A DNA stretch of 64,000 nt from Methylomonas aurea (GTDB lineage: Bacteria > Pseudomonadota > Gammaproteobacteria > Methylococcales > Methylomonadaceae), in the NCBI RefSeq assembly GCF_024505045.1, contig NZ_JANIBM010000003.1, positions 124,001 to 188,000 on the forward strand, given 5' to 3'. The notes below the pieces were generated by a model. The model saw only the letters and a program-made list of their open reading frames with translations. It was not told the DNA's origin and did no database searches. Position numbers and translations under genes: made by a program. Below, in pieces: positions 1 through 64,000 of the stretch. Each line of letters opens with the position of its first letter. Within the stretch, counting starts at the first letter, position 1.

Positions 1-2
1 CC

Positions 3-200
3 CACGCCAGTCTGATCGAAGCCAGCAATTTCATCGAAACCATCGAGTCTCGCCAGGGCCTGAAAATATCGTGCCCGGAGGAAATTGCCTGGCGTAGCGG
101 CTGGATTGGCGACGAGCAGATCGAAAAACTGGCCAAACCGCTGGCAAAGAACGGTTACGGCCAATATTTGTTGGGCTTGCTTAACAAGCAGGTGTTTTGA
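3..200 (+). CDS. rfbA: Glucose-1-phosphate thymidylyltransferase, C-terminal part
   Basis: The reading frame is open from the window edge to a TGA at 198-200, so only the last 65 residues are present. They include a CPEEIAWRSGWI stretch and end in GYGQYLLGLLNKQVF, which matches the C-terminal helix region of RmlA/RfbA enzymes. The full enzyme makes dTDP-glucose from dTTP and glucose-1-phosphate, the first step of dTDP-rhamnose synthesis in the cytoplasm. An rfbC gene 151 bases downstream supports the call. The start lies outside the window. Confidence 0.85.
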   Translation, partial: HASLIEASNFIETIESRQGLKISCPEEIAWRSGWIGDEQIEKLAKPLAKNGYGQYLLGLLNKQVF

Positions 201-351
201 TTGGCCGGTTTGGTTGATTGCTATTTGCGATATCCCGAAACGATATCAAATCCGAACGACTCTGAGGGTTCGCCAATCGAGCGGTTTGTCGTCCTAGTTT
301 AAAGTGTTACTGATCAACCGTAGTTACTTTCGTTTCAATTTTAGATAAGTC
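201..351. other. Intergenic spacer rfbA-rfbC
   Basis: This 151-base spacer separates two dTDP-rhamnose genes. It is A/T-richer than its neighbours and carries a short inverted repeat (GATATC near 229 and GATATC near 243). I see no convincing -35/-10 pair and no GC-rich hairpin followed by a T run. Confidence 0.4.
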
Positions 352-900
352 ATGCAAGCCACCCGCCTAGCTATTCCCGATGTCGTATTGTTTACTCCTA
401 AAGTGTTCGGTGACGAGCGTGGCTTTTTTTTCGAAAGTTTCAACCAAAGACTGTTCAATGAGTTGACCGGAGTCGAGGCCAACTTCGTGCAGGATAACCA
501 CTCGAAATCGCAAAAAGGCGTGTTACGCGGTTTGCATTACCAAATGCCGCCGATGGCCCAGGGCAAGCTGGTCCGGGTCGTGCAGGGCGAAGTATTCGAC
601 GTTGCGGTTGACATTCGCAAAAGCTCGCCAACCTTCGGCGAATGGGTCGGCGAAATATTGTCGGCCGATAACAAGCGGCAAATGTGGATACCGGAAGGCT
701 TCGCCCACGGTTTCGTGACGCTGTCCGATACTGCGGAATTTCTGTACAAAACCACTAATTACTATGCGCCGCACCACGAGCGCTGTATTGCCTGGAACGA
801 CAAGAGTCTGCAAGTGAATTGGCCTTCTGCCGGCGAACCAGTTCTCTCCGGAAAAGATCTTGCCGGACAACCGTTTGCGGAAGCCGAAATGTTCGATTGA
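352..900 (+). CDS. rfbC: dTDP-4-dehydrorhamnose 3,5-epimerase
   Basis: The 182-residue product has the usual RmlC length and cupin signature. FGDERGFFFESF lies near residue 20, the RGLHYQ block near residue 60 carries the catalytic His, the substrate-site stretch IPEGFAHGF is near 120, and YYAPHHERCIAWND near 140 holds the conserved Tyr. RmlC inverts C3 and C5 of dTDP-4-keto-6-deoxyglucose on the way to dTDP-L-rhamnose. It follows rfbA; rfbB and rfbD are presumably upstream of the window. A second, more diverged epimerase lies at 17019-17591 in the CDP-sugar module. Confidence 0.93.
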   Translation: MQATRLAIPDVVLFTPKVFGDERGFFFESFNQRLFNELTGVEANFVQDNHSKSQKGVLRGLHYQMPPMAQGKLVRVVQGEVFDVAVDIRKSSPTFGEWVGEILSADNKRQMWIPEGFAHGFVTLSDTAEFLYKTTNYYAPHHERCIAWNDKSLQVNWPSAGEPVLSGKDLAGQPFAEAEMFD

Positions 901-961
901 GCGAGCCGGGTACTTGCGATCCATACGGTTTCGGGCTCTATAAAATTCCTTTTCAAATAAT

Positions 962-1960
962 ATGCTACGCGACAAAACCATACTGATTACCGGAGGTACC
1001 GGTTCCTTCGGCCACACCTTCGTGCCGTTGACCTTGGCCAAATACAATCCGCGCCGCCTGGTGATTTTCTCCCGCGACGAGATGAAGCAGTGGGAAATGG
1101 CGAAGTTGTACGGCGACGACCCGCGCGTCCGCTTTTTTATCGGCGACGTGCGCGATAAAGACCGTCTGGCCCGCGCGTTGAACGGTATCGAATACGTCGT
1201 ACACGCCGCGGCGACCAAAATCGTGCCGACTGCGGAATACAACCCGTTCGAATGCGTCAAGACCAATATCATCGGCGCGATGAACCTGATCGACGCCTGT
1301 ATCGACCAGGGTGTGAAGCGCGTAGTGGCGTTGTCTACCGATAAAGCCAGCAGCCCTGCCAATCTGTACGGAGCGACCAAACTGGCTTCCGATAAATTGT
1401 TCGTCGCCGGCAATTCGTATTCCGGCAAAAACGAAACCCGGTTTGCCGTAGTGCGTTACGGCAATGTGATGGGCTCGCGCGGTTCGGTGATTCCGTTTTT
1501 CCAATCCATCGCCCATAAAGGCGTGTTACCGATCACCGATGCCCGGATGACGCGCTTCATGATCACGTTGGAGCAAGGCGTGGATTTGGTCTGGCGCGCC
1601 TTCGACGACATGGTCGGCGGCGAAATTTACGTCAAGAAAATCCCGTCGATGAATATCGTCGATATCGCCCGTGCGGTGGCTCCCGATGCGCAGCACGAAA
1701 TCGTCGGCATTCGCCCCGGCGAAAAATTGCACGAACAGATGATAGGGCTGGAAGACGCGCCTTATACCTACGAGTACGACGACTACTACAAAATTCTGCC
1801 GGCGATTCACAACTGGAGTTCCGATCCCGAGCGCATCAACCAGGGGGTGCGGGTTGCGCCGGATTTTGTCTATTGTTCGGATAACAACACGGAATGGATG
1901 AGCGTGGCCGAGTTACAGGCCTGGCTGGAACAGAACCGCGATAAAGTCGGCAAAATATGA
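962..1960 (+). CDS. pseB: UDP-GlcNAc 4,6-dehydratase (inverting), PseB
   Basis: This 332-residue SDR-fold enzyme has the NAD(P)-binding GGTGSFG motif near residue 11 and the catalytic STDKA...NLYGATK block near 125-140, which carries the Asp-Lys and Tyr-x3-Lys residues typical of PseB/FlaA1. PseB converts UDP-GlcNAc to UDP-2-acetamido-2,6-dideoxy-L-arabino-hexos-4-ulose, the first committed step of pseudaminic acid synthesis. It overlaps pseC by the sequence ATGA, and pseG and pseI follow further on. That context favours PseB over the retaining legionaminic-type dehydratase. Confidence 0.93.
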   Translation: MLRDKTILITGGTGSFGHTFVPLTLAKYNPRRLVIFSRDEMKQWEMAKLYGDDPRVRFFIGDVRDKDRLARALNGIEYVVHAAATKIVPTAEYNPFECVKTNIIGAMNLIDACIDQGVKRVVALSTDKASSPANLYGATKLASDKLFVAGNSYSGKNETRFAVVRYGNVMGSRGSVIPFFQSIAHKGVLPITDARMTRFMITLEQGVDLVWRAFDDMVGGEIYVKKIPSMNIVDIARAVAPDAQHEIVGIRPGEKLHEQMIGLEDAPYTYEYDDYYKILPAIHNWSSDPERINQGVRVAPDFVYCSDNNTEWMSVAELQAWLEQNRDKVGKI

Positions 1961-3123
1961 CCGCATTCATTCCTTACGGCCGCCAGGATATCAGCGAAAC
2001 CGACATCCAGGCGGTCATCAATGTCTTAAAGTCCGATTTCCTGACGCAAGGGCCGGCAGTCCCGGCTTTCGAAACCGCAGTTTCGGAATATTGCGGCGTG
2101 CGCCATGCCTTTGCCGTCAACAGTGCGACCTCGGCGCTGCATATCGCTTGCCTGGCGTTGGGCGTCGGGCCCGGCGACTTGGTCTGGACCAGCCCGATTA
2201 CCTTCGTCGCCAGCGCCAATTGCGCGTTGTACTGCGGTGCCAAGGTCGATTTCGTCGATATCGATCCGCGTACTTACAACCTCAGCGTCGCCGCATTGGA
2301 AGAGAAACTGCAAGCAGCCGAACGGGACGGGAAACTACCCAAGGTGGTGATTCCGGTGCATCTGTGCGGGCAATCCTGCGAGATGGCGGCGATCCATGCC
2401 TTAAGCGAAAAATACGGCTTCAAAATCATCGAAGACGCCTCGCACGCGATCGGCGGAAAATACCGGAACCAGCCGATCGGCAATTGCCGCTATTCCGATA
2501 TCACCGTATTCAGTTTCCATCCGGTCAAAATCATCACGACCGCCGAGGGCGGTATGGCGCTGACCAACGATACCGAATTGGCTGATAAGCTGGCCCTGCT
2601 GCGCAGCCACGGCATTACCCGCGATCCGGCGCAAATGACGCACCAGGCCGACGGCCCTTGGTATTACCAACAGATTGCGCTCGGTTACAACTACCGCATG
2701 ACGGATATCCAGGCCGCTCTGGGTTTGAGCCAGCTATCGCGGTTGGACGAATTCGTGGCAAACCGGCAGCGCCTGGCAGCGCGTTACGACAGTTTGTTGT
2801 CGGCGTTACCGGTTGAGATTCCTTGGCAGCACCCGGACAATTATTCCGCGTTGCATTTGTACCCGATCAGAATTCCGGAAGGTGTCTCTTCTTACAGCAG
2901 ACTGAGTGTGTTCGAAGGCCTGCGCGCAGCCGGTATCGGCGTCAACGTGCATTACATTCCGGTGCACTTGCAGCCGTATTACCGACAGCTGGGTTTCCAG
3001 CCCGGAGACTTTCCGGAAGCTGAACGTTATTACCGTGCCGCGATCAGTCTGCCGCTCTATGCGACCTTGACCGAAGCTAACCAAGACCGCGTTGTCGCAG
3101 CGTTGCGCGGACAATTGCAATGA
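1957..3123 (+). CDS. pseC: UDP-4-amino-4,6-dideoxy-N-acetyl-beta-L-altrosamine transaminase, PseC
   Basis: This 388-residue DegT/DnrJ/EryC1-family aminotransferase has an N-terminal YGRQDISETDIQAV stretch and an IIEDASHAIGG motif near residue 160. The PLP lysine is in FSFHPVKIITTAEGGM near 185, and the family substrate-binding GYNYRMTDIQAALG is near 245. PseC transfers an amino group from glutamate to C4 of the PseB product. The gene overlaps both neighbours by ATGA, so the three are almost certainly translationally coupled. Confidence 0.93.
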   Translation: MTAFIPYGRQDISETDIQAVINVLKSDFLTQGPAVPAFETAVSEYCGVRHAFAVNSATSALHIACLALGVGPGDLVWTSPITFVASANCALYCGAKVDFVDIDPRTYNLSVAALEEKLQAAERDGKLPKVVIPVHLCGQSCEMAAIHALSEKYGFKIIEDASHAIGGKYRNQPIGNCRYSDITVFSFHPVKIITTAEGGMALTNDTELADKLALLRSHGITRDPAQMTHQADGPWYYQQIALGYNYRMTDIQAALGLSQLSRLDEFVANRQRLAARYDSLLSALPVEIPWQHPDNYSALHLYPIRIPEGVSSYSRLSVFEGLRAAGIGVNVHYIPVHLQPYYRQLGFQPGDFPEAERYYRAAISLPLYATLTEANQDRVVAALRGQLQ

Positions 3124-4013
3124 AGATCGGTTTGGGTACCGTGCAATTCGGCGTCGATTACGGCGTTTCGAATAAAGATGGCAAAACGCCAGCCGTCGAA
3201 GTCGCCGCTATTCTGGCGGCGGCCGGTGAGCTGAAGGTTCGAGTGCTGGATACGGCGAGCCTTTACGGTGATAGCGAACAGGTGTTGGGCAATTGTTTGC
3301 CGGCCGCTGCCGGGTTCGATATCGTGACCAAAACCCCGCAATTTGCCAAACCGGTTTTGGATGCCGATGATGCCGAACGATTGCAACAAGTCTTCCACGA
3401 GTCGTTAACAAAGCTGAACTGCGATTCGGTATACGGCTTATTGATTCATCGGGCGGACGATCTGTTCGTGCCCGGCGGCGAACGATTAATGGCTGCCTTA
3501 ACCCGTTTGCAGCAGCAAGGCTTGGTTGCCAAGATCGGGGTTTCGGTGTACGACTCGGCGCAGATAGACCAAATTCTGCAGCGGTTTGATATCGATTTGG
3601 TGCAACTTCCGATCAGTGTTTTGGATCAGCGCTTGCTGGTTAGCGGCCATTTGCAGAAACTAAAATCGGCCGGAGTCGAGGTGCATGCCCGCTCGGTATT
3701 TTTGCAGGGCCTGTTGCTGATGGATGTGTCGGAAATTCCGGCGTATTTCGCTCCGGTGCGGCATGTTCTCGAATCCTATCGCGCATTTATTCGCGCCCGC
3801 GGATTGGCACCGCTCCAAGCCGCAGTGGGATTCGTATCCGGCTTGACCGAAATCGATCAAATCATTTGCGGCGTGAACAATGCGCAGCAACTGCGCGATA
3901 TCTGCGACGCCGCCAACGTCGAGCTCGATTGCGGCGAGTTTGCCGGGTTCGCCATCGGCGAAGAAGCGATAGTCAATCCGGCTTTGTGGCGACTGGAACC
4001 AGGAAAATCATGA
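3120..4013 (+). CDS. Aldo/keto reductase in the nonulosonic acid operon
   Basis: The 297-residue protein has the AKR barrel start GLGTVQFG and all the members of the catalytic tetrad: Asp and Tyr in DTASLYGDSE near residue 40, Lys in VTKTP near 72, and His in LLIHRADD near 105. AKRs reduce aldehydes or ketones with NAD(P)H. The standard five-step pseudaminic pathway needs no such enzyme, so this is probably a modification step. It overlaps pseC and the next cytidylyltransferase by ATGA at both ends. The substrate is unknown. Confidence 0.8.
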   Translation: MKIGLGTVQFGVDYGVSNKDGKTPAVEVAAILAAAGELKVRVLDTASLYGDSEQVLGNCLPAAAGFDIVTKTPQFAKPVLDADDAERLQQVFHESLTKLNCDSVYGLLIHRADDLFVPGGERLMAALTRLQQQGLVAKIGVSVYDSAQIDQILQRFDIDLVQLPISVLDQRLLVSGHLQKLKSAGVEVHARSVFLQGLLLMDVSEIPAYFAPVRHVLESYRAFIRARGLAPLQAAVGFVSGLTEIDQIICGVNNAQQLRDICDAANVELDCGEFAGFAIGEEAIVNPALWRLEPGKS

Positions 4014-4783
4014 TATTAGCCATATTACAGGCTCGGGTGTCGTCGTCCCGCTTGCCCGGCAAGGTGTTGATGCCACTGTTGGGGGAGCCAATGTTGCTTA
4101 GGCAAATCGAGCGGCTGCAAAAAGTCAGTCACATCGACCAACTGGTGGTTGCTACCAGCAGCGAGACGGCGGACGATGCGATAGCAAGCTTGTGCGAGCA
4201 GCATGCAGTCGATTGCTTTCGCGGCAATCTGCACGACGTACTGGACCGGTTTTATCAAGCGGCAGAGAGTTACCACCCGGATCACGTGGTGAGGCTGACC
4301 GCGGATTGTCCGTTGGCCGATCCCGGTTTAATCGACCAAGTCATCGAATTTTATCTGGCCGGCGCTTACGACTATGCCAGTAACGCCATACAGCCGACCT
4401 TCCCGGACGGCTTGGATGTCGAAATCTGCCGCTTTGCCTGCCTGGAGCAGGCTTGGCGCGAGGCCGAGCTGCCGTCGCAACGCGAACACGTCATGCCGTT
4501 CATTCACCAGCAGCCGGAGCGCTTCAATATCGGCCATTTTCTCAATCGCGAAGACTTGTCGCATCTGCGCTGGACTGTCGACGAACCCCGAGATTTCGAG
4601 TTGGTCTCGCAGATTTATGCCGCTTTGTACCCGGCGAATCCGGATTTCTCGACGCCGGACATCTTGCGTTTATTGGCCGAGCGCCCGGAACTAGTCAACT
4701 GGAATACGCAGCATCAACGCAACGAGGGCTATCTTAAATCCCTTGCCGCCGAAGCGCCGCCATCGTCAAACCTCGCAAGTTAA
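4010..4783 (+). CDS. SpsF-type cytidylyltransferase, likely CMP-nonulosonate synthetase
   Basis: The ATG at 4010 overlaps the upstream stop (ATGA) and gives 257 residues that open with MILAILQARVSSSRLPGKVL, the nucleotidyltransferase loop of the SpsF/CMP-sugar synthetase family. DHVVRLTADCPL near residue 90 fits the metal and substrate site, and WTVDEPRDFELV near 195 is an SpsF hallmark. In this context it most likely activates pseudaminic acid with CTP, the PseF role. No canonical PseF is seen in the window. An upstream in-frame extension exists but lies inside the previous gene. Confidence 0.75.
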   Translation: MILAILQARVSSSRLPGKVLMPLLGEPMLLRQIERLQKVSHIDQLVVATSSETADDAIASLCEQHAVDCFRGNLHDVLDRFYQAAESYHPDHVVRLTADCPLADPGLIDQVIEFYLAGAYDYASNAIQPTFPDGLDVEICRFACLEQAWREAELPSQREHVMPFIHQQPERFNIGHFLNREDLSHLRWTVDEPRDFELVSQIYAALYPANPDFSTPDILRLLAERPELVNWNTQHQRNEGYLKSLAAEAPPSSNLAS

Positions 4784-4791
4784 TAGCCCTT

Positions 4792-6081
4792 ATGTCAGAA
4801 CGTTACCGCAACTCCGAAACGCTACTGGAACGCGCGCTGAAAACCGTTCCGCTCGGTTCTCAAACTTTCAGCAAGAGTAAAACCCAATACCCGTTCGGCG
4901 TGTCGCCGTATTTCATTCAGCGCGGGCGCGGCAGCCACGTTTGGGACGTCGACGGCAACGAGTACGTCGATTTCATCAACGGACTTTGTGCCGTCACCCT
5001 GGGCTACAACGATCCTGACGTCACTGAAGCCGTCAAGGCACAGTTGGAAGACGGCGTGATTTTCAGTTTGCCGCATCCGATCGAAATGCAGGTCGCGGAA
5101 AAAATCTGCGAATTGGTGCCTTGTGCGGAACAAGTCAGATTCGGCAAAAACGGTTCCGACGCCACGGCTGGCGCCATTCGCCTGGCGCGCGCCCATACCG
5201 GCCGCGACCATGTCGCGGTTTGCGGCTACCACGGCTGGCAGGATTGGTATATCGGTTCCACTTTGCGTAACCGCGGCGTGCCGCAAGCCACCCGCGATTT
5301 GACGCATACCTTCATGTATAACGACATCGCCTCGCTGGACATTGTGTTCAAGCAGTGGCCGGACCGGATCGCTGCGGTGATTCTGGAACCGATGAATGTG
5401 GTCGAGCCGCAGGACGGGTTTCTGCAGAATGTCAAAGAATTAACCCACAAACACGGTGCGGTGTTGGTTTTCGACGAAACCATCACCGGCTTTCGCTATG
5501 CCAACGGCGGCGCCCAGGAATATTTCGGGGTGACGCCGGATTTAGCGACCTTCGGCAAAGGCTTGGCCAACGGTTATCCGGTATCCGCCGTCGCCGGGCG
5601 GGCGGACTTGATGCAATTGATGGAAGAAGTGTTCTTCTCGTTTACCTTCGGCGGCGAAACCTTGTCGTTGGCGGCGGCATTGGCGACGATGCAGAAATTG
5701 CAGCGCGAACCGGTCGTGGCGACGATGCGCCGGCAAGGCGAAAAAATCATCCAGCGTCTGCATGCAGTGATAGCCGCAAACGGTGCAGAGCATTTCATCA
5801 GCGTCTCCGGCCATCCAGCCTGGAGCTTTTTGTTGATCAAGGATGCCGAGCCGTACACGTCCTGGCAATTGAAAACTCTGTTCATGCAAGAGATGCTGGA
5901 TCGAGGCATTCTGGCCTTCGGCTCCCACAACATGAGCTATAGCCATCACGACAGCGATCTGGATCAATTGTTTGCAGCCTACGATGAGGTGATTCCACTA
6001 TTGGTTGCGGCGGTCAAGGAGCGTTCGTTAGAGAAAATGCTGCGTTGCCAGGCGCTGGAACCGTTGTTCAAGGTCAGATGA
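4792..6081 (+). CDS. Class III aminotransferase, glutamate-1-semialdehyde aminomutase-like
   Basis: This 429-residue PLP enzyme has the class III layout: DVDGNEYVDFINGLCAVTLGY near residue 45, the cofactor-binding Asp in VFDETITGFR near 230, and the PLP lysine in TFGKGLANGYPVSAV near 260. It resembles HemL-like aminotransferases recruited into glycan clusters. In this operon it probably aminates a sugar or acyl-chain carbonyl, perhaps together with the aldo/keto reductase at 3120. It is not needed for ordinary pseudaminic acid. It overlaps the next gene by ATGA. Confidence 0.8.
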   Translation: MSERYRNSETLLERALKTVPLGSQTFSKSKTQYPFGVSPYFIQRGRGSHVWDVDGNEYVDFINGLCAVTLGYNDPDVTEAVKAQLEDGVIFSLPHPIEMQVAEKICELVPCAEQVRFGKNGSDATAGAIRLARAHTGRDHVAVCGYHGWQDWYIGSTLRNRGVPQATRDLTHTFMYNDIASLDIVFKQWPDRIAAVILEPMNVVEPQDGFLQNVKELTHKHGAVLVFDETITGFRYANGGAQEYFGVTPDLATFGKGLANGYPVSAVAGRADLMQLMEEVFFSFTFGGETLSLAAALATMQKLQREPVVATMRRQGEKIIQRLHAVIAANGAEHFISVSGHPAWSFLLIKDAEPYTSWQLKTLFMQEMLDRGILAFGSHNMSYSHHDSDLDQLFAAYDEVIPLLVAAVKERSLEKMLRCQALEPLFKVR

Positions 6082-7607
6082 GTTTGAAAGTCGCGATTCG
6101 CGCCGACGCCTCGGTGCAGATGGGCAGCGGCCATGTGATGCGTTGCCTGACTCTGGCCGATGCATTGCGCGAGCGCGGTGCCGAGGTGGCATTCATCAGC
6201 CGCGAACATCCGGGCAATCTGTTTTCGCTGATCGAGGCTTCCGGCCATCTGTTATTGCGGTTGCCGGAACCGACGTCCGCTCCCGATACCCGGCTTGCCC
6301 ATGCCGCGTGGTTAGGAACAACGCAAACCGAGGATGCCCAACAAACCGCTGCGGCTTTGCGGCAGTTTGGCGATCCCGATTGGCTGATCGTCGACCATTA
6401 CGCCATCGACGCGGAATGGCAGGCAATATTGCGGCCGATGGTCGGGCGCATCATGGTGATCGACGATTTGGCGGACCGGCGGCACGATTGCGACTTGTTG
6501 TTGGACCAAAATCTGCAAGACCAAATCGGGCAAACCCGTTACGACGGTTTGCTGCCGTCCACGGCAACCAAGCTGATTGGGTCCAAGTATGCGTTGCTGC
6601 GCCCGGAATTTAAAGCCCTGAGGGCGGCGGCGCGGATCAGGTCCGGTGCGGTCGAGCGCGTTCTGGTTTTCTTCGGCGGCGGCGACCCCAGCAACGAAAC
6701 CGCAAAAGTGTTGCTGGCGTTAAAGAGTCTGGCTCGCGACGAATTGGCCGTCGACGTCGTGGTCGGCGGCGCCAATCCGCATTACCCGCAATTGCTGGAA
6801 TTAGCCGAGCACTTGCCCGCGTGTACCCTATATCGCCAAGTCAGCAATATGGCGGAGTTGATGGCAAATGCCGATCTGTCGGTCGGAGCCGGCGGCGGCG
6901 CGATGTGGGAACGTAGTTGTCTGGGCTTGCCGACCATCGCCATCAGCGTGGCTGCCAACCAGCAGCCCGGATGCGAGGCCATGGCCAAGCAGGGCGCGAT
7001 CCTTTATCTGGGAGCAGCGGAACGGGTTTCATTAGAGCTGGTGGCAAGTGCGTTGCGGCTTGTTATATGTTCTCCGTGGTTAGTGTCGAATATGAGCGAT
7101 TCGGCTGTTTCGGTTGCCGACGGCTCGGGTACTGCCAGGGTTTGCAATCAACTTTTTCGCCGCCGGTTGCAAGTGCGGTTGGCCGACCAAAGCGATTGCG
7201 AACGGGTATTCGGTTGGCGTAACGACGAAAACACGCGAAAATTCTTCTTCAACAATGAAGCGATTGCTTGGGAACGTCATCGCGAGTGGTTTTTGGCCAA
7301 GTTGAATTGCGCCGATTGCGTGTTGTTGATCGGCCAGGAAGCGGACGAAGCCATCGGTGTTTTGCGTTACGATATCAGTCAGCAGGTTGCGACGGTTTCG
7401 ATTTATCTCGATCCGCAAAAGCACGGATTGGGATACGGTTCGGCTCTGTTGGCGGCAGGCGAACACTGGCTTAAACAATATCGCCCGCTGGTAACCGAAC
7501 TGAAAGCGGAAGTCGTTTGCGAAAATAGTGCATCGAAGTGGGCCTTCGTTAAGGCTGGATTTAAAGAATCGGTTTTAACTTTTAAGAAAGTTTTGGCTGG
7601 TGATTAG
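6078..7607 (+). CDS. pseG: PseG-PseH fusion: UDP-sugar hydrolase plus N-acetyltransferase
   Basis: The ATG at 6078 overlaps the preceding stop and gives 509 residues, far longer than a stand-alone PseG of about 275-340. Residues 1 to about 345 are PseG: RADASVQMGSGHVMRCL with the catalytic His, VFFGGGDPSNET near 195, and GAGGGAMWERSCLGLP near 275. Residues from about 350 form a GNAT domain (FGWRNDENTRKFFFN, then HGLGYGSALLAAGEHWL with acetyl-CoA-binding glycines), as in PseH. One polypeptide would therefore acetylate the 4-amino sugar and remove UDP, two consecutive steps before PseI. Confidence 0.85.
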   Translation: MSLKVAIRADASVQMGSGHVMRCLTLADALRERGAEVAFISREHPGNLFSLIEASGHLLLRLPEPTSAPDTRLAHAAWLGTTQTEDAQQTAAALRQFGDPDWLIVDHYAIDAEWQAILRPMVGRIMVIDDLADRRHDCDLLLDQNLQDQIGQTRYDGLLPSTATKLIGSKYALLRPEFKALRAAARIRSGAVERVLVFFGGGDPSNETAKVLLALKSLARDELAVDVVVGGANPHYPQLLELAEHLPACTLYRQVSNMAELMANADLSVGAGGGAMWERSCLGLPTIAISVAANQQPGCEAMAKQGAILYLGAAERVSLELVASALRLVICSPWLVSNMSDSAVSVADGSGTARVCNQLFRRRLQVRLADQSDCERVFGWRNDENTRKFFFNNEAIAWERHREWFLAKLNCADCVLLIGQEADEAIGVLRYDISQQVATVSIYLDPQKHGLGYGSALLAAGEHWLKQYRPLVTELKAEVVCENSASKWAFVKAGFKESVLTFKKVLAGD

Positions 7608-7692
7608 GTGTTAAAAAATTAGCGATTTTCGTTTGTTGGTTTTTAACGGTAATCGATTAACGATCAAAAAATAAGGTGGCGAATAAATTAAT
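7608..7692 (+). promoter_or_regulatory. AT-rich spacer with palindromes
   Basis: This is the only AT-rich break inside the otherwise tightly packed 962-11319 module. It contains an 8-base inverted repeat, GTTAAAAA (7610-7617) and TTTTTAAC (7640-7647), and a perfect palindrome TAATCGATTA (7650-7659). An AAGGTGG ribosome-binding-type sequence sits at 7673-7679 before the ATG at 7693. It may hold a promoter or operator, or be a scar where genes were joined. No terminator-like T run follows the hairpin. Confidence 0.4.
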
Positions 7693-8487
7693 ATGGCTGA
7701 ACAAGTTTACGACAATCAATTGATGGGGCGTGCCGTCTCGACGGCCAGTTTGGAAACGAGACTGGATATGAATAAAAAATTTCAGTCCACCGATTTCGAC
7801 TCGTGGTTGATGGCGCGGTTAAATCCGCAAGCCGGGGAAGATATTCTGGATGTCGGCTGCGGCACCGGTGCACAGTCGATCCCATTCCTGAAGAGCGTCG
7901 GGCCGGAAGGTAGCGTTTCGGCGCTGGATATTGCCGCCGATTCGGTAGCCGAATTGATCCGTAAATCCGGGAATAGCCCCTGTTTGTCGGCAGCCGTCTC
8001 CGATATGGGGAAACTGGCCGACGTTATCGATCAGCAATTTGCCGTCAAACAATACGATTTGGCCCAGTCCAGTTATGCGCTGTATTACTCGGCCGAGCGC
8101 ATAGCAGTGCTGGACACGATGCGCAAACACCTAAAACCCAACGGCCGCTTGGCGGTGTTTACGCCCAACGCACCGCACGGCATGGTCGAATTCGTACGCC
8201 AGTTTGCCGAAATACCGGGCGGAGTCGATGAATGTATGGAATTTGGGCCGCATGTTCTCGAGCCGTATTTTAGAAAGCATTTCTGGGACGTTACCGTTCA
8301 TTTCTTTCACAACGTGGTCAGAATTCCGACCGTCGCCGATTTCGCCAGTTTTTACCGATCGACGACGTATTACAACGCCTCAGTCGAACAACAGCTATCT
8401 GCGGTTGTAGAGAATAAAATCACCGAGAACGGGTTTTTCGAATACGAGAAGAACGGCTATCTGATTATCGGACAGTCGCAATTTTAA
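7693..8487 (+). CDS. Class I SAM-dependent methyltransferase
   Basis: The 264-residue protein has SAM motif I as ILDVGCGTGAQSIPF near residue 55, followed by an acidic post-I position in SALDIAADS and a motif resembling IV near SSYALYYS. These place it in the Rossmann-fold methyltransferases of the UbiE/Methyltransf_11 type. It lies between pseGH and a deacetylase, so a sugar or acyl-chain O- or N-methylation is likely. The substrate cannot be read from sequence. The following gene starts 2 bases after its stop. Confidence 0.8.
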   Translation: MAEQVYDNQLMGRAVSTASLETRLDMNKKFQSTDFDSWLMARLNPQAGEDILDVGCGTGAQSIPFLKSVGPEGSVSALDIAADSVAELIRKSGNSPCLSAAVSDMGKLADVIDQQFAVKQYDLAQSSYALYYSAERIAVLDTMRKHLKPNGRLAVFTPNAPHGMVEFVRQFAEIPGGVDECMEFGPHVLEPYFRKHFWDVTVHFFHNVVRIPTVADFASFYRSTTYYNASVEQQLSAVVENKITENGFFEYEKNGYLIIGQSQF

Positions 8488-8488
8488 G

Positions 8489-9196
8489 ATGGCGAAAACT
8501 GAGATCGTATCGGTCATCGCCGCCCACCCGGACGATGAAATTCTGGGCTGCGGCGGTACCATCGCCGGCCATATTGCCAAAGGCGACCAGGTTCATGTAC
8601 TGATTCTGGCGGAAGGCATTACCAGTCGGGACGGCATGGCCGATCGCGGCAAATGCCAGTCCGATTTATCCGAGCTGGCTAAAGCAGCCCATAACGCCAA
8701 CGATATTCTGGGCGTCACCTCATTGACCCTGAATAATCTGCCGGACAACAGGATGGATTCGCTGGATAGGCTCGATGTGGTCAAAATTGTCGAGGCCTTC
8801 GTGCAAGCGAATGCGTCTACGATCGTGTATACCCACCATGCCGGCGACGTGAATATCGACCACCGCCGTATTCATGAGGCCGTCGTGACTGCTTGCCGAC
8901 CGATTCCCGGGCAACGGGTGTCGACCTTGTTGTTCTTTGAAGTGGCGTCCAGCACCGAATGGCAGCCGCCGGTGTCGGCACCGGTGTTTGCGCCGAATTG
9001 GTTTGTCGATATTTCCGCCTATTTGCCATTGAAGCTCAAAGCCTTGAATGCCTATGCCAGCGAGATGCGGCCCTGGCCGCACGCCCGTTCCGTAACCGCG
9101 CTGGAACATCTGGCCCGCTGGCGGGGGGCAACGATAGGCGTTGCCGCGGCCGAGGCTTTCATATTGGGCCGATACATACACAAAGCTGATAGTTAA
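8489..9196 (+). CDS. PIG-L family N-deacetylase
   Basis: This 235-residue protein begins with VIAAHPDDEILGCGGT, the PIG-L/LmbE zinc-binding AHPDDE motif. A second motif, HHAGDVNIDHRRIHEAV near residue 115, supplies further zinc ligands. Family members remove N-acetyl groups from amino sugars such as GlcNAc-PI. Between a methyltransferase and pseI, it probably deacetylates an amino sugar so that a different acyl group can be added, perhaps by the FemAB-like protein at 10249. It starts 2 bases after the methyltransferase stop. Confidence 0.82.
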   Translation: MAKTEIVSVIAAHPDDEILGCGGTIAGHIAKGDQVHVLILAEGITSRDGMADRGKCQSDLSELAKAAHNANDILGVTSLTLNNLPDNRMDSLDRLDVVKIVEAFVQANASTIVYTHHAGDVNIDHRRIHEAVVTACRPIPGQRVSTLLFFEVASSTEWQPPVSAPVFAPNWFVDISAYLPLKLKALNAYASEMRPWPHARSVTALEHLARWRGATIGVAAAEAFILGRYIHKADS

Positions 9197-9201
9197 CGTA
9201 T

Positions 9202-10245
9202 ATGCAAATAGCAAACAGACCCATTGGAACAGGCCATCGGCCTTTCGTAATCGCCGAAATGTCCGGCAACCACAACCAGTCGCTGGAACGGGCGCTGGAA
9301 ATCGTCGACGCCGCCGCCCAGGCCGGCGCACACGCGCTGAAAATCCAAACTTATACCGCGGACACCATTACGTTGGACGTCGGCGAAGGCGAGTTTTTCA
9401 TTTCCGATCCGAGTTCGCTTTGGAAAGGTACCTCGCTGCATAAGCTGTATCAGCAAGCCTATACGCCGTGGGAATGGCATAAAGCCATTTTCGACCGTTG
9501 CCGCGAACTGGGGATGATCGGTTTTTCGACGCCGTTCGACGAGACAGCAGTCGATTTTCTGGAAGAGCTGAACGTACCTTGTTACAAGATCGCCTCGTTC
9601 GAAAACATCCATCTGCCGTTGATTCGGAAAGTGGCGGCAACCGGCAAACCGATGATTATCTCCACCGGTATGGCAACCGTGGCGGAATTGGACGATACGG
9701 TGCGGACGGCGCGCGAAGCCGGCTGCAACGACATCGTGCTGTTGAAATGTACCAGTTCCTATCCGGCCACGCCGGACAACACCAATATCCGCACCATTCC
9801 GCACCTGCGCGAACTGTTCGGCTGCGAAGTGGGCTTGTCCGACCACACCATGGGTACCGGCGTCGCGGTGGCCAGCGTCGCGTTGGGCGCCAGTGTCATC
9901 GAAAAACACTTTACGCTGTGTCGCGCCGACGGCGGCGTCGATAGCGCATTTTCGCTGGAGCCGGCGGAAATGGCGACATTAGTGGTCGAAACCGAGCGTG
10001 CCTGGCAGGCCTTGGGCGAAATCAGCTATGGCGTAACGGAAGCCGAAAAAAAATCGCTGCAATTTCGCCGCTCGATTTACATTGCCCGCGACGTCGCCGC
10101 CGGCGAAACCTTGACTGTCGAGAATCTGCGTTGCGTCAGGCCGGGATTGGGTTTGCCGCCCAAATACTACGAAACCTTGCTGGGGCGCAAGGTCAACCGC
10201 GACGTGAAAAAGGGTACACCGATGTCCTGGGATTTGCTCGGCTGA
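9202..10245 (+). CDS. pseI: Pseudaminic acid synthase, PseI
   Basis: The 347-residue NeuB-family protein has the TIM-barrel start FVIAEMSGNHNQSLERA, the KIASFE and MIISTGMA strands near residues 130-155, LSDHTMG near 212, and GGVDSAFSLEP near 245, which is typical of PseI. A C-terminal SAF/antifreeze-like domain starts near 285. The enzyme condenses the 2,4-diacetamido altrose with phosphoenolpyruvate to make pseudaminic acid. Its position after pseB, pseC and pseGH supports PseI over sialic or legionaminic acid synthase. Confidence 0.92.
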   Translation: MQIANRPIGTGHRPFVIAEMSGNHNQSLERALEIVDAAAQAGAHALKIQTYTADTITLDVGEGEFFISDPSSLWKGTSLHKLYQQAYTPWEWHKAIFDRCRELGMIGFSTPFDETAVDFLEELNVPCYKIASFENIHLPLIRKVAATGKPMIISTGMATVAELDDTVRTAREAGCNDIVLLKCTSSYPATPDNTNIRTIPHLRELFGCEVGLSDHTMGTGVAVASVALGASVIEKHFTLCRADGGVDSAFSLEPAEMATLVVETERAWQALGEISYGVTEAEKKSLQFRRSIYIARDVAAGETLTVENLRCVRPGLGLPPKYYETLLGRKVNRDVKKGTPMSWDLLG

Positions 10246-10248
10246 GTA

Positions 10249-11319
10249 ATGGCGGAAATCGAACAACCTTGGGCTAAGCGCTTACCTTTCGATCTCGATG
10301 AAGCTTTGGCGGCGGCGAATTTGAAGGCCCGGCCGTACTTGGAAGATCGCGATAGTTGGCATAACTCGGCAGATCGCGCCGAATATCTGCCGGTGGCGTA
10401 TAGCAGGGCCATGACCGACTACCAGTTGGCTTACTGGCGCGGCAGCGGGCAGCAGCTATTCGACCTGTCGCTAGTGCTTTACCAGGACAAGCATCCCTGC
10501 GGCATCTGGCCTCTGAGCCTTTGCTTCGTCGGTAACGCGCGCATCGGCAGCAACGGCGATGCGCTGTTGCCGCCGCTGTTCGTTGCCGGGCTGACGGCAA
10601 ACGTCAGAAAAAAGCTGTTGCAAAGTTGCCTGGATTTCGTCGCTACGCTGGCGCGCAAATTCGACATCGGCCAATGGCAGTCGCTGGCTGCATTCGAAAA
10701 TCGGCCCGGCGTCAGCGAATGGCAGCACTTGGCTTTGTGCCGCGGTGCGACCGCAACTTGTGGCTACGAATTGTTTATCGATTTGCATCCTTCCGTTGCC
10801 GAGATTAAATCCGGCTTTCGTAAGAGTTACCGGCCTTTGGTGTCGTTGGGCGCCAAACTCTGGCAGATCGCGGTTTTGGACGGTCGCGACGATCGGGTCT
10901 GGGACGAATTCAAGAATCTGCACCGCGAAGTCGCCGGCAAGGTTACGCGGAGCGACGACAGTTGGCGCTGGCAACACGAAGCCGTCGCGTCCGGCGATGC
11001 GTTTCTGGTGTATCTGCGCGACGGCGCGCAACGCATGGTCGGCGGCGGTTTTTTTCAAGTGAGCCGCGACGAGGGCGTATACGCCGTGGCTGCCTACGAT
11101 AGGGCGCTATTCGACAAACCCTTGGGGCATGCCGTGCAATACCGGGCCATAGAGGAAATGAAAAGCCGCGGAGTCCGTTGGTACAAAATCGGCGCCCGGC
11201 CCTATCCCGGCGATCAACCGCCGCCCAGCGAGAAGGAGCTGCGGATTGCCGAATTCAAACAGGGTTTCGCCTCGCATATTTTCCCGTGCTACCGCTTGAC
11301 CGCCAGCCTATGCCATTGA
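10249..11319 (+). CDS. FemAB/GNAT-like acyltransferase
   Basis: This 356-residue protein starts 3 bases after pseI. Its C-terminal half has the FemAB/BioF2-like acetyltransferase pattern: FRKSYRPLVSLG, then HREVAGKVTRSDDSW, and a final IAEFKQGFASH that resembles the FemAB 'FK.gfg' ending. Such proteins transfer acyl or aminoacyl groups to amino groups of sugars or peptidoglycan. Here it may add a non-acetyl acyl group to the nonulosonic acid precursor after PIG-L deacetylation. That pairing is inference. Confidence 0.65.
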   Translation: MAEIEQPWAKRLPFDLDEALAAANLKARPYLEDRDSWHNSADRAEYLPVAYSRAMTDYQLAYWRGSGQQLFDLSLVLYQDKHPCGIWPLSLCFVGNARIGSNGDALLPPLFVAGLTANVRKKLLQSCLDFVATLARKFDIGQWQSLAAFENRPGVSEWQHLALCRGATATCGYELFIDLHPSVAEIKSGFRKSYRPLVSLGAKLWQIAVLDGRDDRVWDEFKNLHREVAGKVTRSDDSWRWQHEAVASGDAFLVYLRDGAQRMVGGGFFQVSRDEGVYAVAAYDRALFDKPLGHAVQYRAIEEMKSRGVRWYKIGARPYPGDQPPPSEKELRIAEFKQGFASHIFPCYRLTASLCH

Positions 11320-11449
11320 TTTCTGGGTCCTGGAACCTGTCCTGCGAACAAACATCCGCCTATCGCTATGCCATGCACTCGATAACATCCAGCCCGTTCC
11401 GTGGAAAGTGCAGCGGTCGCAGTTTGCCGAGCCGGCAAGGAGCTTGTTG

Positions 11450-12352
11450 ATGGCAAATGTTTCCGTAGGCATTGTCTCTTATAACCGGCCGGAGTTGCTG
11501 AAGCGGGCCATCGAATCGGCGATCTCGCAAACCTATCGAGACCTGGAGATTATCGTTAGCGATAACGGCAGTACCGATCCGCGAGTCCGGCACATCATCG
11601 ATGAATTTGCGGCTAACGATCCGCGCATCAAATGCTTGTTCCATCCGGTCAACCAAGGGGCGTTTTTCAATTTCCGGGCGGCTTTGAATGCCGCCACCGG
11701 CCGGTACTTCATCTGGCTGGCCGACGACGATTATTGGTGCACGGAGTATTTGGAACATATAGTGGCCAAAGCTGAACAAAGCGGGGCGGCATTGATATAC
11801 GGCCGCTGCGAGATTATCGATGCCGAAACCGCTAGCGACGACCGCGTGGTCAAGGAAATGGCAACGGCTTCAAGCAGAGTGGCGGCGATGGCCAATTTCG
11901 TTCGTCTCGACACCGATGCCGTCTTCTATGGACTGTTTCCTACCGCATTGGGCCGGAGGTTGGCCGCGTTGTTACGCTTTTGGCGGATACCGCCGAAGCT
12001 GGCCGCGGATTGGCCGTTTCTTGAATATAATTTCGTCAGTTACGCCTTTATTTTCGGCCTGTTGAGTTCGGGCGGATATTGCAACGCCAGTAGCGAAAAT
12101 ACCGTGCATTTCGTCGGCGGCCGAGCGCCGTTTCCGCATTCGCCGAGTTTGGGTTGGCGCCATCTGTGGTTGTTACTGATGTATGTCTCGGTCCACTTGC
12201 AAATGGCGAACCGGTTTGCCCATGCCGCGTATTCCGCCGCCAGTTGGCCCGGCGTACTGTTCTCGCCGGTTGCGGTGGGTTATTTGTTTTGCCGCCGGCT
12301 CGGCATGATTTTGAGCCAAAGATTAAACACACTGAAAAAAGGTCTGAAATGA
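11450..12352 (+). CDS. Family 2 glycosyltransferase
   Basis: The ATG at 11450 is preceded by AAGGAG at 11438-11443 and gives 300 residues. The GT-A start VSVGIVSYNRPELLKRAIESA and the IIVSDNGSTD nucleotide site are near residues 5-45, and the metal-binding WLADDDYW is near 90. The C-terminal part has hydrophobic stretches near residues 185-205 and 265-290 that may associate with the membrane. It probably adds one sugar of the glycan. An earlier in-frame start at 11408 lacks a ribosome site. It overlaps the next gene by ATGA. Confidence 0.85.
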   Translation: MANVSVGIVSYNRPELLKRAIESAISQTYRDLEIIVSDNGSTDPRVRHIIDEFAANDPRIKCLFHPVNQGAFFNFRAALNAATGRYFIWLADDDYWCTEYLEHIVAKAEQSGAALIYGRCEIIDAETASDDRVVKEMATASSRVAAMANFVRLDTDAVFYGLFPTALGRRLAALLRFWRIPPKLAADWPFLEYNFVSYAFIFGLLSSGGYCNASSENTVHFVGGRAPFPHSPSLGWRHLWLLLMYVSVHLQMANRFAHAAYSAASWPGVLFSPVAVGYLFCRRLGMILSQRLNTLKKGLK

Positions 12353-13221
12353 GCGTAAAAACCAAAATCAAGGATTGGCTGTATACGAACTATCCGGGGT
12401 CGAAGCAAAAGGTGGAAAGCTTCTTTGCCGATGCGCCGCTACTAAGGAAACTGTTGCGCGTCGGCTTTACCCCGACTTTTCAAGGCTGGGGTATGTCGAC
12501 CTTTACCCATACGCCGTGGGGCAGCGCGACCGATCTGGGTGACATTGAGCTCGCTTTCAACGAAACCTGCGGCCAGCTAACCGAACTGGTTAAAAACGAC
12601 GGATTCAAACTGACCCAATTCAAGCCGGCCGAGCGGCTGAGCATGTTGAATTCGTTGATGTGGCGGCATTACATCGTCTTCTGGAGCGCCACTTTTGCCG
12701 CCAAATACGCACCGCGCGGGACACATAATTTCGTCGAATGCGGGGTTTGCGACGGCCTGACTTCTTTTTTTGCGTTGAATGCGGCTTCCCGTGGCGGCTC
12801 CGATTGGGGCGCTTACCTGTACGACGCTTGGGAGGCGATGCGCGGCGATTTGTTGCTGGAAAGCGAGAAGGGCAACCAAGGCGAATATGCGTATCTGAAC
12901 GTCGACGTCACCCGGGCCAATCTGGCCATGTTCGGCGATCGGGTGCGCTTCAACAAGGGCTACATTCCGGAATCGTTTGCCGGTTCGGAAAATCCCGAGG
13001 CGATTGTGTGGATGCATATCGACTTGAATTCGGCGACGCCGACCATCGCCGCACTCGACTTTTTCTGGCCGCGTATGGTTGCGGGCGGCGTCGTGTTGTT
13101 CGACGATTACGCCTGGCCCGGTTACGAAGATACCCGCAATCTGATTCTGCAGTGGTTGAAAGATAAGGACGGCACTCTGTTACCGTTGCCTACCGGGCAA
13201 GCGTTGATCTTTAAACGTTAG
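12349..13221 (+). CDS. TylF/MycF-like sugar O-methyltransferase
   Basis: The ATG at 12349 overlaps the upstream stop and gives 290 residues. NFVECGVCDGLTSFFAL near residue 125 matches SAM motif I of the TylF/MycF family, and WMHIDLNSATPT near 222 and VVLFDDYAWPGY near 245 supply the conserved Asp residues that bind metal in macrocin O-methyltransferases. These enzymes methylate hydroxyls of deoxysugars with Mg2+. In this locus a glycan sugar is the likely target. A spacer of 42 bases separates it from the ABC transporter. Confidence 0.75.
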   Translation: MSVKTKIKDWLYTNYPGSKQKVESFFADAPLLRKLLRVGFTPTFQGWGMSTFTHTPWGSATDLGDIELAFNETCGQLTELVKNDGFKLTQFKPAERLSMLNSLMWRHYIVFWSATFAAKYAPRGTHNFVECGVCDGLTSFFALNAASRGGSDWGAYLYDAWEAMRGDLLLESEKGNQGEYAYLNVDVTRANLAMFGDRVRFNKGYIPESFAGSENPEAIVWMHIDLNSATPTIAALDFFWPRMVAGGVVLFDDYAWPGYEDTRNLILQWLKDKDGTLLPLPTGQALIFKR

Positions 13222-13263
13222 TCGCGGAAGCGAGCCGATGGGCTGTCGTTTTAAGGAGCAAAA

Positions 13264-15045
13264 ATGCGCTTTTTGATGCTGGTTTTCAGAATCATTCCGG
13301 AAGATTGGCATCGGCGTTTTTTTGGCTTGGTCGCTTTATATCTGTTGTTGGGCGTGTTCGAGATGCTCGGCGTCGCGTCGATCATGCCTTTTGTCGCCTT
13401 GTTGTCCGATCCGTCGGCACTGGCCAAATCCTCGACCGGCCAGTTGTTCGCACTGGTCAGTCCCGTGCCGCTGGAGCAAATACCGGTACACGTGGTGGGC
13501 TTGGTCGTGTTGTTTTTGTTCGTGTTCGGCAACGTGCTCGGCTTGGCGTCGATGTGGTTGTCGATCCGGTTTTCGGCGCGGTTGGGCGTCAGATTGGCCG
13601 GCGAATTATCGCTGAGCTTTTTCGCCAGGGGCTTGCCGTTTTTGCGGTCGCAGAATCCGACGATTCATGCCAATTACGTGGTCAGAGAAATCGATCGGGC
13701 CGTGTCGGGCGGCATCCTGCAGTTGTGCCTGATTGTCAGTAAAACCTTTCAGGTTGCCTTGGTCGTTGTGCTGCTGGCTTTGGTTTCGCCGTTATTTTCC
13801 GCGGTTTTCGGGTTGGCGGCCATCGTCATGTACTCGTTGTTCTTTCGCGTATTGAGAAAGAAAATGGCCGGAGCCGGCGAGGCGATTTTGCACGCTACCG
13901 GAAATGCCACCCGTGCGGCTACCGATCTGTTCGCTTCGGCCAAGGAAGTGTTGGTACGCGGCAATCTGAATTACTTCGTCGGCGGCGTGTGCGGCTGGTT
14001 GGATGAATACCACCATGCCGATCAGGTTTCCAGGGTGTATCCGATGATCCCTAAATACCTGATAGAGTTGCTGGCGTTCTCAATGTTGTTGTCTTTGCCG
14101 ATTTACCGTTCCTGGAGCGGCGGCGAATACCGTTCGCTGGTACCGTTCATCGCCTTGTTCGCTTACGCCGGCTACCGCCTGCTGCCCAATTTGCAGCAGG
14201 TTTACGCCAGTCTGAGTATTCTGAAATTCAATGCCGCTGCGGTCGAATATCTCGGCCAATGTCTGGCGGAAGCCAGGGCGCGGACGGCGGGCGTCACCAG
14301 GATCGAGCGCTTTGACCGGAGCATGGTCTTCGAAAATGTGGCCTATACCTATCCGGGCAGCGATAGCCCGGCGCTTGCCGGTGTGTCGTTACAGATCGCT
14401 GCCGGCGAGAAAGTGGCGATCGTCGGCGTTTCCGGGAGCGGAAAAAGTACCTTGCTCGATTTGATCCTGGGTTTGGTGCCGGCTGCAAGCGGAACGATTG
14501 CGATCGACGGGATCGAGCTTGCCGATCAACGATTGTCATGGGCGACCGAATTGGTCGGCTACGCGCCGCAAGCGCCGCTGATCTTGGGTGCCTCGGTTGC
14601 CGAGAATATCGCGTTCGGCATTCCGGCCGACGCGATCGATCAACCGCGCTGCCGCGAGGTTGCCGATTTTGCATTGGCCGGCGACGTGGTCGGCAATTTG
14701 CCGCGCGGAATGGCTACTGTCCTCGGCAGTGGGGGCGTGGCGCTTTCCGGTGGCGAAGCCCAGCGCATATCGATCGCCCGTGCGTTGTACCACGACCCGC
14801 AAATCGTTGTGCTCGACGAGCCGTCCAGCGCCTTGGACCCGATATTGTCGGCCCGCTTGTTCGAAAAATTGTGCGCGATTGGCTTCCGGAAAACGGTGGT
14901 CGCGGTGACTCATAACTGGGACGTTCTGCCTGGGTTCGACAAAGTCGTCTTGATGGACGCCGGCCGCCTGGCCGCGATCGGCAGCTATGCCGAGGTGGCG
15001 CCGCTGGTCGAGGAACTGCGCAAGCGCGAGCCTGCCGAAGTTTGA
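13264..15045 (+). CDS. ABC transporter, fused permease and ATPase, PglK-like flippase
   Basis: The 593-residue half-transporter has a hydrophobic N-terminal domain with about six membrane segments (residues 15 to about 310). Its ATPase has Walker A GVSGSGKST near 390, signature LSGGEAQRISIARAL near 495 and Walker B IVVLDEPSSALD near 515. This is the layout of PglK/MsbA-type exporters, and PglK flips lipid-linked oligosaccharides across the inner membrane. It is the only exporter in the glycan locus as seen here. AAGGAG at 13254-13259 is the ribosome site. Confidence 0.85.
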   Translation: MRFLMLVFRIIPEDWHRRFFGLVALYLLLGVFEMLGVASIMPFVALLSDPSALAKSSTGQLFALVSPVPLEQIPVHVVGLVVLFLFVFGNVLGLASMWLSIRFSARLGVRLAGELSLSFFARGLPFLRSQNPTIHANYVVREIDRAVSGGILQLCLIVSKTFQVALVVVLLALVSPLFSAVFGLAAIVMYSLFFRVLRKKMAGAGEAILHATGNATRAATDLFASAKEVLVRGNLNYFVGGVCGWLDEYHHADQVSRVYPMIPKYLIELLAFSMLLSLPIYRSWSGGEYRSLVPFIALFAYAGYRLLPNLQQVYASLSILKFNAAAVEYLGQCLAEARARTAGVTRIERFDRSMVFENVAYTYPGSDSPALAGVSLQIAAGEKVAIVGVSGSGKSTLLDLILGLVPAASGTIAIDGIELADQRLSWATELVGYAPQAPLILGASVAENIAFGIPADAIDQPRCREVADFALAGDVVGNLPRGMATVLGSGGVALSGGEAQRISIARALYHDPQIVVLDEPSSALDPILSARLFEKLCAIGFRKTVVAVTHNWDVLPGFDKVVLMDAGRLAAIGSYAEVAPLVEELRKREPAEV

Positions 15046-15073
15046 CAGGCCTGGGAATCCACAAATTTCGCAG

Positions 15074-15102
15074 GTGAAAGCCGTCGGCCTATCGTGTATC
15101 AT
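15074..15102 (+). promoter_or_regulatory. Candidate sigma-70 promoter before rfbF
   Basis: In the 153-base gap between the ABC transporter and rfbF I see a -35 GTGAAA (15074-15079), a 17-base spacer and a -10 TATCAT (15097-15102, five of six consensus bases). It would give a leader of about 90 bases before the ATG at 15199. A T-rich stretch (TTTTTTCTTT at 15110-15119) follows but has no strong hairpin before it. This could be a second start of transcription for the CDP-sugar module. Confidence 0.45.
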
Positions 15103-15198
15103 CCACCGTTTTTTCTTTAGCTCGCTCGCGTTGAAAAATAAAATGGTGCGTCCGTTACAGCCCCGCCGATTGGCTGCCGACCTTTTTAAAGTTGATTC

Positions 15199-15978
15199 AT
15201 GAAAGCAGTCATTCTGGCCGGCGGGCTCGGTACCCGCATCAGCGAAGAAACCGTTTCCCGCCCCAAACCGATGATCGAAATCGGCGGCAAGCCGATTCTG
15301 TGGCACATCATGAAGATATACTCCGCGCACGGCATTAACGAGTTCATCGTGTGCTGCGGTTACAAGGGATATGTCATCAAGGAGTATTTCGCCAATTATT
15401 TTCTGCATATGTCGGACGTCACCTTCGACATGCAAAAAAACCAAATGGAAGTCCACCACCGCTACGCCGAACCTTGGCGGGTGACGCTGGTCGACACCGG
15501 CGACGACACCATGACCGGCGGCCGCTTGAAACGGGTCGCCGCCTATCTGCAAAACGAAACGGCATTTTGTTTCACCTACGGCGACGGCGTGGCCGATGTC
15601 GATATTTCCGCTGCGATTCGCTTTCACCAAGGCCACGGCAAGTTGGCCACCGTCACCGCCGTCCAGCCTGCCGGGCGCTACGGCGCCTTGGATTTGGCCG
15701 GAACCCGGGTCAAAGGCTTCATGGAAAAACCGAAAGGCGACGGTGGCTGGATCAACGGCGGTTTCTTCGTGTTATCTCCCGAGTGCGTGACGTACATCGA
15801 CGGCGATGCAACCCATTGGGAAGCCGAGCCATTGACCCGTTTGGCGCAGCAAAGCCAACTGATGGCGTTCGAACACGCCGGCTTTTGGCAGCCGATGGAT
15901 ACGCTACGCGACAAGAATCAGCTCGAGGAGTTGTGGCAATCCGGGGCCGCACCGTGGAAGGTTTGGCATGAATCCTGA
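15199..15978 (+). CDS. rfbF: Glucose-1-phosphate cytidylyltransferase
   Basis: The 259-residue protein has the nucleotidyltransferase loop [23 protein letters not shown] at its N-terminus (family motif GLGTRI...PKPM), [13 protein letters not shown] near residue 125 with the metal-binding Asp, and [18 protein letters not shown] near 175, all typical of RfbF. It makes CDP-glucose from CTP and glucose-1-phosphate. It overlaps rfbG by 11 bases. Length matches the family (about 257). Confidence 0.94.
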
Positions 15979-17044
15979 ATTCTGGCAAGGCAAGCGGGTG
16001 TTCGTCACCGGCCATACCGGTTTCAAAGGTTCCTGGTTGACGATGCTATTGCATTCGTTGGGCGCGACGGTTTACGGCTATGCCTTGCCTCCGGCCACTG
16101 CACCGGCGCTGTTTGTCGAGGCCGGCGTGGAATCGCTGCTCGCCGCGCATGTGCTGGCGGATATTCGCGATCTGCCTGCTTTGGCGGCGGCGCTGGACCA
16201 GGCCCGGCCTGATATCGTCTTGCATCTGGCGGCCCAACCTTTGGTACGGTATTCCTACCGCGAGCCGGTCGAGACTTTTCAGGTCAACGTGCTGGGAACG
16301 GTAAATGTACTGGAGGCGGTGCGCCGGCAAAGCACGGTCCGCGCCGTTGTCAACGTTACCACCGATAAGTGTTACGAAAACCGCGAGTGGTTGTGGCCTT
16401 ACCGCGAGAACGAAGCCATGGGCGGCCGCGATCCTTATTCGGCCAGCAAAGGCTGTGCGGAATTGGTGACGGCCGCTTACCGGGCGTCGTTTCTGGCGCA
16501 GGCGGGTGTGCATTTGGCCTCGGCCCGTGCCGGCAACGTGATCGGCGGCGGCGATTGGGCGGAAGACCGTTTGCTTCCGGACGCGCTGCGTGCGTTGGAC
16601 CGCGGCGAAGAATTGGTGATTCGGGCACCGAATGCGACGCGGCCCTGGCAACATGTGTTGGAACCGCTATCCGGCTATTTGGTGTTGGCTGAGCATTTAT
16701 TCGAGCATGGCGAGTCATTCGCCGAAGGCTGGAATTTCGGACCGCACGAACAGGACGCCAAGCCGGTGGCTTGGTTGCTGGGCGAATTGGCGAAGTGCTT
16801 CCCGACTCTGAATTGGCGTTCAGAACCGAGCGATCTGCACGAAGCGCATTTTCTGAGCCTGGACAGCAGCAAAGCCCGGCAGCGTTTGGCTTGGCAACCG
16901 CGCTGGCGCTTGCAGATTGCCATCGAAAAAACTGCCGCCTGGCACCAAGCTTGGCGCAACGGCGAGGACATGGCCGAGTTCAGCGTCAGACAAATTCGGG
17001 ATTACCGGCGAGCGCCGCATGGAGACGGTCTTGGCGCAATTTGA
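15968..17044 (+). CDS. rfbG: CDP-glucose 4,6-dehydratase
   Basis: The 358-residue extended SDR has the NAD-binding [11 protein letters not shown] near residue 15, [12 protein letters not shown] near 85, the catalytic VTTDKCYEN near 130, and [11 protein letters not shown] (Tyr-x3-Lys) near 158. RfbG converts CDP-glucose to CDP-4-keto-6-deoxyglucose. It is followed by an epimerase and a C-methyltransferase rather than RfbH, so the keto sugar seems to be diverted away from 3,6-dideoxyhexoses. Confidence 0.93.
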
Positions 17045-17591
17045 AGTCATCGCGGCGCCGTTGGCCGGATTGAAATTGATTCGGCGGCGCTGTTCGGAAG
17101 ACAGTCGCGGCTATTTTTCCCGGTTTTTCTGCGCGGACGAATTAAACGCTGCCGGCTTTTCGGAACCGATCGCTCAGATCAACCAGACGCTGACTCGCCG
17201 CCGCGGTACGGTCAGGGGCCTGCATTTCCAGTATTCGCCCCACGCCGAGACCAAACTGGTCAGTTGCCTTCGCGGGCGGATATTCGATGTTGCGGTCGAT
17301 TTGCGCAGCGGTTCGCCGACCTTTCTACACTGGTACGGCGTGGAATTGTCAGCTAATAACCGCGAGTCGCTGCTGATTCCGCAAGGTTTCGCCCACGGTT
17401 TCCAGACTTTGGAGGACGACTGCGAATTGTTGTATTTGCATAGCGCGGCCTATGCGCCGAGTGCGGAAGGTGCGTTGCATGCGTTGGAACCGAGAGTGGC
17501 TATCGATTGGCCGTTGGCGATTACCGAAATGTCGGAGCGCGATCGGCAACACTCAAACCTACCATCCGATTTTCAAGGTATCGAGCTATGA
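17019..17591 (+). CDS. RmlC-like sugar 3,5-epimerase of the CDP-sugar module
   Basis: Translation from the ATG at 17019, inside the end of rfbG, gives 190 residues of the RmlC cupin family. Visible features are SRGYFSRFFCADELN near residue 30, RGTVRGLHFQYSP near 60 with the catalytic His, and IPQGFAHGFQTLEDD near 120. The Tyr-rich YYAPHHER block of true RmlC is replaced by AYAPSAEGAL, so the specificity may differ. It probably epimerises C3 and/or C5 of CDP-4-keto-6-deoxyglucose. Its stop overlaps the next ATG. Confidence 0.8.
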   Translation: METVLAQFEVIAAPLAGLKLIRRRCSEDSRGYFSRFFCADELNAAGFSEPIAQINQTLTRRRGTVRGLHFQYSPHAETKLVSCLRGRIFDVAVDLRSGSPTFLHWYGVELSANNRESLLIPQGFAHGFQTLEDDCELLYLHSAAYAPSAEGALHALEPRVAIDWPLAITEMSERDRQHSNLPSDFQGIEL

Positions 17592-18814
17592 AATGCCGTC
17601 ATTGCGGTTCCGAACTCTCTCTGCCGCTGATCGATCTGGGCAGCGCGCCGCCTTCGAATTCCTATCTGACCGCCGAAACCTTGCATGCGCCGGAACGCTG
17701 GTACCCGTTGCGGGTACTGGTCTGCCAGCAGTGCTGGTTGGTGCAAACCGAGGATTATGCCCATTGCGCCGAATTTTTTTCGGCCGATTACGCCTATTTC
17801 AGTTCGTTCTCGTCGACCTGGCTGCAACACGCTGAAAATTACGTCGCGGCGATGGTCCGGCGTTTCGGTCTGGATGCCGGGTCGTTGGTGGTGGAAGTGG
17901 CATCGAACGATGGTTATTTGTTGCAATATGTGCAGGCACGCGGGATAGGCGCATTAGGTATCGAACCAACCGCAAGCACCGCCCAAGCTGCCCGCGATAA
18001 GGGCTTGCAGGTGGTCGAGGAGTTTTTCGGCGCACAATTGGCCGAGCAGCTGGTTGCCGCAGGCGTCCGGGCCGATTTGATGGCGGCGAACAATGTGCTG
18101 GCGCATGTCCCCGACATTAACGATTTCGTCCGCGGCTTTGCGGTGTTGCTGAAGCCGGCCGGCGTCGCGACCTTCGAGTTTCCGCACTTGCTGAATCTGA
18201 TCGAAAGCAATCAGTTCGATACGATATACCACGAGCATTTTTCCTATCTGTCGTTGACCGCCGTGCAAAGGATATTCGCGGAAAACGGTTTGACGGTATT
18301 CGATGTCGAGGAATTACCGACCCATGGCGGCAGCTTGCGGGTGTTTGCCCAGCGCACCGCCGACGGCGCACAGCCGGTCGAGCCAGCCGTGGCCGAGTTA
18401 TTGCGGCGCGAGGTTCAGGCCGGCATGGCCGGGGTGGCTTTTTACGCCGGATTCCAGAAGCGGGCCGATGCGTTGAAGAACGATCTGCTAAGCTTTTTGC
18501 TGGACGCGGCCCGCAACGGCAAGAAAGTCGCGGCTTATGGCGCAGCGGCAAAAGGCAATACCTTGCTCAATTACGCCGGCGTGCGGCCGGATCTGATTGC
18601 CTATGTCGTCGACCGCAATCCGGCCAAGCAAGGTAAATGGCTGCCCGGCAGCCGGATACCGATTGTCGACGAGCAGCATTTGCAACGCGATAAGCCCGAT
18701 TATGTGCTGATATTGCCGTGGAATTTGCAGCGCGAAGTGGTTGCGCAACTCGATTACGTGCGGGATTGGGGCGGCCGTTTCGCCATTGCCGTGCCGGAGT
18801 TAACGGTCCTCTAA
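17588..18814 (+). CDS. TylC3/NovU-type sugar C-methyltransferase
   Basis: The 408-residue protein has an N-terminal zinc domain with two CxxC pairs (CRHC at 3-6 and CQQC near 45). SAM motif I is VVEVASNDGYLLQ near residue 100. YHEHFSY near 217 carries the Tyr-x-Glu-His residues assigned to catalysis in TcaB9/TylC3, and THGGSLRVF near 245 is also diagnostic. Characterised members methylate C3 of 4-keto-6-deoxy sugars. Between an epimerase and a reductase, it likely makes a branched 3-C-methyl-6-deoxyhexose. Confidence 0.85.
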   Translation: MKCRHCGSELSLPLIDLGSAPPSNSYLTAETLHAPERWYPLRVLVCQQCWLVQTEDYAHCAEFFSADYAYFSSFSSTWLQHAENYVAAMVRRFGLDAGSLVVEVASNDGYLLQYVQARGIGALGIEPTASTAQAARDKGLQVVEEFFGAQLAEQLVAAGVRADLMAANNVLAHVPDINDFVRGFAVLLKPAGVATFEFPHLLNLIESNQFDTIYHEHFSYLSLTAVQRIFAENGLTVFDVEELPTHGGSLRVFAQRTADGAQPVEPAVAELLRREVQAGMAGVAFYAGFQKRADALKNDLLSFLLDAARNGKKVAAYGAAAKGNTLLNYAGVRPDLIAYVVDRNPAKQGKWLPGSRIPIVDEQHLQRDKPDYVLILPWNLQREVVAQLDYVRDWGGRFAIAVPELTVL

Positions 18815-19722
18815 TGCGAATCGCGGTTACCGGTGCCGACGGCTTCATTGGCCGTTATCTGTTGTCGATCCTGCTGGCGCAGGGCCATCAGGTGGCTGCC
18901 GTTTCCAGGCGTTCCGATCATGCGCCGCAGCCCGGCCTGACCTGGTTGCAGGCCGATTTGTTGGATGTCGGCCAAGCCAGGCAAGCGATGGCCCAAGCCG
19001 AAGCCGAGTGCTTGATTCATTTGGCCTGGTTCGTCGAGCACGGCCGGTTCTGGACCGCAGCCGAAAATTTTGCCTGGTGCGATGCGACGGCGAATTTGCT
19101 GGCAGCATTTAAAGAATTTGGCGGCAAGCGGGCGGTGATTGCCGGGACCTGCGCCGAGTACGACTGGAATTACGGCTATTGCGTCGAAGGCAAAACGCCA
19201 ACTGCGCCGGTAACGCTGTACGGCAAGTGTAAGGATGCCACCCGGCAATTTACCGAAGGTTTTTGCCGCGACAACGGCATCGAATGGGTGTGGGGGCGGA
19301 TTTTTACGCCGTACGGGCCGGGCGAACCGGCGGCGCGATTCGTGCCGTCCGTGCTCTCAGCCATGGCCCGGGGCGAAGTTTTGAAGTGCAGCCACGGCCG
19401 GCAGTTTCGCGATTTTCTGCACGCCAGCGATGTCGCATCGGCTTTCGCCCATTTGGCGGCAAATACTTCGGCGGCCGGCGTGTTTAACATCGCGTCGGGC
19501 GAACCTATGCGGCTGGCGGATATCGTGGCGATCTGCGCCGGTTTGTTCGAAGCCGTGCCGGCTGTCGAATTCGGCGCCGTGCCAGTGGCCGAATACGATC
19601 CGCTGCTGCTGGTTGGCTGCGCGGATAAACTGGCTGCAACCGGTTGGGCCGCACGGATATCGATCCGCGACGGCCTTGCCGATTACCGAATTAAAATTAA
19701 CGAATTGAAGGGGAGTGAATGA
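18814..19722 (+). CDS. NAD(P)-dependent sugar 4-ketoreductase/epimerase (SDR)
   Basis: The ATG at 18814 shares one base with the previous stop (TAATG) and gives 302 residues. GADGFIGRYL near residue 7 is the Rossmann glycine motif, and LYGKCKDATRQF near 130 supplies the Tyr-x3-Lys catalytic pair. After C-methylation, a 4-ketoreductase is the step needed to finish the deoxysugar, and this gene is well placed for that. Epimerase activity cannot be excluded. Confidence 0.75.
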   Translation: MRIAVTGADGFIGRYLLSILLAQGHQVAAVSRRSDHAPQPGLTWLQADLLDVGQARQAMAQAEAECLIHLAWFVEHGRFWTAAENFAWCDATANLLAAFKEFGGKRAVIAGTCAEYDWNYGYCVEGKTPTAPVTLYGKCKDATRQFTEGFCRDNGIEWVWGRIFTPYGPGEPAARFVPSVLSAMARGEVLKCSHGRQFRDFLHASDVASAFAHLAANTSAAGVFNIASGEPMRLADIVAICAGLFEAVPAVEFGAVPVAEYDPLLLVGCADKLAATGWAARISIRDGLADYRIKINELKGSE

Positions 19723-20504
19723 TGGATCCGGTAACACAGTTTGCGCATGAAAGAGAGTCTATCCGCCAGGCTTTCGCGGCAAACAATGCGGGCGAACAGC
19801 TGACTCGCGCCTGGATGAATTTCGCTCAAGCCGGCAAATATTCTTACCAGTTCGATTGGATGGGGCGGCCGATCATTCAGTACCCGCAGGATATCGTGGC
19901 GATGCAGGAGCTGATTTGGTCGGTCAAGCCCGACCTGATCGTCGAGACCGGTATCGCTCACGGCGGATCATTGATTTTCAGCGCATCGATGCTGGCGTTG
20001 CTGGACATGGCCGAAGCGATCGAAGCCGGCGAGCAGACGCTGAATCTGCGCGATTTCCGCCGCAAAGTGATCGGCATCGATATCGATATTCGCGCCCATA
20101 ACCGGGCGGCGATCGAAGCCCATCCGATGAGCTCGCGGATCGAAATGATCCAGGGCTCCAGCATCGCCCCGGAAACCGTGGCCGAGGTCAAAGCTCGCGC
20201 GGAAGGTTCGCAGCGGATTTTGGTGTGCCTCGATTCCAACCACACCCACGAGCACGTGCTGGCCGAGCTGGAAGCCTACGCGCCGCTGACGACGGTAGGC
20301 AGTTACTGCGTGGTGTTCGATACCATGGTAGAGGACATGCCGGCCGATCTGTTCCCGGATCGTCCTTGGGGGCCGGGCGACAATCCGAAAACCGCGGTCA
20401 GGCAATATTTGCAGTCGCATCCCGAATTCGAGATCGACAAAGGTTTGGATCATAAACTGCAGATTTCGGTGGCCCCGGACGGCTTTTTGAAACGCCTGCG
20501 CTAA
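19719..20504 (+). CDS. CmcI/rhamnosyl O-methyltransferase family protein
   Basis: The 261-residue protein has VKPDLIVETGIAHGGSLIF near residue 68, the SAM motif of the CmcI/RhlM-type family, then KVIGIDIDIRAHNR near 110 and LVCLDSNHTHEHV near 168 with conserved acidic and His residues. Family members are often annotated as cephalosporin hydroxylases but act as O-methyltransferases on sugars. Start/stop overlap with the reductase points to O-methylation of the CDP-derived sugar. Confidence 0.75.
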   Translation: MMDPVTQFAHERESIRQAFAANNAGEQLTRAWMNFAQAGKYSYQFDWMGRPIIQYPQDIVAMQELIWSVKPDLIVETGIAHGGSLIFSASMLALLDMAEAIEAGEQTLNLRDFRRKVIGIDIDIRAHNRAAIEAHPMSSRIEMIQGSSIAPETVAEVKARAEGSQRILVCLDSNHTHEHVLAELEAYAPLTTVGSYCVVFDTMVEDMPADLFPDRPWGPGDNPKTAVRQYLQSHPEFEIDKGLDHKLQISVAPDGFLKRLR

Positions 20505-20530
20505 CTGCAGTTCGACCGCCGGCCTTGCCG

Positions 20531-21616
20531 ATGCCCCATTTTCCTGGTCTTTCTGTGCCGATTGCCCACGCTGTTGTCGCCAATGCCGGTTTTGCCGGTG
20601 CTCCGACTGCCGTGGCGCAACGCGGCGAACGTATCGCAACTCTGGATTTTTTTCGCGGCATCGCCATTTTGATGGTGATTTGCGGCCATTTTCTGCCGCA
20701 GCGCTTGGTCTTCGGCAACTTGGCAACATCGTTTGCCACCATGGGCAGGGGCGGCGTGATTGTGTTCTTTTTGCTAAGCGGATACTTGATATTCAAGAGC
20801 TTACAGAACTGCAATATCGGCGCATTTCTATGCCGGAGGTTTTTCAAAATTTTTCCGGCGTATTGGTTGAACCTGCTGGTGTTGTTCATTGCCGGCCAAC
20901 TGGGTTTCGGTTTGGCAATCCACTCCAATGCGACCTACCTGGCCAATTTTACGATGCTGTCCGACCTGTTCAGGTTACCGAATGTCAGCAACGTATATTG
21001 GACCCTGTTGATCGAAGTGAAGTTTTACGTGTTTATCGCTTTGTACTCCCATTTCTTAAAGAATCGTTTCGTTTCGGCGGCACCGGTATTGTTTACCCTG
21101 GCTAATGCTGCGATGTTTGTGCTTAGGGGGCAGGCCAGTCAGCTATTGACGTTTTTTCCGGTTTTTTTTGTCGGCATCCAGGTGTTTCAGGCGGAGAAAT
21201 CCGATTGGGCGGGGGTAAGCCTGTTAAGGTTGGCTTTGACCGCCTTGCTGGCCGGACTTAACGTTGCCGTGTTCGACGGCATCTATCCGCTTTGGTCGAT
21301 GGCCTATATTCTCGGCGGCGCTGCGGCCATGGCCGGACTTTTGCAATCCGGATTCTCGATGGCTTTGCTGGCGTTTTTCGGCAAGGTTTCCTACAGCAAT
21401 TATTTGTACCACACGCTGGTCGGTTACTCGGCGTTCGAATGGATCGGCCGCCAGCAGAGCCTCGCTGGCAATCTGCTGGCTGTTGCCGTCGTGGTGGTGG
21501 TGTCGACCTGGGTGGCTTATCTGAGTTACATCCTGGTCGAACTGCCGTCGGTACGGTTTTGCAAAACCCATGAAGCGCAGTTTTTGGGTCAACTCTCCAG
21601 GTTTTGGAAACGTTAA
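20531..21616 (+). CDS. Acyltransferase family 3 membrane protein
   Basis: The ATG at 20531 gives 361 residues with about ten hydrophobic segments. LDFFRGIAILMVICGHF near residue 40 carries the Arg and His of the acyltransferase 3 (OafA/NodX-type) family, and GGVIVFFLLSGYL near 80 is the second family motif. These proteins move acyl groups, often acetyl, across the inner membrane to glycans. O-acetylation of the finished oligosaccharide is the likely role. It shares one base with wecB (TAATG). Confidence 0.82.
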   Translation: MPHFPGLSVPIAHAVVANAGFAGAPTAVAQRGERIATLDFFRGIAILMVICGHFLPQRLVFGNLATSFATMGRGGVIVFFLLSGYLIFKSLQNCNIGAFLCRRFFKIFPAYWLNLLVLFIAGQLGFGLAIHSNATYLANFTMLSDLFRLPNVSNVYWTLLIEVKFYVFIALYSHFLKNRFVSAAPVLFTLANAAMFVLRGQASQLLTFFPVFFVGIQVFQAEKSDWAGVSLLRLALTALLAGLNVAVFDGIYPLWSMAYILGGAAAMAGLLQSGFSMALLAFFGKVSYSNYLYHTLVGYSAFEWIGRQQSLAGNLLAVAVVVVVSTWVAYLSYILVELPSVRFCKTHEAQFLGQLSRFWKR

Positions 21617-22770
21617 TGGCAGCGGCAAGAACGGTTTTGGTGGTTTTGGGTACCCGGCCGGAGGCGATCAAGCTATCGCCTTTGGTTTTGGCCGGCAAAA
21701 ATCGGAGCCAATTCGATTTTCTGGTTTGCAACACCGGCCAGCATCGGCAGATGTCGGATCAAGTGTTGGAGTTGTTCGGCTTGCATGCCGATTTCGATTT
21801 GGACATCATGCGTGCCGAACAAACCCTGACCGGGATCACCGTCGATATCCTGACGCGGATGCAGGATTGTCTGGACCGCTGCCGGCCGGATTGGGTCGTG
21901 GTGCAGGGTGATACGACGACCAGTTTTGCCGCGGCACTCGCGGCTTTTTACCGGAAGGTGCCGGTAGCCCATGTCGAAGCCGGCTTACGCACCGGCAATA
22001 TCTATGCTCCGTGGCCGGAGGAGATGAATCGGCGGCTGGTCTCCGAATTGGCGACGCTGCATTTTCCGCCGACCCGGTCTGCCGCGGAAAACCTGCTGGC
22101 CGAAGGGATCCCACCGGACAGAATGTTGGTGACCGGAAATACCGGCATCGACGCTTTGAAGGGCCTGGTTAAGCGCTTGACGGACGACGCGATGTTGCGG
22201 GACAGGGCGGCGAAATTATTGAACGCGGCCGGTTTGAAAGCCGTGAACTTGTCTGAGCGCCGGCCTTACGTACTGGTCACCTGCCACCGGCGGGAGAGTT
22301 TCGGCGCCGGTCTGGAGGCCATCTGCTCGGCGATATTGCAGCTTGCCGGCCGTTTTCCCTGTTACGATTTTATTTACCCGGTGCATCCGAACCCGCGGGT
22401 CAGAGAAACGGTAAACAGGCTGCTGGGAAGCGGTATCGCCAACGTTCAATTGATCGAGCCTTTGGAATATTTGCCGTTCGTCAGCCTGATGGCGGACGCC
22501 GAATTGATTTTGACCGATTCCGGCGGCGTGCAGGAAGAGGCGCCGAGTCTGGGCAAACGCGTCGTGGTGTTGCGAGACGAGACCGAGAGGACCGAGGGCC
22601 TCGAAACCGGTTTGATTCGCCTGGCCGGAACCGATCCCGTTAAAATAACCGGTTATACGATAGACGCCTTGGAAGGCCGCTGGCCGCTGGCGGATCGTGC
22701 CGATGTTTACGGCGACGGACTGGCGTCGGAACGGATTATCGATGCCATCGCCGCCCATTCCCCGGTTTGA
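21616..22770 (+). CDS. wecB: UDP-N-acetylglucosamine 2-epimerase (non-hydrolysing)
   Basis: Translation from the ATG at 21616 gives 384 residues of the WecB type: VVLGTRPEAIKLSPL near residue 10, QGDTTTSFA near 97, HVEAGLRTG near 120, PWPEEMNRRL near 133, and ILTDSGGVQEEAPSLG near 300. It interconverts UDP-GlcNAc and UDP-ManNAc in the cytoplasm. A TTG four codons earlier is in frame, but the ATG overlaps the upstream stop and is preferred. No ManNAc dehydrogenase is seen in this window. Confidence 0.93.
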   Translation: MAAARTVLVVLGTRPEAIKLSPLVLAGKNRSQFDFLVCNTGQHRQMSDQVLELFGLHADFDLDIMRAEQTLTGITVDILTRMQDCLDRCRPDWVVVQGDTTTSFAAALAAFYRKVPVAHVEAGLRTGNIYAPWPEEMNRRLVSELATLHFPPTRSAAENLLAEGIPPDRMLVTGNTGIDALKGLVKRLTDDAMLRDRAAKLLNAAGLKAVNLSERRPYVLVTCHRRESFGAGLEAICSAILQLAGRFPCYDFIYPVHPNPRVRETVNRLLGSGIANVQLIEPLEYLPFVSLMADAELILTDSGGVQEEAPSLGKRVVVLRDETERTEGLETGLIRLAGTDPVKITGYTIDALEGRWPLADRADVYGDGLASERIIDAIAAHSPV

Positions 22771-22782
22771 CCGCGCCTTACT

Positions 22783-24033
22783 ATGAAACTACTTGCCGTA
22801 TCCTACGTGCTGCCGCCCAATCTCTATTCGCAAGCTATCCAGATCGGCCGTCTGCTTTACCATGCCCGGCTGCCGATAGCCGCCGTCACGGGCCAGGTGG
22901 AGGCCTTGGCGAACGGGCTGGATGCGTATCCCGATTTCGACAGCCGCTTACTGTTTAGATTGCCGGTGGCGTACCGTGCGCCCTTATCCGGCCTGTGGCA
23001 TCGAATTGCGGCGAATCTGCTGCCCTTGTACGCGCGGGCCCCCGACGAATTCCTGGGCTGGGTGCCGCTGGCCGAGCGTGTCGTGGTCGAGCGCTTGGCG
23101 CAGGGCGATTTTGCGGCGGACGCTTTGCTGAGCTTCGGCGAGCCGATGTCGGACCATCTGCTCGGCCTGCGTTTGAAACGCCGCTACGGTTTGCCGTGGG
23201 TGGCGCATTTCAGCGATCCCTGGGCGGATAACCCGTTCCGGCGCCGGTTTTTCCTGGCGAACATCCGTAACCGCCAATTGGAACGCGAAGTGGTTGCCGC
23301 CGCCGATCGCATCATTTTTACCTCGCAAGAAACCGTGGATTTGGTGATGGCCAAATATCCCGCGGCGTGGCGGGAGAAGGCCCGGGTCCTGCCGCACGGT
23401 TTCGAGCCCGGCGCTTACGGCGACTCGCCACGCGATCCGGATGCGCCGCTGTTGATCCGTTATTTGGGGAATTTCTACGGCCACCGGTCGCCGCAGCCGT
23501 TGTTCGAGGCTTTGGCGGCCATTCTGCGCGAGCGGCCGGACGAACTGTGCGGCGTCCGCATCGAATTGGTCGGCGGAGTGCCGCCCAGGATGCTGACATC
23601 GGCGGCCTACCGGTCCTTGCCGGACGGATTGGTAACCGTGGTGCCTACCGTCGATTATTCGGCCTCGCTGGCATTGATGAAGCAATCCGATTTGTTATTG
23701 GTGATCGATGCGCCGGACGACCTAAGCGTGTTTCTGCCCGGGAAGCTGGTCGATTATTTGGGAGCCGGCGTGCCGATTTTCGGCATCGTACCGCCCGGCG
23801 CATCGGCGCAGTTAATTTCCAAGCTCGGCGGCGCCGTCGCCAATCCGCGCCGGCCGGCCGAAATCGCCGAGTCTCTGCAGCAGGTTTTGCAAACTATTCG
23901 CGAGCGCAGGGCGGCGGGAATTACGTCGGCCTGGGGTGATCCGCAAGTGCGCGCGGCTTACAGCGCCGATGCGGTGGCGGAAAGGTTCCGTTCTATTCTC
24001 GGCGAACTGGCCGGCAGCGCTGCGGATGGGTAA
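22783..24033 (+). CDS. GT4-like glycosyltransferase
   Basis: The 416-residue protein starts MKLLAVSYVLPPN, a GT-B N-terminal strand, and has WVAHFSDPWADNPF near residue 140 and LPHGFEPGAYG near 205. A less regular donor site follows near 300-340 (DLLLVIDAPDD, then KLVDYLGAGVPIFGI). The pattern fits a family 4-like transferase or a close relative. Linkage and sugar are unknown. It overlaps the pyruvyltransferase by 8 bases. Confidence 0.75.
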   Translation: MKLLAVSYVLPPNLYSQAIQIGRLLYHARLPIAAVTGQVEALANGLDAYPDFDSRLLFRLPVAYRAPLSGLWHRIAANLLPLYARAPDEFLGWVPLAERVVVERLAQGDFAADALLSFGEPMSDHLLGLRLKRRYGLPWVAHFSDPWADNPFRRRFFLANIRNRQLEREVVAAADRIIFTSQETVDLVMAKYPAAWREKARVLPHGFEPGAYGDSPRDPDAPLLIRYLGNFYGHRSPQPLFEALAAILRERPDELCGVRIELVGGVPPRMLTSAAYRSLPDGLVTVVPTVDYSASLALMKQSDLLLVIDAPDDLSVFLPGKLVDYLGAGVPIFGIVPPGASAQLISKLGGAVANPRRPAEIAESLQQVLQTIRERRAAGITSAWGDPQVRAAYSADAVAERFRSILGELAGSAADG

Positions 24034-25147
24034 GGTTTTTCTCTACGGCTATTACGGCTTCGGCAACGTCGGCGACGATTTGCTGTTGGCGGCGATTTTG
24101 CGGCGCTTGCGCTCGGCGGCGCCGGATTCGAGTTTTGTCGTGCGCAGCCTGCATCCGGTAGCCGACTTGCAAAGCGAAAACGTCGAATTCAGCTGCCAGG
24201 AGCGGATTCTGTTGCAGCCGAATCTGCCGAAGTGGCGGCGCCTGCTCGACTATCTGGCGGTCAATTGGCGGTCGCTGGCCGGTTGCCGGGCCATGGTTTT
24301 CGGTGGCGGTACGCTGTTTCACGCCCGCGGCGGCGCGTTGACCAATCTGGTGTTGATTTTCCTGGCCGTCGTTCAAGCCCGGCTCAGAGGCGCCCGAGTG
24401 TTTGTGCTGGGGGCCGGCGTCGCCGAAATGCCCGGCATTTCGGCCAGATTGTTAATGGCGGCGATCCTGGCGCTGAGCGATGATTTTGCCGTGCGCGACG
24501 CCTCGTCGTGGCGCCATTGCCGGCAGGTGATCGGCGGCAATCGCGTCAGGCGTACGGCTGATCTGGTGTTCTCATTGCAGTTGCCGACGGTGCCGACAAC
24601 CTCGGCCGGCAAAACTGTCGGCGTCACGTTGGCGGCCAGCGATATCGGCGCCGCGACCGGCGCGTATCCGCATTTTTTTAGCGTTCTTGCCGCGGATTTG
24701 GCGGAATTACGCGACAATGGTTGGTCGATCCGGCTGTTGTCGTTTCAAGAGCTGGACGATCCGCAGGCTGGCGTGTCCGATACCAAGTTGCTGCAGGCCG
24801 TCGGCATCGCCGGCGAGCGCGTCGAACTGCTCAGGGTTTCGTCGGACCCGGATGCATTGTGCCGGCAATTCGCCGAACTCGATATCGTTGTCGGTATGCG
24901 GTTTCACGGTCTGGTCATGGCGGCTTTGCTGGGCCTGCCGTTTGTCGGGATTGGCCGCGATAGCAAGCTGTCGGATTTTTGCCTGGATGCCGGTATGCCG
25001 TTTCTTTCGCTTTCCGAGGCGCGCGCTGGGTTGATCGCCGCGACGATAGGGGGAGCAGCGGGCCGAATGGTCGATGGCGCCAATCTTGCCTGCTGGCAAG
25101 CCTTGTCTGCGGAAAATTTCGGCCCAATCGAGGAATATCTGAAATGA
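24026..25147 (+). CDS. Polysaccharide pyruvyltransferase family protein
   Basis: Starting at the ATG at 24026 gives 373 residues with KVFLYGYYGFGNVGDDLLL at the N-terminus, the CsaB/PS_pyruv_trans start. MVFGGGTLFHARG lies near residue 90, and VVGMRFHGLVMAALLGLPFVGI near 288 carries the family's conserved Arg-x-His. Such enzymes add a pyruvate ketal from phosphoenolpyruvate to a sugar. An upstream in-frame extension overlaps the previous gene and is unlikely. It overlaps the next gene by ATGA. Confidence 0.85.
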   Translation: MGKVFLYGYYGFGNVGDDLLLAAILRRLRSAAPDSSFVVRSLHPVADLQSENVEFSCQERILLQPNLPKWRRLLDYLAVNWRSLAGCRAMVFGGGTLFHARGGALTNLVLIFLAVVQARLRGARVFVLGAGVAEMPGISARLLMAAILALSDDFAVRDASSWRHCRQVIGGNRVRRTADLVFSLQLPTVPTTSAGKTVGVTLAASDIGAATGAYPHFFSVLAADLAELRDNGWSIRLLSFQELDDPQAGVSDTKLLQAVGIAGERVELLRVSSDPDALCRQFAELDIVVGMRFHGLVMAALLGLPFVGIGRDSKLSDFCLDAGMPFLSLSEARAGLIAATIGGAAGRMVDGANLACWQALSAENFGPIEEYLK

Positions 25148-26544
25148 GGGTGATTTTGCACGGGTTCGGCTCGTTCCCGATACTGTTTTACCACGTGATC
25201 GAATACGCCAGACGCCGCTATCCGGAAGTGGAATGGGCGATTATCTTGTCGTCGCCGCACCACGAGGCCTTGATGGTGTCGCTGCTCGGCCGGGACAACG
25301 TGTTCGTGTTGAACGGCAACGATGGCTCTTGCTCTGCGGAAGAGAAAGTTTTGCTGTATCCGGGCAGCCTGCACCGCGATATCGACAGCGAAAAACGCAA
25401 TTTCAAATTCGCCCGCTCGCAGCTCCAATTGCAACGGGCGATGAACCTGTACCGCGGTGCCAGACGGTTCATGGCGCGCTTCGCGCCGAGCCATGCGCTG
25501 ATCTCGCAGGTGGAAGGTCTGGACGGCAAGGTGTTTCTGGCGTGCGCCAAACAGATAGGCATACCGGTCGTCGTGCCGACCCATTGCCGCAATTTGGGCG
25601 GAATATTTTTTTCGCCGGACGATAGTGAGTCCTTGCCGTCGTATGCGAATGCGGGCGATTCGACTGCCAGGCAGTCCGGCGAACGGTTTCTCCGAGAGTT
25701 CCGGGAAGCGCCAAAAGCGCCGGCGGTCGGCCAGGCCGTAGCGGAAGACAACATTCTGTCTGCATTTCAAAAGCCATTGCTGCAGCGCGTGGGCTTGGCG
25801 TTACAACGCCGGTTCGACGCCAGGGAAAGCTTCGAATGGGATTACCTGCGTGCGGCGTTTTTGAATAACCTGCCTTGGCTGCGGGACGCTGTTTGGAATT
25901 TGCGGCGCTGGAAAAACCAACGGCTATGCGACATTACCGGTTTGGAACAGCTCCCGGAAAAATTCGTGTTTTATCCGTTGCAGTATTCGCCCGAGTCTTC
26001 GATAAATACCCCGGCGCCGTATTTCGTCGATCAGATGCGGGCAATCGATGCGATTCGACATGCGTTGCCCAGCGACGTGGTTTTAGTGATCAAAGAACAC
26101 CCGGCCTGCATACTGCTGCGAAGCGGCAGTTTCGTCCGCGAGTTGCTGCATAAATCCGGTGTCGTGGTGGCCCATTACGCGATGCCGTCGGCGGAAATCG
26201 TAAAACGGGCGCGGATCACGATCTCAGTGACCGGCACCGCCACCTTCGAAGCCTATCTGCTGGGTCGGCCGTCGATTACCTTGGGCAACGCCTTTTTTTC
26301 CGAGGCTTTGGGCGGCGTCTGCAATCTCCGCGATTTACGCGCCAAAATTGCCGAGAAATTGGATGGCAAAGTCGACGACGCCGACATTGTCGATTTTCTG
26401 GCCCGCGTGTTTTCGGTACGTAAGAACGTCGTATTCGGTTCGCCGGGCATGGCCGGCGAACCGGTATTGCGCGAGGGCAATGTAATCGCGTTTGCCGAAG
26501 GCTTCATACAACATTGCCGGGCTATCGACGGAGTGGGCAAATGA
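25144..26544 (+). CDS. Capsule polysaccharide biosynthesis-like protein
   Basis: The ATG at 25144 overlaps the upstream stop and gives 466 residues. The C-terminal half has VLVIKEHPACILLRSG near residue 315 and ITISVTGTATFEAYLLGRPSITLG near 360 (core VTGTATFEA), resembling the Capsule_synth domain seen in KpsC/KpsS-like glycosyltransferases. The N-terminal half is less familiar and begins like a GT-B fold (MRVILHGFGSFPILFYH). It may be a glycosyltransferase acting in the cytoplasm. The exact reaction is not recognisable. Confidence 0.6.
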   Translation: MRVILHGFGSFPILFYHVIEYARRRYPEVEWAIILSSPHHEALMVSLLGRDNVFVLNGNDGSCSAEEKVLLYPGSLHRDIDSEKRNFKFARSQLQLQRAMNLYRGARRFMARFAPSHALISQVEGLDGKVFLACAKQIGIPVVVPTHCRNLGGIFFSPDDSESLPSYANAGDSTARQSGERFLREFREAPKAPAVGQAVAEDNILSAFQKPLLQRVGLALQRRFDARESFEWDYLRAAFLNNLPWLRDAVWNLRRWKNQRLCDITGLEQLPEKFVFYPLQYSPESSINTPAPYFVDQMRAIDAIRHALPSDVVLVIKEHPACILLRSGSFVRELLHKSGVVVAHYAMPSAEIVKRARITISVTGTATFEAYLLGRPSITLGNAFFSEALGGVCNLRDLRAKIAEKLDGKVDDADIVDFLARVFSVRKNVVFGSPGMAGEPVLREGNVIAFAEGFIQHCRAIDGVGK

Positions 26545-27440
26545 ATACAGTGCCCCAACAAGCCTATGTCTGCCCGATTTGCGCTGCCGAGCGGTCCAGG
26601 CCGATACCGTTCCGGGACCCCGACTCCGGGCTGCGGGTGTTGAAAACCGCCGGTTACCATTGGCGTTTATGCGGCACTTGCGGCAATGCCTTCCCGACGC
26701 AGACGGTGTCGCTGGCGGAACTACAGCAATATTGGGATCGCAACCGGGTAATCGATGATACGCCTGCCGCCGAGGCCGAGGCTGTTTGGCAAGGCCGTTG
26801 GCAGGCCAGCCAAGTTTGGGCGCAGCGGACTTACGACTTTGTCGCGCCGTTTATACGGCCGGATATGCAACATTTTCTCGATGTTGCCTGCGGACTGGGT
26901 GCAACCGTCGCCCTGTTCCGCGATAAGGGCTGGCAGGCGGAAGGGGTCGATGCCGATCCGAACACGCGGCAATTCCACGAAAAAGCCGGAGTGTCGGTGA
27001 CGATAGGGCAGGTGGAGAATTTGCAGCCGGGGGCTGCTTTCGATGTGGTTTCGATCGCGCATGCGATTTATTTCGTCAGCCGGCCGCGGCAGTTCGTGCA
27101 GCAGGTGGCGGCGATGCTGAAGCCCGACGGCCTGTTCGCCGTTATCGTCAGCGATTTGTTGTCGTCGTTGAGCGACAGTTGTCCGGGGTATGCACACACC
27201 TGGTATCCGAGTGCTGATGCGCTGGTCTATCTCCTGGAGCAGGAAGGCTTCGTCGTGATTGCCCGCCGCCGATTGAAAGGCTCGATCATGATTTTGGCAA
27301 AACCCGGCCAAACCGGTGCGCCGCGGGCGTTTCCACGCCGCGACTACTGGTTGCACATGAGTCAGGCCTGGCGCTTCAAAGTGTTGGGCCGGCCTTACCG
27401 CTGCCTGGTAAACGGTTTAAAAAAACTGTTGCGGAAATAG
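26541..27440 (+). CDS. Class I SAM methyltransferase with N-terminal zinc ribbon
   Basis: The ATG at 26541 gives 299 residues. An N-terminal zinc-binding element has CPIC at about residues 11-14 and CGTC near 44-47. SAM motif I is HFLDVACGLGATVALF near residue 112, and PDGLFAVIVSDLLSS near 200 matches a Methyltransf_23-like core. Similar proteins methylate sugars or other small substrates in glycan clusters. The target is unknown. It overlaps the Capsule_synth gene by ATGA and is followed by a 109-base gap. Confidence 0.75.
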   Translation: MNTVPQQAYVCPICAAERSRPIPFRDPDSGLRVLKTAGYHWRLCGTCGNAFPTQTVSLAELQQYWDRNRVIDDTPAAEAEAVWQGRWQASQVWAQRTYDFVAPFIRPDMQHFLDVACGLGATVALFRDKGWQAEGVDADPNTRQFHEKAGVSVTIGQVENLQPGAAFDVVSIAHAIYFVSRPRQFVQQVAAMLKPDGLFAVIVSDLLSSLSDSCPGYAHTWYPSADALVYLLEQEGFVVIARRRLKGSIMILAKPGQTGAPRAFPRRDYWLHMSQAWRFKVLGRPYRCLVNGLKKLLRK

Positions 27441-27549
27441 TTTGGATTGCTTATGCGTAACGGCACTTCAGGCATCCGGCCAGAGGCCGGAATCGGCAAA
27501 TTTGGGGTGCGGCTTGTCCGCAACGTTTTGAGAATAGGGGAGAATTGGC

Positions 27550-28353
27550 ATGGGGCACGCGGCTGAGGTCGAGTCCGGAGAACGTTTTGAATTCGGCGAA
27601 AATTGGGCGCGTTTCTTGGCCGAGCTGTCGGATGAAAAAATCGCCGCGGCGGAGGCGTCGCTGAAACGGATGCTGGGCGTCGAGTCTTTGCAGGGCAAGA
27701 CCTTTCTCGATGCGGGCTCCGGCAGCGGCTTGTTTTCGCTGGCGGCGGCGCGCCTGGGGGCAACGGTGCATTCCTTCGATTTCGACCCGAGTTCGGTTAA
27801 ATGTACCGAACGGATCAAGCAGCTTAAATTTCCGGACTGCGAACGCTGGCGGATCGAGAGCGGATCGGTACTGGATCGAGGCTATGTCTCGGCATTGGGC
27901 GATTTCGATGTGGTCTATTCCTGGGGCGTGTTACACCATACCGGCGATATGGCTGCGGCATTTGCCAATATTGCCGGTTGCGTCAAACCGGGCGGTTTGC
28001 TGTTTATCGCGATTTACAACGACCAGGGCTGGATCAGCCGCTATTGGACCTGGGTCAAACGATTGTACAACCGCAGCAGGATTGCCAAACCGGTGTTGAT
28101 CGCATGCCATGCGCCTTACTTGCTGGGCCTGCGCTGGCTGGTGCGCGCTGCCAGCGGACGGCTGTCGATCGAGCGCGGCATGACGATCTGGTACGACATG
28201 ATCGATTGGTTGGGCGGTTATCCGTTCGAAGTGGCCAAGCCGGAACAAGTCTTCGCTCATTTCCGCGATCGCGGTTTTACGTTGACCGAAATGACGACTT
28301 GCGGCGGCCGCATGGGCTGTAACGAATTCGTGTTCCGCCTTGCCAACCGCTAA
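27550..28353 (+). CDS. Class I SAM methyltransferase, UbiG-like fold
   Basis: The 267-residue protein has SAM motif I TFLDAGSGSGLFSLAAARLGA near residue 57 (core DAGSGSG), an acidic motif in SFDFDPSSVKC, and VVYSWGVLHHTGDM near 122, a typical Methyltransf_11/25 motif. It is preceded by an AGGGGAG ribosome site at 27536-27542. It is the sixth methyltransferase of the locus. Its substrate is not evident, and it is unrelated in sequence to the 26541 gene outside the SAM fold. Confidence 0.75.
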   Translation: MGHAAEVESGERFEFGENWARFLAELSDEKIAAAEASLKRMLGVESLQGKTFLDAGSGSGLFSLAAARLGATVHSFDFDPSSVKCTERIKQLKFPDCERWRIESGSVLDRGYVSALGDFDVVYSWGVLHHTGDMAAAFANIAGCVKPGGLLFIAIYNDQGWISRYWTWVKRLYNRSRIAKPVLIACHAPYLLGLRWLVRAASGRLSIERGMTIWYDMIDWLGGYPFEVAKPEQVFAHFRDRGFTLTEMTTCGGRMGCNEFVFRLANR

Positions 28354-29503
28354 CGCCAATCGCATCGTCGTCGTCCACGTCATCACCGGCCTGAACGTCG
28401 GCGGTGCCGAGCGTATGCTGTGGAAATTGCTGGCGCATGCCGACCGGGAGCGGTTCGACATGCGGGTAGTTTGCCTGATTGGCGACGGGCCGGTTGCGGA
28501 CGATATCCGCGCCTTGGGCATACCGGTATTGTGTTTGGGCGCTCGGTCGCCGGCGAGCGGCTTGAAAGCCGTCGGCCGTTTGCGCAAATATTTGCTCGCG
28601 GCACGGCCGGATATTGTGCAAGGCTGGATGTACCACGGCAATTTTGCGGCCTGGGTAGGCCGCTGGCTGATCGGCCGGCGGGTACCGTTGATCTGGGGTG
28701 TACGGCAGAGTCTTTACGACATCAATAAAGAAAAGCCGGGTACCGCGAAAATCATCCGCATGTGTGCCTGGTTGTCCGGAGCGGCGACCAAAATCCTGTA
28801 CAACTCGCAAACCGCCAGACAGCACCACGAAAACATAGGTTATGCGCCGGAGTGCGGCGATTGGCTGCCGAACGGTTTCGACACCGACGTATTCCGGCCG
28901 GAGCCGGCGGCGCGGACTGCATTACGGGAAGAGCTCGGCTTGCAGCCGCAAGCGGTGTTGGTCGGCATGGTCGCCCGCTACGATCCGATGAAAGGCCATG
29001 CCAATTTTCTAAAGGCCGCCCAGCTGTTGGCCGAGCGGCGCAACGATGTGCATTTCGTGTTGGCCGGTCGTGGGGTCGACTCGCAAAACCGCTTGTTTGT
29101 CGACGCCGAACGCAGCTCCGCTTTACAGGGTCGTTTGCATCTATTGGGTGAGCGCCAGGATATTGCAAGTATCACTGCCGCGCTGGATATCGCCGTCACG
29201 CCCTCGGTTTCGGAAGGCTTTGCCAACGCGATCGGAGAAGCAATGAGTTGCGCGGTCCCGTGCGTGGTGACCGATGTCGGCGATTCCGCGGCGGTTTTGG
29301 GCGACGGCGGCCGAGTCGTTGTCGCCGAGGATTCGCAGACGTTGGCGGCCGCAATTGGCGAACTGCTCGATTTGGCGCCGGAACGGCGACAGGCGATTGG
29401 TATGCAGGCCCGGCAGCGGGTGCTGGAGCAGTTTTCGATTCAAGCGGTGGCACAGCGTTATCAAGATCTATACCGCAGTTTGGCTGCGGCCGAGGATGCT
29501 TAA
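28340..29503 (+). CDS. Family 4 glycosyltransferase (TTG start)
   Basis: This 387-residue GT-B protein has HVITGLNVGGAERMLWKLL near residue 10, LPNGFDTDVFRP near 175, and PSVSEGFANAIGEAMSCAVPCVVTDVGD near 290 (core EGFANAIGEAM), the GT4 nucleotide-sugar site. The TTG at 28340 is the only start that keeps the essential N-terminal strand; it overlaps the upstream gene by 14 bases. In-frame ATG codons occur only inside the conserved domain. It likely adds a hexose or hexosamine to the lipid-linked glycan. Confidence 0.85.
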   Translation: MPTANANRIVVVHVITGLNVGGAERMLWKLLAHADRERFDMRVVCLIGDGPVADDIRALGIPVLCLGARSPASGLKAVGRLRKYLLAARPDIVQGWMYHGNFAAWVGRWLIGRRVPLIWGVRQSLYDINKEKPGTAKIIRMCAWLSGAATKILYNSQTARQHHENIGYAPECGDWLPNGFDTDVFRPEPAARTALREELGLQPQAVLVGMVARYDPMKGHANFLKAAQLLAERRNDVHFVLAGRGVDSQNRLFVDAERSSALQGRLHLLGERQDIASITAALDIAVTPSVSEGFANAIGEAMSCAVPCVVTDVGDSAAVLGDGGRVVVAEDSQTLAAAIGELLDLAPERRQAIGMQARQRVLEQFSIQAVAQRYQDLYRSLAAAEDA

Positions 29504-29506
29504 GCG

Positions 29507-31462
29507 ATGTGCGGCATAGCGGGTTTTTTCGGCATTGGCCTGTCCGACCCGGAAGCGGTTTTGCAAGCGATGGGCGATGCGATTCGCAGTCGCGGCCCCG
29601 ACGACAGCGGAATTTTCCGGAGTGCCGAGGATGGGATCGGCTTGGTGCACCGCCGGCTGTCCATCGTCGACCTGTCGCCGGCCGGGCATCAACCGATGCT
29701 GTCGTCCTGTCGGCGCTATGCCATCGTTTTCAACGGCGAAATTTACAACCATCCGGCGTTGCGCGAACAACTCGAGCGCTCCGGGCAGGCCCCGGTTTGG
29801 CGCGGGCATTCCGACACCGAAACCTTATTGGCGGCCATCGCCGCCTGGGGTTTGCGCAAAGCGCTGGAGTCGGCGGTGGGTATGTTTGCGCTGGCTTTAT
29901 GGGATCGGGAAACGCGCGAGCTGTCGTTGGCGCGCGACCGCTTGGGCGAAAAGCCGCTGTATTACGGTCGGGTAGCCGGCGGTTTGGCTTTTGCTTCGGA
30001 ACTGAAAGCCTTGCGGGCAATTCCGGGTTTCGTCGGCGACATTGATCGCCAAGCCCTGGCGCTGTACATGCGGCATAACTACGTTCCCGGCCCGTACAGT
30101 ATTTATAGCCGGATCAACAAGTTGGTTCCGGGCAGTCTATTAACCTTCGACCGTAGCCAGATTGCCTCAGGCAGTTTGCCGGAGCCCGATCTGTTCTGGT
30201 CCGCAGCCGCTGCGGCTAGAGACGGCTTGGCCGAGCCGTTTACGTTTAATTCCGCAGACGAGGCGGCCGACGCGCTGGAACAAAAGTTGCGCGAGGCCTT
30301 GCGCGGCCAGATGGTGGCCGATGTGCCATTGGGTGCATTTTTGTCGGGCGGCGTGGATTCGTCGACGATTGTCGCGTTAATGCAGGCCGAGGCGCGAGCT
30401 GCGGGTGCACCGCCGGTCAAGACTTTTACCATCGGCTTTGGCGAGGATGCGTTCGACGAGGCCCGCTACGCAAAGGCGGTGGCCCGGCATTTGGGTGCCG
30501 AGCATAGCGAGCTTTACGTCAGCTCCAATGACGCATTGGCCATCATTCCCGAGTTGCCGGCGATTTACGACGAACCGTTTGCCGATTCGTCGCAATTGCC
30601 GACAAGCCTGGTTTCGCGCATGGCCCGGCAGCAGGTTACGGTAGCGTTGTCCGGCGACGGCGGCGACGAATTGTTCGGCGGCTACGGCCGCTACCGGATG
30701 GCGCAGCGGCTATGGGCCAAGCTGGCAGCGGTGCCTTTGCCGCTGCGGAATGCGCTAGCCGGGGTTTTACGCGGCGTACCGGTCAAAGGCTGGGACGCTC
30801 TGTACGCTGTTGTCCAGCCCTTGTTGCCGGCCGGCACGCGTAGCGGTTTCCCGGGGGACAAGATTCATAAAGGGGCTGGCTTGTTACATAGCGCCAATCC
30901 GGCCGAGTTGTACTTGAACCTGATCAGCCATTGGCAACCGGCAGATGTGGTGCTCGACGGCGACTCTGGAGATGCGTTGCTGAAAAGTTGGCCGGTTTTG
31001 CCGGAGTTGCTCGAACAAATGATGTTGTTCGATAGCTGCAGTTATTTGCCGGACGACATTCTGGTCAAGGTCGACCGGGCGGCAATGAATGTCGGCCTGG
31101 AAACCCGGGTGCCGCTGCTTGACCATCGTTTGTTCGAGTTTGCCTGGAAATTGCCGCGGCAGATGAAAGTCCGTGACGGCGAAGCCAAATGGCTGTTGCG
31201 CCGGGTGTTGTACCGGCATGTGCCGCGCGAATTGATCGAACGGCCGAAAATGGGTTTTGCGGTACCGCTCGAAGAGTGGCTGCGCGGGCCATTGCGCGAT
31301 TGGGCCGAGGCCTTGCTCGACCGCTCGCGGCTCAGCCGCGACGGTTATTTCGATCCGGAGCCGATCAGGCGCAAATGGGCCGAGCATTTGTCCGGTCGGC
31401 GGAATTGGCGATTTTTGTTGTGGGATGTTTTGATGTTCAATGCCTGGCTAGATCAGCAATGA
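29507..31462 (+). CDS. asnB: Glutamine-dependent asparagine synthase family amidotransferase
   Basis: The 651-residue protein starts MCGIAGFFG, with the class II glutaminase Cys right after Met. FNGEIYNHPALRE near residue 75 and GEKPLYYG near 147 complete the glutaminase domain, and the synthetase domain has the ATP loop FLSGGVDSSTIVAL near 280 and SGDGGDELFGGY near 382. In polysaccharide loci such proteins (for example WbpS) often amidate uronic acids rather than aspartate. Its position between two GT4 genes makes sugar amidation more likely than asparagine synthesis. Confidence 0.85.
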   Translation: MCGIAGFFGIGLSDPEAVLQAMGDAIRSRGPDDSGIFRSAEDGIGLVHRRLSIVDLSPAGHQPMLSSCRRYAIVFNGEIYNHPALREQLERSGQAPVWRGHSDTETLLAAIAAWGLRKALESAVGMFALALWDRETRELSLARDRLGEKPLYYGRVAGGLAFASELKALRAIPGFVGDIDRQALALYMRHNYVPGPYSIYSRINKLVPGSLLTFDRSQIASGSLPEPDLFWSAAAAARDGLAEPFTFNSADEAADALEQKLREALRGQMVADVPLGAFLSGGVDSSTIVALMQAEARAAGAPPVKTFTIGFGEDAFDEARYAKAVARHLGAEHSELYVSSNDALAIIPELPAIYDEPFADSSQLPTSLVSRMARQQVTVALSGDGGDELFGGYGRYRMAQRLWAKLAAVPLPLRNALAGVLRGVPVKGWDALYAVVQPLLPAGTRSGFPGDKIHKGAGLLHSANPAELYLNLISHWQPADVVLDGDSGDALLKSWPVLPELLEQMMLFDSCSYLPDDILVKVDRAAMNVGLETRVPLLDHRLFEFAWKLPRQMKVRDGEAKWLLRRVLYRHVPRELIERPKMGFAVPLEEWLRGPLRDWAEALLDRSRLSRDGYFDPEPIRRKWAEHLSGRRNWRFLLWDVLMFNAWLDQQ

Positions 31463-32598
31463 GTAACAAACTATTGGTGGTCTGCAACGACCTGGATTTT
31501 TTTCTGCTGCACCGGCTGCCGGAAACCAGCGGCGCGCTGAAACAGGGTTACGAAGTCCACGTTGCGACCCCGCCCGGGACGCGGGTGGCGGAAATCCGCG
31601 AGCTCGGTTTTATCTATCACGAGCTGGTGCTGACCCGGAGCGGCCAAAACCCGATGGCGGAGCTGGCAGCGCTCCGGGCGATGTATGCGCTATTCAAGCG
31701 GGTGCAACCCGATCTGGTTTACCTGATGACGGTAAAGCCGATTTTGTACGGTGGCATCGCCGCGCGCTTGGCCGGGGTCAAGGCCGTGGTTGCGGCGGTA
31801 TTCGGTATGGGCTATCTGTTTACCGATACCCGGCTTAAAACCCGGATACTCCGAGCTTTGGTTTCCCGGCTATACCGTTTGGCGCTGGGACACCGGAATA
31901 TCCGCGTGATCTTTCAGAATCCGACCGATCGCGATCTGATGGTCGGGCTAGGCGTCGTCCTGCCGGAAAACACCGTATTGGTGCGCGGTTCCGGAGTCGA
32001 CTTGCAGCGCTTCGTAGTCATTCCGGAGCCGGAAGGCCGGCCGGTCGTGTTGATGGCGGCGCGCTTGCTGTACGATAAAGGCGTGAGGGAATACGTCGAG
32101 GCCGCCCGCTTGCTGCGCGAACAGGGTGGCGACGCGCGCTTTGTGCTGGTCGGCGACCGCGATGACGGCAATCCTTCCAGTCTGAGCCGTCAGGAAGTCG
32201 AAGCGTTGCGTGCCGATCCGAATATCGAATTTCTCGGCTTTCAAAAAAATATGCCGCAATTATTGGCCGCTGCCAATATCGTGGTACTGCCTTCCTATCG
32301 CGAGGGCTTGCCCAGAGTCTTGGAAGAGGCGGCCGCCTGCGGGCGGGCGGTCATTACTACCGACGTGCCGGGTTGTCGGGATGCGATCGAAGCCGGTATC
32401 AGTGGTTTGTTAGTGCCGGTAAGGGACGCCGCCGGCCTGGCCGACGCGATTCGGCGCTTGTTGGCCGACCATGCATTACGCCGGGAGATGGGGTGGCGCG
32501 GCCGGCAACTGGCCGAACGGCGTTATGCCGTCACAGCGATCGTCGACTCTCATCTGGCGGTTTACCGCGAATTGCTCGCCGCCACCAGTGCGGCTTGA
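31459..32598 (+). CDS. Family 4 glycosyltransferase
   Basis: The ATG at 31459 overlaps the asnB stop and gives 379 residues: KLLVVCNDLDFFLLHRLP at the N-terminus, VFGMGYLFTD near residue 113, AARLLYDKGVREYVEAARLL near 198, and LPSYREGLPRVLEEAAACGRAVITTDVPG near 280 (core EGLPRVLEEA). The pattern resembles PglA/WbnH-type transferases that start oligosaccharides on lipid carriers. It is the last gene of the glycan locus; a promoter for the next gene follows. Confidence 0.88.
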   Translation: MSNKLLVVCNDLDFFLLHRLPETSGALKQGYEVHVATPPGTRVAEIRELGFIYHELVLTRSGQNPMAELAALRAMYALFKRVQPDLVYLMTVKPILYGGIAARLAGVKAVVAAVFGMGYLFTDTRLKTRILRALVSRLYRLALGHRNIRVIFQNPTDRDLMVGLGVVLPENTVLVRGSGVDLQRFVVIPEPEGRPVVLMAARLLYDKGVREYVEAARLLREQGGDARFVLVGDRDDGNPSSLSRQEVEALRADPNIEFLGFQKNMPQLLAAANIVVLPSYREGLPRVLEEAAACGRAVITTDVPGCRDAIEAGISGLLVPVRDAAGLADAIRRLLADHALRREMGWRGRQLAERRYAVTAIVDSHLAVYRELLAATSAA

Positions 32599-32660
32599 CG
32601 GCATCGCGCCGGTTTGCCTGCGTGCGGCCTCGCTATCCGGATGTCATTTTCTGTAGTGGC

Positions 32661-32688
32661 CTGATTTTGCCGGAAATTTTGCTAAAAT
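32661..32688 (+). promoter_or_regulatory. Extended -10 promoter before trhP
   Basis: The sequence TGCTAAAAT (32680-32688) is an extended -10 element, TGn followed by TAAAAT. A weak -35 CTGATT lies at 32661-32666 with a 16-base spacer. It sits 28 bases before the trhP ATG and marks the start of an independent transcription unit after the glycan locus. No strong terminator is visible in the 118-base gap. Confidence 0.55.
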
Positions 32689-32716
32689 GGCGGCCATTTC
32701 CTTTTCTCGAGCTGAC

Positions 32717-34072
32717 ATGAAACACATCGAACTTCTTTCTCCCGCCGGTACCTTGCGCAATATGCGTTACGCGTTTGCATTCGGTGCTGATGCGGTTTAT
32801 GCCGGACAGCCGCGCTACAGTCTCAGGGTGCGCAACAATGATTTTCTATCCGAGAATCTGGCCAAGGGCATAGCCGAAGCGCACCGGTTGGGGAAAAAAT
32901 TCTTCCTGGCTGCCAATGTGATTCCGCATAACGCCAAGATCAAAACCTTTTTGAAGGACATGGCGCCGATCATCGCGATGCAGCCCGATGCGCTGATCAT
33001 GGCCGATCCGGGGTTGATCATGATGACCCGCGAACAATGGCCGGAGATGCCGATTCACTTGTCGGTGCAAGCCAATACCGTCAACTATGCCAGCGTCCGG
33101 TTCTGGAAAAGCATGGGCGTGGAAAGGGTGATTCTGTCGCGCGAACTGTCGCTGGACGAGATCGCCGAGATTCGCCAGCAATGCCCCGATATGGAATTGG
33201 AAGTTTTCGTGCATGGTGCGTTGTGTATCGCTTATTCAGGCCGCTGCTTGCTGTCGGGCTACTTCAATCATCGCGATCCTAACCAAGGCACTTGTACCAA
33301 TTCCTGCCGCTGGAAATACGATACCAAACCGGCGGTGGAAAACGCCGAGGGCGATTATTTGTTGGCCGATAGCGCGGTTATTTCCATGAACGATTTGAAC
33401 CAGGGGCTAAACACTGCGAGTTGCGGCGGCGCCGAGCGCCATCCTCTCGCCGACAATATTTATTTCCTGGAAGAAGAAGGGCGCCCGGGCGAGCTGTTGC
33501 CGGTCATGGAAGACGAGAACGGCACTTACATCATGAACTCCAAGGATTTGCGTGCGATCGAGCATGTGCAACGCTTGGTGGAAATCGGCGTCGATAGTTT
33601 GAAAATCGAGGGCCGTACCAAGTCGCATTTTTATGTGGCGCGTACCGCGCAGACTTACCGCCAAGCTATCGACGATGCTCTAGCCGGACGGCCGTTCCAG
33701 CCGAAATTGCTCGGCATTCTGGATAACCTGGCCAACCGCGGCTATACCGACGGCTTTTACCAGCGCCACCACACCCACGAACACCAAAACTATCTGTCCG
33801 GCTATTCGAAGAGCCACCAACAACAGTTTTGCGGCGAAATCACCGGTTTCGATGCCGCGACCGGTATGGCCGATGTCAGCGTCAAAAACAAGTTTGCACT
33901 GGGCGACAAATTGGAACTGATTCTGCCCAGCGGCAACCGGGATATCGTCGTGGAACACATGGTCGATAAATACGGTCAGCCGATGCAGGAAGCGGCCGGC
34001 GGCGGCTACGAAGTGAAGATTCCGTTGCCGACCGCCGAGTGCGATTACGGTTTGTTGGCCCGTTATTACTGA
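32717..34072 (+). CDS. trhP: tRNA 5-hydroxyuridine modification protein TrhP (YegQ), U32 family
   Basis: The ATG at 32717 gives 451 residues, the usual YegQ length. KHIELLSPAGTLRNMRYAFAFGADAVYAG is the U32 family start (core LLSPAGTL), and VFVHGALCIAYSGRCLLSGYF near residue 170 and QGTCTNSCRW near 195 carry conserved Cys residues. TrhP takes part in prephenate-dependent hydroxylation of U34 in tRNA, despite its peptidase-family name. An upstream in-frame start at 32687 falls inside the promoter and is rejected. Confidence 0.88.
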   Translation: MKHIELLSPAGTLRNMRYAFAFGADAVYAGQPRYSLRVRNNDFLSENLAKGIAEAHRLGKKFFLAANVIPHNAKIKTFLKDMAPIIAMQPDALIMADPGLIMMTREQWPEMPIHLSVQANTVNYASVRFWKSMGVERVILSRELSLDEIAEIRQQCPDMELEVFVHGALCIAYSGRCLLSGYFNHRDPNQGTCTNSCRWKYDTKPAVENAEGDYLLADSAVISMNDLNQGLNTASCGGAERHPLADNIYFLEEEGRPGELLPVMEDENGTYIMNSKDLRAIEHVQRLVEIGVDSLKIEGRTKSHFYVARTAQTYRQAIDDALAGRPFQPKLLGILDNLANRGYTDGFYQRHHTHEHQNYLSGYSKSHQQQFCGEITGFDAATGMADVSVKNKFALGDKLELILPSGNRDIVVEHMVDKYGQPMQEAAGGGYEVKIPLPTAECDYGLLARYY

Positions 34073-34087
34073 TTCGCGGAGGCGAGT

Positions 34088-34573
34088 ATGAACTTCGATA
34101 CGGCGGATTTATGCGACCGTTTTGCCCAAACCGACAGTTTTCAGGTGGCAGAGCCGGTGTTGCGCCATTTCGGCGGTAACCGGAGATTTTGCGGCCAGAT
34201 CACAACCTTAAAAGTGTTCGAGGACAATTCGCTGGTCCGCGCCGTGTTGGCGGAGAAAGTCGATGGCCGCGTATTGGTGGTTGACGGCGGCGGTTCCAAG
34301 CGCTGCGCGCTGATGGGCGACACCCTGGCCGGCTTGGCGCTGGAGAACGGCTGGCAGGGTATCGTGGTCTACGGCAGCATCCGCGGCTCCGAGCTGATCC
34401 GGCAACTGCCGATCGGCGTGATGGCGTTGAACACGAACCCGTTACGCAGCAACAAGCACGGCCACGGCGACCGCGACGTGATGATCACGTTTGCCGGCGT
34501 CAATTTCAAAAAAGACCATTATTTATATGCCGATGGCGACGGAATTATCGTCTCGGATGCGAAATTGGATTAG
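34088..34573 (+). CDS. rraA: Ribonuclease E activity regulator RraA
   Basis: The 161-residue protein matches RraA in length and pattern: TADLCDRF at the N-terminus, the GQITTLKVFEDNSLVR strand near residue 37, and the conserved loop VVDGGGSKRCALMGD near 65-80. GWQGIVVYGSIRG near 90 follows. RraA binds the RNase E C-terminal region and lowers its activity; the fold also occurs in aldolases. It begins 15 bases after trhP with GGAGG as ribosome site and is likely co-transcribed. Confidence 0.92.
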   Translation: MNFDTADLCDRFAQTDSFQVAEPVLRHFGGNRRFCGQITTLKVFEDNSLVRAVLAEKVDGRVLVVDGGGSKRCALMGDTLAGLALENGWQGIVVYGSIRGSELIRQLPIGVMALNTNPLRSNKHGHGDRDVMITFAGVNFKKDHYLYADGDGIIVSDAKLD

Positions 34574-34610
34574 AATTCGTCCGTCTTAACCCAGTAAAAC
34601 ACTCAAGAAT

Positions 34611-35567
34611 ATGCAAATAGTACTCGCTAACCCCCGTGGATTCTGTGCCGGCGTCGATCGGGCCATCGAAATCGTCGATCAAGCGATCGATACGTTTGGT
34701 GCTCCCATCTATGTGCGGCATGAAGTGGTGCATAACCGCACCGTAGTCGATGGCTTAAAGGAAAAGGGTGCCGTTTTTATCGAAGAACTCAGCGACGTGC
34801 CGGTCGGCTCTTACCTGATATTCAGTGCTCACGGCGTGTCCAAGGCCGTGCAGAAAGAAGCCGAGGAACGCCAGTTGACGGTATTCGATGCGACTTGTCC
34901 GCTGGTGACCAAGGTGCATATGCAAGTGGCCAAGCATGCCAAGCAAGACCGGGAAGTGATTTTGATCGGCCACGCCGGCCATCCCGAAGTCGAAGGCACG
35001 ATGGGCCAATACGACAAATGCACCGAGCACGGCGATATTTATCTGGTCGAAACGCCGGAAGACGTCAAAAACCTGAAGGTCAATAACCCGGAAAATCTGG
35101 CTTACGTGACGCAAACCACGTTATCGATGACCGACACCAAAGTCATGGTCGACGCGCTACGCGAGCAATTTCCGTCGATCAAGGAACAAAAGAAAGACGA
35201 CATTTGCTACGCCACGCAAAACCGGCAAGACGCCGTACATGACTTAGCCAAAATCTCCGACCTGATTCTGGTGGTCGGTTCGCCGAACAGTTCCAATTCC
35301 AATCGGCTGCGGGAGATTGCCGAGCAATTGGGCAAACCGGCCTACTTGATCGATACTTATAAGGACTTGAAACAAGAATGGTTGGACGGTATCGAAGTGG
35401 TCGGCGTCACCGCCGGCGCCTCGGCACCGGAAGTGCTGGTGCAGGAAGTGATCAACCAATTGAAGGAGTGGGGTGGCGAAAATACCACCGTGCGCGAAAA
35501 CAAAGGTATCGAGGAAAAAGTGGTGTTTTCGATTCCGAAAGAATTGAAAAAAGCCATGGAAGCCTGA
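34611..35567 (+). CDS. ispH: 4-hydroxy-3-methylbut-2-enyl diphosphate reductase
   Basis: The 318-residue protein has the three iron-sulfur cysteines of IspH/Lyt[11 protein letters not shown] at residue 12, [11 protein letters not shown] near 97, and [10 protein letters not shown] near 198. [10 protein letters not shown] near 41 and EGTMGQY near 127 hold the conserved His and Glu residues. IspH performs the last step of the non-mevalonate isoprenoid pathway, producing IPP and DMAPP in the cytoplasm. Length fits the family, and the rhodanese gene follows after 16 bases. Confidence 0.95.
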
Positions 35568-35583
35568 TTTTTAGGAGCAATTT

Positions 35584-35943
35584 ATGCCAATCACAGCTCA
35601 GGAACTGGTTGCTGCCGCCAAGCAGCAGATTACCGAAATCGACGTCGCGGCGGCGAATGCCAGGCTGTCCGGCGCCTTACTGCTCGATGTGCGGGAGCCG
35701 GCCGAATTTGCCGCCGGCCACTTGCCGGGAGCAGTCAACATTCCGCGCGGCGTATTGGAGTTTCAAATCGGCGGCCATCCGGCCTTCCAAGGTAAGCAGG
35801 ATGCAGGCATCGTCGTCTACTGCCAGAGCGGCGGTCGCTCCGCGTTGGCAACCCAAGTTCTGAACCAGTTGGGATATTCCGGCGCGGTTAGCATGGCCGG
35901 GGGCTTCAAGGCTTGGGCGGAGAGTGGACTCAAGGTTGAATGA
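35584..35943 (+). CDS. Single-domain rhodanese-like protein
   Basis: This 119-residue protein has one rhodanese domain: LLLDVREPAEFAAGHLPGAVNIPRG near residue 35 (core DVREPAEF), the active-site loop VVYCQSGGRSALA with Cys near residue 80, and MAGGFKAW near 107. Such proteins carry persulfide sulfur. GGAGC ahead of the ATG at 35571-35575 is the ribosome site. It overlaps the hslR coding region by about 20 bases. The sulfur acceptor is unknown. Confidence 0.88.
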   Translation: MPITAQELVAAAKQQITEIDVAAANARLSGALLLDVREPAEFAAGHLPGAVNIPRGVLEFQIGGHPAFQGKQDAGIVVYCQSGGRSALATQVLNQLGYSGAVSMAGGFKAWAESGLKVE

Positions 35944-36334
35944 GTTAAGCCAAATCCGGATCGACATATGGCTGTGGGCCGCGCGGTTTTTCAAAACCCG
36001 CGGTCTAGCGGCCGATGCCGTCAACGGCGGTAAGGTCCATGTCAACGGCCAGCGTTGCAAGCCGGGGAAAGATATCAAAATCGGCGATTTGGTCACTGTG
36101 ACCAAGGATCAGTACACCTGGGAGGTGCGGGTAACCGATCTGAACAAGCAGCGGCGTCCTGCCCCGGAAGCGGCCGGGCTTTATCACGAAGATGCGGCTA
36201 GCGCGGCAAAGCGCCATCAGCAAATCGAATTGCGCAAACAGCAACAGGCGCTGCAACACCCTTCCGAGCGCGAACATAAACCCAACAAAAAACAACGCCG
36301 TCAAATTCATCGGTTCAAGCAGGACTCGTTATAA
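35924..36334 (+). CDS. hslR: S4-domain ribosome-associated heat shock protein Hsp15
   Basis: Translation from a GTG at 35924 gives 136 residues with an S4 RNA-binding domain: IRIDIWLWAARFFKTRGLA near residue 10 (core DIWLWAARF), GGKVHVNGQRCKPGKDI near 40, then QRRPAPEAAGLY, and a Lys/Arg-rich C-terminus ending RRQIHRFKQDSL. HslR binds free 50S subunits carrying a nascent chain. No in-frame ATG precedes the domain; a TTG at 35936 is the other candidate start. The frame overlaps the rhodanese end. Confidence 0.87.
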   Translation: MDSRLNELSQIRIDIWLWAARFFKTRGLAADAVNGGKVHVNGQRCKPGKDIKIGDLVTVTKDQYTWEVRVTDLNKQRRPAPEAAGLYHEDAASAAKRHQQIELRKQQQALQHPSEREHKPNKKQRRQIHRFKQDSL

Positions 36335-36398
36335 CCGGAGGTCACTGCCGTCGGATAAAACCATAGCCACGTTGCCGACTTCATTTTATTATTCCCGA

Positions 36399-36459
36399 CT
36401 TAACGTAGTGGATTAAGCCAACAAGATTTGTAATAGACTTGCTGGCGTAATCCGTTAAG
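36399..36459. repeat. Large imperfect inverted repeat
   Basis: The arms at 36410-36425 and 36438-36453 match at 14 of 16 positions when one is reverse-complemented, with a 12-base loop. Outside a 5-base bulge, CTTAAC (36399-36404) pairs with GTTAAG (36454-36459). There is no T run after it, so it is not a typical terminator. It looks like a REP-type or miniature palindromic element, or a structured leader. Confidence 0.6.
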
Positions 36460-36494
36460 ACAGGCCTAAGCGTCAGCCATTAGCTTGAAAATAT

Positions 36495-36519
36495 CGGCCG
36501 CCGCCGCCGCCGCCGGCCG
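36495..36519. repeat. GCC trinucleotide repeat
   Basis: Six tandem GCC units (36497-36514) lie inside the palindromic sequence CGGCC...GGCCG, 34 bases before the lipoprotein start. It could form a GC-rich hairpin in the leader or vary in copy number by slippage. Confidence 0.7.
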
Positions 36520-36552
36520 TCAGACATCGCCACATTTCATTTAGGACCATTA

Positions 36553-38328
36553 ATGCCGATCAGCCGATTGTTAATACTACCCGTCACGCTCATTACCGGT
36601 AGTCTGATTGCCGGTTGTGCCACGACCCGGCAAATCGCGGTGGACTATCCCAAAACCGAAACCTTACCGATCAAGCCCTTGCGCGGCCAAACTGCTGTCG
36701 GCGGTGACGATTATTACGTGCAGTTGGTTTCGGATTTCGAATTCAAGGGCGACAGTGCGCTGAAAGGCGGTTGTAACGAAATGGGCGGCCATTACGAGAA
36801 CGGCGATTTGTCGGCTGCTTTGGTATTCAGCGTTCACAACGAGACCTTGAAGTTGAAGCGCGAAGTGAGCGGTTTTCTGTATCAAGCGACCACCGGCAAG
36901 TGCAACTTCAAGTTGGAGACCAAAAAAGCCAACCTGACGCCGTGGTTGAGGCTGGATACCGGCAAAGATACGCTGATCGATTACAATTTTTTCACCAGCA
37001 ACAGCCACGAAGCCAATCTTTCCCAACTGGTCGAGGATGTCAATGCCGCCAGCGGTTTGTTTGCGTTGACCGGCGTCGGCGCCGGCATGGCGGTGATGGG
37101 CAAACTGGCCGGCAATTGGGTCGAGACCAGCCCGCAGGTCGTTGCCAAAACGCCGGCCGCCAGCGGCAAATACAGTTCCGAAACTCATTCCCTGCCTGCT
37201 AGTGTGGCGTTGGCCGGAGATAGCGGCAATTTTAGCCAGAGCCGATTGGCGGTCTATGAAGTGGTCGAAGGCGGTTGGAAAGCCTGGAGTTCGGAAACCC
37301 GGCTGCTCGGCGAATTGCGGATTTATCCGGAGGTCGCCACGTCGCTGTTGTTAAAAACCGGCGGCGACGCCATTCCGGACGCTCACGATTTATCGTTGGA
37401 GGAGTTGTGGCGTGCGACGATTCAGACCGCCAACGGCGAGGTCAGTCTGCAACAGTTGATCAACCAGGTCGATCCGGCCGCCAAGCCTAATTTGCAACCC
37501 GACTGGCGCAACTATGAAGATGTGGAGAGCCAATGCCGGCGCCTGAAATTGGTCATGAAGGATTTGGGTTTCAACAAATTCGACCGCAATGCCGTGTTGT
37601 ATTATTTCCTGGCTAAATCGCCCGACTGGAAAAATTTCAATATTTCCGCTCAGAAGGCCATGGCCGACGAAATTCGGCCGAAACTGCTGGAACAGTACCG
37701 GACCAAGGATTTTTCCGCATGTCTGGCCGCCGAGGACTATGCGGCCATGAAAACCATGCGGTTGCCGGTTAATACCGGGCAGGACTGGGATAATCTGGCC
37801 AGCTCCCGGCAGAAGAAAGAGGGCGTGATCAGTCCGGTGCAGTCCGCGGCCCGCCAATTTTTGTCTGCGCTGCAAAATCCGAATAAGGACGAAGCGGCCC
37901 GGCAACTGTATCCGTTGCTGAATACCGAAAAATCCGGCAACGGCTCGGTATTGCTGCAGAACCATTTGAGTAACTTCGGCTTGGAGGCTTTGTTGCAAGT
38001 GCCGACAATTCCCGACGACGGCGTTGTGGTCACTGCGGCGCAATTGGCTAATGTCTTCGCAGCTCTGAACGTCGAAAGTTTCAGTTGTGCGCGGCCGGCG
38101 CAGGAACAAGGCCAGCCGCTGGCGAATATCGGTATCATGCTGTTCGCAACTAAACCGGGCAGCCCGCGCGAAAAAGGCGGTGCGCTGGAATTCGAACTGG
38201 TGCAGGGCAAGATTAGCCGTTTGGCGTTTCAACACCCTTCTTTTCGCGATTTCGAACAAAATCTGACCGACTATCCGGATTTGGGCGGCTGCCGGATAGA
38301 CGCCGAATTCGTCAACCGGCTGCATTGA
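36553..38328 (+). CDS. Large lipoprotein of unknown function
   Basis: The 591-residue product has a lipoprotein signal: positively charged start, hydrophobic LLILPVTLITGSL and lipobox LIAG-Cys at residue 22. A second hydrophobic, Gly/Ala-rich stretch (ASGLFALTGVGAGMAVMG) occurs near residue 175. The rest is soluble and I recognise no domain with confidence. The protein is expected in the outer membrane or periplasm. The DUF748 gene starts 13 bases later, so the two probably form an envelope operon. Confidence 0.75.
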   Translation: MPISRLLILPVTLITGSLIAGCATTRQIAVDYPKTETLPIKPLRGQTAVGGDDYYVQLVSDFEFKGDSALKGGCNEMGGHYENGDLSAALVFSVHNETLKLKREVSGFLYQATTGKCNFKLETKKANLTPWLRLDTGKDTLIDYNFFTSNSHEANLSQLVEDVNAASGLFALTGVGAGMAVMGKLAGNWVETSPQVVAKTPAASGKYSSETHSLPASVALAGDSGNFSQSRLAVYEVVEGGWKAWSSETRLLGELRIYPEVATSLLLKTGGDAIPDAHDLSLEELWRATIQTANGEVSLQQLINQVDPAAKPNLQPDWRNYEDVESQCRRLKLVMKDLGFNKFDRNAVLYYFLAKSPDWKNFNISAQKAMADEIRPKLLEQYRTKDFSACLAAEDYAAMKTMRLPVNTGQDWDNLASSRQKKEGVISPVQSAARQFLSALQNPNKDEAARQLYPLLNTEKSGNGSVLLQNHLSNFGLEALLQVPTIPDDGVVVTAAQLANVFAALNVESFSCARPAQEQGQPLANIGIMLFATKPGSPREKGGALEFELVQGKISRLAFQHPSFRDFEQNLTDYPDLGGCRIDAEFVNRLH

Positions 38329-38341
38329 CCTGAAATAAGCG

Positions 38342-41320
38342 ATGCCGATCACGATCAACCGGAAAAAAACCTTGATTGCCATCGCGGCAGTATCCGCTGG
38401 CGTGGCAACCTATGCCCTGGCCGGTTTTTACCTGCTGCCGAAAATTGCGCTGAGCAAGCTTCCGCAAATCGTCAAGGAACAAACCGGGCAGACGCCGCAG
38501 TTGCAAGAGATTCGGTTGAATCCGTTCAGTTGGGTGCTGGAGTTGCGGGAGTTCTCGTTATCGGCCGGCGACGGCCAATTCCTGGCCGGGTTCGAAGCGT
38601 TGCGGATCGATCTGGCGCTGTGGGAATCGGTCAAGTTGGGCGGCGCAGTTGTCGACAGCATCGAATTGTCCAAACCGCAATTCAATATCGCCCGCCGCGC
38701 CGACGGCAGTTTTAATTTTGCCGATCTGCAGCCGGAGCAGCCCGAAGTAGAGCAAACCCCTGCTGCGGCCGATAACGATGCCGGCCCGGTCAAGTTATTG
38801 ATTCATCGTGCGGTGATCGCCGACGGCAGGATTGCCTGGCTGGATGCCTCGACCGGCCAAACCCTGACCGAAACCTTGTTGCCGGTCAATTTAACGCTGC
38901 AGGACATCAGTACCCAGGCCGAGCAGGCCGGCAACGGCAAGTTGGCGTTGGGCGTCGAATCCGGCGGCAACATCGAATGGAGTGGAGATTTTAGTCTGCA
39001 ACCCTTGGCTTCCAAAGGCCACCTGCAACTCGACGCCATCGGTTTGGATAAAATTTGGCAGTTGTTTTTACAGGAGTTGCCGATACGAATAAGCGCCGGC
39101 CGAGCCGGGTTGCAAATCGATTACGATTTAACCGCCGCCGAATCCGGAGTGGCGGTGATGTTGCACAACGGCGCGCTGGCGTTGCAGCAATTGGCGGTCG
39201 TAGAAAAAACCAGTGGCAAGCCTTTGATCGACTTGCCGGAACTGGCCGTCGACGGCATCGGCGTCGATATCAACGGGCAGACGGTGAACATCGCCGCAGT
39301 GGCCAGCCGCAATGCGGCAATACAGGCCTGGTTGCAGGCCGACGGTACGGTCAATTACCAAGCTTTGTTCGGCGAAGATGCTGCCGCTTCTTCGGCAGGT
39401 TCGGCGCAAACTGGCGCCGGCGCTCCGGCTGCCGCAGAGCCCGGCAAACCGTGGACGGTTCGGTTGGGCGAACTGGCATTGCACGATTACCAAATCCATT
39501 TCACCGATTTTAGCCAAACCAAGCCCGTCGAATTCAAACTCAGCGAGTTAAATTGCAAGCTGCAAAATTTCGGTTCCGATCTGCTTGGCAAATTGCCGTT
39601 GCAATTCAGTACTCGATTGAACCAAACCGGCAGTCTGGCACTGAACGGCGACATGGCGTTGCAACCTTTTGCGGCCGATTGGGATGTGCAAATCAAAAAT
39701 CTGCAGTTAAAACCGTTCCAGCCTTACTTGGACTCTTATCTGAAACTCGAAGTCGTCGACGGCGATTTCAATGCCAAAGGCAAACTGCATCTGGCCGTGG
39801 CCGAACCGTTTCAGCTCACGTTTAACGGCGATGCCGATATCGACAATTTGTTGACCCGCGACCAATTGAAAAACAAGGATTTTTTGAAGTGGTCGAATTT
39901 GGCGCTGGACGGTATTGCTATCGACTTGGCCGCACAGGACTACAAATTGGCCAAAGTGTTATTGGAACGGCCTTACTTCCGCTTCAATATCAAGAAGGAC
40001 GGTAGTACCAATGTCGACGACATTTTAGTCCAGCAAAAACCCGAATCGGCTAAACCTGCAAAGTCCGCAAAAACAGCCGCGAAACCGGCCGCTGCAACAG
40101 CCGGCACGGATCAGCCTAGCCTCAGCATCGGCAAGATCGAAATGCGTAACGGCAAGTCCGATTTCGCAGACTATTCGTTGATATTGCCGTTTGTTGCAGA
40201 GATGAACGGCTTGAACGGCGAGGTCAACGGATTTTCGTCGGCTAAGGATGCCGCGGCAACGATGGCGTTGAAAGGCAAGGTTTACGATATGGCCTTGGTC
40301 GGTATCAAAGGCAAATACCAGTTCCAGAGCGGCGATTCCGATATCGCGCTGAATTTTACCCATATGCCGCTGCCCTTGATTACGCCGTACATGGCGGAAT
40401 TTGCCGGCTACCGGATCGAGAAGGGCCAGATGGCCCTTGATCTGCATTACAAGATCAAGAGCGGCCAGCTCGAGGTGCAGAACAAACTGTTCATCGACCA
40501 ATTGACCTTAGGCGAACAGGTCGAGAACCCGCATGCGGTGTCGCTACCGTTGCATCTGGCGATTGCCCTGCTGAAAGATGCCGACGGTAAAATCAATCTC
40601 GATTTTCCGATTACCGGTAGTCTGGAAGACCCGCAATTCAGTATCGGTGCGCTGGTGCGCGACGTGTTGGTCAATCTGGTCAAGAAGGTGGCGCTGTCGC
40701 CGTTCAAGGCCATCGCTTCGTTGCTGAGCGACGACAAGGATTTCAGCACCGTGCAATTTACACCGGGCAGCGCCGAATTGGCCAAAGAAGAGGCGGACAA
40801 ACTGGGCGAGTTGAGCAAGGCACTGCTTAGCAAGCCGGATTTGACGCTGGAGATCAAAGGTATCGCCTACCAGAATCTGGACTGGCCGGCGATGCGCTTC
40901 TCGGCGTTGCAGGACGTGCTGAAAAAAATGAAATCCGGCGAACTGCGCGACCAGGGTCAGAAGATTCGCCATGAATATATTCAGCTTTCCGACGACGATT
41001 ACAAGCGCTTGCTGGCGAAGTTTTTCGCGGAAGTGTTTCCGCAGGACTTCGAACGCAGTTTGCTTGGCAAGCCGCGCATCAAGAGCAATCCCGATGCCGA
41101 TTTCTACACGCTGGCGCGCGAGCGGCTGGAAGGCATTTTTCAACCGGACCCGCTGAAGCTCAACGATTTGGCCGTGGCCCGGGCCAACCATATCGCCCAA
41201 TACGTGACGGAGCCGGGCGGCATAAGTCGCGACAGAGTCTACATTCTGGCCACCGAGTTGAGCCAGGACGAAGCCGCCGACGGCATCAGTTCGATGTTGA
41301 CATTGAACGCCGCGCCGTAA
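38342..41320 (+). CDS. DUF748 / AsmA-like envelope protein
   Basis: The 992-residue protein has a single N-terminal membrane segment (residues about 8-35). A long, repetitive beta-rich region follows with recurring 'leDfsL/lnGe' style strands typical of AsmA/DUF748 proteins. A low-complexity Ala/Lys linker lies near 560-590. Near residue 800, VQFTPGSAELAKEEADKL resembles the start of an OmpA-like region. AsmA-like proteins bridge the periplasm and have been linked to lipid transport. It is most likely inner-membrane anchored with a large periplasmic domain. Confidence 0.7.
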   Translation: MPITINRKKTLIAIAAVSAGVATYALAGFYLLPKIALSKLPQIVKEQTGQTPQLQEIRLNPFSWVLELREFSLSAGDGQFLAGFEALRIDLALWESVKLGGAVVDSIELSKPQFNIARRADGSFNFADLQPEQPEVEQTPAAADNDAGPVKLLIHRAVIADGRIAWLDASTGQTLTETLLPVNLTLQDISTQAEQAGNGKLALGVESGGNIEWSGDFSLQPLASKGHLQLDAIGLDKIWQLFLQELPIRISAGRAGLQIDYDLTAAESGVAVMLHNGALALQQLAVVEKTSGKPLIDLPELAVDGIGVDINGQTVNIAAVASRNAAIQAWLQADGTVNYQALFGEDAAASSAGSAQTGAGAPAAAEPGKPWTVRLGELALHDYQIHFTDFSQTKPVEFKLSELNCKLQNFGSDLLGKLPLQFSTRLNQTGSLALNGDMALQPFAADWDVQIKNLQLKPFQPYLDSYLKLEVVDGDFNAKGKLHLAVAEPFQLTFNGDADIDNLLTRDQLKNKDFLKWSNLALDGIAIDLAAQDYKLAKVLLERPYFRFNIKKDGSTNVDDILVQQKPESAKPAKSAKTAAKPAAATAGTDQPSLSIGKIEMRNGKSDFADYSLILPFVAEMNGLNGEVNGFSSAKDAAATMALKGKVYDMALVGIKGKYQFQSGDSDIALNFTHMPLPLITPYMAEFAGYRIEKGQMALDLHYKIKSGQLEVQNKLFIDQLTLGEQVENPHAVSLPLHLAIALLKDADGKINLDFPITGSLEDPQFSIGALVRDVLVNLVKKVALSPFKAIASLLSDDKDFSTVQFTPGSAELAKEEADKLGELSKALLSKPDLTLEIKGIAYQNLDWPAMRFSALQDVLKKMKSGELRDQGQKIRHEYIQLSDDDYKRLLAKFFAEVFPQDFERSLLGKPRIKSNPDADFYTLARERLEGIFQPDPLKLNDLAVARANHIAQYVTEPGGISRDRVYILATELSQDEAADGISSMLTLNAAP

Positions 41321-41349
41321 AACTTGGCCGGGCGGTGTAAGATAGGTCC

Positions 41350-41386
41350 ATTTTTTCCGCCGAGGCAGGCAAGCGGCGGAGTTTGT
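41350..41386. terminator. Possible weak terminator after DUF748 gene
   Basis: TCCGCCG (41356-41362) and CGGCGGA (41374-41380) form a 7-base stem with an 11-base loop. Six T residues precede the stem and GTTTGTT follows it. The T tract is poor for + strand termination, and it could also be a leader hairpin of the 41414 gene. Confidence 0.35.
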
Positions 41387-41413
41387 TAAGCGTTATTGAC
41401 CAATGGAGTAAAC

Positions 41414-41860
41414 ATGAGAACCAAGCTATTTCGATCGATACCGGTATTGGCCGTTTGCGCGGCGGGCGTGTTTGCTCCGGTTCCGGTAGCGGCGCAATCG
41501 CTAGCGTCGTGCACGATGACTTATAGACTCAGCGGTTGGTCTTTGGTTTACAAGCAATACGACGGTATCGGCAATATCAGTTGCAGTAACGGCCAACGCG
41601 CGCAGGTGGCCTTAGCCTCGAAAAGTATCGGTTTTACCATCGGCAAATCGGAAATCGAGGGTACCGGGGTGTTTTCCGAAGTGAAGAATTTAAACGAAAT
41701 ATACGGCAATTATGTAGCTTTGGAAGGGCATGCCGGCGCCACCAAGTCGGTGGATGCCCAAGTATTGACCCGCGGCGAAATCTCGCTGGCATTGTCCGGC
41801 AAAGGTCGCGGGATCGATATCGGCGTGACCTTGGGGGCATTGACCATTTCTCCGCGCTGA
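41414..41860 (+). CDS. Small secreted protein of unknown function
   Basis: The ATG at 41414, with GGAG at 41405-41408 before it, gives 148 residues with a signal peptide (MRTKLFRSIPVLAVCAAGVF, cleavage likely after VAA). The mature part has two Cys residues (ASCTM and NISCS) that could form a disulfide, and alternating beta-type segments. It vaguely resembles DUF992-type periplasmic proteins, but I do not claim that. Expected location is the periplasm. Its role is unknown. Confidence 0.65.
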   Translation: MRTKLFRSIPVLAVCAAGVFAPVPVAAQSLASCTMTYRLSGWSLVYKQYDGIGNISCSNGQRAQVALASKSIGFTIGKSEIEGTGVFSEVKNLNEIYGNYVALEGHAGATKSVDAQVLTRGEISLALSGKGRGIDIGVTLGALTISPR

Positions 41861-41918
41861 TGCCGAGTCGTGATTATTGGTTTGGCTGTTACAGTCAAAC
41901 CGAACAGCCGGTTTAACC

Positions 41919-42251
41919 ATGCCTTACGTCCGACGCAGCTCAGACGGTGCTATATCCGCGGCAAGCGATAGTGCCGGTTTTGGCGGAGAATGGTTGGCTG
42001 CCGATCATCCGGAATGGCTGGCATACGCTAAGGCCCGGTCGGAGCAGGAGGCCCGCCAGGCCTTGTCCGATACCGACAGCGAGATGGTGCGGGTGATCGA
42101 CGATTTGGTCGATTTGCTGGTGGCAAAGCAAGTGCTGATCTTCACCGAGTTACCGGAGCGGGTACAAGCCAAATTGCTTGCCAGAAAGCAGCTTAGAAAC
42201 GATATGAATGCATTGCAGAGCCCTATGGTTGACGACGAGGCGCTTTTCTAA
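41919..42251 (+). CDS. Small conserved cytoplasmic protein
   Basis: The ATG at 41919 gives 110 residues. The N-terminus MPYVRRSSDGAISA and the central ELPERVQAKLLARKQLRNDM (core PERVQAKLL) recall a short gammaproteobacterial family often labelled 'tryptophan synthase subunit beta-like', a name that has no functional support. There is no signal peptide or membrane segment. It is predicted to be largely helical, with an acidic middle. It lies before a gene of unknown function and rnr. Function unknown. Confidence 0.6.
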   Translation: MPYVRRSSDGAISAASDSAGFGGEWLAADHPEWLAYAKARSEQEARQALSDTDSEMVRVIDDLVDLLVAKQVLIFTELPERVQAKLLARKQLRNDMNALQSPMVDDEALF

Positions 42252-42343
42252 AAAATGGAGTCTATAGTTGGTTGCGTTGCCGGATCGCCTTGGCTGCACC
42301 GGTACCGAGAGCGCGCCGAGGGCGTACATAATTTGGGCTGTTT

Positions 42344-43939
42344 GTGAAAAACTCGTTCTTTCTAGTCATTCCCGAGCAAAAAAACGATCCGCAACTTTTG
42401 GCTTCGTTCGGCGACGACGCGCTGAAACAATGGATTACCGAGCTTCCCGCCGCCAACCCCGGTTTGGCGGCGCGGTTGTTCTATGAGTTGCTGGGCGAAT
42501 TGGTAACGGTGGAAATGCCGGCGGCAAAACGCCTGCATGCACTGGAACTGCTCCGAGACAGTTTCTTTCTGATCGACGACTATCTACGCTCTCGCCTGAC
42601 CCGGTCCGGTTTTCCGAAAGGCGAGAACGAGAAGAAAATTTTCGGTCTGACCTGCAGCATTGAACGCCAATTCACGATTGGTTACTGGAATGTGGCCAGG
42701 GAACTGACGCGTCGCGAAGTCAGCTGGTTGCAGGCCAAGCCGACCGTGTTGTCTATCCAGCGCACGATCAAGGGCCTGAGCCGTATCGTCGTTACCCACT
42801 ATATGATGAGTTATCCGATCCCGGATTGGATTTGGATCGACTTGCATTCGCTCTACAAATTGGCGGTAAAACTTGGCAAGGCCGATGTCAAAGTGGCCGA
42901 CCAAGGCGGCATTTTCAGCAAGCAGTCGTCGATCGAGGACAGTTACAAACAAATTCTGTTGCTGAGTCTGGCCTATCCGTCGGGGTTGATGCAGAAAGAA
43001 TTCCAGTTGGTTTACGAGTTCATCGAAAAAATCGCCGATCTGCTGGAGATCGAAACCAAACCGGTCGCCGGGCAAGCCGTGCAATGCTCGATTCTGATGG
43101 ACGAGGATTTGCCGCCGGCCTTTCTGACCAACAACGGGCAAAGCGATAGGCGCTCGGATTCGGCGATGCTATATCTGAATCTGAGCAAATTGACCAAAGT
43201 GTTCAAACATCCGGACAAGTTTTCCAGTAAGGACGAAGCCCGCTTCAGTTCGCTGGAAATGGAGAAAAGCCAGCAGCAGCGTCTGCCGGCGGAGTTGTTC
43301 GATTATCTGGTGCAACGTTGGCAAGGCAAGGAGCCGCAAGGTTCGGTGTATTTTAGCGACCGGCTCGACCGCTACGTGGCGATCGGCCTGGAAGCCACTT
43401 TCGACTTGCTCGATACCTCGCGCGCCGGCTCCGGTTCCGGCTTGGAAAAACGCGCCGAAACCGATTCGGAGCGCGCGCTGTCCTGCAATTTCGACCAGGA
43501 AGGCGTGTTGTCGATCGGCAGCTTGGTCAGCTTCAGAAAGATCGACGCCTTGCCTCAGCAACGGGCGTTGGGCGTGGTATGCAAAATATTGGTGCCCAAA
43601 CAGGATAGCAAGCTGATCTTCGAGTTGATGGTCATCGCCGCCCAGGCTTACGCTGTGACCTACCAGGCGCTGGATGCCTTGCCCGGCGACGAACGCAAAA
43701 AGGCCTTGATTTACGGCGCGAAAGACCACGAAGGCGAGAAGAGTTATATCATTATGGATTCTTTTCGATTGAAAGACGGCGACCTGCTCAGGATGTACAT
43801 GGGCAACGAGAATTTTCCGATCATCCTCAACGGCCGGCGCAATATCGGCCTCGGGTATTGGCAATTCGAGTGCCGGCGGATTCTGGACGAATCCACCATA
43901 CCGCAACAACCCAAGAAGAAAGGCTATGACTTTATATAA
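42344..43939 (+). CDS. Conserved protein of unknown function upstream of rnr
   Basis: A GTG at 42344 opens a 531-residue frame, starting KNSFFLVIPEQKNDPQLL. The protein is soluble, with a helical first half and a beta-rich second half (VSFRKIDALPQQRALGVVCKI near residue 385, core RKIDALP). The end contains FPIILNGRRNIGLGYWQFECRRIL (core NGRRNIGLGYWQF). I cannot assign a family; the second half has the feel of a PilZ-like or other small beta-barrel domain, which is speculative. It is 62 bases before rnr and probably shares its transcript. Confidence 0.6.
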   Translation: MKNSFFLVIPEQKNDPQLLASFGDDALKQWITELPAANPGLAARLFYELLGELVTVEMPAAKRLHALELLRDSFFLIDDYLRSRLTRSGFPKGENEKKIFGLTCSIERQFTIGYWNVARELTRREVSWLQAKPTVLSIQRTIKGLSRIVVTHYMMSYPIPDWIWIDLHSLYKLAVKLGKADVKVADQGGIFSKQSSIEDSYKQILLLSLAYPSGLMQKEFQLVYEFIEKIADLLEIETKPVAGQAVQCSILMDEDLPPAFLTNNGQSDRRSDSAMLYLNLSKLTKVFKHPDKFSSKDEARFSSLEMEKSQQQRLPAELFDYLVQRWQGKEPQGSVYFSDRLDRYVAIGLEATFDLLDTSRAGSGSGLEKRAETDSERALSCNFDQEGVLSIGSLVSFRKIDALPQQRALGVVCKILVPKQDSKLIFELMVIAAQAYAVTYQALDALPGDERKKALIYGAKDHEGEKSYIIMDSFRLKDGDLLRMYMGNENFPIILNGRRNIGLGYWQFECRRILDESTIPQQPKKKGYDFI

Positions 43940-44001
43940 CCCATGCCACAAGCGCCCGATACATCGTATTGCGGGGGCGTGGCTGCCAAGCGACGGACTC
44001 A

Positions 44002-46326
44002 ATGACCACCAATAGCGATCAACCCGCTGATTTTTCGACTTTCGTCGATCCGCACGCCGAACGCGAAGCGGAAAAATACGAGAACCCCATCCCCAGCCGC
44101 GAACTGATCCTGGAGCTGATCCAGCAAGCCGGCAAACCTTTAAGACGCCAACAAATCGCCCAGCAATTCGGGCTGGAATCGGCCGATGCCCAGGAAGCGC
44201 TGCGCCGCCGGCTCAGAGCCATGGAACGCGACGGTCAATTGAGCTTTAACAGTCGGCAAAAGTATTGCATCGGTTCCGGGCACAACACCATTGCCGGCCG
44301 AATTCTGGGCCATCCGGAAGGTTTTGGCTTCCTGAAGCCTGACGATGGCAGCGAAGATTTGTTTCTGTCGCCGCGGGAAATGAAGCCGCTGATGCCGAAC
44401 GACCGGGTGATTGCCCGCGTCAGCGGCGTCGACCGCCGCGGCCGCCGCGAGGCTGCCGTGATCGAGATTACCGAGCGTAACACGCACCAGATCGTCGGCC
44501 GTTTTTTCACCGAGGGCCGCGTCGCCTACGTGGTGCCGGACAACAAGAAGATCAACCACGAAGTGTTGATCGCCAAGGAGGACACCGGCGGCGCCAAGAA
44601 CGGCCAGATCGTCGTCGCCGAAATTCTGCAGCAACCCAGTGCCCATTGCCAGCCGATCGGACGCATCAGCGAAGTGTTGGGTCTGCACATGGCGCCGGGC
44701 ATGGAAATCGAGATGGCGATTCGTTCCTACGATTTGCCGAACCAATGGCCGGATGCGTTGCTCAAGGAAATCAAGTCCTTGACTCCGGAAGTGCCGGAAC
44801 AGGCCAAACAGGGGCGTGAGGATATTCGCCAATTGCCGTTGGTAACGATAGACGGCGAAGATGCCCGCGATTTCGACGATGCGGTTTACGCCCAAAAAAC
44901 GCCGAAAGGCTGGAAATTGCTGGTGGCGATCGCCGACGTGTCGCATTACGTCAAAGTCGGTACCGCGTTGGACGATGAAGCGAAGAACCGCAGCACTTCG
45001 GTGTATTTTCCGGAAAAAGTGATTCCGATGCTGCCGGAAATCCTGTCCAACGGCCTGTGTTCTTTGAACCCGGCCGTGGACCGCTTGTGCATGGTCTGCG
45101 AGTTGTTGATCAGCAGCGAAGGCCTGGTGTTGCGCTCGCGCTTCTTCGAAGCGGTGATGCGCTCCCACGCTCGCTTGACCTACAGTGCCGTGGCCAAAAT
45201 GTTGGTGGACGGCGATCAAAAACTGATTAAAAAGCATCAAGACCTGATGCCGCATCTGCAGACTTTATACGATTTGTACAAAGTCATGCGCCAGCAGCGC
45301 GAACTGCGCGGGGCGATGGATTTCGATACCCAGGAAACTAAAATCGTATTCGGGCCCGAGCGCAAGATCGCCGAAATCGTACCGCTGGTGCGCAACGATG
45401 CGCATAAATTGATCGAAGAATTCATGATTACCGCTAACACTGCGGCGGCGCGCTTCCTGAATCGCAAGAAAATGCCGCGCCTGCTGCGGGTCCACGACGG
45501 TCCCGGCGCGGAAAAACTGCTGGCGTTGAAGACCTTTCTGAACGAATTGGGCTTGCATCTGGGCGGCAAGGCCGAACCGACGCCGTTAGACTATATGCAT
45601 TTGCTGGAATCGGTACAGCAGCGCCCGGACGCGCATTTGATCCAGACCCTGTTGTTGCGCTCGATGTCGCAGGCAGTCTACAGTCCGGAGACCAAAGGCC
45701 ATTTCGGTTTGGCGCTGGATGCCTACGCCCACTTCACCTCGCCGATCCGGCGCTATCCCGATCTGTTGGTGCATCGGGCGATCCGGCATTGTCTGGCCGG
45801 CCATAAACCTGATACCTTCCATTACAGCCATGACGACATGGTGCTGCTGGGCGAACATTGTTCGGCCAACGAACGTCGGGCCGACGAGGCCACTCGCGAC
45901 GTGGTCAGCTGGTTGAAGTGCGAATACATGATGGACAAGATCGGCGAGGAATTCGCCGGCGTAATTTCCGCCGTGACCGGCTTCGGCTTTTTCGTCGAAT
46001 TGCAAGCTATCTATGTCGAGGGCTTGGTGCATATCGCCTCGCTGCAGGACGATTATTTCAATTTCGATGCCAGCAAGCATCAGCTTTACGGCGAACGTAG
46101 CGGTATCCGTTATCGTTTGGGCGATAGCGTACGGATTCGGGTGGTGCGGGTCAGTCTGGACGACAAGAAAATCGATTTCGAACTGGTGCAGACCGGCAGA
46201 AAAGCCAAGGCCAAGGCCGCGCCGGCCAAGGATAACGGCAAGAAAAAGGCCAAGAAGTCCAAAGCCGAGCCGGCGCAGACCGGCGCTAAAGCCAAATCTA
46301 AATCCAGGAAACGCCGCCGCTCATGA
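44002..46326 (+). CDS. rnr: Ribonuclease R
   Basis: The ATG at 44002 gives 774 residues. An N-terminal winged-helix region (QAGKPLRRQQIAQQFGL) is followed by cold-shock domains. The RNB catalytic centre has DGEDARDFDDAVYA near residue 290, where the Asp cluster binds Mg2+, and SPIRRYPDLLVHRAI near 585. An S1 domain (GVISAVTGFGFFVEL) near 650 precedes a Lys/Ala-rich tail. RNase R degrades structured RNA 3' to 5'. It overlaps rlmB by ATGA, the usual gene order in gammaproteobacteria. Confidence 0.95.
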   Translation: MTTNSDQPADFSTFVDPHAEREAEKYENPIPSRELILELIQQAGKPLRRQQIAQQFGLESADAQEALRRRLRAMERDGQLSFNSRQKYCIGSGHNTIAGRILGHPEGFGFLKPDDGSEDLFLSPREMKPLMPNDRVIARVSGVDRRGRREAAVIEITERNTHQIVGRFFTEGRVAYVVPDNKKINHEVLIAKEDTGGAKNGQIVVAEILQQPSAHCQPIGRISEVLGLHMAPGMEIEMAIRSYDLPNQWPDALLKEIKSLTPEVPEQAKQGREDIRQLPLVTIDGEDARDFDDAVYAQKTPKGWKLLVAIADVSHYVKVGTALDDEAKNRSTSVYFPEKVIPMLPEILSNGLCSLNPAVDRLCMVCELLISSEGLVLRSRFFEAVMRSHARLTYSAVAKMLVDGDQKLIKKHQDLMPHLQTLYDLYKVMRQQRELRGAMDFDTQETKIVFGPERKIAEIVPLVRNDAHKLIEEFMITANTAAARFLNRKKMPRLLRVHDGPGAEKLLALKTFLNELGLHLGGKAEPTPLDYMHLLESVQQRPDAHLIQTLLLRSMSQAVYSPETKGHFGLALDAYAHFTSPIRRYPDLLVHRAIRHCLAGHKPDTFHYSHDDMVLLGEHCSANERRADEATRDVVSWLKCEYMMDKIGEEFAGVISAVTGFGFFVELQAIYVEGLVHIASLQDDYFNFDASKHQLYGERSGIRYRLGDSVRIRVVRVSLDDKKIDFELVQTGRKAKAKAAPAKDNGKKKAKKSKAEPAQTGAKAKSKSRKRRRS

Positions 46327-47066
46327 ATCTGACTCACCTGTTCGGCATCCATGCTGCGCAAGCTGCCTTGGAGTACTCACCGCAAAAAATCCGCCGCGCC
46401 TGGGTCGACGGCCAGCGGCAGGACGCCCGCCTGAAACCGCTGCTCGACGAGCTGGCCGCACTTGGCGTCGGTCTGGAAAAAACCGAGCGCAAGAAGTTGG
46501 ATAAGCTGGCCGACGGCAAGAACCACCAAGGTATCGTCGTTGCCGTCGAATTACCGGCCATGCGCAGCGAGGACCGTTTGAAGAGCGATGTCGAGGCGTT
46601 AACCGAGCCGGCGTTTTACCTGATTTTGGACCAAGTCCAGGATCCGCATAATCTCGGCGCCTGCCTGCGCACGGCCGACGCGGTCGGCGCCCACGGTGTC
46701 ATCGTTACCAAAGACAATGCGGCCGGCATCACGCCGACGGTGTGCAAGGTCGCCAGTGGTGCGGCAGAAACGGTGCCGGTGTACCAAGTCACCAATCTGG
46801 CGCGGAGTTTGCGCTGGTTGAAGGAACAAAATATCTGGATCATGGGCGCGGCCGGCGAAGCCGAGCAGACCGTCTACGACATGAAACTGGATATGGCATT
46901 GGCTTTGGTGATGGGCGCTGAGGGCAGCGGTATGCGCCATCTGACTCGGCAGCACTGCGACTTTCTGGTCAAAATTCCGATGCTGGGCCAGGTGGAAAGC
47001 CTGAACGTTTCGGTCGCGGCCGGGGTGTTGATGTACGAAATCTTTCGGCAAAAACATCTGGTCTAG
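46323..47066 (+). CDS. rlmB: 23S rRNA (guanosine-2251-2'-O)-methyltransferase
   Basis: The 247-residue SpoU/TrmH-family protein has the N-terminal substrate-binding domain (LFGIHAAQAALEYSP) and the three SPOUT motifs: LDQVQDPHNLGACLRTADA near residue 103 (core DPHNLGACLRTA), LVMGAEGSGM near 195, and LNVSVAAGVLMYEI near 228. These form the knotted SAM site. RlmB methylates G2251 of 23S rRNA. Translational overlap with rnr supports the assignment. Confidence 0.95.
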   Translation: MNLTHLFGIHAAQAALEYSPQKIRRAWVDGQRQDARLKPLLDELAALGVGLEKTERKKLDKLADGKNHQGIVVAVELPAMRSEDRLKSDVEALTEPAFYLILDQVQDPHNLGACLRTADAVGAHGVIVTKDNAAGITPTVCKVASGAAETVPVYQVTNLARSLRWLKEQNIWIMGAAGEAEQTVYDMKLDMALALVMGAEGSGMRHLTRQHCDFLVKIPMLGQVESLNVSVAAGVLMYEIFRQKHLV

Positions 47067-47070
47067 CGGT

Positions 47071-47361
47071 ATGCGGCGGCTGCGCGGCATCGTTTGCGCT
47101 CTGGCGCTTTTTCCGGTTCCGGCGGTACGAGGCGATTTGTCCGCCCAGGCCATTGCCATGAACTGTCTGAATTGCCACGCTAGCGGCCAGGCGGCGGTGA
47201 GCCGTTTGCCCGAGCTTGGCCGTATCAGCACCGCCGAGTTGGAACAGGCCTTGTTGGCGTTTAAGTACGACAGGCGGAATGCAACGTTGATGCCGCGGCT
47301 GGCCAAGGCATATAGCGACGCCGAGTTGGCCGCCGTGGCTGCCTATCTGGGCCGGCACTGA
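47071..47361 (+). CDS. Small monohaem cytochrome c, likely FccA-type subunit
   Basis: The 96-residue product has a signal peptide (RLRGIVCALALFPVPAVRG), one haem site CLNCH near residue 32-36 and a possible axial Met in ATLMPRL near 75. Its last base is the first base of the flavoprotein gene (TGATG). The pairing fits flavocytochrome c sulfide dehydrogenase, where this subunit takes electrons from FAD in the periplasm. The Allochromatium cytochrome subunit is dihaem and longer; this one resembles the monohaem form. Confidence 0.85.
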   Translation: MRRLRGIVCALALFPVPAVRGDLSAQAIAMNCLNCHASGQAAVSRLPELGRISTAELEQALLAFKYDRRNATLMPRLAKAYSDAELAAVAAYLGRH

Positions 47362-48662
47362 TGCGATCCGTATTATCGCGGCGTCGATTTCTGACCGGCT
47401 GTGTCGGGTTGGGGGCCGGCTTACTGACCGGCTGCAGCCGGTGGCCTTTATCGGATCCTGCCGAACCGCGGGTGGTCGTGGTCGGCGGCGGTTTCGCCGG
47501 CGCTACCGTCGCCAAATATCTGAAAATATTGGATGGCGGGATTCGGGTCACGCTGGTCGAAGCGCAATCCCGCTACACCACCTGTCCCGCCAGTAATTGG
47601 CTGTTTGCCGGGATGGGCGACATGGAACGGCTGAGTGTGGATTATCAGGCGCTGCGCAGCCGCTATGGCGTGGAAGTTGTGGCCGATACCGCTACGGCAT
47701 TGGATTTGTCCCGGAAACGGGTGCAGTTGCAAAGCGGTGGCGCTCAGGCTTACGACCGTCTGGTCCTGGCGCCCGGGATCGATTTTCGCTGGGATGTGAT
47801 AGCCGGTTACGATGCAGCCGCCGCCGAACGCTTCCCGCACGCCTGGAAGGCCGGGCCGCAGACCTTGACCCTGTTGCGGCAAGTGCAGGCCATGCCCGCA
47901 GGTGGCGTGGTGTTGATCGCGGTGCCGGCGGACCCGTACCGCTGTCCGCCGGGACCTTACGAGCGGGCCAGCATGATGGCATTCTGGCTGAAGCAACATA
48001 AACCGCGGGCCAAGATTCTGATTCTCGACGCCAAGCGCAGTTTTTCCAAACAGGCCTTGTTCGAGGCCGGCTGGGCCAAGCATTACGGATACGGGACGCC
48101 GAATAGCCTGATCGAATGGCACAGTCTGGCCGACAATCCTTTGTTGGAATTGCATGCAGACTCGAAGATCCTGGCCAGCGAGTTCGGCGACCGTTTTACC
48201 GGCGACGTGCTTAATATCATTCCGCCGCAAACGGCCGGTTCGATTGCGCGGCGAAGCGGGTTGGCCGATGCCGGCGGCTGGTGTCCGGTCCGGCCGGCCA
48301 CCGCACAATCGACGTTCGATGAATTTGTCCATGTAATCGGCGATGCGGCCAATTATGCGCCGATCCCGAAGTCAGCCTTTGCCGCCAATTCAGAAGCGAA
48401 AGCCTGTGCCTTCGCGGTTGTGTCGCTGTTGCGGGAACAGCCGTTAGCCGAGGCGCATTGGCTGAATACCTGTTACAGCTTGGTCACGCCGGAGCATGGT
48501 ATTTCGGTGGCCGGCGTGTACAAGCCCGATACCGGCAATACGATCAACTCGGTCAGCGGGGCGGGCGGGGTTAGTGTCGGAAACAATGCCGAAGCCGAGC
48601 GCGCTGAAGCCGAATATGCGCAAATCGTGTACCGCAATTTGGTTGCGGACAGTTTTGCTTGA
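47361..48662 (+). CDS. fccB: Flavocytochrome c sulfide dehydrogenase, flavoprotein subunit
   Basis: The 433-residue protein has a twin-arginine-like signal (SRRRFLTG) and the FAD motif VVVVGGGFAGATVA near residue 38. A Cys in TCPASN near 75 matches the covalent FAD cysteine of FccB (Cys42 of the mature Allochromatium protein). The redox disulfide pair is matched by RCPPGPYER near 195 and NTCYSLV near 370. FccB oxidises sulfide to sulfur in the periplasm and passes electrons to the adjacent cytochrome. Confidence 0.9.
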   Translation: MRSVLSRRRFLTGCVGLGAGLLTGCSRWPLSDPAEPRVVVVGGGFAGATVAKYLKILDGGIRVTLVEAQSRYTTCPASNWLFAGMGDMERLSVDYQALRSRYGVEVVADTATALDLSRKRVQLQSGGAQAYDRLVLAPGIDFRWDVIAGYDAAAAERFPHAWKAGPQTLTLLRQVQAMPAGGVVLIAVPADPYRCPPGPYERASMMAFWLKQHKPRAKILILDAKRSFSKQALFEAGWAKHYGYGTPNSLIEWHSLADNPLLELHADSKILASEFGDRFTGDVLNIIPPQTAGSIARRSGLADAGGWCPVRPATAQSTFDEFVHVIGDAANYAPIPKSAFAANSEAKACAFAVVSLLREQPLAEAHWLNTCYSLVTPEHGISVAGVYKPDTGNTINSVSGAGGVSVGNNAEAERAEAEYAQIVYRNLVADSFA

Positions 48663-48825
48663 TCTACAGGTGTCGATAATTTTTGTAATTCAATATGTTA
48701 TCGGCTATTTTTTGCAGGTTTGTTTCTAATGTTTTGCTTTGCATTTGAAAGCAAATAAGAAAGCAATTTTTCGGCCAAAATTAACCAGTATTTACCCTGG
48801 AAGGCGCGGGAATAGCAAAACAGCA

Positions 48826-48834
48826 TGTTACAAT
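48826..48834 (+). promoter_or_regulatory. Extended -10 promoter of bamA
   Basis: TGTTACAAT is a TGn-TACAAT extended -10 element. It overlaps the upstream ATG at 48825, so a transcript from this promoter would begin near 48841 and could not use that ATG. It is consistent with translation from the GTG at 48864. No good -35 is needed for an extended -10. Confidence 0.55.
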
Positions 48835-48863
48835 CGAGGCATTTATCGATCCTGGTTGACTGC

Positions 48864-51197
48864 GTGAAGAAAAACCCGCTTTTGCAAATCCTGTTATTAA
48901 GCATGCTGACCGGCAAAGCTGTCCAGGCGAGCAGTTTCGTAGTCGAGGATATCAAGGTCAAGGGTTTGCAACGGATTTCAGCCGGTACCGTCTATAACTA
49001 TTTGCCGGTCAACGTCGGCGAAACCTTCACCGAAGATAAACAGGCCCAGGCGATCCGGGCGTTGTTCAATACCGGTTTTTTCAAGGATATTGCACTGGAA
49101 CGCGACGGTGGGACCTTAATCGTCAGCGTTGTCGAGCGGCCCTCCGTCGCCAAAGTAGTGATCGAAGGCAACAAGGACATCAAGAAGGAAGATCTGACCG
49201 AGGCCTTGAAGAAGATCGGCTTAGCGGAAGGTAAAGTCTACAACAAGCAAATTCTGGACAAAGTCGAGCAGGAACTACGCCGCCAATATTTCAGCCATGG
49301 TAAGTACGGGCTGAAAATCAAGACCGAAGTCACCGAACTGACCCGTAACCGGGTCGGCATCCACATCGACATTTCCGAAGGCCGGGTCGCCAAGATCAAG
49401 CAGATCAATATCGTCGGCAGCAAATCGTTTTCCAACGACGTGCTGCGCAAGGAATTCGAATTAAGCACGACCAACTTCCTGTCGTTTTATTCGAAAGACG
49501 ACCAATATTCGAAACAAAAGCTTTCCGCCGACTTGGAAAAGCTGCGCTCTTATTACCTGGACCGCGGCTATATCAATTTTTCGATCGAATCCACCCAGGT
49601 CGACATCACGGCCGACAAGAAGGAAATTTACATTACGATCAACGTCAAGGAAGGCGACGTGTACATGCTGGACAAGGTCAAGTTGTCGGGCGATTTGATC
49701 GTGCCCCCGGAAGAGTTGATCAAACTGGTCAAGGTCGGTCCCGGCGAAATTTTCTCGCGCAAGAACGCAACTGAAACCTCCAAAGCGATTTCCGATCGGC
49801 TGGGCGATGAAGGCTATACCTTTGCCAACGTCAACATGGTGCCGGAGATCAACGAACAAAACAAAACCGTGGCGATGACGTTTTTCGTCGACCCGGGTAA
49901 GCGGGTCTACGTCCGACGCATCAATATCAAGGGCAACACCAAGACCCGCGACGAGGTTATCCGCCGCGAAGCTCGGCAGATGGAGTCGAGCTGGGCAGCC
50001 AGCAGCAAGATCGAGCGTACCAAAACCCGTCTGGACCGTTTGGGATATTTCGAAGAGGTCGGCGTCGAAACCCCGCCGGTGGTCGGTGCCGCCGATCAGA
50101 TCGACGTCAATTACACGATCAAGGAAAAAGCTTCCGGTAACTTGCAGGCCGGTATCGGTTATTCGCAGGTGCAAGGCATCATCTTCAACGCCAACGTGTC
50201 GCAGGACAATATTTTCGGTACCGGCAAGCGCGTCGATTTCGCCTTCAACAACAGCAGCATCTTGACCCGTTACAACCTGGGCTTTACCGACCCGTACTAC
50301 ACGCTGGACGGCGTGGCGCTCGGCTATAATCTGGGCTATACCTCGCGCAACGCTTACGCCGCCAACCTGGCCAGTTACAACACCAACATCACCAATGCCG
50401 GCGTCAATTTCGGCATTCCGTTGAACGAATTCGACCGGATCGGTTTCGACGTCGAATTGAAGCGGACCGAAATCGAGAATACGACGTTGTCGTCGGACAC
50501 GATTTTGAAGTTTTTGGGATTCAATCAAGGTGATCCGCTGGTAACCCGCTCGAAAAGTTTCAATACCTTGTCGACGTCGATGGGCTGGACCCACGATACG
50601 CTGGACCGGGCTACCTTCGCCCATAGCGGTGGCCAGCAACGGTTGTCCGGTTTGATCACTGTGCCGGGCAGCGATTTGGAATATTTCAAGATCGGCTACA
50701 AACACCAGCACTATTTCCCGCTGTCCAACGACTTTACCTTCCGCTTGCTGGGCGAAGTTGCGCACGGCGACAGTTACGGCGGCGCATCCGGACTGCCGTT
50801 TTTCGAAAACTATTTCGCCGGCGGTACCAACGACGTACGCGGCTTCATGCAGAACACGCTCGGCATTATCGATACCAATGCCTTGAACCCGACCAATACT
50901 TTCCGACGGCCGGTGGGCGGGTCCACCAAAATGATCGGTAAGGCCGAGCTGTTTTTCCCGGTACCGTTCTTGAGCGACGTCAAGTCGGTTCGGATCGGCT
51001 CGTTTATCGACGCCGGTACCTTGGCCCCGGGGCTGAATACCGGCGATTTGAAGAAATACTTCCGTTATTCGGTCGGTTTGAGCGGCGAATGGCTGTCGCC
51101 GTTCGGTGCCTTGGCCGTTAGTGTCGCCCAGCCGATGAATACCGAAGATACCGACCGGACTCAGGCCTTTCAGTTTACTTTCGGTTCCGGATTTTAG
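48864..51197 (+). CDS. bamA: Outer membrane protein assembly factor BamA
   Basis: From the GTG at 48864 the product is 777 residues and starts with a normal signal peptide (KKNPLLQILLLSMLTGKAVQA, cleavage before SSF). The earlier ATG at 48825 would add 13 residues and lies in a promoter element. Five POTRA domains (SFVVEDIKVKGLQRIS first) precede the Omp85 barrel, which contains the FAGGTNDVRGF lid-lock motif near residue 660 and ends in a terminal Phe. BamA folds and inserts outer-membrane proteins. Confidence 0.94.
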   Translation: MKKNPLLQILLLSMLTGKAVQASSFVVEDIKVKGLQRISAGTVYNYLPVNVGETFTEDKQAQAIRALFNTGFFKDIALERDGGTLIVSVVERPSVAKVVIEGNKDIKKEDLTEALKKIGLAEGKVYNKQILDKVEQELRRQYFSHGKYGLKIKTEVTELTRNRVGIHIDISEGRVAKIKQINIVGSKSFSNDVLRKEFELSTTNFLSFYSKDDQYSKQKLSADLEKLRSYYLDRGYINFSIESTQVDITADKKEIYITINVKEGDVYMLDKVKLSGDLIVPPEELIKLVKVGPGEIFSRKNATETSKAISDRLGDEGYTFANVNMVPEINEQNKTVAMTFFVDPGKRVYVRRINIKGNTKTRDEVIRREARQMESSWAASSKIERTKTRLDRLGYFEEVGVETPPVVGAADQIDVNYTIKEKASGNLQAGIGYSQVQGIIFNANVSQDNIFGTGKRVDFAFNNSSILTRYNLGFTDPYYTLDGVALGYNLGYTSRNAYAANLASYNTNITNAGVNFGIPLNEFDRIGFDVELKRTEIENTTLSSDTILKFLGFNQGDPLVTRSKSFNTLSTSMGWTHDTLDRATFAHSGGQQRLSGLITVPGSDLEYFKIGYKHQHYFPLSNDFTFRLLGEVAHGDSYGGASGLPFFENYFAGGTNDVRGFMQNTLGIIDTNALNPTNTFRRPVGGSTKMIGKAELFFPVPFLSDVKSVRIGSFIDAGTLAPGLNTGDLKKYFRYSVGLSGEWLSPFGALAVSVAQPMNTEDTDRTQAFQFTFGSGF

Positions 51198-51226
51198 TTC
51201 AGTTCAGGCCGGTTTTGCCCTATAAT
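51198..51226 (+). promoter_or_regulatory. Candidate sigma-70 promoter before skp
   Basis: A perfect -10 TATAAT lies at 51221-51226, with a weak -35 TTCAGT at 51198-51203 at the ideal 17-base spacing. It begins right after the bamA stop, 51 bases before the skp start. It would give skp and the following lipid A genes their own transcription start. Confidence 0.5.
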
Positions 51227-51276
51227 CGCCGCTGCGTTTTGTCTTAATTCACAATTGACCGGAGATGGTTTTAACC

Positions 51277-51777
51277 ATGAAAAATAGAATTTCGTTGTTT
51301 TTAATGCTGATGATTTTCGCGGGAGTGGGCCATGCAGAGCTGAAAATCGGCTTTGTCAATGTCGCCAAGGTTTTAGAGAAAGCCCCGCAAGCGGCAAAAG
51401 CAAAAACTCGCCTGGAAACCGAATTTTCACCCCGGGACAAAGCGTTGGTTGCCCAGCAAAAAGAAATTAAAACCCTGGAAGAAAAGTTGAGCCGCGACAG
51501 CGCCGTAATGAGCGAAGACGAGCGCCGCAGACTGGAAAAGGACGTACTGGATAAAAAACGTGATGCCGCCAGAGCCCAGCAGGAGTTCAGCGAAGATTTC
51601 AACATGCGCCGTAACGAAGAGTTGGGCAATCTGCAAAAACGCATCGTCGAGGCCGTCAGAGCGCTGGCCAAAGAAGAGTCTTTCGATTTGTTACTGACCG
51701 ACGGCGTGATTTATGCCAACGACCAAATCGACGTCACCAGCCGGGTCCAACAAAAGCTGGAAACTCTGTCGCAGTAA
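51277..51777 (+). CDS. skp: Periplasmic chaperone Skp/OmpH
   Basis: The ATG at 51277 is preceded by CCGGAG at 51259-51264 and gives 166 residues with a signal peptide (NRISLFLMLMIFAGVGHA). ELKIGFVNVAKVLEKAP starts the mature protein, and a long charged coiled-coil (about residues 45-125) forms the tentacle arms of the Skp trimer. Skp carries unfolded outer-membrane proteins through the periplasm. An ATG four codons earlier has no room for a ribosome site. The bamA-skp order is conserved. Confidence 0.92.
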   Translation: MKNRISLFLMLMIFAGVGHAELKIGFVNVAKVLEKAPQAAKAKTRLETEFSPRDKALVAQQKEIKTLEEKLSRDSAVMSEDERRRLEKDVLDKKRDAARAQQEFSEDFNMRRNEELGNLQKRIVEAVRALAKEESFDLLLTDGVIYANDQIDVTSRVQQKLETLSQ

Positions 51778-51884
51778 GTTCTTCGCGGTTTTCCTGCGGA
51801 AAAGCTGGAAAGCCGCCGTTCAGTTTTTTAAGGAAGGCTTGAGTCTCCCAGGCTTTCCAGTCCACCTCTCTTCATCTAATCGTT
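51778..51884. repeat. Spacer with two inverted repeats where lpxD is usually found
   Basis: The 107-base gap contains a small hairpin TTTTCC-TGC-GGAAAA (51789-51803). It also has a perfect 10-base inverted repeat, CTGGAAAGCC (51805-51814) with GGCTTTCCAG (51851-51860). In most gammaproteobacteria lpxD lies between skp and fabZ. The repeats may be a leader structure or a trace of gene loss. Confidence 0.6.
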
Positions 51885-52328
51885 ATGGCCGGAACACTCG
51901 ATATTCTGCAAATACAGAAATTATTGCCGCATCGTTATCCGTTTCTATTGGTGGACAAAGTGGTCGAATGCGAGCCCGGCGTCAGTTTGACGGCAGTTAA
52001 AAACGTCACTTTCAACGAACCGTTCTTCCAGGGGCATTTTCCCAATCAACCGATCATGCCCGGCGTATTAATCATGGAAGCGCTAGCTCAAGCCACGGCG
52101 TTACTGACCTCGCAAAGCGACGACAAGTTGGGCGAGGGCGCCGTCTATTACTTGGCCGGAATCGATAATGCCCGCTTCAAGCGGCAAGTGGTGCCGGGCG
52201 ATCAGTTGCGCCTGAGCGTGACTTACCTGAAACATAAACGCCATCTGTGGTCGTTCGATTGTCGGGCCGAAGTCGATGGCGAATTGGCGGCCAGCGCGCA
52301 GATCATGTGTGCAGTATCGGTGGCGTAA
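51885..52328 (+). CDS. fabZ: 3-hydroxyacyl-ACP dehydratase FabZ
   Basis: The 147-residue hot-dog protein has [15 protein letters not shown] near residue 15 and the catalytic [21 protein letters not shown] block (core [11 protein letters not shown]) near 50-70, with the active His and Glu. FabZ dehydrates beta-hydroxyacyl-ACP in fatty acid synthesis and competes with LpxA for hydroxymyristoyl-ACP. It abuts lpxA directly, with no gap between its stop and the next ATG. Confidence 0.95.
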
Positions 52329-53099
52329 ATGATCGATGCCAGAGCGATAGTCCATCCGAAGGCCGATTTGGCCGAAGACGTTCGCGTCGGCCCGTTCACC
52401 GTGATCGGCCCCGACGTACAAATCGATGCCGGTACCGAGATCGGGCCGCACGTCGTGATCAAAGGGCCGACCGCGATTGGTCGCGACAACAGGGTTTACC
52501 AGTTCTCGTCGATCGGTGAGGATCCGCAAGACAAGAAGTACGCCGACGAAATCACCCGGCTGGAAATCGGCGATCGCAACGTGATCCGCGAATTCTGCAC
52601 GATGCACCGCGGTACGCAACAGGATCAAGGCTTGACCTTGATCGGTAGCGATAACTTATTTATGGCCTATACCCATGTTGCCCACGATTGCGTGATCGGC
52701 GACCACGTCATCATGGCCAACGGCGCATCGATCGCCGGCCACGTTCACCTGGGCGACCACGCCATTCTTGGCGGATTCACTCTGGTGCACCAGTTTACCC
52801 AGATCGGCGAATACAGCTTCTCGGCGATGGGTAGTGCGATTACCCAGGATATCCCGCCTTACGTGATGGTAGGCGGTCGGCCGACCCGTCCTCACGGCAT
52901 CAATTCGGTCGGCATGGAGCGTAACGGCAAGTCTCCGGAAGTGATCCGCCAGATTCGCCAAGCCTACAAAATCCTGTACAAAAGCAATCTGCGCCTGGAA
53001 GACGCGATCGAAGAAATGGAAGGCATGGCCGGCGAAAGCAACGAACTTTCCAATATGGTCAGTTTCTTGCGCAATGTCACGCGCGGCATCCTCCGCTAG
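52329..53099 (+). CDS. lpxA: UDP-N-acetylglucosamine O-acyltransferase LpxA
   Basis: The 256-residue protein is a left-handed beta-helix with hexapeptide repeats from [20 protein letters not shown] onward (core [11 protein letters not shown]). [19 protein letters not shown] near residue 118 carries the catalytic His, and the C-terminal helical domain ends in [11 protein letters not shown]. LpxA puts a 3-hydroxyacyl chain on UDP-GlcNAc, the first step of lipid A. The rnhB start lies within its last 26 bases, and lpxB does not follow. Confidence 0.95.
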
Positions 53100-53664
53100 C
53101 TCCCCGCTACTGGTCGCCGGCATCGACGAAGTAGGGCGTGGCTGTATCGTCGGCCCGGTCATCGCCGCGGCGGTCATTCTGGATCCGGACAAGCCGATTG
53201 CCGGATTGACCGACTCGAAAAAGCTCAGTGAGAAACGCCGTACCGTATTGGCCGAAGAGATCAAGGCCAAGGCTTTGGCCTGGGCGATCGGCCGGGCCGA
53301 AGCCAGCGAAATCGACGCCATCAATATCCTGCAAGCGACCTTTGTCGCGATGCGGCGTGCCTATGCCCAATTGCCGATCAAGCCCGATTACATCAAAGTC
53401 GACGGCAATCGCCTGCCCGGCATAACGTGTCCCGGCGAAGCCGTCGTCGGCGGCGACGCGCTGATCGCCGAAATCTCCGCTGCCTCGATTCTGGCCAAGG
53501 TCGCTCGCGACAGCGAAATGGCGCTACTGGATCGTCTATACCCGGGTTACCATTTTGCCGGCCACAAAGGTTATCCCACCCAAGCCCACTTGGCCGCATT
53601 GGCGCAACTGGGCGTCTCGCCGCAACACCGCCGCTCCTATGCTCCGGTGAAAAAATTTCTCTAA
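53074..53664 (+). CDS. rnhB: Ribonuclease HII
   Basis: The 196-residue protein has [16 protein letters not shown] near residue 13 with the first catalytic Asp-Glu, a second Asp in DGNRLPG near 110, and the C-terminal [10 protein letters not shown]. RNase HII removes ribonucleotides from RNA-DNA hybrids. The ATG at 53074 overlaps lpxA by 26 bases, so translation is coupled. dnaE follows after 4 bases, as in many gammaproteobacteria. Confidence 0.94.
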
Positions 53665-53668
53665 GCCG

Positions 53669-56600
53669 ATGAATCCGAGCTTTGTCCATCTGCGTATCCA
53701 TACCGAGTTTTCGCTGGTCGACGGCATCGTCCGGATCAAGCCACTGGTGAAAAAGCTCGGCGAATTTCAAATGCCGGCTGCGGCAATCACCGAACAGTGC
53801 AATCTGTTCTCGCTGGTCAAATTCTACAAGGCCGCGCAAGGCGCCGGCATCAAACCGATAGCCGGAGCCGATGTCTGGATTTATAACCCCGAGGAACCGA
53901 CTGTACCGCATCGCTTGACCTTGCTGGCCCGCAATCAGCCGGGTTACGTGACGCTGACCGAGTTGGTTTCCCGCGGTTACCAGGAGGGCCAACACCAGGG
54001 CATTCCGATGCTGCAGAAAGATTGGATTGCCGAAAACCACGATGGCTTGATCGCGTTGTCCGGGGCGATGCAGGGCGATATCGGTGCCGCGCTGCTCGTG
54101 GAGAATCGCGCTCAGGCCCGCGCCTGCGCCGAGTTTTGGAGCGGTTTGTTCCCTGATTGTTTTTATCTGGAATTGCAACGCGTCGGCAAGCCGGACGAGG
54201 AACGCTATATCGGTCTGGCGGTGGAGTTGGCGGCCGAAATGGACTTGCCCGTCGTCGCCACCAACGATGTGCGTTTTTTGAACCCAAGCGACTTCGAAGC
54301 CCATGAAGTAAGGGTTTGCATTCACCAAGGCCGGGTGCTGGACGATAGCCGGCGGCCGAAAGACTATACCAATCAGCAGTATCTGCGTAGCGCCGAAGAA
54401 ATGGCCAAGCTGTTCGCCGATATTCCGGAAGCTTTGCAAAACAGCGTCGAAATCGCCAAACGTTGTACCGTCGAATTGCGTTTGGGCGAGAATTTTCTGC
54501 CGGATTTCGAGGTGCCGGAAGGCATGACGCTGGCCGACTATTTCAAGCAAGCCTCGCGCGAAGGTCTGGAAGAACGTCTGCAACAGCATGCTCCGGTCGG
54601 CAAGGGTACGTTCGAGGAAAACCGCAAGGTCTACGACGAACGTCTGGAAATCGAGCTGAACGTGATCGTGCAGATGGGTTTCCCCGGCTACTTTATGATC
54701 GTTGCCGACTTTATCCAGTGGGCCAAGAATAACGATATTCCGGTCGGGCCGGGTCGGGGTTCCGGCGCCGGCTCGTTGGTGGCGTACGCCTTGAAGATCA
54801 CCGACCTCGATCCGATCGAGTTCGATCTGCTGTTCGAACGCTTCCTGAATCCGGAACGGGTGTCGATGCCGGACTTCGATATCGACTTCTGCATGGAACG
54901 CCGCGATGAGGTAATCGATTACGTCGCCCGCCATTACGGTCGCGACCATGTCTCGCAGATCATCACCTACGGTTCGATGGCTGCCAAGGCCGTAATCCGC
55001 GACGTCGGCCGGGTGATGGGCCATGCCTACGGCTTTGTCGACCGACTGGCGAAATTAATACCGTTCGAAATCGGTATGACCTTGGACAAGGCTTTGCAGG
55101 AAAGCGCCGAGTTGAAGGATTTGTACGACAGCGAAGAGGAAGTCAAACAGCTGATCGACATGGCCCGCGCCCTGGAAGGGATTTCCCGCAACGCCGGCAA
55201 GCACGCCGGTGGCGTGGTGATCGCGCCGACCAAGCTCACCGACTTCTCGCCGCTGTATTGCGAGCAGGGCGGCGGCAACCTGGTGACCCAATTCGACAAG
55301 GACGACGTCGAGGCGGTGGGTTTGGTCAAGTTCGACTTCCTGGGCTTGCGGACGCTGACCATCATCGACTGGGCGCTACAGACCATCAATCGCCAGCGCG
55401 CCGAGAAAGGCGAGCCGCCGATCGACATTGCCCAGATTCCGCGCGACGATTTGGCCAGCTACGAATTGCTGAAGAACGCCCAGACCACGGCGGTGTTCCA
55501 GCTCGAATCCAGCGGCATGAAGGCATTGATTAAAAAACTGAAGCCGGATTGCTTCGACGACATCATCGCGCTGGTGGCGCTGTTCCGACCCGGCCCACTG
55601 GAGTCGGGCATGGTTGACGACTACATCAACGTCAAGCACGGCGCCAAGGCCGAGTATGCCCATCCGCTGCTGGAGCCCATTCTCAAGCCGACCAACGGCG
55701 TGATTTTGTACCAGGAGCAGGTGATGCAAATCGCCCGCGAAATGGCCAGCTATACCCTGGGTGGCGCCGACATGCTGCGCCGGGCGATGGGTAAGAAAAA
55801 GCCGGAAGAAATGGCCAAGGAACGCGCCAAATTCACCGAGGGCGCGATCAAGAACCAGATCGACGAGAGCATTGCGACCTACATCTTCGATTTGATGGAA
55901 AAGTTTGCCGGCTACGGTTTCAACAAGTCGCACTCGGCAGCTTACGCGCTGGTCGCCTACCAGACCGCCTGGCTGAAAGCGCATTACCCGGCCGCCTTCA
56001 TGGCAGCGGTGATGTCGTCGGACATGGACAACACCGATAAGGTCGTGGTGTTGATTGAAGAATGCCGGGAGATGAAACTGCAAATCTGTCCGCCCGATAT
56101 CAATTTGTCCGACTTCCGTTTTACGGTTAACGATAACGGTCAGATCGTCTATGGTATCGGCGCGATCAAGGGCGTCGGCGAAAACGCGATCGACGACTTG
56201 CTGAAGGAGCGCAAAGCTAACGGGCCGTATTCCGGCTTATACGACCTGTGCAAGCGGGTCGATCTGCGCAAGGTCAACCGTCGGGTTTTAGAGGCGTTGA
56301 TCAAGGCCGGCGCGTTGGATTCGATCGACCCTAACCGTGCCGCGCACATGGCCGAGTTGACTACCGCGCTACGCGTCGCCGAGCAGCATGGCAAGATGGC
56401 GCTGGCCGGGCAGAACGACTTGTTCGGGCTGGGCGTGGAAGTCGAGGAAAGCGACAACGAGGCCGATGCTTACGCCACAGTTGTCGAACCGTGGACCGAA
56501 AAGGAAAAGCTGGAAGCCGAGAAACAAACCCTGGGTTTGTTCTTGTCCGGCCATCCGATTGCCGAATACCTGCCGGAGCTGAAGCACATTACCCATGGCA

Positions 56601-57157
56601 CGCTGGGCAGTCTGGAAGTGGATGCCGGCCGCACTCGCGGCAAGATGGAGGCCCGCGTCGCCGGTTTGATCGTGGAAATGCGCACCCGCCAGACCAAGCA
56701 GGGCAAGATGATGGGCTTCGCTACGCTGGATGATCGTACCGGCCGGCTGGAAGTCGCGGCGTTCAGCGGCATTTTCGATAAATATCGGAATCTGTTGAGC
56801 AAGGATACGATTTTGATTGCGGAAGGCTCGCTGGCCATGGACGACTTTACCAACAGTCTACGCATGACCGCTGAGAAACTGTACGGCATGGAAGAGGCGC
56901 GCGAGATATTTGCCCGAAGCATAACGCTGCAAATCGATGTCGCGAACGCCGAATTGCCTGGCGACTGGCTGGCGCGTTTGCGCGACACGCTGTTGCCGTT
57001 CCGCGGCGGGCAATGCCCGGTCGAACTGGAATACCGTACTGCGGACGACAAGGCCGCGCTGAAATTAGGCGACGAATGGCGGGTGCGCCCGGCTGACGAA
57101 CTGTTGATTCGTCTGCGCCGACTGTTTAGTGCAGATCGGGTCTCGGTCCGCTATTGA
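53669..57157 (+). CDS. dnaE: DNA polymerase III alpha subunit
   Basis: The 1162-residue length matches DnaE of Escherichia coli (1160). The PHP domain starts with FVHLRIHTEFSLVDG. The polymerase palm has GPGRGSGAGSLVAYA near residue 362 and the catalytic PDFDIDFCMERR near 401, and the fingers contain SRNAGKHAGGVVI near 510. A C-terminal OB-type fold (ARVAGLIVEMRTRQTKQGK, core VAGLIVEMRTRQT) is near 995. It is the replicative polymerase. Confidence 0.96.
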   Translation: MNPSFVHLRIHTEFSLVDGIVRIKPLVKKLGEFQMPAAAITEQCNLFSLVKFYKAAQGAGIKPIAGADVWIYNPEEPTVPHRLTLLARNQPGYVTLTELVSRGYQEGQHQGIPMLQKDWIAENHDGLIALSGAMQGDIGAALLVENRAQARACAEFWSGLFPDCFYLELQRVGKPDEERYIGLAVELAAEMDLPVVATNDVRFLNPSDFEAHEVRVCIHQGRVLDDSRRPKDYTNQQYLRSAEEMAKLFADIPEALQNSVEIAKRCTVELRLGENFLPDFEVPEGMTLADYFKQASREGLEERLQQHAPVGKGTFEENRKVYDERLEIELNVIVQMGFPGYFMIVADFIQWAKNNDIPVGPGRGSGAGSLVAYALKITDLDPIEFDLLFERFLNPERVSMPDFDIDFCMERRDEVIDYVARHYGRDHVSQIITYGSMAAKAVIRDVGRVMGHAYGFVDRLAKLIPFEIGMTLDKALQESAELKDLYDSEEEVKQLIDMARALEGISRNAGKHAGGVVIAPTKLTDFSPLYCEQGGGNLVTQFDKDDVEAVGLVKFDFLGLRTLTIIDWALQTINRQRAEKGEPPIDIAQIPRDDLASYELLKNAQTTAVFQLESSGMKALIKKLKPDCFDDIIALVALFRPGPLESGMVDDYINVKHGAKAEYAHPLLEPILKPTNGVILYQEQVMQIAREMASYTLGGADMLRRAMGKKKPEEMAKERAKFTEGAIKNQIDESIATYIFDLMEKFAGYGFNKSHSAAYALVAYQTAWLKAHYPAAFMAAVMSSDMDNTDKVVVLIEECREMKLQICPPDINLSDFRFTVNDNGQIVYGIGAIKGVGENAIDDLLKERKANGPYSGLYDLCKRVDLRKVNRRVLEALIKAGALDSIDPNRAAHMAELTTALRVAEQHGKMALAGQNDLFGLGVEVEESDNEADAYATVVEPWTEKEKLEAEKQTLGLFLSGHPIAEYLPELKHITHGTLGSLEVDAGRTRGKMEARVAGLIVEMRTRQTKQGKMMGFATLDDRTGRLEVAAFSGIFDKYRNLLSKDTILIAEGSLAMDDFTNSLRMTAEKLYGMEEAREIFARSITLQIDVANAELPGDWLARLRDTLLPFRGGQCPVELEYRTADDKAALKLGDEWRVRPADELLIRLRRLFSADRVSVRY

Positions 57158-57208
57158 TCGGAGCGGTTCTGGCAACCGCCCTCTCAGGTAGCCGAAGCCA
57201 TCGAATAT

Positions 57209-57236
57209 TTGGAATTTGCCCGGATAGTGCTAGGCT
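57209..57236 (+). promoter_or_regulatory. Possible promoter after dnaE
   Basis: TTGGAA (57209-57214), a 16-base spacer and TGC-TAGGCT (57228-57236) make a weak sigma-70-like site with an extended -10. It lies in the 137-base gap before the protease gene. The -10 matches consensus poorly. Confidence 0.3.
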
Positions 57237-57294
57237 GCTCCAACCTGCCGGGCGGGGCAGCCAAACCCCCGGCCGAATTTTTGAGGGAGGGAAC

Positions 57295-57957
57295 ATGGCT
57301 GATTCGATGGGTTTTATCCGCGGTATAGCCGGTGCCGCTTACTTGATGCTGTTATTGTCTGTTTTCTCCGTCCGGGCCGACGACGCTGCAGCCGCAGAAA
57401 ATCGGCGGCCGGAAGCCGGCAAAGGCGATCTGCCAGGCGGTATTACTCTGCGCGCCGATGACAGCGGCCATTTTCGCGGAAAATTATCGATTAACGGTAC
57501 GGAGTTGCCGTTCCTGATCGACACCGGAGCGACCTTGACAGTGATACCGATGAAGTTCGCTTTACAGGCGCGCCTGCCGTTCGGCAGGCAAGTCGATACG
57601 GCCACGGCCGGCGGCAGAACCTTCGACAAACTGACGGCCATAGACAGCCTTAGAATCGGCAATGCCGAGCTGAGGAACATCGAAGCGGTTTTGAACCAAC
57701 ACCTGAGCGAAATATTGTTGGGGATGAATACGCTGCGATTCTTCAAAATGACCCAATCGGGCGATACGCTGACCTTGCATCTGAATCGGCAACTGATCAA
57801 ACAAAATCATTTGGAAGATCAGGTAGCGGTGCCGCCGGAACCGGGGGCGGATGCTAATAACAAACCGCAATCGATGGATTACGTGTCGCCGAATCCGATC
57901 ACCAAGTCCGTGGAATGCGACGCAAGCAACCATTGCGTGACCAGGTTCGGCAATTGA
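57295..57957 (+). CDS. Retropepsin-like aspartic protease (clan AA, TIGR02281-like)
   Basis: The ATG at 57295, after a strong GAGGGAGG ribosome site at 57284-57291, gives 220 residues. An N-terminal signal or anchor segment (AGAAYLMLLLSVFSVRA) is followed by LPFLIDTGATLTVIP near residue 80, the Asp-Thr-Gly active site of retroviral-type aspartic proteases, and ILLGMNTLRFFKM near 140. The protein should be periplasmic and would dimerise to form the active site. The substrate is unknown. An upstream in-frame start overlapping dnaE is unlikely. Confidence 0.78.
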   Translation: MADSMGFIRGIAGAAYLMLLLSVFSVRADDAAAAENRRPEAGKGDLPGGITLRADDSGHFRGKLSINGTELPFLIDTGATLTVIPMKFALQARLPFGRQVDTATAGGRTFDKLTAIDSLRIGNAELRNIEAVLNQHLSEILLGMNTLRFFKMTQSGDTLTLHLNRQLIKQNHLEDQVAVPPEPGADANNKPQSMDYVSPNPITKSVECDASNHCVTRFGN

Positions 57958-57998
57958 CCGTTTTCAGCCGGCGTCGACGGTTGCCCTGGCTAGTGCCT

Positions 57999-58529
57999 TT
58001 ATCTAAAGCGGCCTTTTAACATCAGGGTTTGCCAGAGGTGGCGGTCCTGGCGGCCGGGATCGGAATTGCCGGCGGTTTGGCGTTCCGCTGCGTCCTTGGC
58101 CTTCGCCTCCCGCAATACCTCGCGGTAAGAGCGGTTGACGCTTTTGGCGTAGGCGTCCTGTTGTTTGCCGATTTCTTCCGCAATGGTTTTGGGCGGCTCC
58201 GGATCGTAGCGTTCTGCCAGTTCGTCGGCTAGCGATTTCAGGTGTTGGCCAATGCTCAACAATAATTTGGAATTGTGGTACTTGTCGGTGTCCAGCTTGA
58301 AGGCCTTGAGCAACTCGTCGCGCAAATTAAAGCCGTACACCACCGGTTCGCCGTCTTTCTGCTGGAAATCGTAGGCAATGTAAAAATCGAGCGGGTCTTT
58401 GGCGTTTTTATCGAACACGAATTTCGCGCTTTCCATCGAATAGTTCAACGACCCGATAAATTGCCGGCGCGCGGCTTCCAGTTCATCGAAGATAAAGTCT
58501 TCGCCGATTTGCTTGATGATGTATTTCAT
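57999..58529 (-). CDS. Hypothetical protein, minus strand
   Basis: Reading leftward from the ATG at 58527-58529, preceded on the minus strand by AGGAGC, the product has 176 residues. It is soluble and helical, rich in charged residues toward the C-terminus (DAYAKSVNRSYREVLREAKA), without signal peptide or known domain. A frame extension to 58577 lacks a ribosome site. It is convergent with the protease gene and lies downstream of the VWA-OmpA gene, but a terminator separates the two. Function unknown. Confidence 0.65.
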   Translation of the reverse strand: MKYIIKQIGEDFIFDELEAARRQFIGSLNYSMESAKFVFDKNAKDPLDFYIAYDFQQKDGEPVVYGFNLRDELLKAFKLDTDKYHNSKLLLSIGQHLKSLADELAERYDPEPPKTIAEEIGKQQDAYAKSVNRSYREVLREAKAKDAAERQTAGNSDPGRQDRHLWQTLMLKGRFR

Positions 58530-58597
58530 ACTTTGCTCCTGGTTGGCTTCGCCCGTCTGCGTGAACTCGCCGGTCAAGTTGCGTCGCCGCTTGACAC

Positions 58598-58626
58598 AAA
58601 AAAGGGAGGCCTGAGCCTCCCTTCTT
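58598..58626 (-). terminator. Rho-independent terminator of the VWA-OmpA gene
   Basis: On the minus strand, GGGAGGC-TCAG-GCCTCCC (58604-58621) forms a perfect 7-base GC-rich stem with a 4-base loop followed by six T residues (58603-58598). It is 23 bases beyond the stop of the 58649-59833 gene. On the + strand the downstream TTCTT is weaker. Confidence 0.88.
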
Positions 58627-58648
58627 GGACTACACGCTAAGGCAGCAG

Positions 58649-59833
58649 TTAGCGGTCGGTGCGTTTGTACTCGACGCGGCGGTTGTAAGCGCGACCTTCG
58701 TCGGTATCGTTGCTTTCCACCGGTTTGGATTCGCCGAAGCCGACGGCAGTCAGGCGTTTGCCGTCAACGCCTTGTTTAATCAGCTCGTTTCTGACCGCAT
58801 CGGCACGGCGTTGCGACAGTTTTTCATTGTAGGCGTCGGTGCCGTAGCTGTCGGTGTGGCCTTGAATTTCGACGGTCAAACCGGGGTTCAATTTCATCAC
58901 TTCCACCGCATTTTGGATCAACGGGCTGTATTTGGATTTGATGTCGGCTTTGTCGAAATCGAACAGTAGGCCGCGGAATGCCCAGCAGCCGTTTTTATCG
59001 ACAATGGCTCCCTTCGGCGTATCGGCGCATTTGTCGGCGCAGTTGTTGACGCCGTCTTTGTCATCGTCCAGCTTAGAGCAATCGGCGACAGGCGTACCGG
59101 CTTTGAAGAAAACGTTTTTGACGAAGTCGCTCATGCCGCGCGGAGTGCTGATCGCGTCGGCGGTAGTCGAGAAACCGCAACCGGACGCATCGGCGATGCT
59201 TTGCAGTACGGCTTGGCCGGCGGCGTCTTGGTCATTGCCGACCCAAACCGTGTATATGCACAGCCGGTCGCCGTATTGGGCTTTCAGGGCTTCGGCGGTC
59301 GGAGCCGGAGAGCTTTCCTCGATGCCGTCGCTCAATACGATCATCGCGATATTGCCGGAGGCGTTAGCCAAATCGTGGCTGGATTCTTGCAGCGCATCGG
59401 CTAACGGCGTACCGCCGCTGGAGCATTGCAAAGAGGTGATTGCGCTGTCGAAGCCGGCTTGGGTGTAGTTTTGCACCGGCTGGTTTAGTTTGGTGGCGCT
59501 CCAGTTCAGGCAGGGGCCGTAACCGAAGCTGCGCAAGCCGGACATCAATGGAATCGACGGAATCGATTTGTTGAATTTGTTCAGCAGAGCTTTTTCGACA
59601 TCCAGCTTGGTGCCGCTGTAATCCTGGGAATTGAGGTAAATTCGGCTCATGGATGAGGAAGAGTCGTTCACCACCAGGAAACTGTTGGTTTTTTGTACCA
59701 GTCTGCCCGATTTGACCAACGCGTTCAGATCTTCGGCCTGGAACGGCGGGAAGTTATTGCTCGACTGGGTAGCGCAGCCTGATAATACCGCTCCGGCCAG
59801 AGCAGCGGCCGTAATCATTAGGTTTGTTTTCAT
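58649..59833 (-). CDS. Outer-membrane lipoprotein with VWA and OmpA domains
   Basis: The 394-residue product has a lipobox (AGAVLSG-Cys20) and a von Willebrand A domain with complete MIDAS residues: DSSSS near 58, the Thr of GGTPLADA near 140, and the Asp of VLSDGIEE near 170. A calcium-binding TSP3-like DDDKDGVNNCADKC segment lies near 257. The C-terminal OmpA domain has LLFDFDKADIKSKY near 290 and the peptidoglycan-binding HTDSYGTDAYNEKLSQRRA near 325. It likely anchors the outer membrane to peptidoglycan while displaying an adhesion-type domain. Confidence 0.88.
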   Translation of the reverse strand: MKTNLMITAAALAGAVLSGCATQSSNNFPPFQAEDLNALVKSGRLVQKTNSFLVVNDSSSSMSRIYLNSQDYSGTKLDVEKALLNKFNKSIPSIPLMSGLRSFGYGPCLNWSATKLNQPVQNYTQAGFDSAITSLQCSSGGTPLADALQESSHDLANASGNIAMIVLSDGIEESSPAPTAEALKAQYGDRLCIYTVWVGNDQDAAGQAVLQSIADASGCGFSTTADAISTPRGMSDFVKNVFFKAGTPVADCSKLDDDKDGVNNCADKCADTPKGAIVDKNGCWAFRGLLFDFDKADIKSKYSPLIQNAVEVMKLNPGLTVEIQGHTDSYGTDAYNEKLSQRRADAVRNELIKQGVDGKRLTAVGFGESKPVESNDTDEGRAYNRRVEYKRTDR

Positions 59834-60002
59834 ATCTTAGTTCTCCTGGTTGTTATTCTTGGGCGGCAAGGCTGGAGTGATTGCCTTGATGGGCAAAGTC
59901 TAACATCAATCCCTTATTTTCATATAGTTCATTCAAATGGGCCAAGCGCCGTGAAATAATAGCGGTTTGGCCGTGCCGTTGATTTTTTCCAGGGGGTATT
60001 CG
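59834..60002. other. Divergent intergenic region
   Basis: This 169-base region lies between two divergent genes and must hold promoters for both, but I cannot place clear hexamers. The minus-strand gene has CCAGGAG as ribosome site at 59842-59848. The + strand gene has AGGGGG at 59991-59996, 6 bases before its ATG. An AT-rich core runs from about 59900 to 59935. Confidence 0.5.
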
Positions 60003-60446
60003 ATGCGTAACTTGCTAGTGCTGTGTCTGCTATTGGTGCAGATCAATCCGGCCTTCGCCGACGACATAAGACAGGCGGCCGAACAAGGCAACGCTTTGGC
60101 TCAAGCCAAACTGGCATCGCGTTTGCTGCTGGGTCGGGACGGCGAGCTGAAGGACGAGCAACAAGCCGCGCATTGGATGGAAAAGGCAGCCAATCAAGGT
60201 TTGGTCGATGCTCAAGTCGCGCTTGCGGCGATGTACGATCGCGGTTTGGGCGTTACCAGCGACCGCGACAAAGCAACCCAATGGTACGAAAAGGCTGCGG
60301 CCCAGGGCCATGGCACTTCTTTGGCTATTTTGGGCAAAAACGATGCCGCCAAGGGCAGCGTGCAATTCAACTACCAGGCGATGCGGCTGAGCGCATCGCG
60401 CTCTATTCCCGGCGAGTACGCCAAGAAATTTTTAACTACCCGATAA
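60003..60446 (+). CDS. Periplasmic Sel1-repeat protein
   Basis: The ATG at 60003 gives 147 residues with a signal peptide ([18 protein letters not shown], cleavage before DDI). Two Sel1-like repeats follow, [20 protein letters not shown] (core [10 protein letters not shown]) and [14 protein letters not shown]. These alpha-helical repeats mediate protein contacts. A frame extension from 59967 lacks a ribosome site. The gene lies 7 bases before gltX and may share its transcript. Partner unknown. Confidence 0.78.
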
Positions 60447-60453
60447 TCCGATA

Positions 60454-61851
60454 ATGAGTATAAGAACCCGATTTGCTCCGAGTCCCACCGGCTACCTCCA
60501 TGTCGGTGGCGCCAGAACCGCATTGTTTTCATGGTTGTATGCCCGTAAGCACGGCGGTCGTTTTATTTTGCGGATTGAGGATACCGATCTGGAGCGCTCG
60601 AGCCAGGAATCGGTCAACGCGATTCTGGAGGGCATGACCTGGTTGGGTTTGGAGTACGACGAAGGCCCGTTTTACCAAACCCAGCGTTTCGACCGTTATA
60701 AAGCAGTGATTCAGCAACTGCTCGACCAAGGCGACGCCTACTATTGCTACTGCAGCCGTGAGGAACTCGATGCGTTACGCGAGCAGCAAATGGCCAACAA
60801 GGAAAAGCCGCGTTACAACGGTAAATGCCGCCATGGCGTGTCCGATCCGCGCGGGGAGCCGGTGGTGCGCTTCAAAAATCCGGAGAGCGGCGAGGTGGTC
60901 ATAAACGATCTGGTGAAAGGCCGTATCGTCGTCGCCAACAAAGAATTGGACGATTTGATCATCGCCCGTTCCGACGGCACGCCGACCTACAATTTGACCG
61001 TCGTGGTCGACGATATGGATATGGGCGTCACGCATGTCATCCGCGGCGACGACCATGTCAATAATACGCCGCGGCAGATCAATATCTTGCAAGCCCTCGG
61101 CGCGCAATTGCCGATTTATGCCCATGTACCGATGATTCTGGGGCCGGACGGTGCGCGTCTGTCCAAACGCCATGGCGCGGTCAGTGTCATGCAATACCGC
61201 AACGACGGTTATCTGCCGGAAGCCTTGTTGAATTATCTGGTCCGATTGGGCTGGTCGCACGGCGATCAGGAGTTGTTTTCGATCGACGAAATGATCGCCT
61301 TGTTCGAACTTGAGAAAGTCAATGTCTCGGCGTCCACCTTCAATACCGACAAACTGGTTTGGTTGAATCATCAATACATTATGAACTCCGACCCGGCGCA
61401 TGTGGCCCGGCATTTGGCCTGGCACATGGGCGAGCGCGGCATCGATCCGGCCTGCGGCCCGGCGCTGAGCGAGGTGGTGAAAGCCCAGCGCGAACGTTGC
61501 AAGACTTTGGTGGACATGGCCAACGACAGCGTCTATTTCTACCGTGAGTTTGACGAATACGACGACAAGGCCGTGAAGAAGAATTTCAAGGCTGGCGTCG
61601 ATGCCGTTTTGCAGCACTTGCGCGATCAATTCAGTGCGCTGGAAGGCTGGGAGACCGAAGCGCTGCATCAGGTTGTGCTAGATAGTGCAGAGCGGTTGCA
61701 ACTAAACCTGGGCAAAGTCGCGCAGCCGTTGCGGGTAGCGGTGTGCGGCGGCAGCGTGTCGCCGGCCATCGACGTGACCTTGAAGTTGCTCGGGCGCGAA
61801 AAAACCTTGAATCGGTTGGATCGGGCGATCGAGTTTATAAAAAAATTATAA
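60454..61851 (+). CDS. gltX: Glutamyl-tRNA synthetase
   Basis: The 465-residue class I synthetase has [19 protein letters not shown] near residue 5 with the HIGH-type motif (core GYLHVGGA), [17 protein letters not shown] near 95, and [10 protein letters not shown] near 237, the KMSKS equivalent. The C-terminal anticodon-binding domain is helical. It charges tRNA-Glu, and two tRNA-Glu(TTC) genes lie only 150-370 bases downstream. Length is typical for the bacterial enzyme. Confidence 0.96.
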
Positions 61852-61857
61852 ATTTTC

Positions 61858-61885
61858 TGGACAAGGCCCTAAATATCCGTATAAT
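61858..61885 (+). promoter_or_regulatory. tRNA operon promoter
   Basis: TGGACA (61858-61863), a 16-base spacer and a perfect TATAAT (61880-61885) lie just after gltX and 17 bases before the mature 5' end of tRNA-Ala. Spacing and quality are typical of a stable-RNA promoter. Confidence 0.75.
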
Positions 61886-61901
61886 ACGAGGACTCAACTA
61901 C

Positions 61902-61977
<76 letters not shown>

Positions 61978-61997
61978 AATAGTTGATTTAGTCCTAA

Positions 61998-62073
61998 GTC
62001 CCCATCGTCTAGCGGCCTAGGACACCGCCCTTTCACGGCGGTAACCGGGGTTCGAACCCCCGTGGGGACGCCA
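61998..62073 (+). tRNA. tRNA-Glu (anticodon TTC), copy 1
   Basis: The 76-base gene starts GTCCCCATCGTCTAG and ends with encoded CCA. The anticodon arm CCGCC-CTTTCAC-GGCGG gives anticodon TTC. It differs from copy 2 by one base in the D loop (C at 62013). Confidence 0.97.
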
Positions 62074-62143
62074 ATCTGGCTAAAGCCAGTAGCTATCGAC
62101 AGCTGCAAATCAAAATAGGCAGAATTTCTGCAAAAAGTCCTGT
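62074..62143 (+). other. Processing spacer between the two tRNA-Glu genes
   Basis: The 70-base spacer holds a CTGGC-TAAA-GCCAG hairpin (62076-62089) and a GCAGAAT-TTCTGC near-palindrome around 62120-62132. These are probably part of the tRNA precursor and may guide RNase processing. Confidence 0.45.
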
Positions 62144-62219
62144 GTCCCCATCGTCTAGTGGCCTAGGACACCGCCCTTTCACGGCGGTAACCGGGGTTCG
62201 AACCCCCGTGGGGACGCCA
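62144..62219 (+). tRNA. tRNA-Glu (anticodon TTC), copy 2
   Basis: This copy is identical to copy 1 except for T at 62159. All stems pair, CCA is encoded and the anticodon is TTC. Confidence 0.97.
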
Positions 62220-62239
62220 ATCACTCTTGTTTTTCCGGC

Positions 62240-62263
62240 AGCAACGTTTGCTTTCTTCTTGTT
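62240..62263 (+). terminator. Possible terminator of the tRNA cluster
   Basis: AGCAA-CGT-TTGCT (62240-62252) is a short hairpin followed by a pyrimidine-rich TTCTTCTTGTT. The stem is only 5 bases, so the call is weak. The rest of the gap to 62397 shows nothing I can name. Confidence 0.3.
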
Positions 62264-62397
62264 CGGTGCGCTACTCGGTAGTATAGCTGGGCCAAAGTTG
62301 TTGCATTCGCGGCTATTTGATGCGTTAGAGCAACGGTCCTGAGATTATCGTGTTTGCGTATTCCGATGGTTGCTCCTGTCGACGGCTCTATAACGCC

Positions 62398-63081
62398 CTA
62401 AGCTAAGTGCCTAAACGCTTCTGCGAGCTGTCGTTTGGCGTCTGTCCGAATGATTTGGTCGTGCGCCAGCACGACTTGGCGAACATCCCAAGCGAGAATC
62501 CGGTCGGCGCAGCGTGCCAGCGCAGCCTTGTCTCGCACCAACTGTTTCATGGTCCGCGACATTGCCAGACGGCGGTAGACACCGAGTACCCAGGCGGCAA
62601 CGCGCGCCGCTAAGCTGTTCTCGCTACCGAAGCAAAACAACAGATCGGTTAAAATCAGCGTGCCGCTCTCCTTATGAAACCAAACGGTCTCGTTGATAAC
62701 AGGTAGTCCTTCGATGAACAGACTTTCCAATTCCGCCGTCCACGGCGCGTTCTCCGCCGCCGGTAAAAGGGGATAATTTTGCAAGTCCGGGCGCTTTTCA
62801 GTCAAACCGGGAGCGATGAAGCCCTGGGCATCGGGGAAGGCCTGCAAAAAAGGCAAGAAAAACAAATGATGGCTTCTGTTCGGCGCAACCACATATTTTA
62901 CCGGACCGATCTCGTTGATTTCCCGAACCAATTCGGGCGACGGCTGAATTGGCGAATGCACCCAAATCACGCCGTCGGCCAGTTTGACAAAACTGGCCCG
63001 GCTACGGATGTCGAATATGCCGAACGTCAAGGTTTGTTGGGCGTGCCAGATTTGGCCGGGAACGATTGTTTCTAGCGCCAT
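62398..63081 (-). CDS. DUF4336 family protein
   Basis: Read leftward from the ATG at 63079-63081, with GAGGA as ribosome site, the product has 227 residues. VKYVVAPNRSHHLFFLPF near residue 65 and GTLILTDLLFCFG near 140 fit the DUF4336 family, which has a metallo-beta-lactamase-like fold. No signal peptide is present. An extension upstream to 63243 would overlap cysH and is rejected. It lies 44 bases after cysH on the same strand, so it may belong to that operon. Function unknown. Confidence 0.7.
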   Translation of the reverse strand: MALETIVPGQIWHAQQTLTFGIFDIRSRASFVKLADGVIWVHSPIQPSPELVREINEIGPVKYVVAPNRSHHLFFLPFLQAFPDAQGFIAPGLTEKRPDLQNYPLLPAAENAPWTAELESLFIEGLPVINETVWFHKESGTLILTDLLFCFGSENSLAARVAAWVLGVYRRLAMSRTMKQLVRDKAALARCADRILAWDVRQVVLAHDQIIRTDAKRQLAEAFRHLA

Positions 63082-63125
63082 ACCGTTATCCTCATTCGCA
63101 AGCGGGTAGAACCATCGGCAACAGT

Positions 63126-63848
63126 CTATTGTTTGACATTGCCGCCGTGCAGCCCGCATTCCTTTTTCGCGCTGTCTTCCCACCACCAGCGCCCGGCGCG
63201 TTCGTGTTGGTTGGGCAGCACCGGCCGGGTGCAAGGCTCGCAACCGATGCTGATGTAGCCGTGCTGGTGCAAGTCGTTGTAGGGTACCCGGTATGCTTCG
63301 ATGTAATCCCAGACCTGAGCTGACGACCAGTTCAGCAGCGGATTGAATTTAATCAGTTGTTTCCCCGGGCCGGAGAAGCCGGCGTCGAGCTGCACTTCCG
63401 GAACGTCGCCGCGGGTGTCCAGGCTTTGGTCCTTGCGTTGGCCGGTGATCCAGGCGTCCAGCGTGGCCAGCTTTCGGCGCAACGGTTCGACTTTCCGGAT
63501 CCCGCAACATTGTTGGTGGCCGTCTTCGTAAAAACTGAACAGGCCTTTTTCTTTAACGAAGGCATCCAGCTGTTCGCGGTCGGGGCTCAAAATATCGATG
63601 GCGATGCCGTAATGCTTGCGCACTTTTTCGATGAAGCGGTAGGTTTCCGGATGCAGGCGGCCGGTATCTAAAGAAAACACCTGAATGTCTTTCCGGATGT
63701 TCAGTGCCATATCGATCAACACCACATCCTCGGCGCCACTGAAAGAAATGGCGATGTTATCGAAATGGTTCAGCGCCGCTTTCAGAATGGTGCGCGGATT
63801 TTTGCCTTGCAGTTCGGTTTGGGCGGTGTTCAGATCGAATGTGGTCAT
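63126..63848 (-). CDS. cysH: Adenylyl-sulfate (APS/PAPS) reductase CysH
   Basis: The 240-residue protein has the P-loop-like [14 protein letters not shown] near residue 35, [13 protein letters not shown] near 110 and GCEPCTRPV near 200, whose paired cysteines ligate a 4Fe-4S cluster in APS-type reductases. The catalytic Cys is in KKECGLHGG at the C-terminus. The cluster motif favours APS over PAPS as substrate. CysH makes sulfite for cysteine synthesis. It begins 3 bases after the upstream gshA-like stop. Confidence 0.92.
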
Positions 63849-63851
63849 AAA

Positions 63852-64000
63852 TTAGTTCTGGGCGAAGTAGCGGGATAAAAATTCGTCGAAGTCGAGTTTG
63901 TCGCCGGCTTCGATTTCGGCTTGTTTCTGCAGCGAGCTGGCGGCCAGCTCTTCGAATTGGCGTTGGCTGTCGGCATCCAACGGTTCGGCGTTGAAATAAT
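63852..64000 (-). CDS. gshA: Glutamate-cysteine ligase, C-terminal end
   Basis: The frame is open from the right edge of the window leftward to a stop at 63852-63854, giving the last 48 or so residues. LAASSLQKQAEIEAGDKLDFDEFL resembles the C-terminal tail of GshA (core KQAEIEAGD). GshA starts glutathione synthesis from glutamate and cysteine, which fits with cysH next to it. Too little is present for certainty. Confidence 0.55.
   Translation of the reverse strand, partial: YFNAEPLDADSQRQFEELAASSLQKQAEIEAGDKLDFDEFLSRYFAQN

Follow-up and report, generated by a model that had tools for sequence, protein, structure and literature searches.

A pseudaminic acid operon of Methylomonas aurea with a putative module for amination of the sugar

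Described systems and layout of the operon

Pseudaminic acid (Pse) is found on flagella, capsules and O-antigens. The closest described arrangement is that of the group I polar flagellin glycosylation islands of Aeromonas, in which an aldo/keto reductase (AKR) and a class III aminotransferase (AT3) have already been drawn (PMC7874193). Groups ID and IE have the part from pseB to the aminotransferase in common, with a methyltransferase in ID and a deacetylase in IE; the passages of that paper used here assign no function to these genes and name no FemAB (PMC7874193). The Aeromonas islands adjoin polar flagellum genes, whereas the present operon sits in a polysaccharide cluster, and an SpsF-type cytidylyltransferase stands where the group I description has pseF (PMC7874193). 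In the pse cluster of Vibrio B9-25K2, an SpsF-like cytidylyltransferase domain is fused to an aldo-keto reductase, which is thought to replace a missing NeuA homologue; a dehydrogenase follows the fusion, the passage concerned does not mention a class III aminotransferase, and the product that its authors propose is a diacetylated Pse that may be modified further (PMC7371886). Our locus was presented in a preliminary description as a candidate for an undescribed pathway. This holds for the function, which is absent from the relevant passages of both papers, but not for the arrangement (published for Aeromonas, PMC7874193) or for the SpsF-AKR fusion (published for Vibrio, PMC7371886).

The window (the whole stretch of 64,000 nucleotides that was analysed, from M. 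aurea contig NZ_JANIBM010000003.1) carries the operon at 962-11319 (Table 1). All of its genes are co-directional and either overlap or are closely spaced; the largest break, and the sole gap above ~10 bp, is one of 85 bp located 5' of the methyltransferase gene. Beyond the operon, the window runs on into a large polysaccharide cluster with GT2, ABC transporter and CDP-hexose-type genes.

Table 1. Genes of the operon, with profile matches (bit scores and curated cut-offs where available)
Gene	Product or proposed role	Position	Strand	Profile evidence
pseB	UDP-GlcNAc 5-inverting 4,6-dehydratase	962..1960	+	TIGR03589, 528 bits (cut-off 408)
pseC	UDP-4-amino-4,6-dideoxy-AltNAc transaminase; 4-bp overlap with pseB	1957..3123	+	TIGR03588, 583 bits (cut-off 424)
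AKR	Aldo/keto reductase; proposed nonulosonic-acid hydroxyl dehydrogenase	3120..4013	+	PF00248
SpsF	SpsF-type cytidylyltransferase; proposed CMP-synthetase for the modified sugar	4010..4783	+	PF02348
AT3	Class III PLP aminotransferase; proposed to form the new amine	4792..6081	+	PF00202
pseG-pseH	Fusion of UDP-sugar hydrolase and N-acetyltransferase domain (~7188-7565)	6078..7607	+	TIGR03590, 306 bits (cut-off 154)
methyltransferase	SAM-dependent methyltransferase; optional tailoring gene	7693..8487	+	PF08242, PF13847 and related models
PIG-L	PIG-L type de-N-acetylase; optional tailoring gene	8489..9196	+	PF02585
pseI	Pseudaminic acid synthase	9202..10245	+	TIGR03586, 508 bits (cut-off 340)
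FemAB	FemAB-family transferase; proposed aminoacyl/acyl transfer to a sugar amine	10249..11319	+	TIGR04421, 305 bits (cut-off 250)

In relation to the canonical CMP-Pse pathway (PseB, PseC, PseH, PseG, PseI and PseF), the operon encodes PseB, PseC, PseG and PseI above their NCBIfam cut-offs, while the PseH domain of the fusion reaches 44.5 bits with TIGR03585 (cut-off 93.1). The CTP-transferase is not a canonical PseF (24.6 bits against the TIGR03584 cut-off of 205.7), and a search of the organism's own genome for canonical PseF gave no match above cut-off, the best being one of 123 bits on contig C15. SpsF stands in PseF's place, and six genes are extra to the pathway (AKR, SpsF, AT3, methyltransferase, PIG-L and FemAB). 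Profile scores and coordinates bear out the tight pse operon of the preliminary description, and the four additional enzymes that it listed (AKR, AT3, PIG-L and FemAB) all score as named; its inventory overlooked SpsF and the methyltransferase.

A travelling module of AKR, SpsF and AT3

Genes of other loci were called by phmmer best-domain scores against the window proteins, with thresholds of 300 bits for PseI, 250 for PseC, 150 for AT3 and PseB, 120 for FemAB, 100 for PIG-L and 60 for AKR, SpsF and methyltransferase. Canonical PseF was called at 100 bits against sequences from L178, L181 and L183, and Gfo/Idh/MocA (Gfo) and SDR oxidoreductases at 50 and 80 bits, respectively, against proteins of loci from the recurrence comparison. 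We use the term fusion where an SpsF domain of 40 bits lies inside the AT3 frame. AKR was accepted at any place in a locus, and Gfo up to 3 kb from AT3 (up to 6 kb for the 26 loci without a PseI-like synthase).

The order PseB-PseC-AKR-SpsF-AT3-PseG-PseI recurs in Stenotrophobium (L046), Bacillus (L047), Undibacterium (L049), Paenibacillus (L051), Janthinobacterium (L053) and Aeromonas (L074, L076), and the gene string is therefore not a product of chance. In two further Aeromonas loci (L075, L077) PseG is matched at 32-33 bits only, and in L077 PseC is split over two frames. An even class sample anchored on pseI yielded 38 loci, of which 29 were complete, the nine without PseC in the stretch having been dropped. 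In the complete set, AKR and SpsF accompany AT3 in 6/6 loci and PseF in 0/6; the AT3-negative loci have AKR in 1/23 and PseF in 20/23 (Fisher, 1.5e-5 for AKR and 1.8e-4 for PseF). AKR, SpsF and AT3 are one travelling module that replaces PseF. A replicate in a second class failed for lack of complete loci: 48 genomes gave 10 pseI loci above cut-off, of which one was complete.

A second set was anchored on AT3 (80 loci, or 60 after removal of 20 with <4 kb on one side); descent and transfer connect these loci, and the counts do not represent independent events. The expectation that the additional genes always accompany pseI gave a mixed result, with a NeuB-family synthase in 54 of the 60 loci and a PseI-like one in 34; no NeuB-family gene was found in the other six complete loci. 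Split transketolase occurs in 11 of the 26 loci that lack a PseI-like synthase, forming a KDN-like cluster with no PseC. The CMP-synthetase of the 34 AT3/PseI loci is SpsF in 31, PseF-like in two (L081, L105) and neither in one (L088). AT3 also lies alongside a PseF-like gene in L050 and L052, and in L136 and L137 an AT3 homologue occurs in a stretch from which the other module genes are absent.

In 17/80 AT3-anchored loci, a single reading frame encodes both SpsF and AT3. The same single frame is also seen in L132, L133, L135, L146, L158, L160 and L173, and L091 has a Gfo-SpsF-AT3 triple fusion. Where AKR is missing, a Gfo oxidoreductase usually stands in: the 34 AT3/PseI loci have AKR in 24, Gfo in eight, both in none and neither in two (L062, L088). 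The 26 other loci have AKR in eight, Gfo in four, an SDR within 6 kb in 12 and none found in two, and Gfo was found within 3 kb of the CMP-synthetase in 0/23 AT3-negative controls. AKR alone does not imply amination, since L148 has an SpsF-AKR fusion and an SDR without AT3. The proposal that the additional enzymes act with the pse genes is upheld by fusions and co-occurrence for AKR and AT3, but the four do not form a single set.

Instead, PIG-L, the methyltransferase and FemAB vary independently of AT3, which also disposes of a single function for the four, and they are optional tailoring genes. The methyltransferase is also present in same-genus locus L128, and was not found in same-genus loci L126 and L127. 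PIG-L occurs with canonical PseF in L163 and L164, as does FemAB in L161, which has no AT3, and FemAB (at least 120 bits) is found in 2/34 AT3/PseI loci.

Properties of the additional enzymes

AKR belongs to the aldo/keto reductase family by both its PF00248 match and a D-Y-K-H tetrad (D44, Y49, K71 and H110, assigned by family motifs), kept in 52/52 aligned sequences, window included. Its score with the KidO model (NF011432) is 170.6, below the curated cut-off of 244. AT3 has the features of a class III PLP aminotransferase, namely PF00202 and a lysine and an aspartate (K256 and D228, presumably the PLP lysine and the cofactor aspartate) that are kept in 99/99 aligned sequences, window included. 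The predicted structure (pLDDT 90.9) has the glutamate-1-semialdehyde aminomutase (GSAM) fold. AT3 is not the GSAM of heme synthesis (268.7 against a cut-off of 527.3 for hemL) or PRK06209 (445.8 against 486); the stretch that follows the YHG motif is shorter than in GSAM, and no Arg stands opposite the Arg of the GSAM 'PVR'. AT3 has matches in 92/369 genomes of the class at E 1e-60 and in 42 plasmid records (39-46% identity among the 30 listed), although its frequency cannot be read from identity alone because matches below 40%, which might be taken for GSAM, include several SpsF-AT3 fusions in pse loci.

PIG-L combines PF02585 with the metal-site residues of a de-N-acetylase: H13, D15, D16, E17, D120, D124 and H125 are kept in 17/17 aligned sequences, window included, and H117 in 14/17. 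FemAB scores above the curated cut-off of its family model (FemAB_IMCC1989), and the top structural matches of its predicted structure (pLDDT 85.9) are Sbb17/Sba18 and FemX, which are aminoacyl-tRNA-dependent transferases; the best E in a sequence search of the PDB was 0.11, and the resemblance to FemX is one of fold.

Proposed amination pathway and its alternatives

From this gene content we consider it reasonably probable that the operon makes a CMP-activated form of Pse bearing one more amine, which an oxidoreductase and AT3 would introduce before SpsF adds CMP. The ordinary Pse skeleton would come from PseB, PseC, PseH, PseG and PseI. AKR would then oxidise one of the free hydroxyls on the nine-carbon acid (preferably that at C8, possibly that at C4) to a ketone, which AT3 would transaminate, and the SpsF-type enzyme, replacing PseF, would add CMP to the aminated product. 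The core so formed would be 8-amino-8-deoxy-pseudaminic acid (5,7,8-triamino-3,5,7,8,9-pentadeoxynonulosonic acid), and its substituents may be altered by PIG-L, the methyltransferase and FemAB, the last perhaps adding an aminoacyl group. The enzyme activities, the direction and order of the steps, the position of the amine and the targets of these three enzymes are those that we infer. The preliminary description had likewise suggested a modified nonulosonic acid, naming an extra amine or another N-acyl group as examples; a sugar with one or both of these changes is supported as the best reading.

The amine might instead take a position other than C8, such as C4 of the nonulosonic acid or that of a hexose hydroxyl before PseI acts, which we regard as unlikely, if the most serious of the alternatives. 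No sequence evidence fixes the position, and AT3 need not have a Pse-specific target, since it occurs in KDN-like clusters without PseB and PseC. The replacement of PseF and the SpsF fusions, on the other hand, point to a step beside CMP activation. In a hexose pyranose, moreover, the oxygen of the future C8 sits in the ring, which counts against amination at the hexose stage, and the natural product reported is an 8-amino sugar (PMC3210612). Somewhat less likely still is that AKR and AT3 supply the N-acyl substituent, an amino or hydroxy acid, for FemAB to attach, with the skeleton left as ordinary Pse. The FemAB model resembles aminoacyl transferases, and many solved relatives of AT3 act on amino acids, but the rarity of FemAB beside the module, its occurrence in L161 and the CMP-synthetase within 17/80 AT3 frames all speak against this reading.

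We give little credence to the idea that AKR serves to epimerise C8 by oxidation and re-reduction, with a separate role for AT3. L148 could be read in this way, and the short-chain dehydrogenases AciB/AciE of Acinetobacter have been proposed to set the C8 epimer (PMC5595891). However, AKR and Gfo exclude each other in the AT3/PseI loci, as expected if each feeds AT3, and profile searches of the operon proteins found no oxidoreductases besides AKR and PseB. Just as improbable is ordinary CMP-Pse5Ac7Ac as the product, with the additional enzymes serving other sugars of the same polysaccharide. The polysaccharide genes farther along the window would suit such a division of labour, but the same gene string occurs in unrelated genomes, the Aeromonas copy lies beside polar flagellum genes (PMC7874193), and neither the SpsF fusions nor the replacement of PseF agrees with it.

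If amination of Pse is correct, the cassette provides a concrete gene assignment for an 8-amino nonulosonic acid, explains the absence of PseF from some pse loci, and supplies enzymes for making aminated sialic-acid analogues, and the easily searched SpsF-AT3 signature would predict carriers of aminated nonulosonic acids. A search of open-licence full texts brought up no paper that assigns genes to the 8-amino relative; a paper on the Tenacibaculum (Flexibacter) maritimum O-antigen cluster (PMC9796276, cited in PMC9853564) lies outside that scope and may bear on the point. A broader proposal, which we advance tentatively and hold a little short of even, is a mobile, general amination cassette for 3-deoxy-ulosonic acids. 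It would combine an AKR, Gfo/Idh/MocA or SDR oxidoreductase with the AT3 transaminase and, in most cases, an SpsF-type CMP-synthetase of its own, frequently as fusions, and would aminate nonulosonic acids (at C8 in the case of Pse) across many bacterial phyla and perhaps in an archaeon, with the KDN-like split-transketolase clusters making a second aminated nonulosonic acid. We take the Kdo8N pathway of Shewanella (KdnA/KdnB) to work like the proposed cassette, in that a dehydrogenase and a PLP transaminase aminate a 3-deoxy-ulosonic acid before CMP activation; it presumably differs in using other enzyme families and another sugar (the C8 primary alcohol of Kdo).

The sugar Kdo8N is mentioned in PMC3210612. 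The sfmABCDE genes of Shewanella oneidensis (PseI-like, TPP enzyme, 3-oxoacyl-ACP reductase, methyltransferase and ATP-grasp) are a different system, as far as the passage describing them goes (PMC3765264). The flagellin glycan of A. hydrophila AH-1, a strain that is deduced from its group membership to carry AKR and AT3, gives an ion of m/z 404.4. The nominal mass of this ion is even, so that its number of nitrogens should be odd, compared with two in Pse5Ac7Ac, although the authors' formula is without nitrogen (PMC4691044). The nearest chemical counterpart is the 8-amino-3,5,7,8,9-pentadeoxynonulosonic acid of the Flexibacter maritimus O-antigen, described as manno and tentatively L, with the C8 configuration open (PMC3210612). 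This sugar, known from its chemistry, is of the type predicted for the cassette, with other N-acyl groups, and the proposed pathway would fit it.

Genes of the operon

Family models match PseB, PseC, PseG and PseI (all above their cut-offs in the profile search), and also confirm the aldo/keto reductase (AKR), the class III aminotransferase (AT3), the PIG-L deacetylase and the TIGR04421 FemAB-family protein; the observation in the preliminary description is confirmed. That description overlooked two other genes, a methyltransferase and a cytidylyltransferase standing where PseF is usual, which we take to be SpsF-type. A similar domain is called SpsF in the part of PMC7371886 covered. The adjoining polysaccharide cluster contains GT2, TylF-like methyltransferase, ABC transporter, C-methyltransferase and UDP-GlcNAc 2-epimerase genes, together with CDP-hexose-type nucleotidyltransferase and dehydratase genes.

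Coordinates of the pseudaminic acid (Pse) operon, its neighbours and one comparison cluster
Feature	Position	Strand	Remarks
pse operon	962-11319	+	pseB start to FemAB gene end; all genes on the same strand, overlapping or closely spaced
SpsF-type cytidylyltransferase	4010-4783	+	PseF model 24.6, cut-off 205.7
Methyltransferase	7693-8487	+	
Polysaccharide cluster	11408-22770		extends the operon
KDN-like cluster (Ignavibacteria)	L125:6315-13580		order: glycosyltransferase-like gene, SpsF, split transketolase (two genes), AT3, SDR, KdsC/KDN-9-phosphate-phosphatase-like gene, NeuB; neither PseB nor PseC

AT3 residues K256 and D228, by motif presumably the PLP lysine and PLP aspartate, are conserved in 99/99 aligned sequences. 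The predicted model (pLDDT 90.9) has the fold of glutamate-1-semialdehyde aminomutase (GSAM), and the protein scores below both the hemL and PRK06209 cut-offs. Alignment with solved GSAMs shows two differences: the stretch that follows the YHG motif (presumably the gating loop) is shorter, and a lysine, not an arginine, stands opposite the 'PVR' arginine, which we take to be a substrate-binding residue. Other solved relatives include C-6' aminotransferases, presumably aminoglycoside enzymes. The AKR tetrad is conserved in 52/52 aligned sequences. ARAGORN calls a 97-nt tRNA-Ala within the AT3 coding sequence (5556-5652), which is probably spurious.

Elsewhere in the same genome, a second nonulosonic-acid cluster (L141, G000:C15:38001-57000) contains a PseF-like gene, a PseC-like aminotransferase and a less similar NeuB gene. 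Another contig has one MptE-like gene (PF01973; L245, G000:C24, about 43031-43525) within an 838-residue frame; we take this family to include Maf-type flagellin glycosyltransferases, and flagellin is thus a possible acceptor besides polysaccharide.

Recurrence of the reductase, aminotransferase and SpsF genes

A sample not chosen by AT3 comprises 369 genomes spread evenly over the class, with PseI above cut-off in 37, at 39 places; the 38 outside the window were fetched, and the 29 with both PseC and PseI in the stretch were counted. All six AT3-positive loci have SpsF and AKR, and none has canonical PseF, versus 20 with PseF, three with SpsF and one with AKR among the 23 AT3-negative loci (Fisher p = 1.5e-5 for AT3 with AKR, 1.8e-4 for AT3 versus PseF). 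The six AT3 genomes carry six different family labels, and one family, f184, is split, with the cassette in G661 and PseF instead in G756. The PseF model is above cut-off in 19 of 44 genomes searched. An attempted repeat of the comparison in a second class gave 10 pseI loci, one of them complete.

The three loci with SpsF and no AT3 are L148 (SpsF-AKR fusion plus SDR), L167 (with a methyltransferase) and L172, and because of these SpsF may accompany modified sugars in general. L172:5306-7845 and the AT3-bearing L081:11855-14472 belong to Pse loci with HisH-like glutamine-amidotransferase and HisF-like genes, a pair that, as we see it, resembles amidination modules.

An AT3 search of genome contigs gave at least 587 relatives, the best 80 of which were taken as loci; the 60 flanked by 4 kb or more on each side form the complete set for counts. 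Among the best 80, the order PseB-PseC-AKR-SpsF-AT3-PseG(H)-PseI is kept in Stenotrophobium, Undibacterium, Janthinobacterium, one Bacillus, one Paenibacillus and two Aeromonas loci (L074, L076). A NeuB-family synthase is present in 54/60 complete loci and absent in six; it is PseI-like in 34. These 34 have SpsF in 31 cases, a PseF-like gene in two (L081, L105) and neither in one (L088); AKR occurs in 24, PIG-L in eight, FemAB in two and the window's methyltransferase in none. Two AT3 homologues (L136, L137) are solitary, with zero other module genes matched in the fetched stretch, and do not fit the alcohol-to-amine pattern. Matches to PseB, Gfo/Idh/MocA oxidoreductase (Gfo), AT3, PseC and PseI are present on a contig (L111:1228-10363) whose bin is labelled as an Aenigmatarchaeota archaeon; an SpsF match was not called there.

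AKR is absent from 10 of the 34 AT3/PseI loci, eight of which have Gfo within 3 kb of AT3; the two never occur together, and both are missing from L062 and L088. Seven of the eight have Gfo Pfam assignments, as do L079 and L111. The other 26 complete loci have AKR (8), Gfo (4), SDR (12) or none found (L110, L118). Of the 23 AT3-negative controls, none has Gfo, and one (L148) has SDR, at up to 3 kb from the CMP-synthetase. Several oxidoreductase families in one slot are expected if an alcohol is converted to a ketone and then an amine, and by gene content AKR, Gfo and SDR appear to fill that slot beside the transaminase.

SpsF and AT3 share a single ORF in 17 of the best 80 loci and in L132, L133, L135, L146, L158, L160 and L173, and L091 joins Gfo, SpsF and AT3 domains in one ORF of 1028 residues. 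An SpsF-AKR fusion like that of L148 is published for Vibrio B9-25K2 (PMC7371886, in part). These fusions are strong evidence that SpsF, AT3 and the oxidoreductases (in SpsF-AT3, SpsF-AKR and Gfo-SpsF-AT3 combinations) would act on a common substrate.

The preliminary description tied the extra genes to pseI. AT3 does occur without pseI, but another NeuB-type synthase is present in the KDN-like clusters concerned. Both transketolase genes are close to AT3 in 11 of the 26 complete loci without PseI-like synthase, and such loci come from Bacteroidota, Ignavibacteria, Chloroflexi and others. This occurrence beyond Pse argues for a role of AT3 on the ulosonic acid itself. Clusters like that of L125 are likewise seen in L103, L113, L115, L117, L119, L121, L122 and L124, from several phyla.

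Tailoring genes

PIG-L and FemAB show no association with AT3 in the 29 pseI loci (2/23 and 1/23 without AT3, versus 0/6 with it; p = 1). FemAB occurs in 3 of 36 other same-genus genomes searched; the cassette is accompanied by FemAB in L126 and L127, where PIG-L and methyltransferase are unmatched, L128 has both of the latter, and L161 has FemAB alongside canonical PseF. Thus neither FemAB nor PIG-L requires AT3. In L126, pseI lies directly 3' of pseGH; in L127:7176-10363 (G432), the pseG and pseI frames are some 3 kb apart, with other sequence at the position of the window's methyltransferase and PIG-L.

The FemAB model (pLDDT 85.9, built from five sequences) is nearest in fold to the aminoacyl-tRNA-dependent peptide synthases Sbb17/Sba18, two structure entries of which contain streptothrisamine, and to FemX. 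Tandem GNATs rank next, and the donor may therefore be acyl-CoA.

The predicted amine and known systems

We propose that oxidoreductase, AT3 and SpsF form a dedicated cassette that would add an amine to Pse. The interpretation in the preliminary description, a modified nonulosonic acid with, for example, an extra amine, is supported in part and made more specific; FemAB and PIG-L are not tied to AT3. That the cassette aminates the ulosonic acid at all is likely; placement at C8 has slightly better than even chances. Pyranose Pse has free hydroxyls at C4 and C8, the anomeric one aside, and in its hexose precursor the future O8 is the ring oxygen. Replacement of PseF and the fusions to CMP-synthetase would put amination beside CMP activation.

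The Flexibacter maritimus O-antigen contains an 8-amino-3,5,7,8,9-pentadeoxynonulosonic acid (PMC3210612; PMC4052302), described as manno, tentatively L, with the C8 configuration not fixed (PMC3210612; both sources in part). Except for that configuration, this sugar is 8-amino-8-deoxy-pseudaminic acid. Under the nitrogen rule, ions of even mass contain an odd number of nitrogens; Pse5Ac7Ac has two. The flagellin sugar of A. hydrophila AH-1 gives an oxonium ion of m/z 404.4 and fragments of 373.2, 355.4 and 342.4, which the authors put one unit off Pse5Ac7Ac9Ac fragments, and the formula they rank first contains zero nitrogen (PMC4691044, in part). The even m/z implies an odd nitrogen number. 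Single-sugar Aeromonas strains are placed in groups I and III; group I A. hydrophila strains (IA, IB) have the reductase and class III aminotransferase, and IIIC includes two A. hydrophila strains (PMC7874193, in part). Presuming AH-1 to be in group I, the mass of its flagellin sugar ion hints at a link of AKR/AT3 to an extra amine, and stays a hint because A. hydrophila is also found in IIIC.

The AKR/AT3 arrangement is already published for Aeromonas, without a function in the parts covered (PMC7874193), as is, in one Vibrio, an SpsF-AKR fusion proposed to stand in for the missing NeuA homologue (PMC7371886, in part). In the parts covered, the open-licence literature searched does not name genes behind any 8-amino nonulosonic acid. 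The nearest working analogy to the cassette is Kdo8N of Shewanella. There, as we understand it, Kdo acquires its amine through a dehydrogenase and a PLP transaminase before being activated with CMP.
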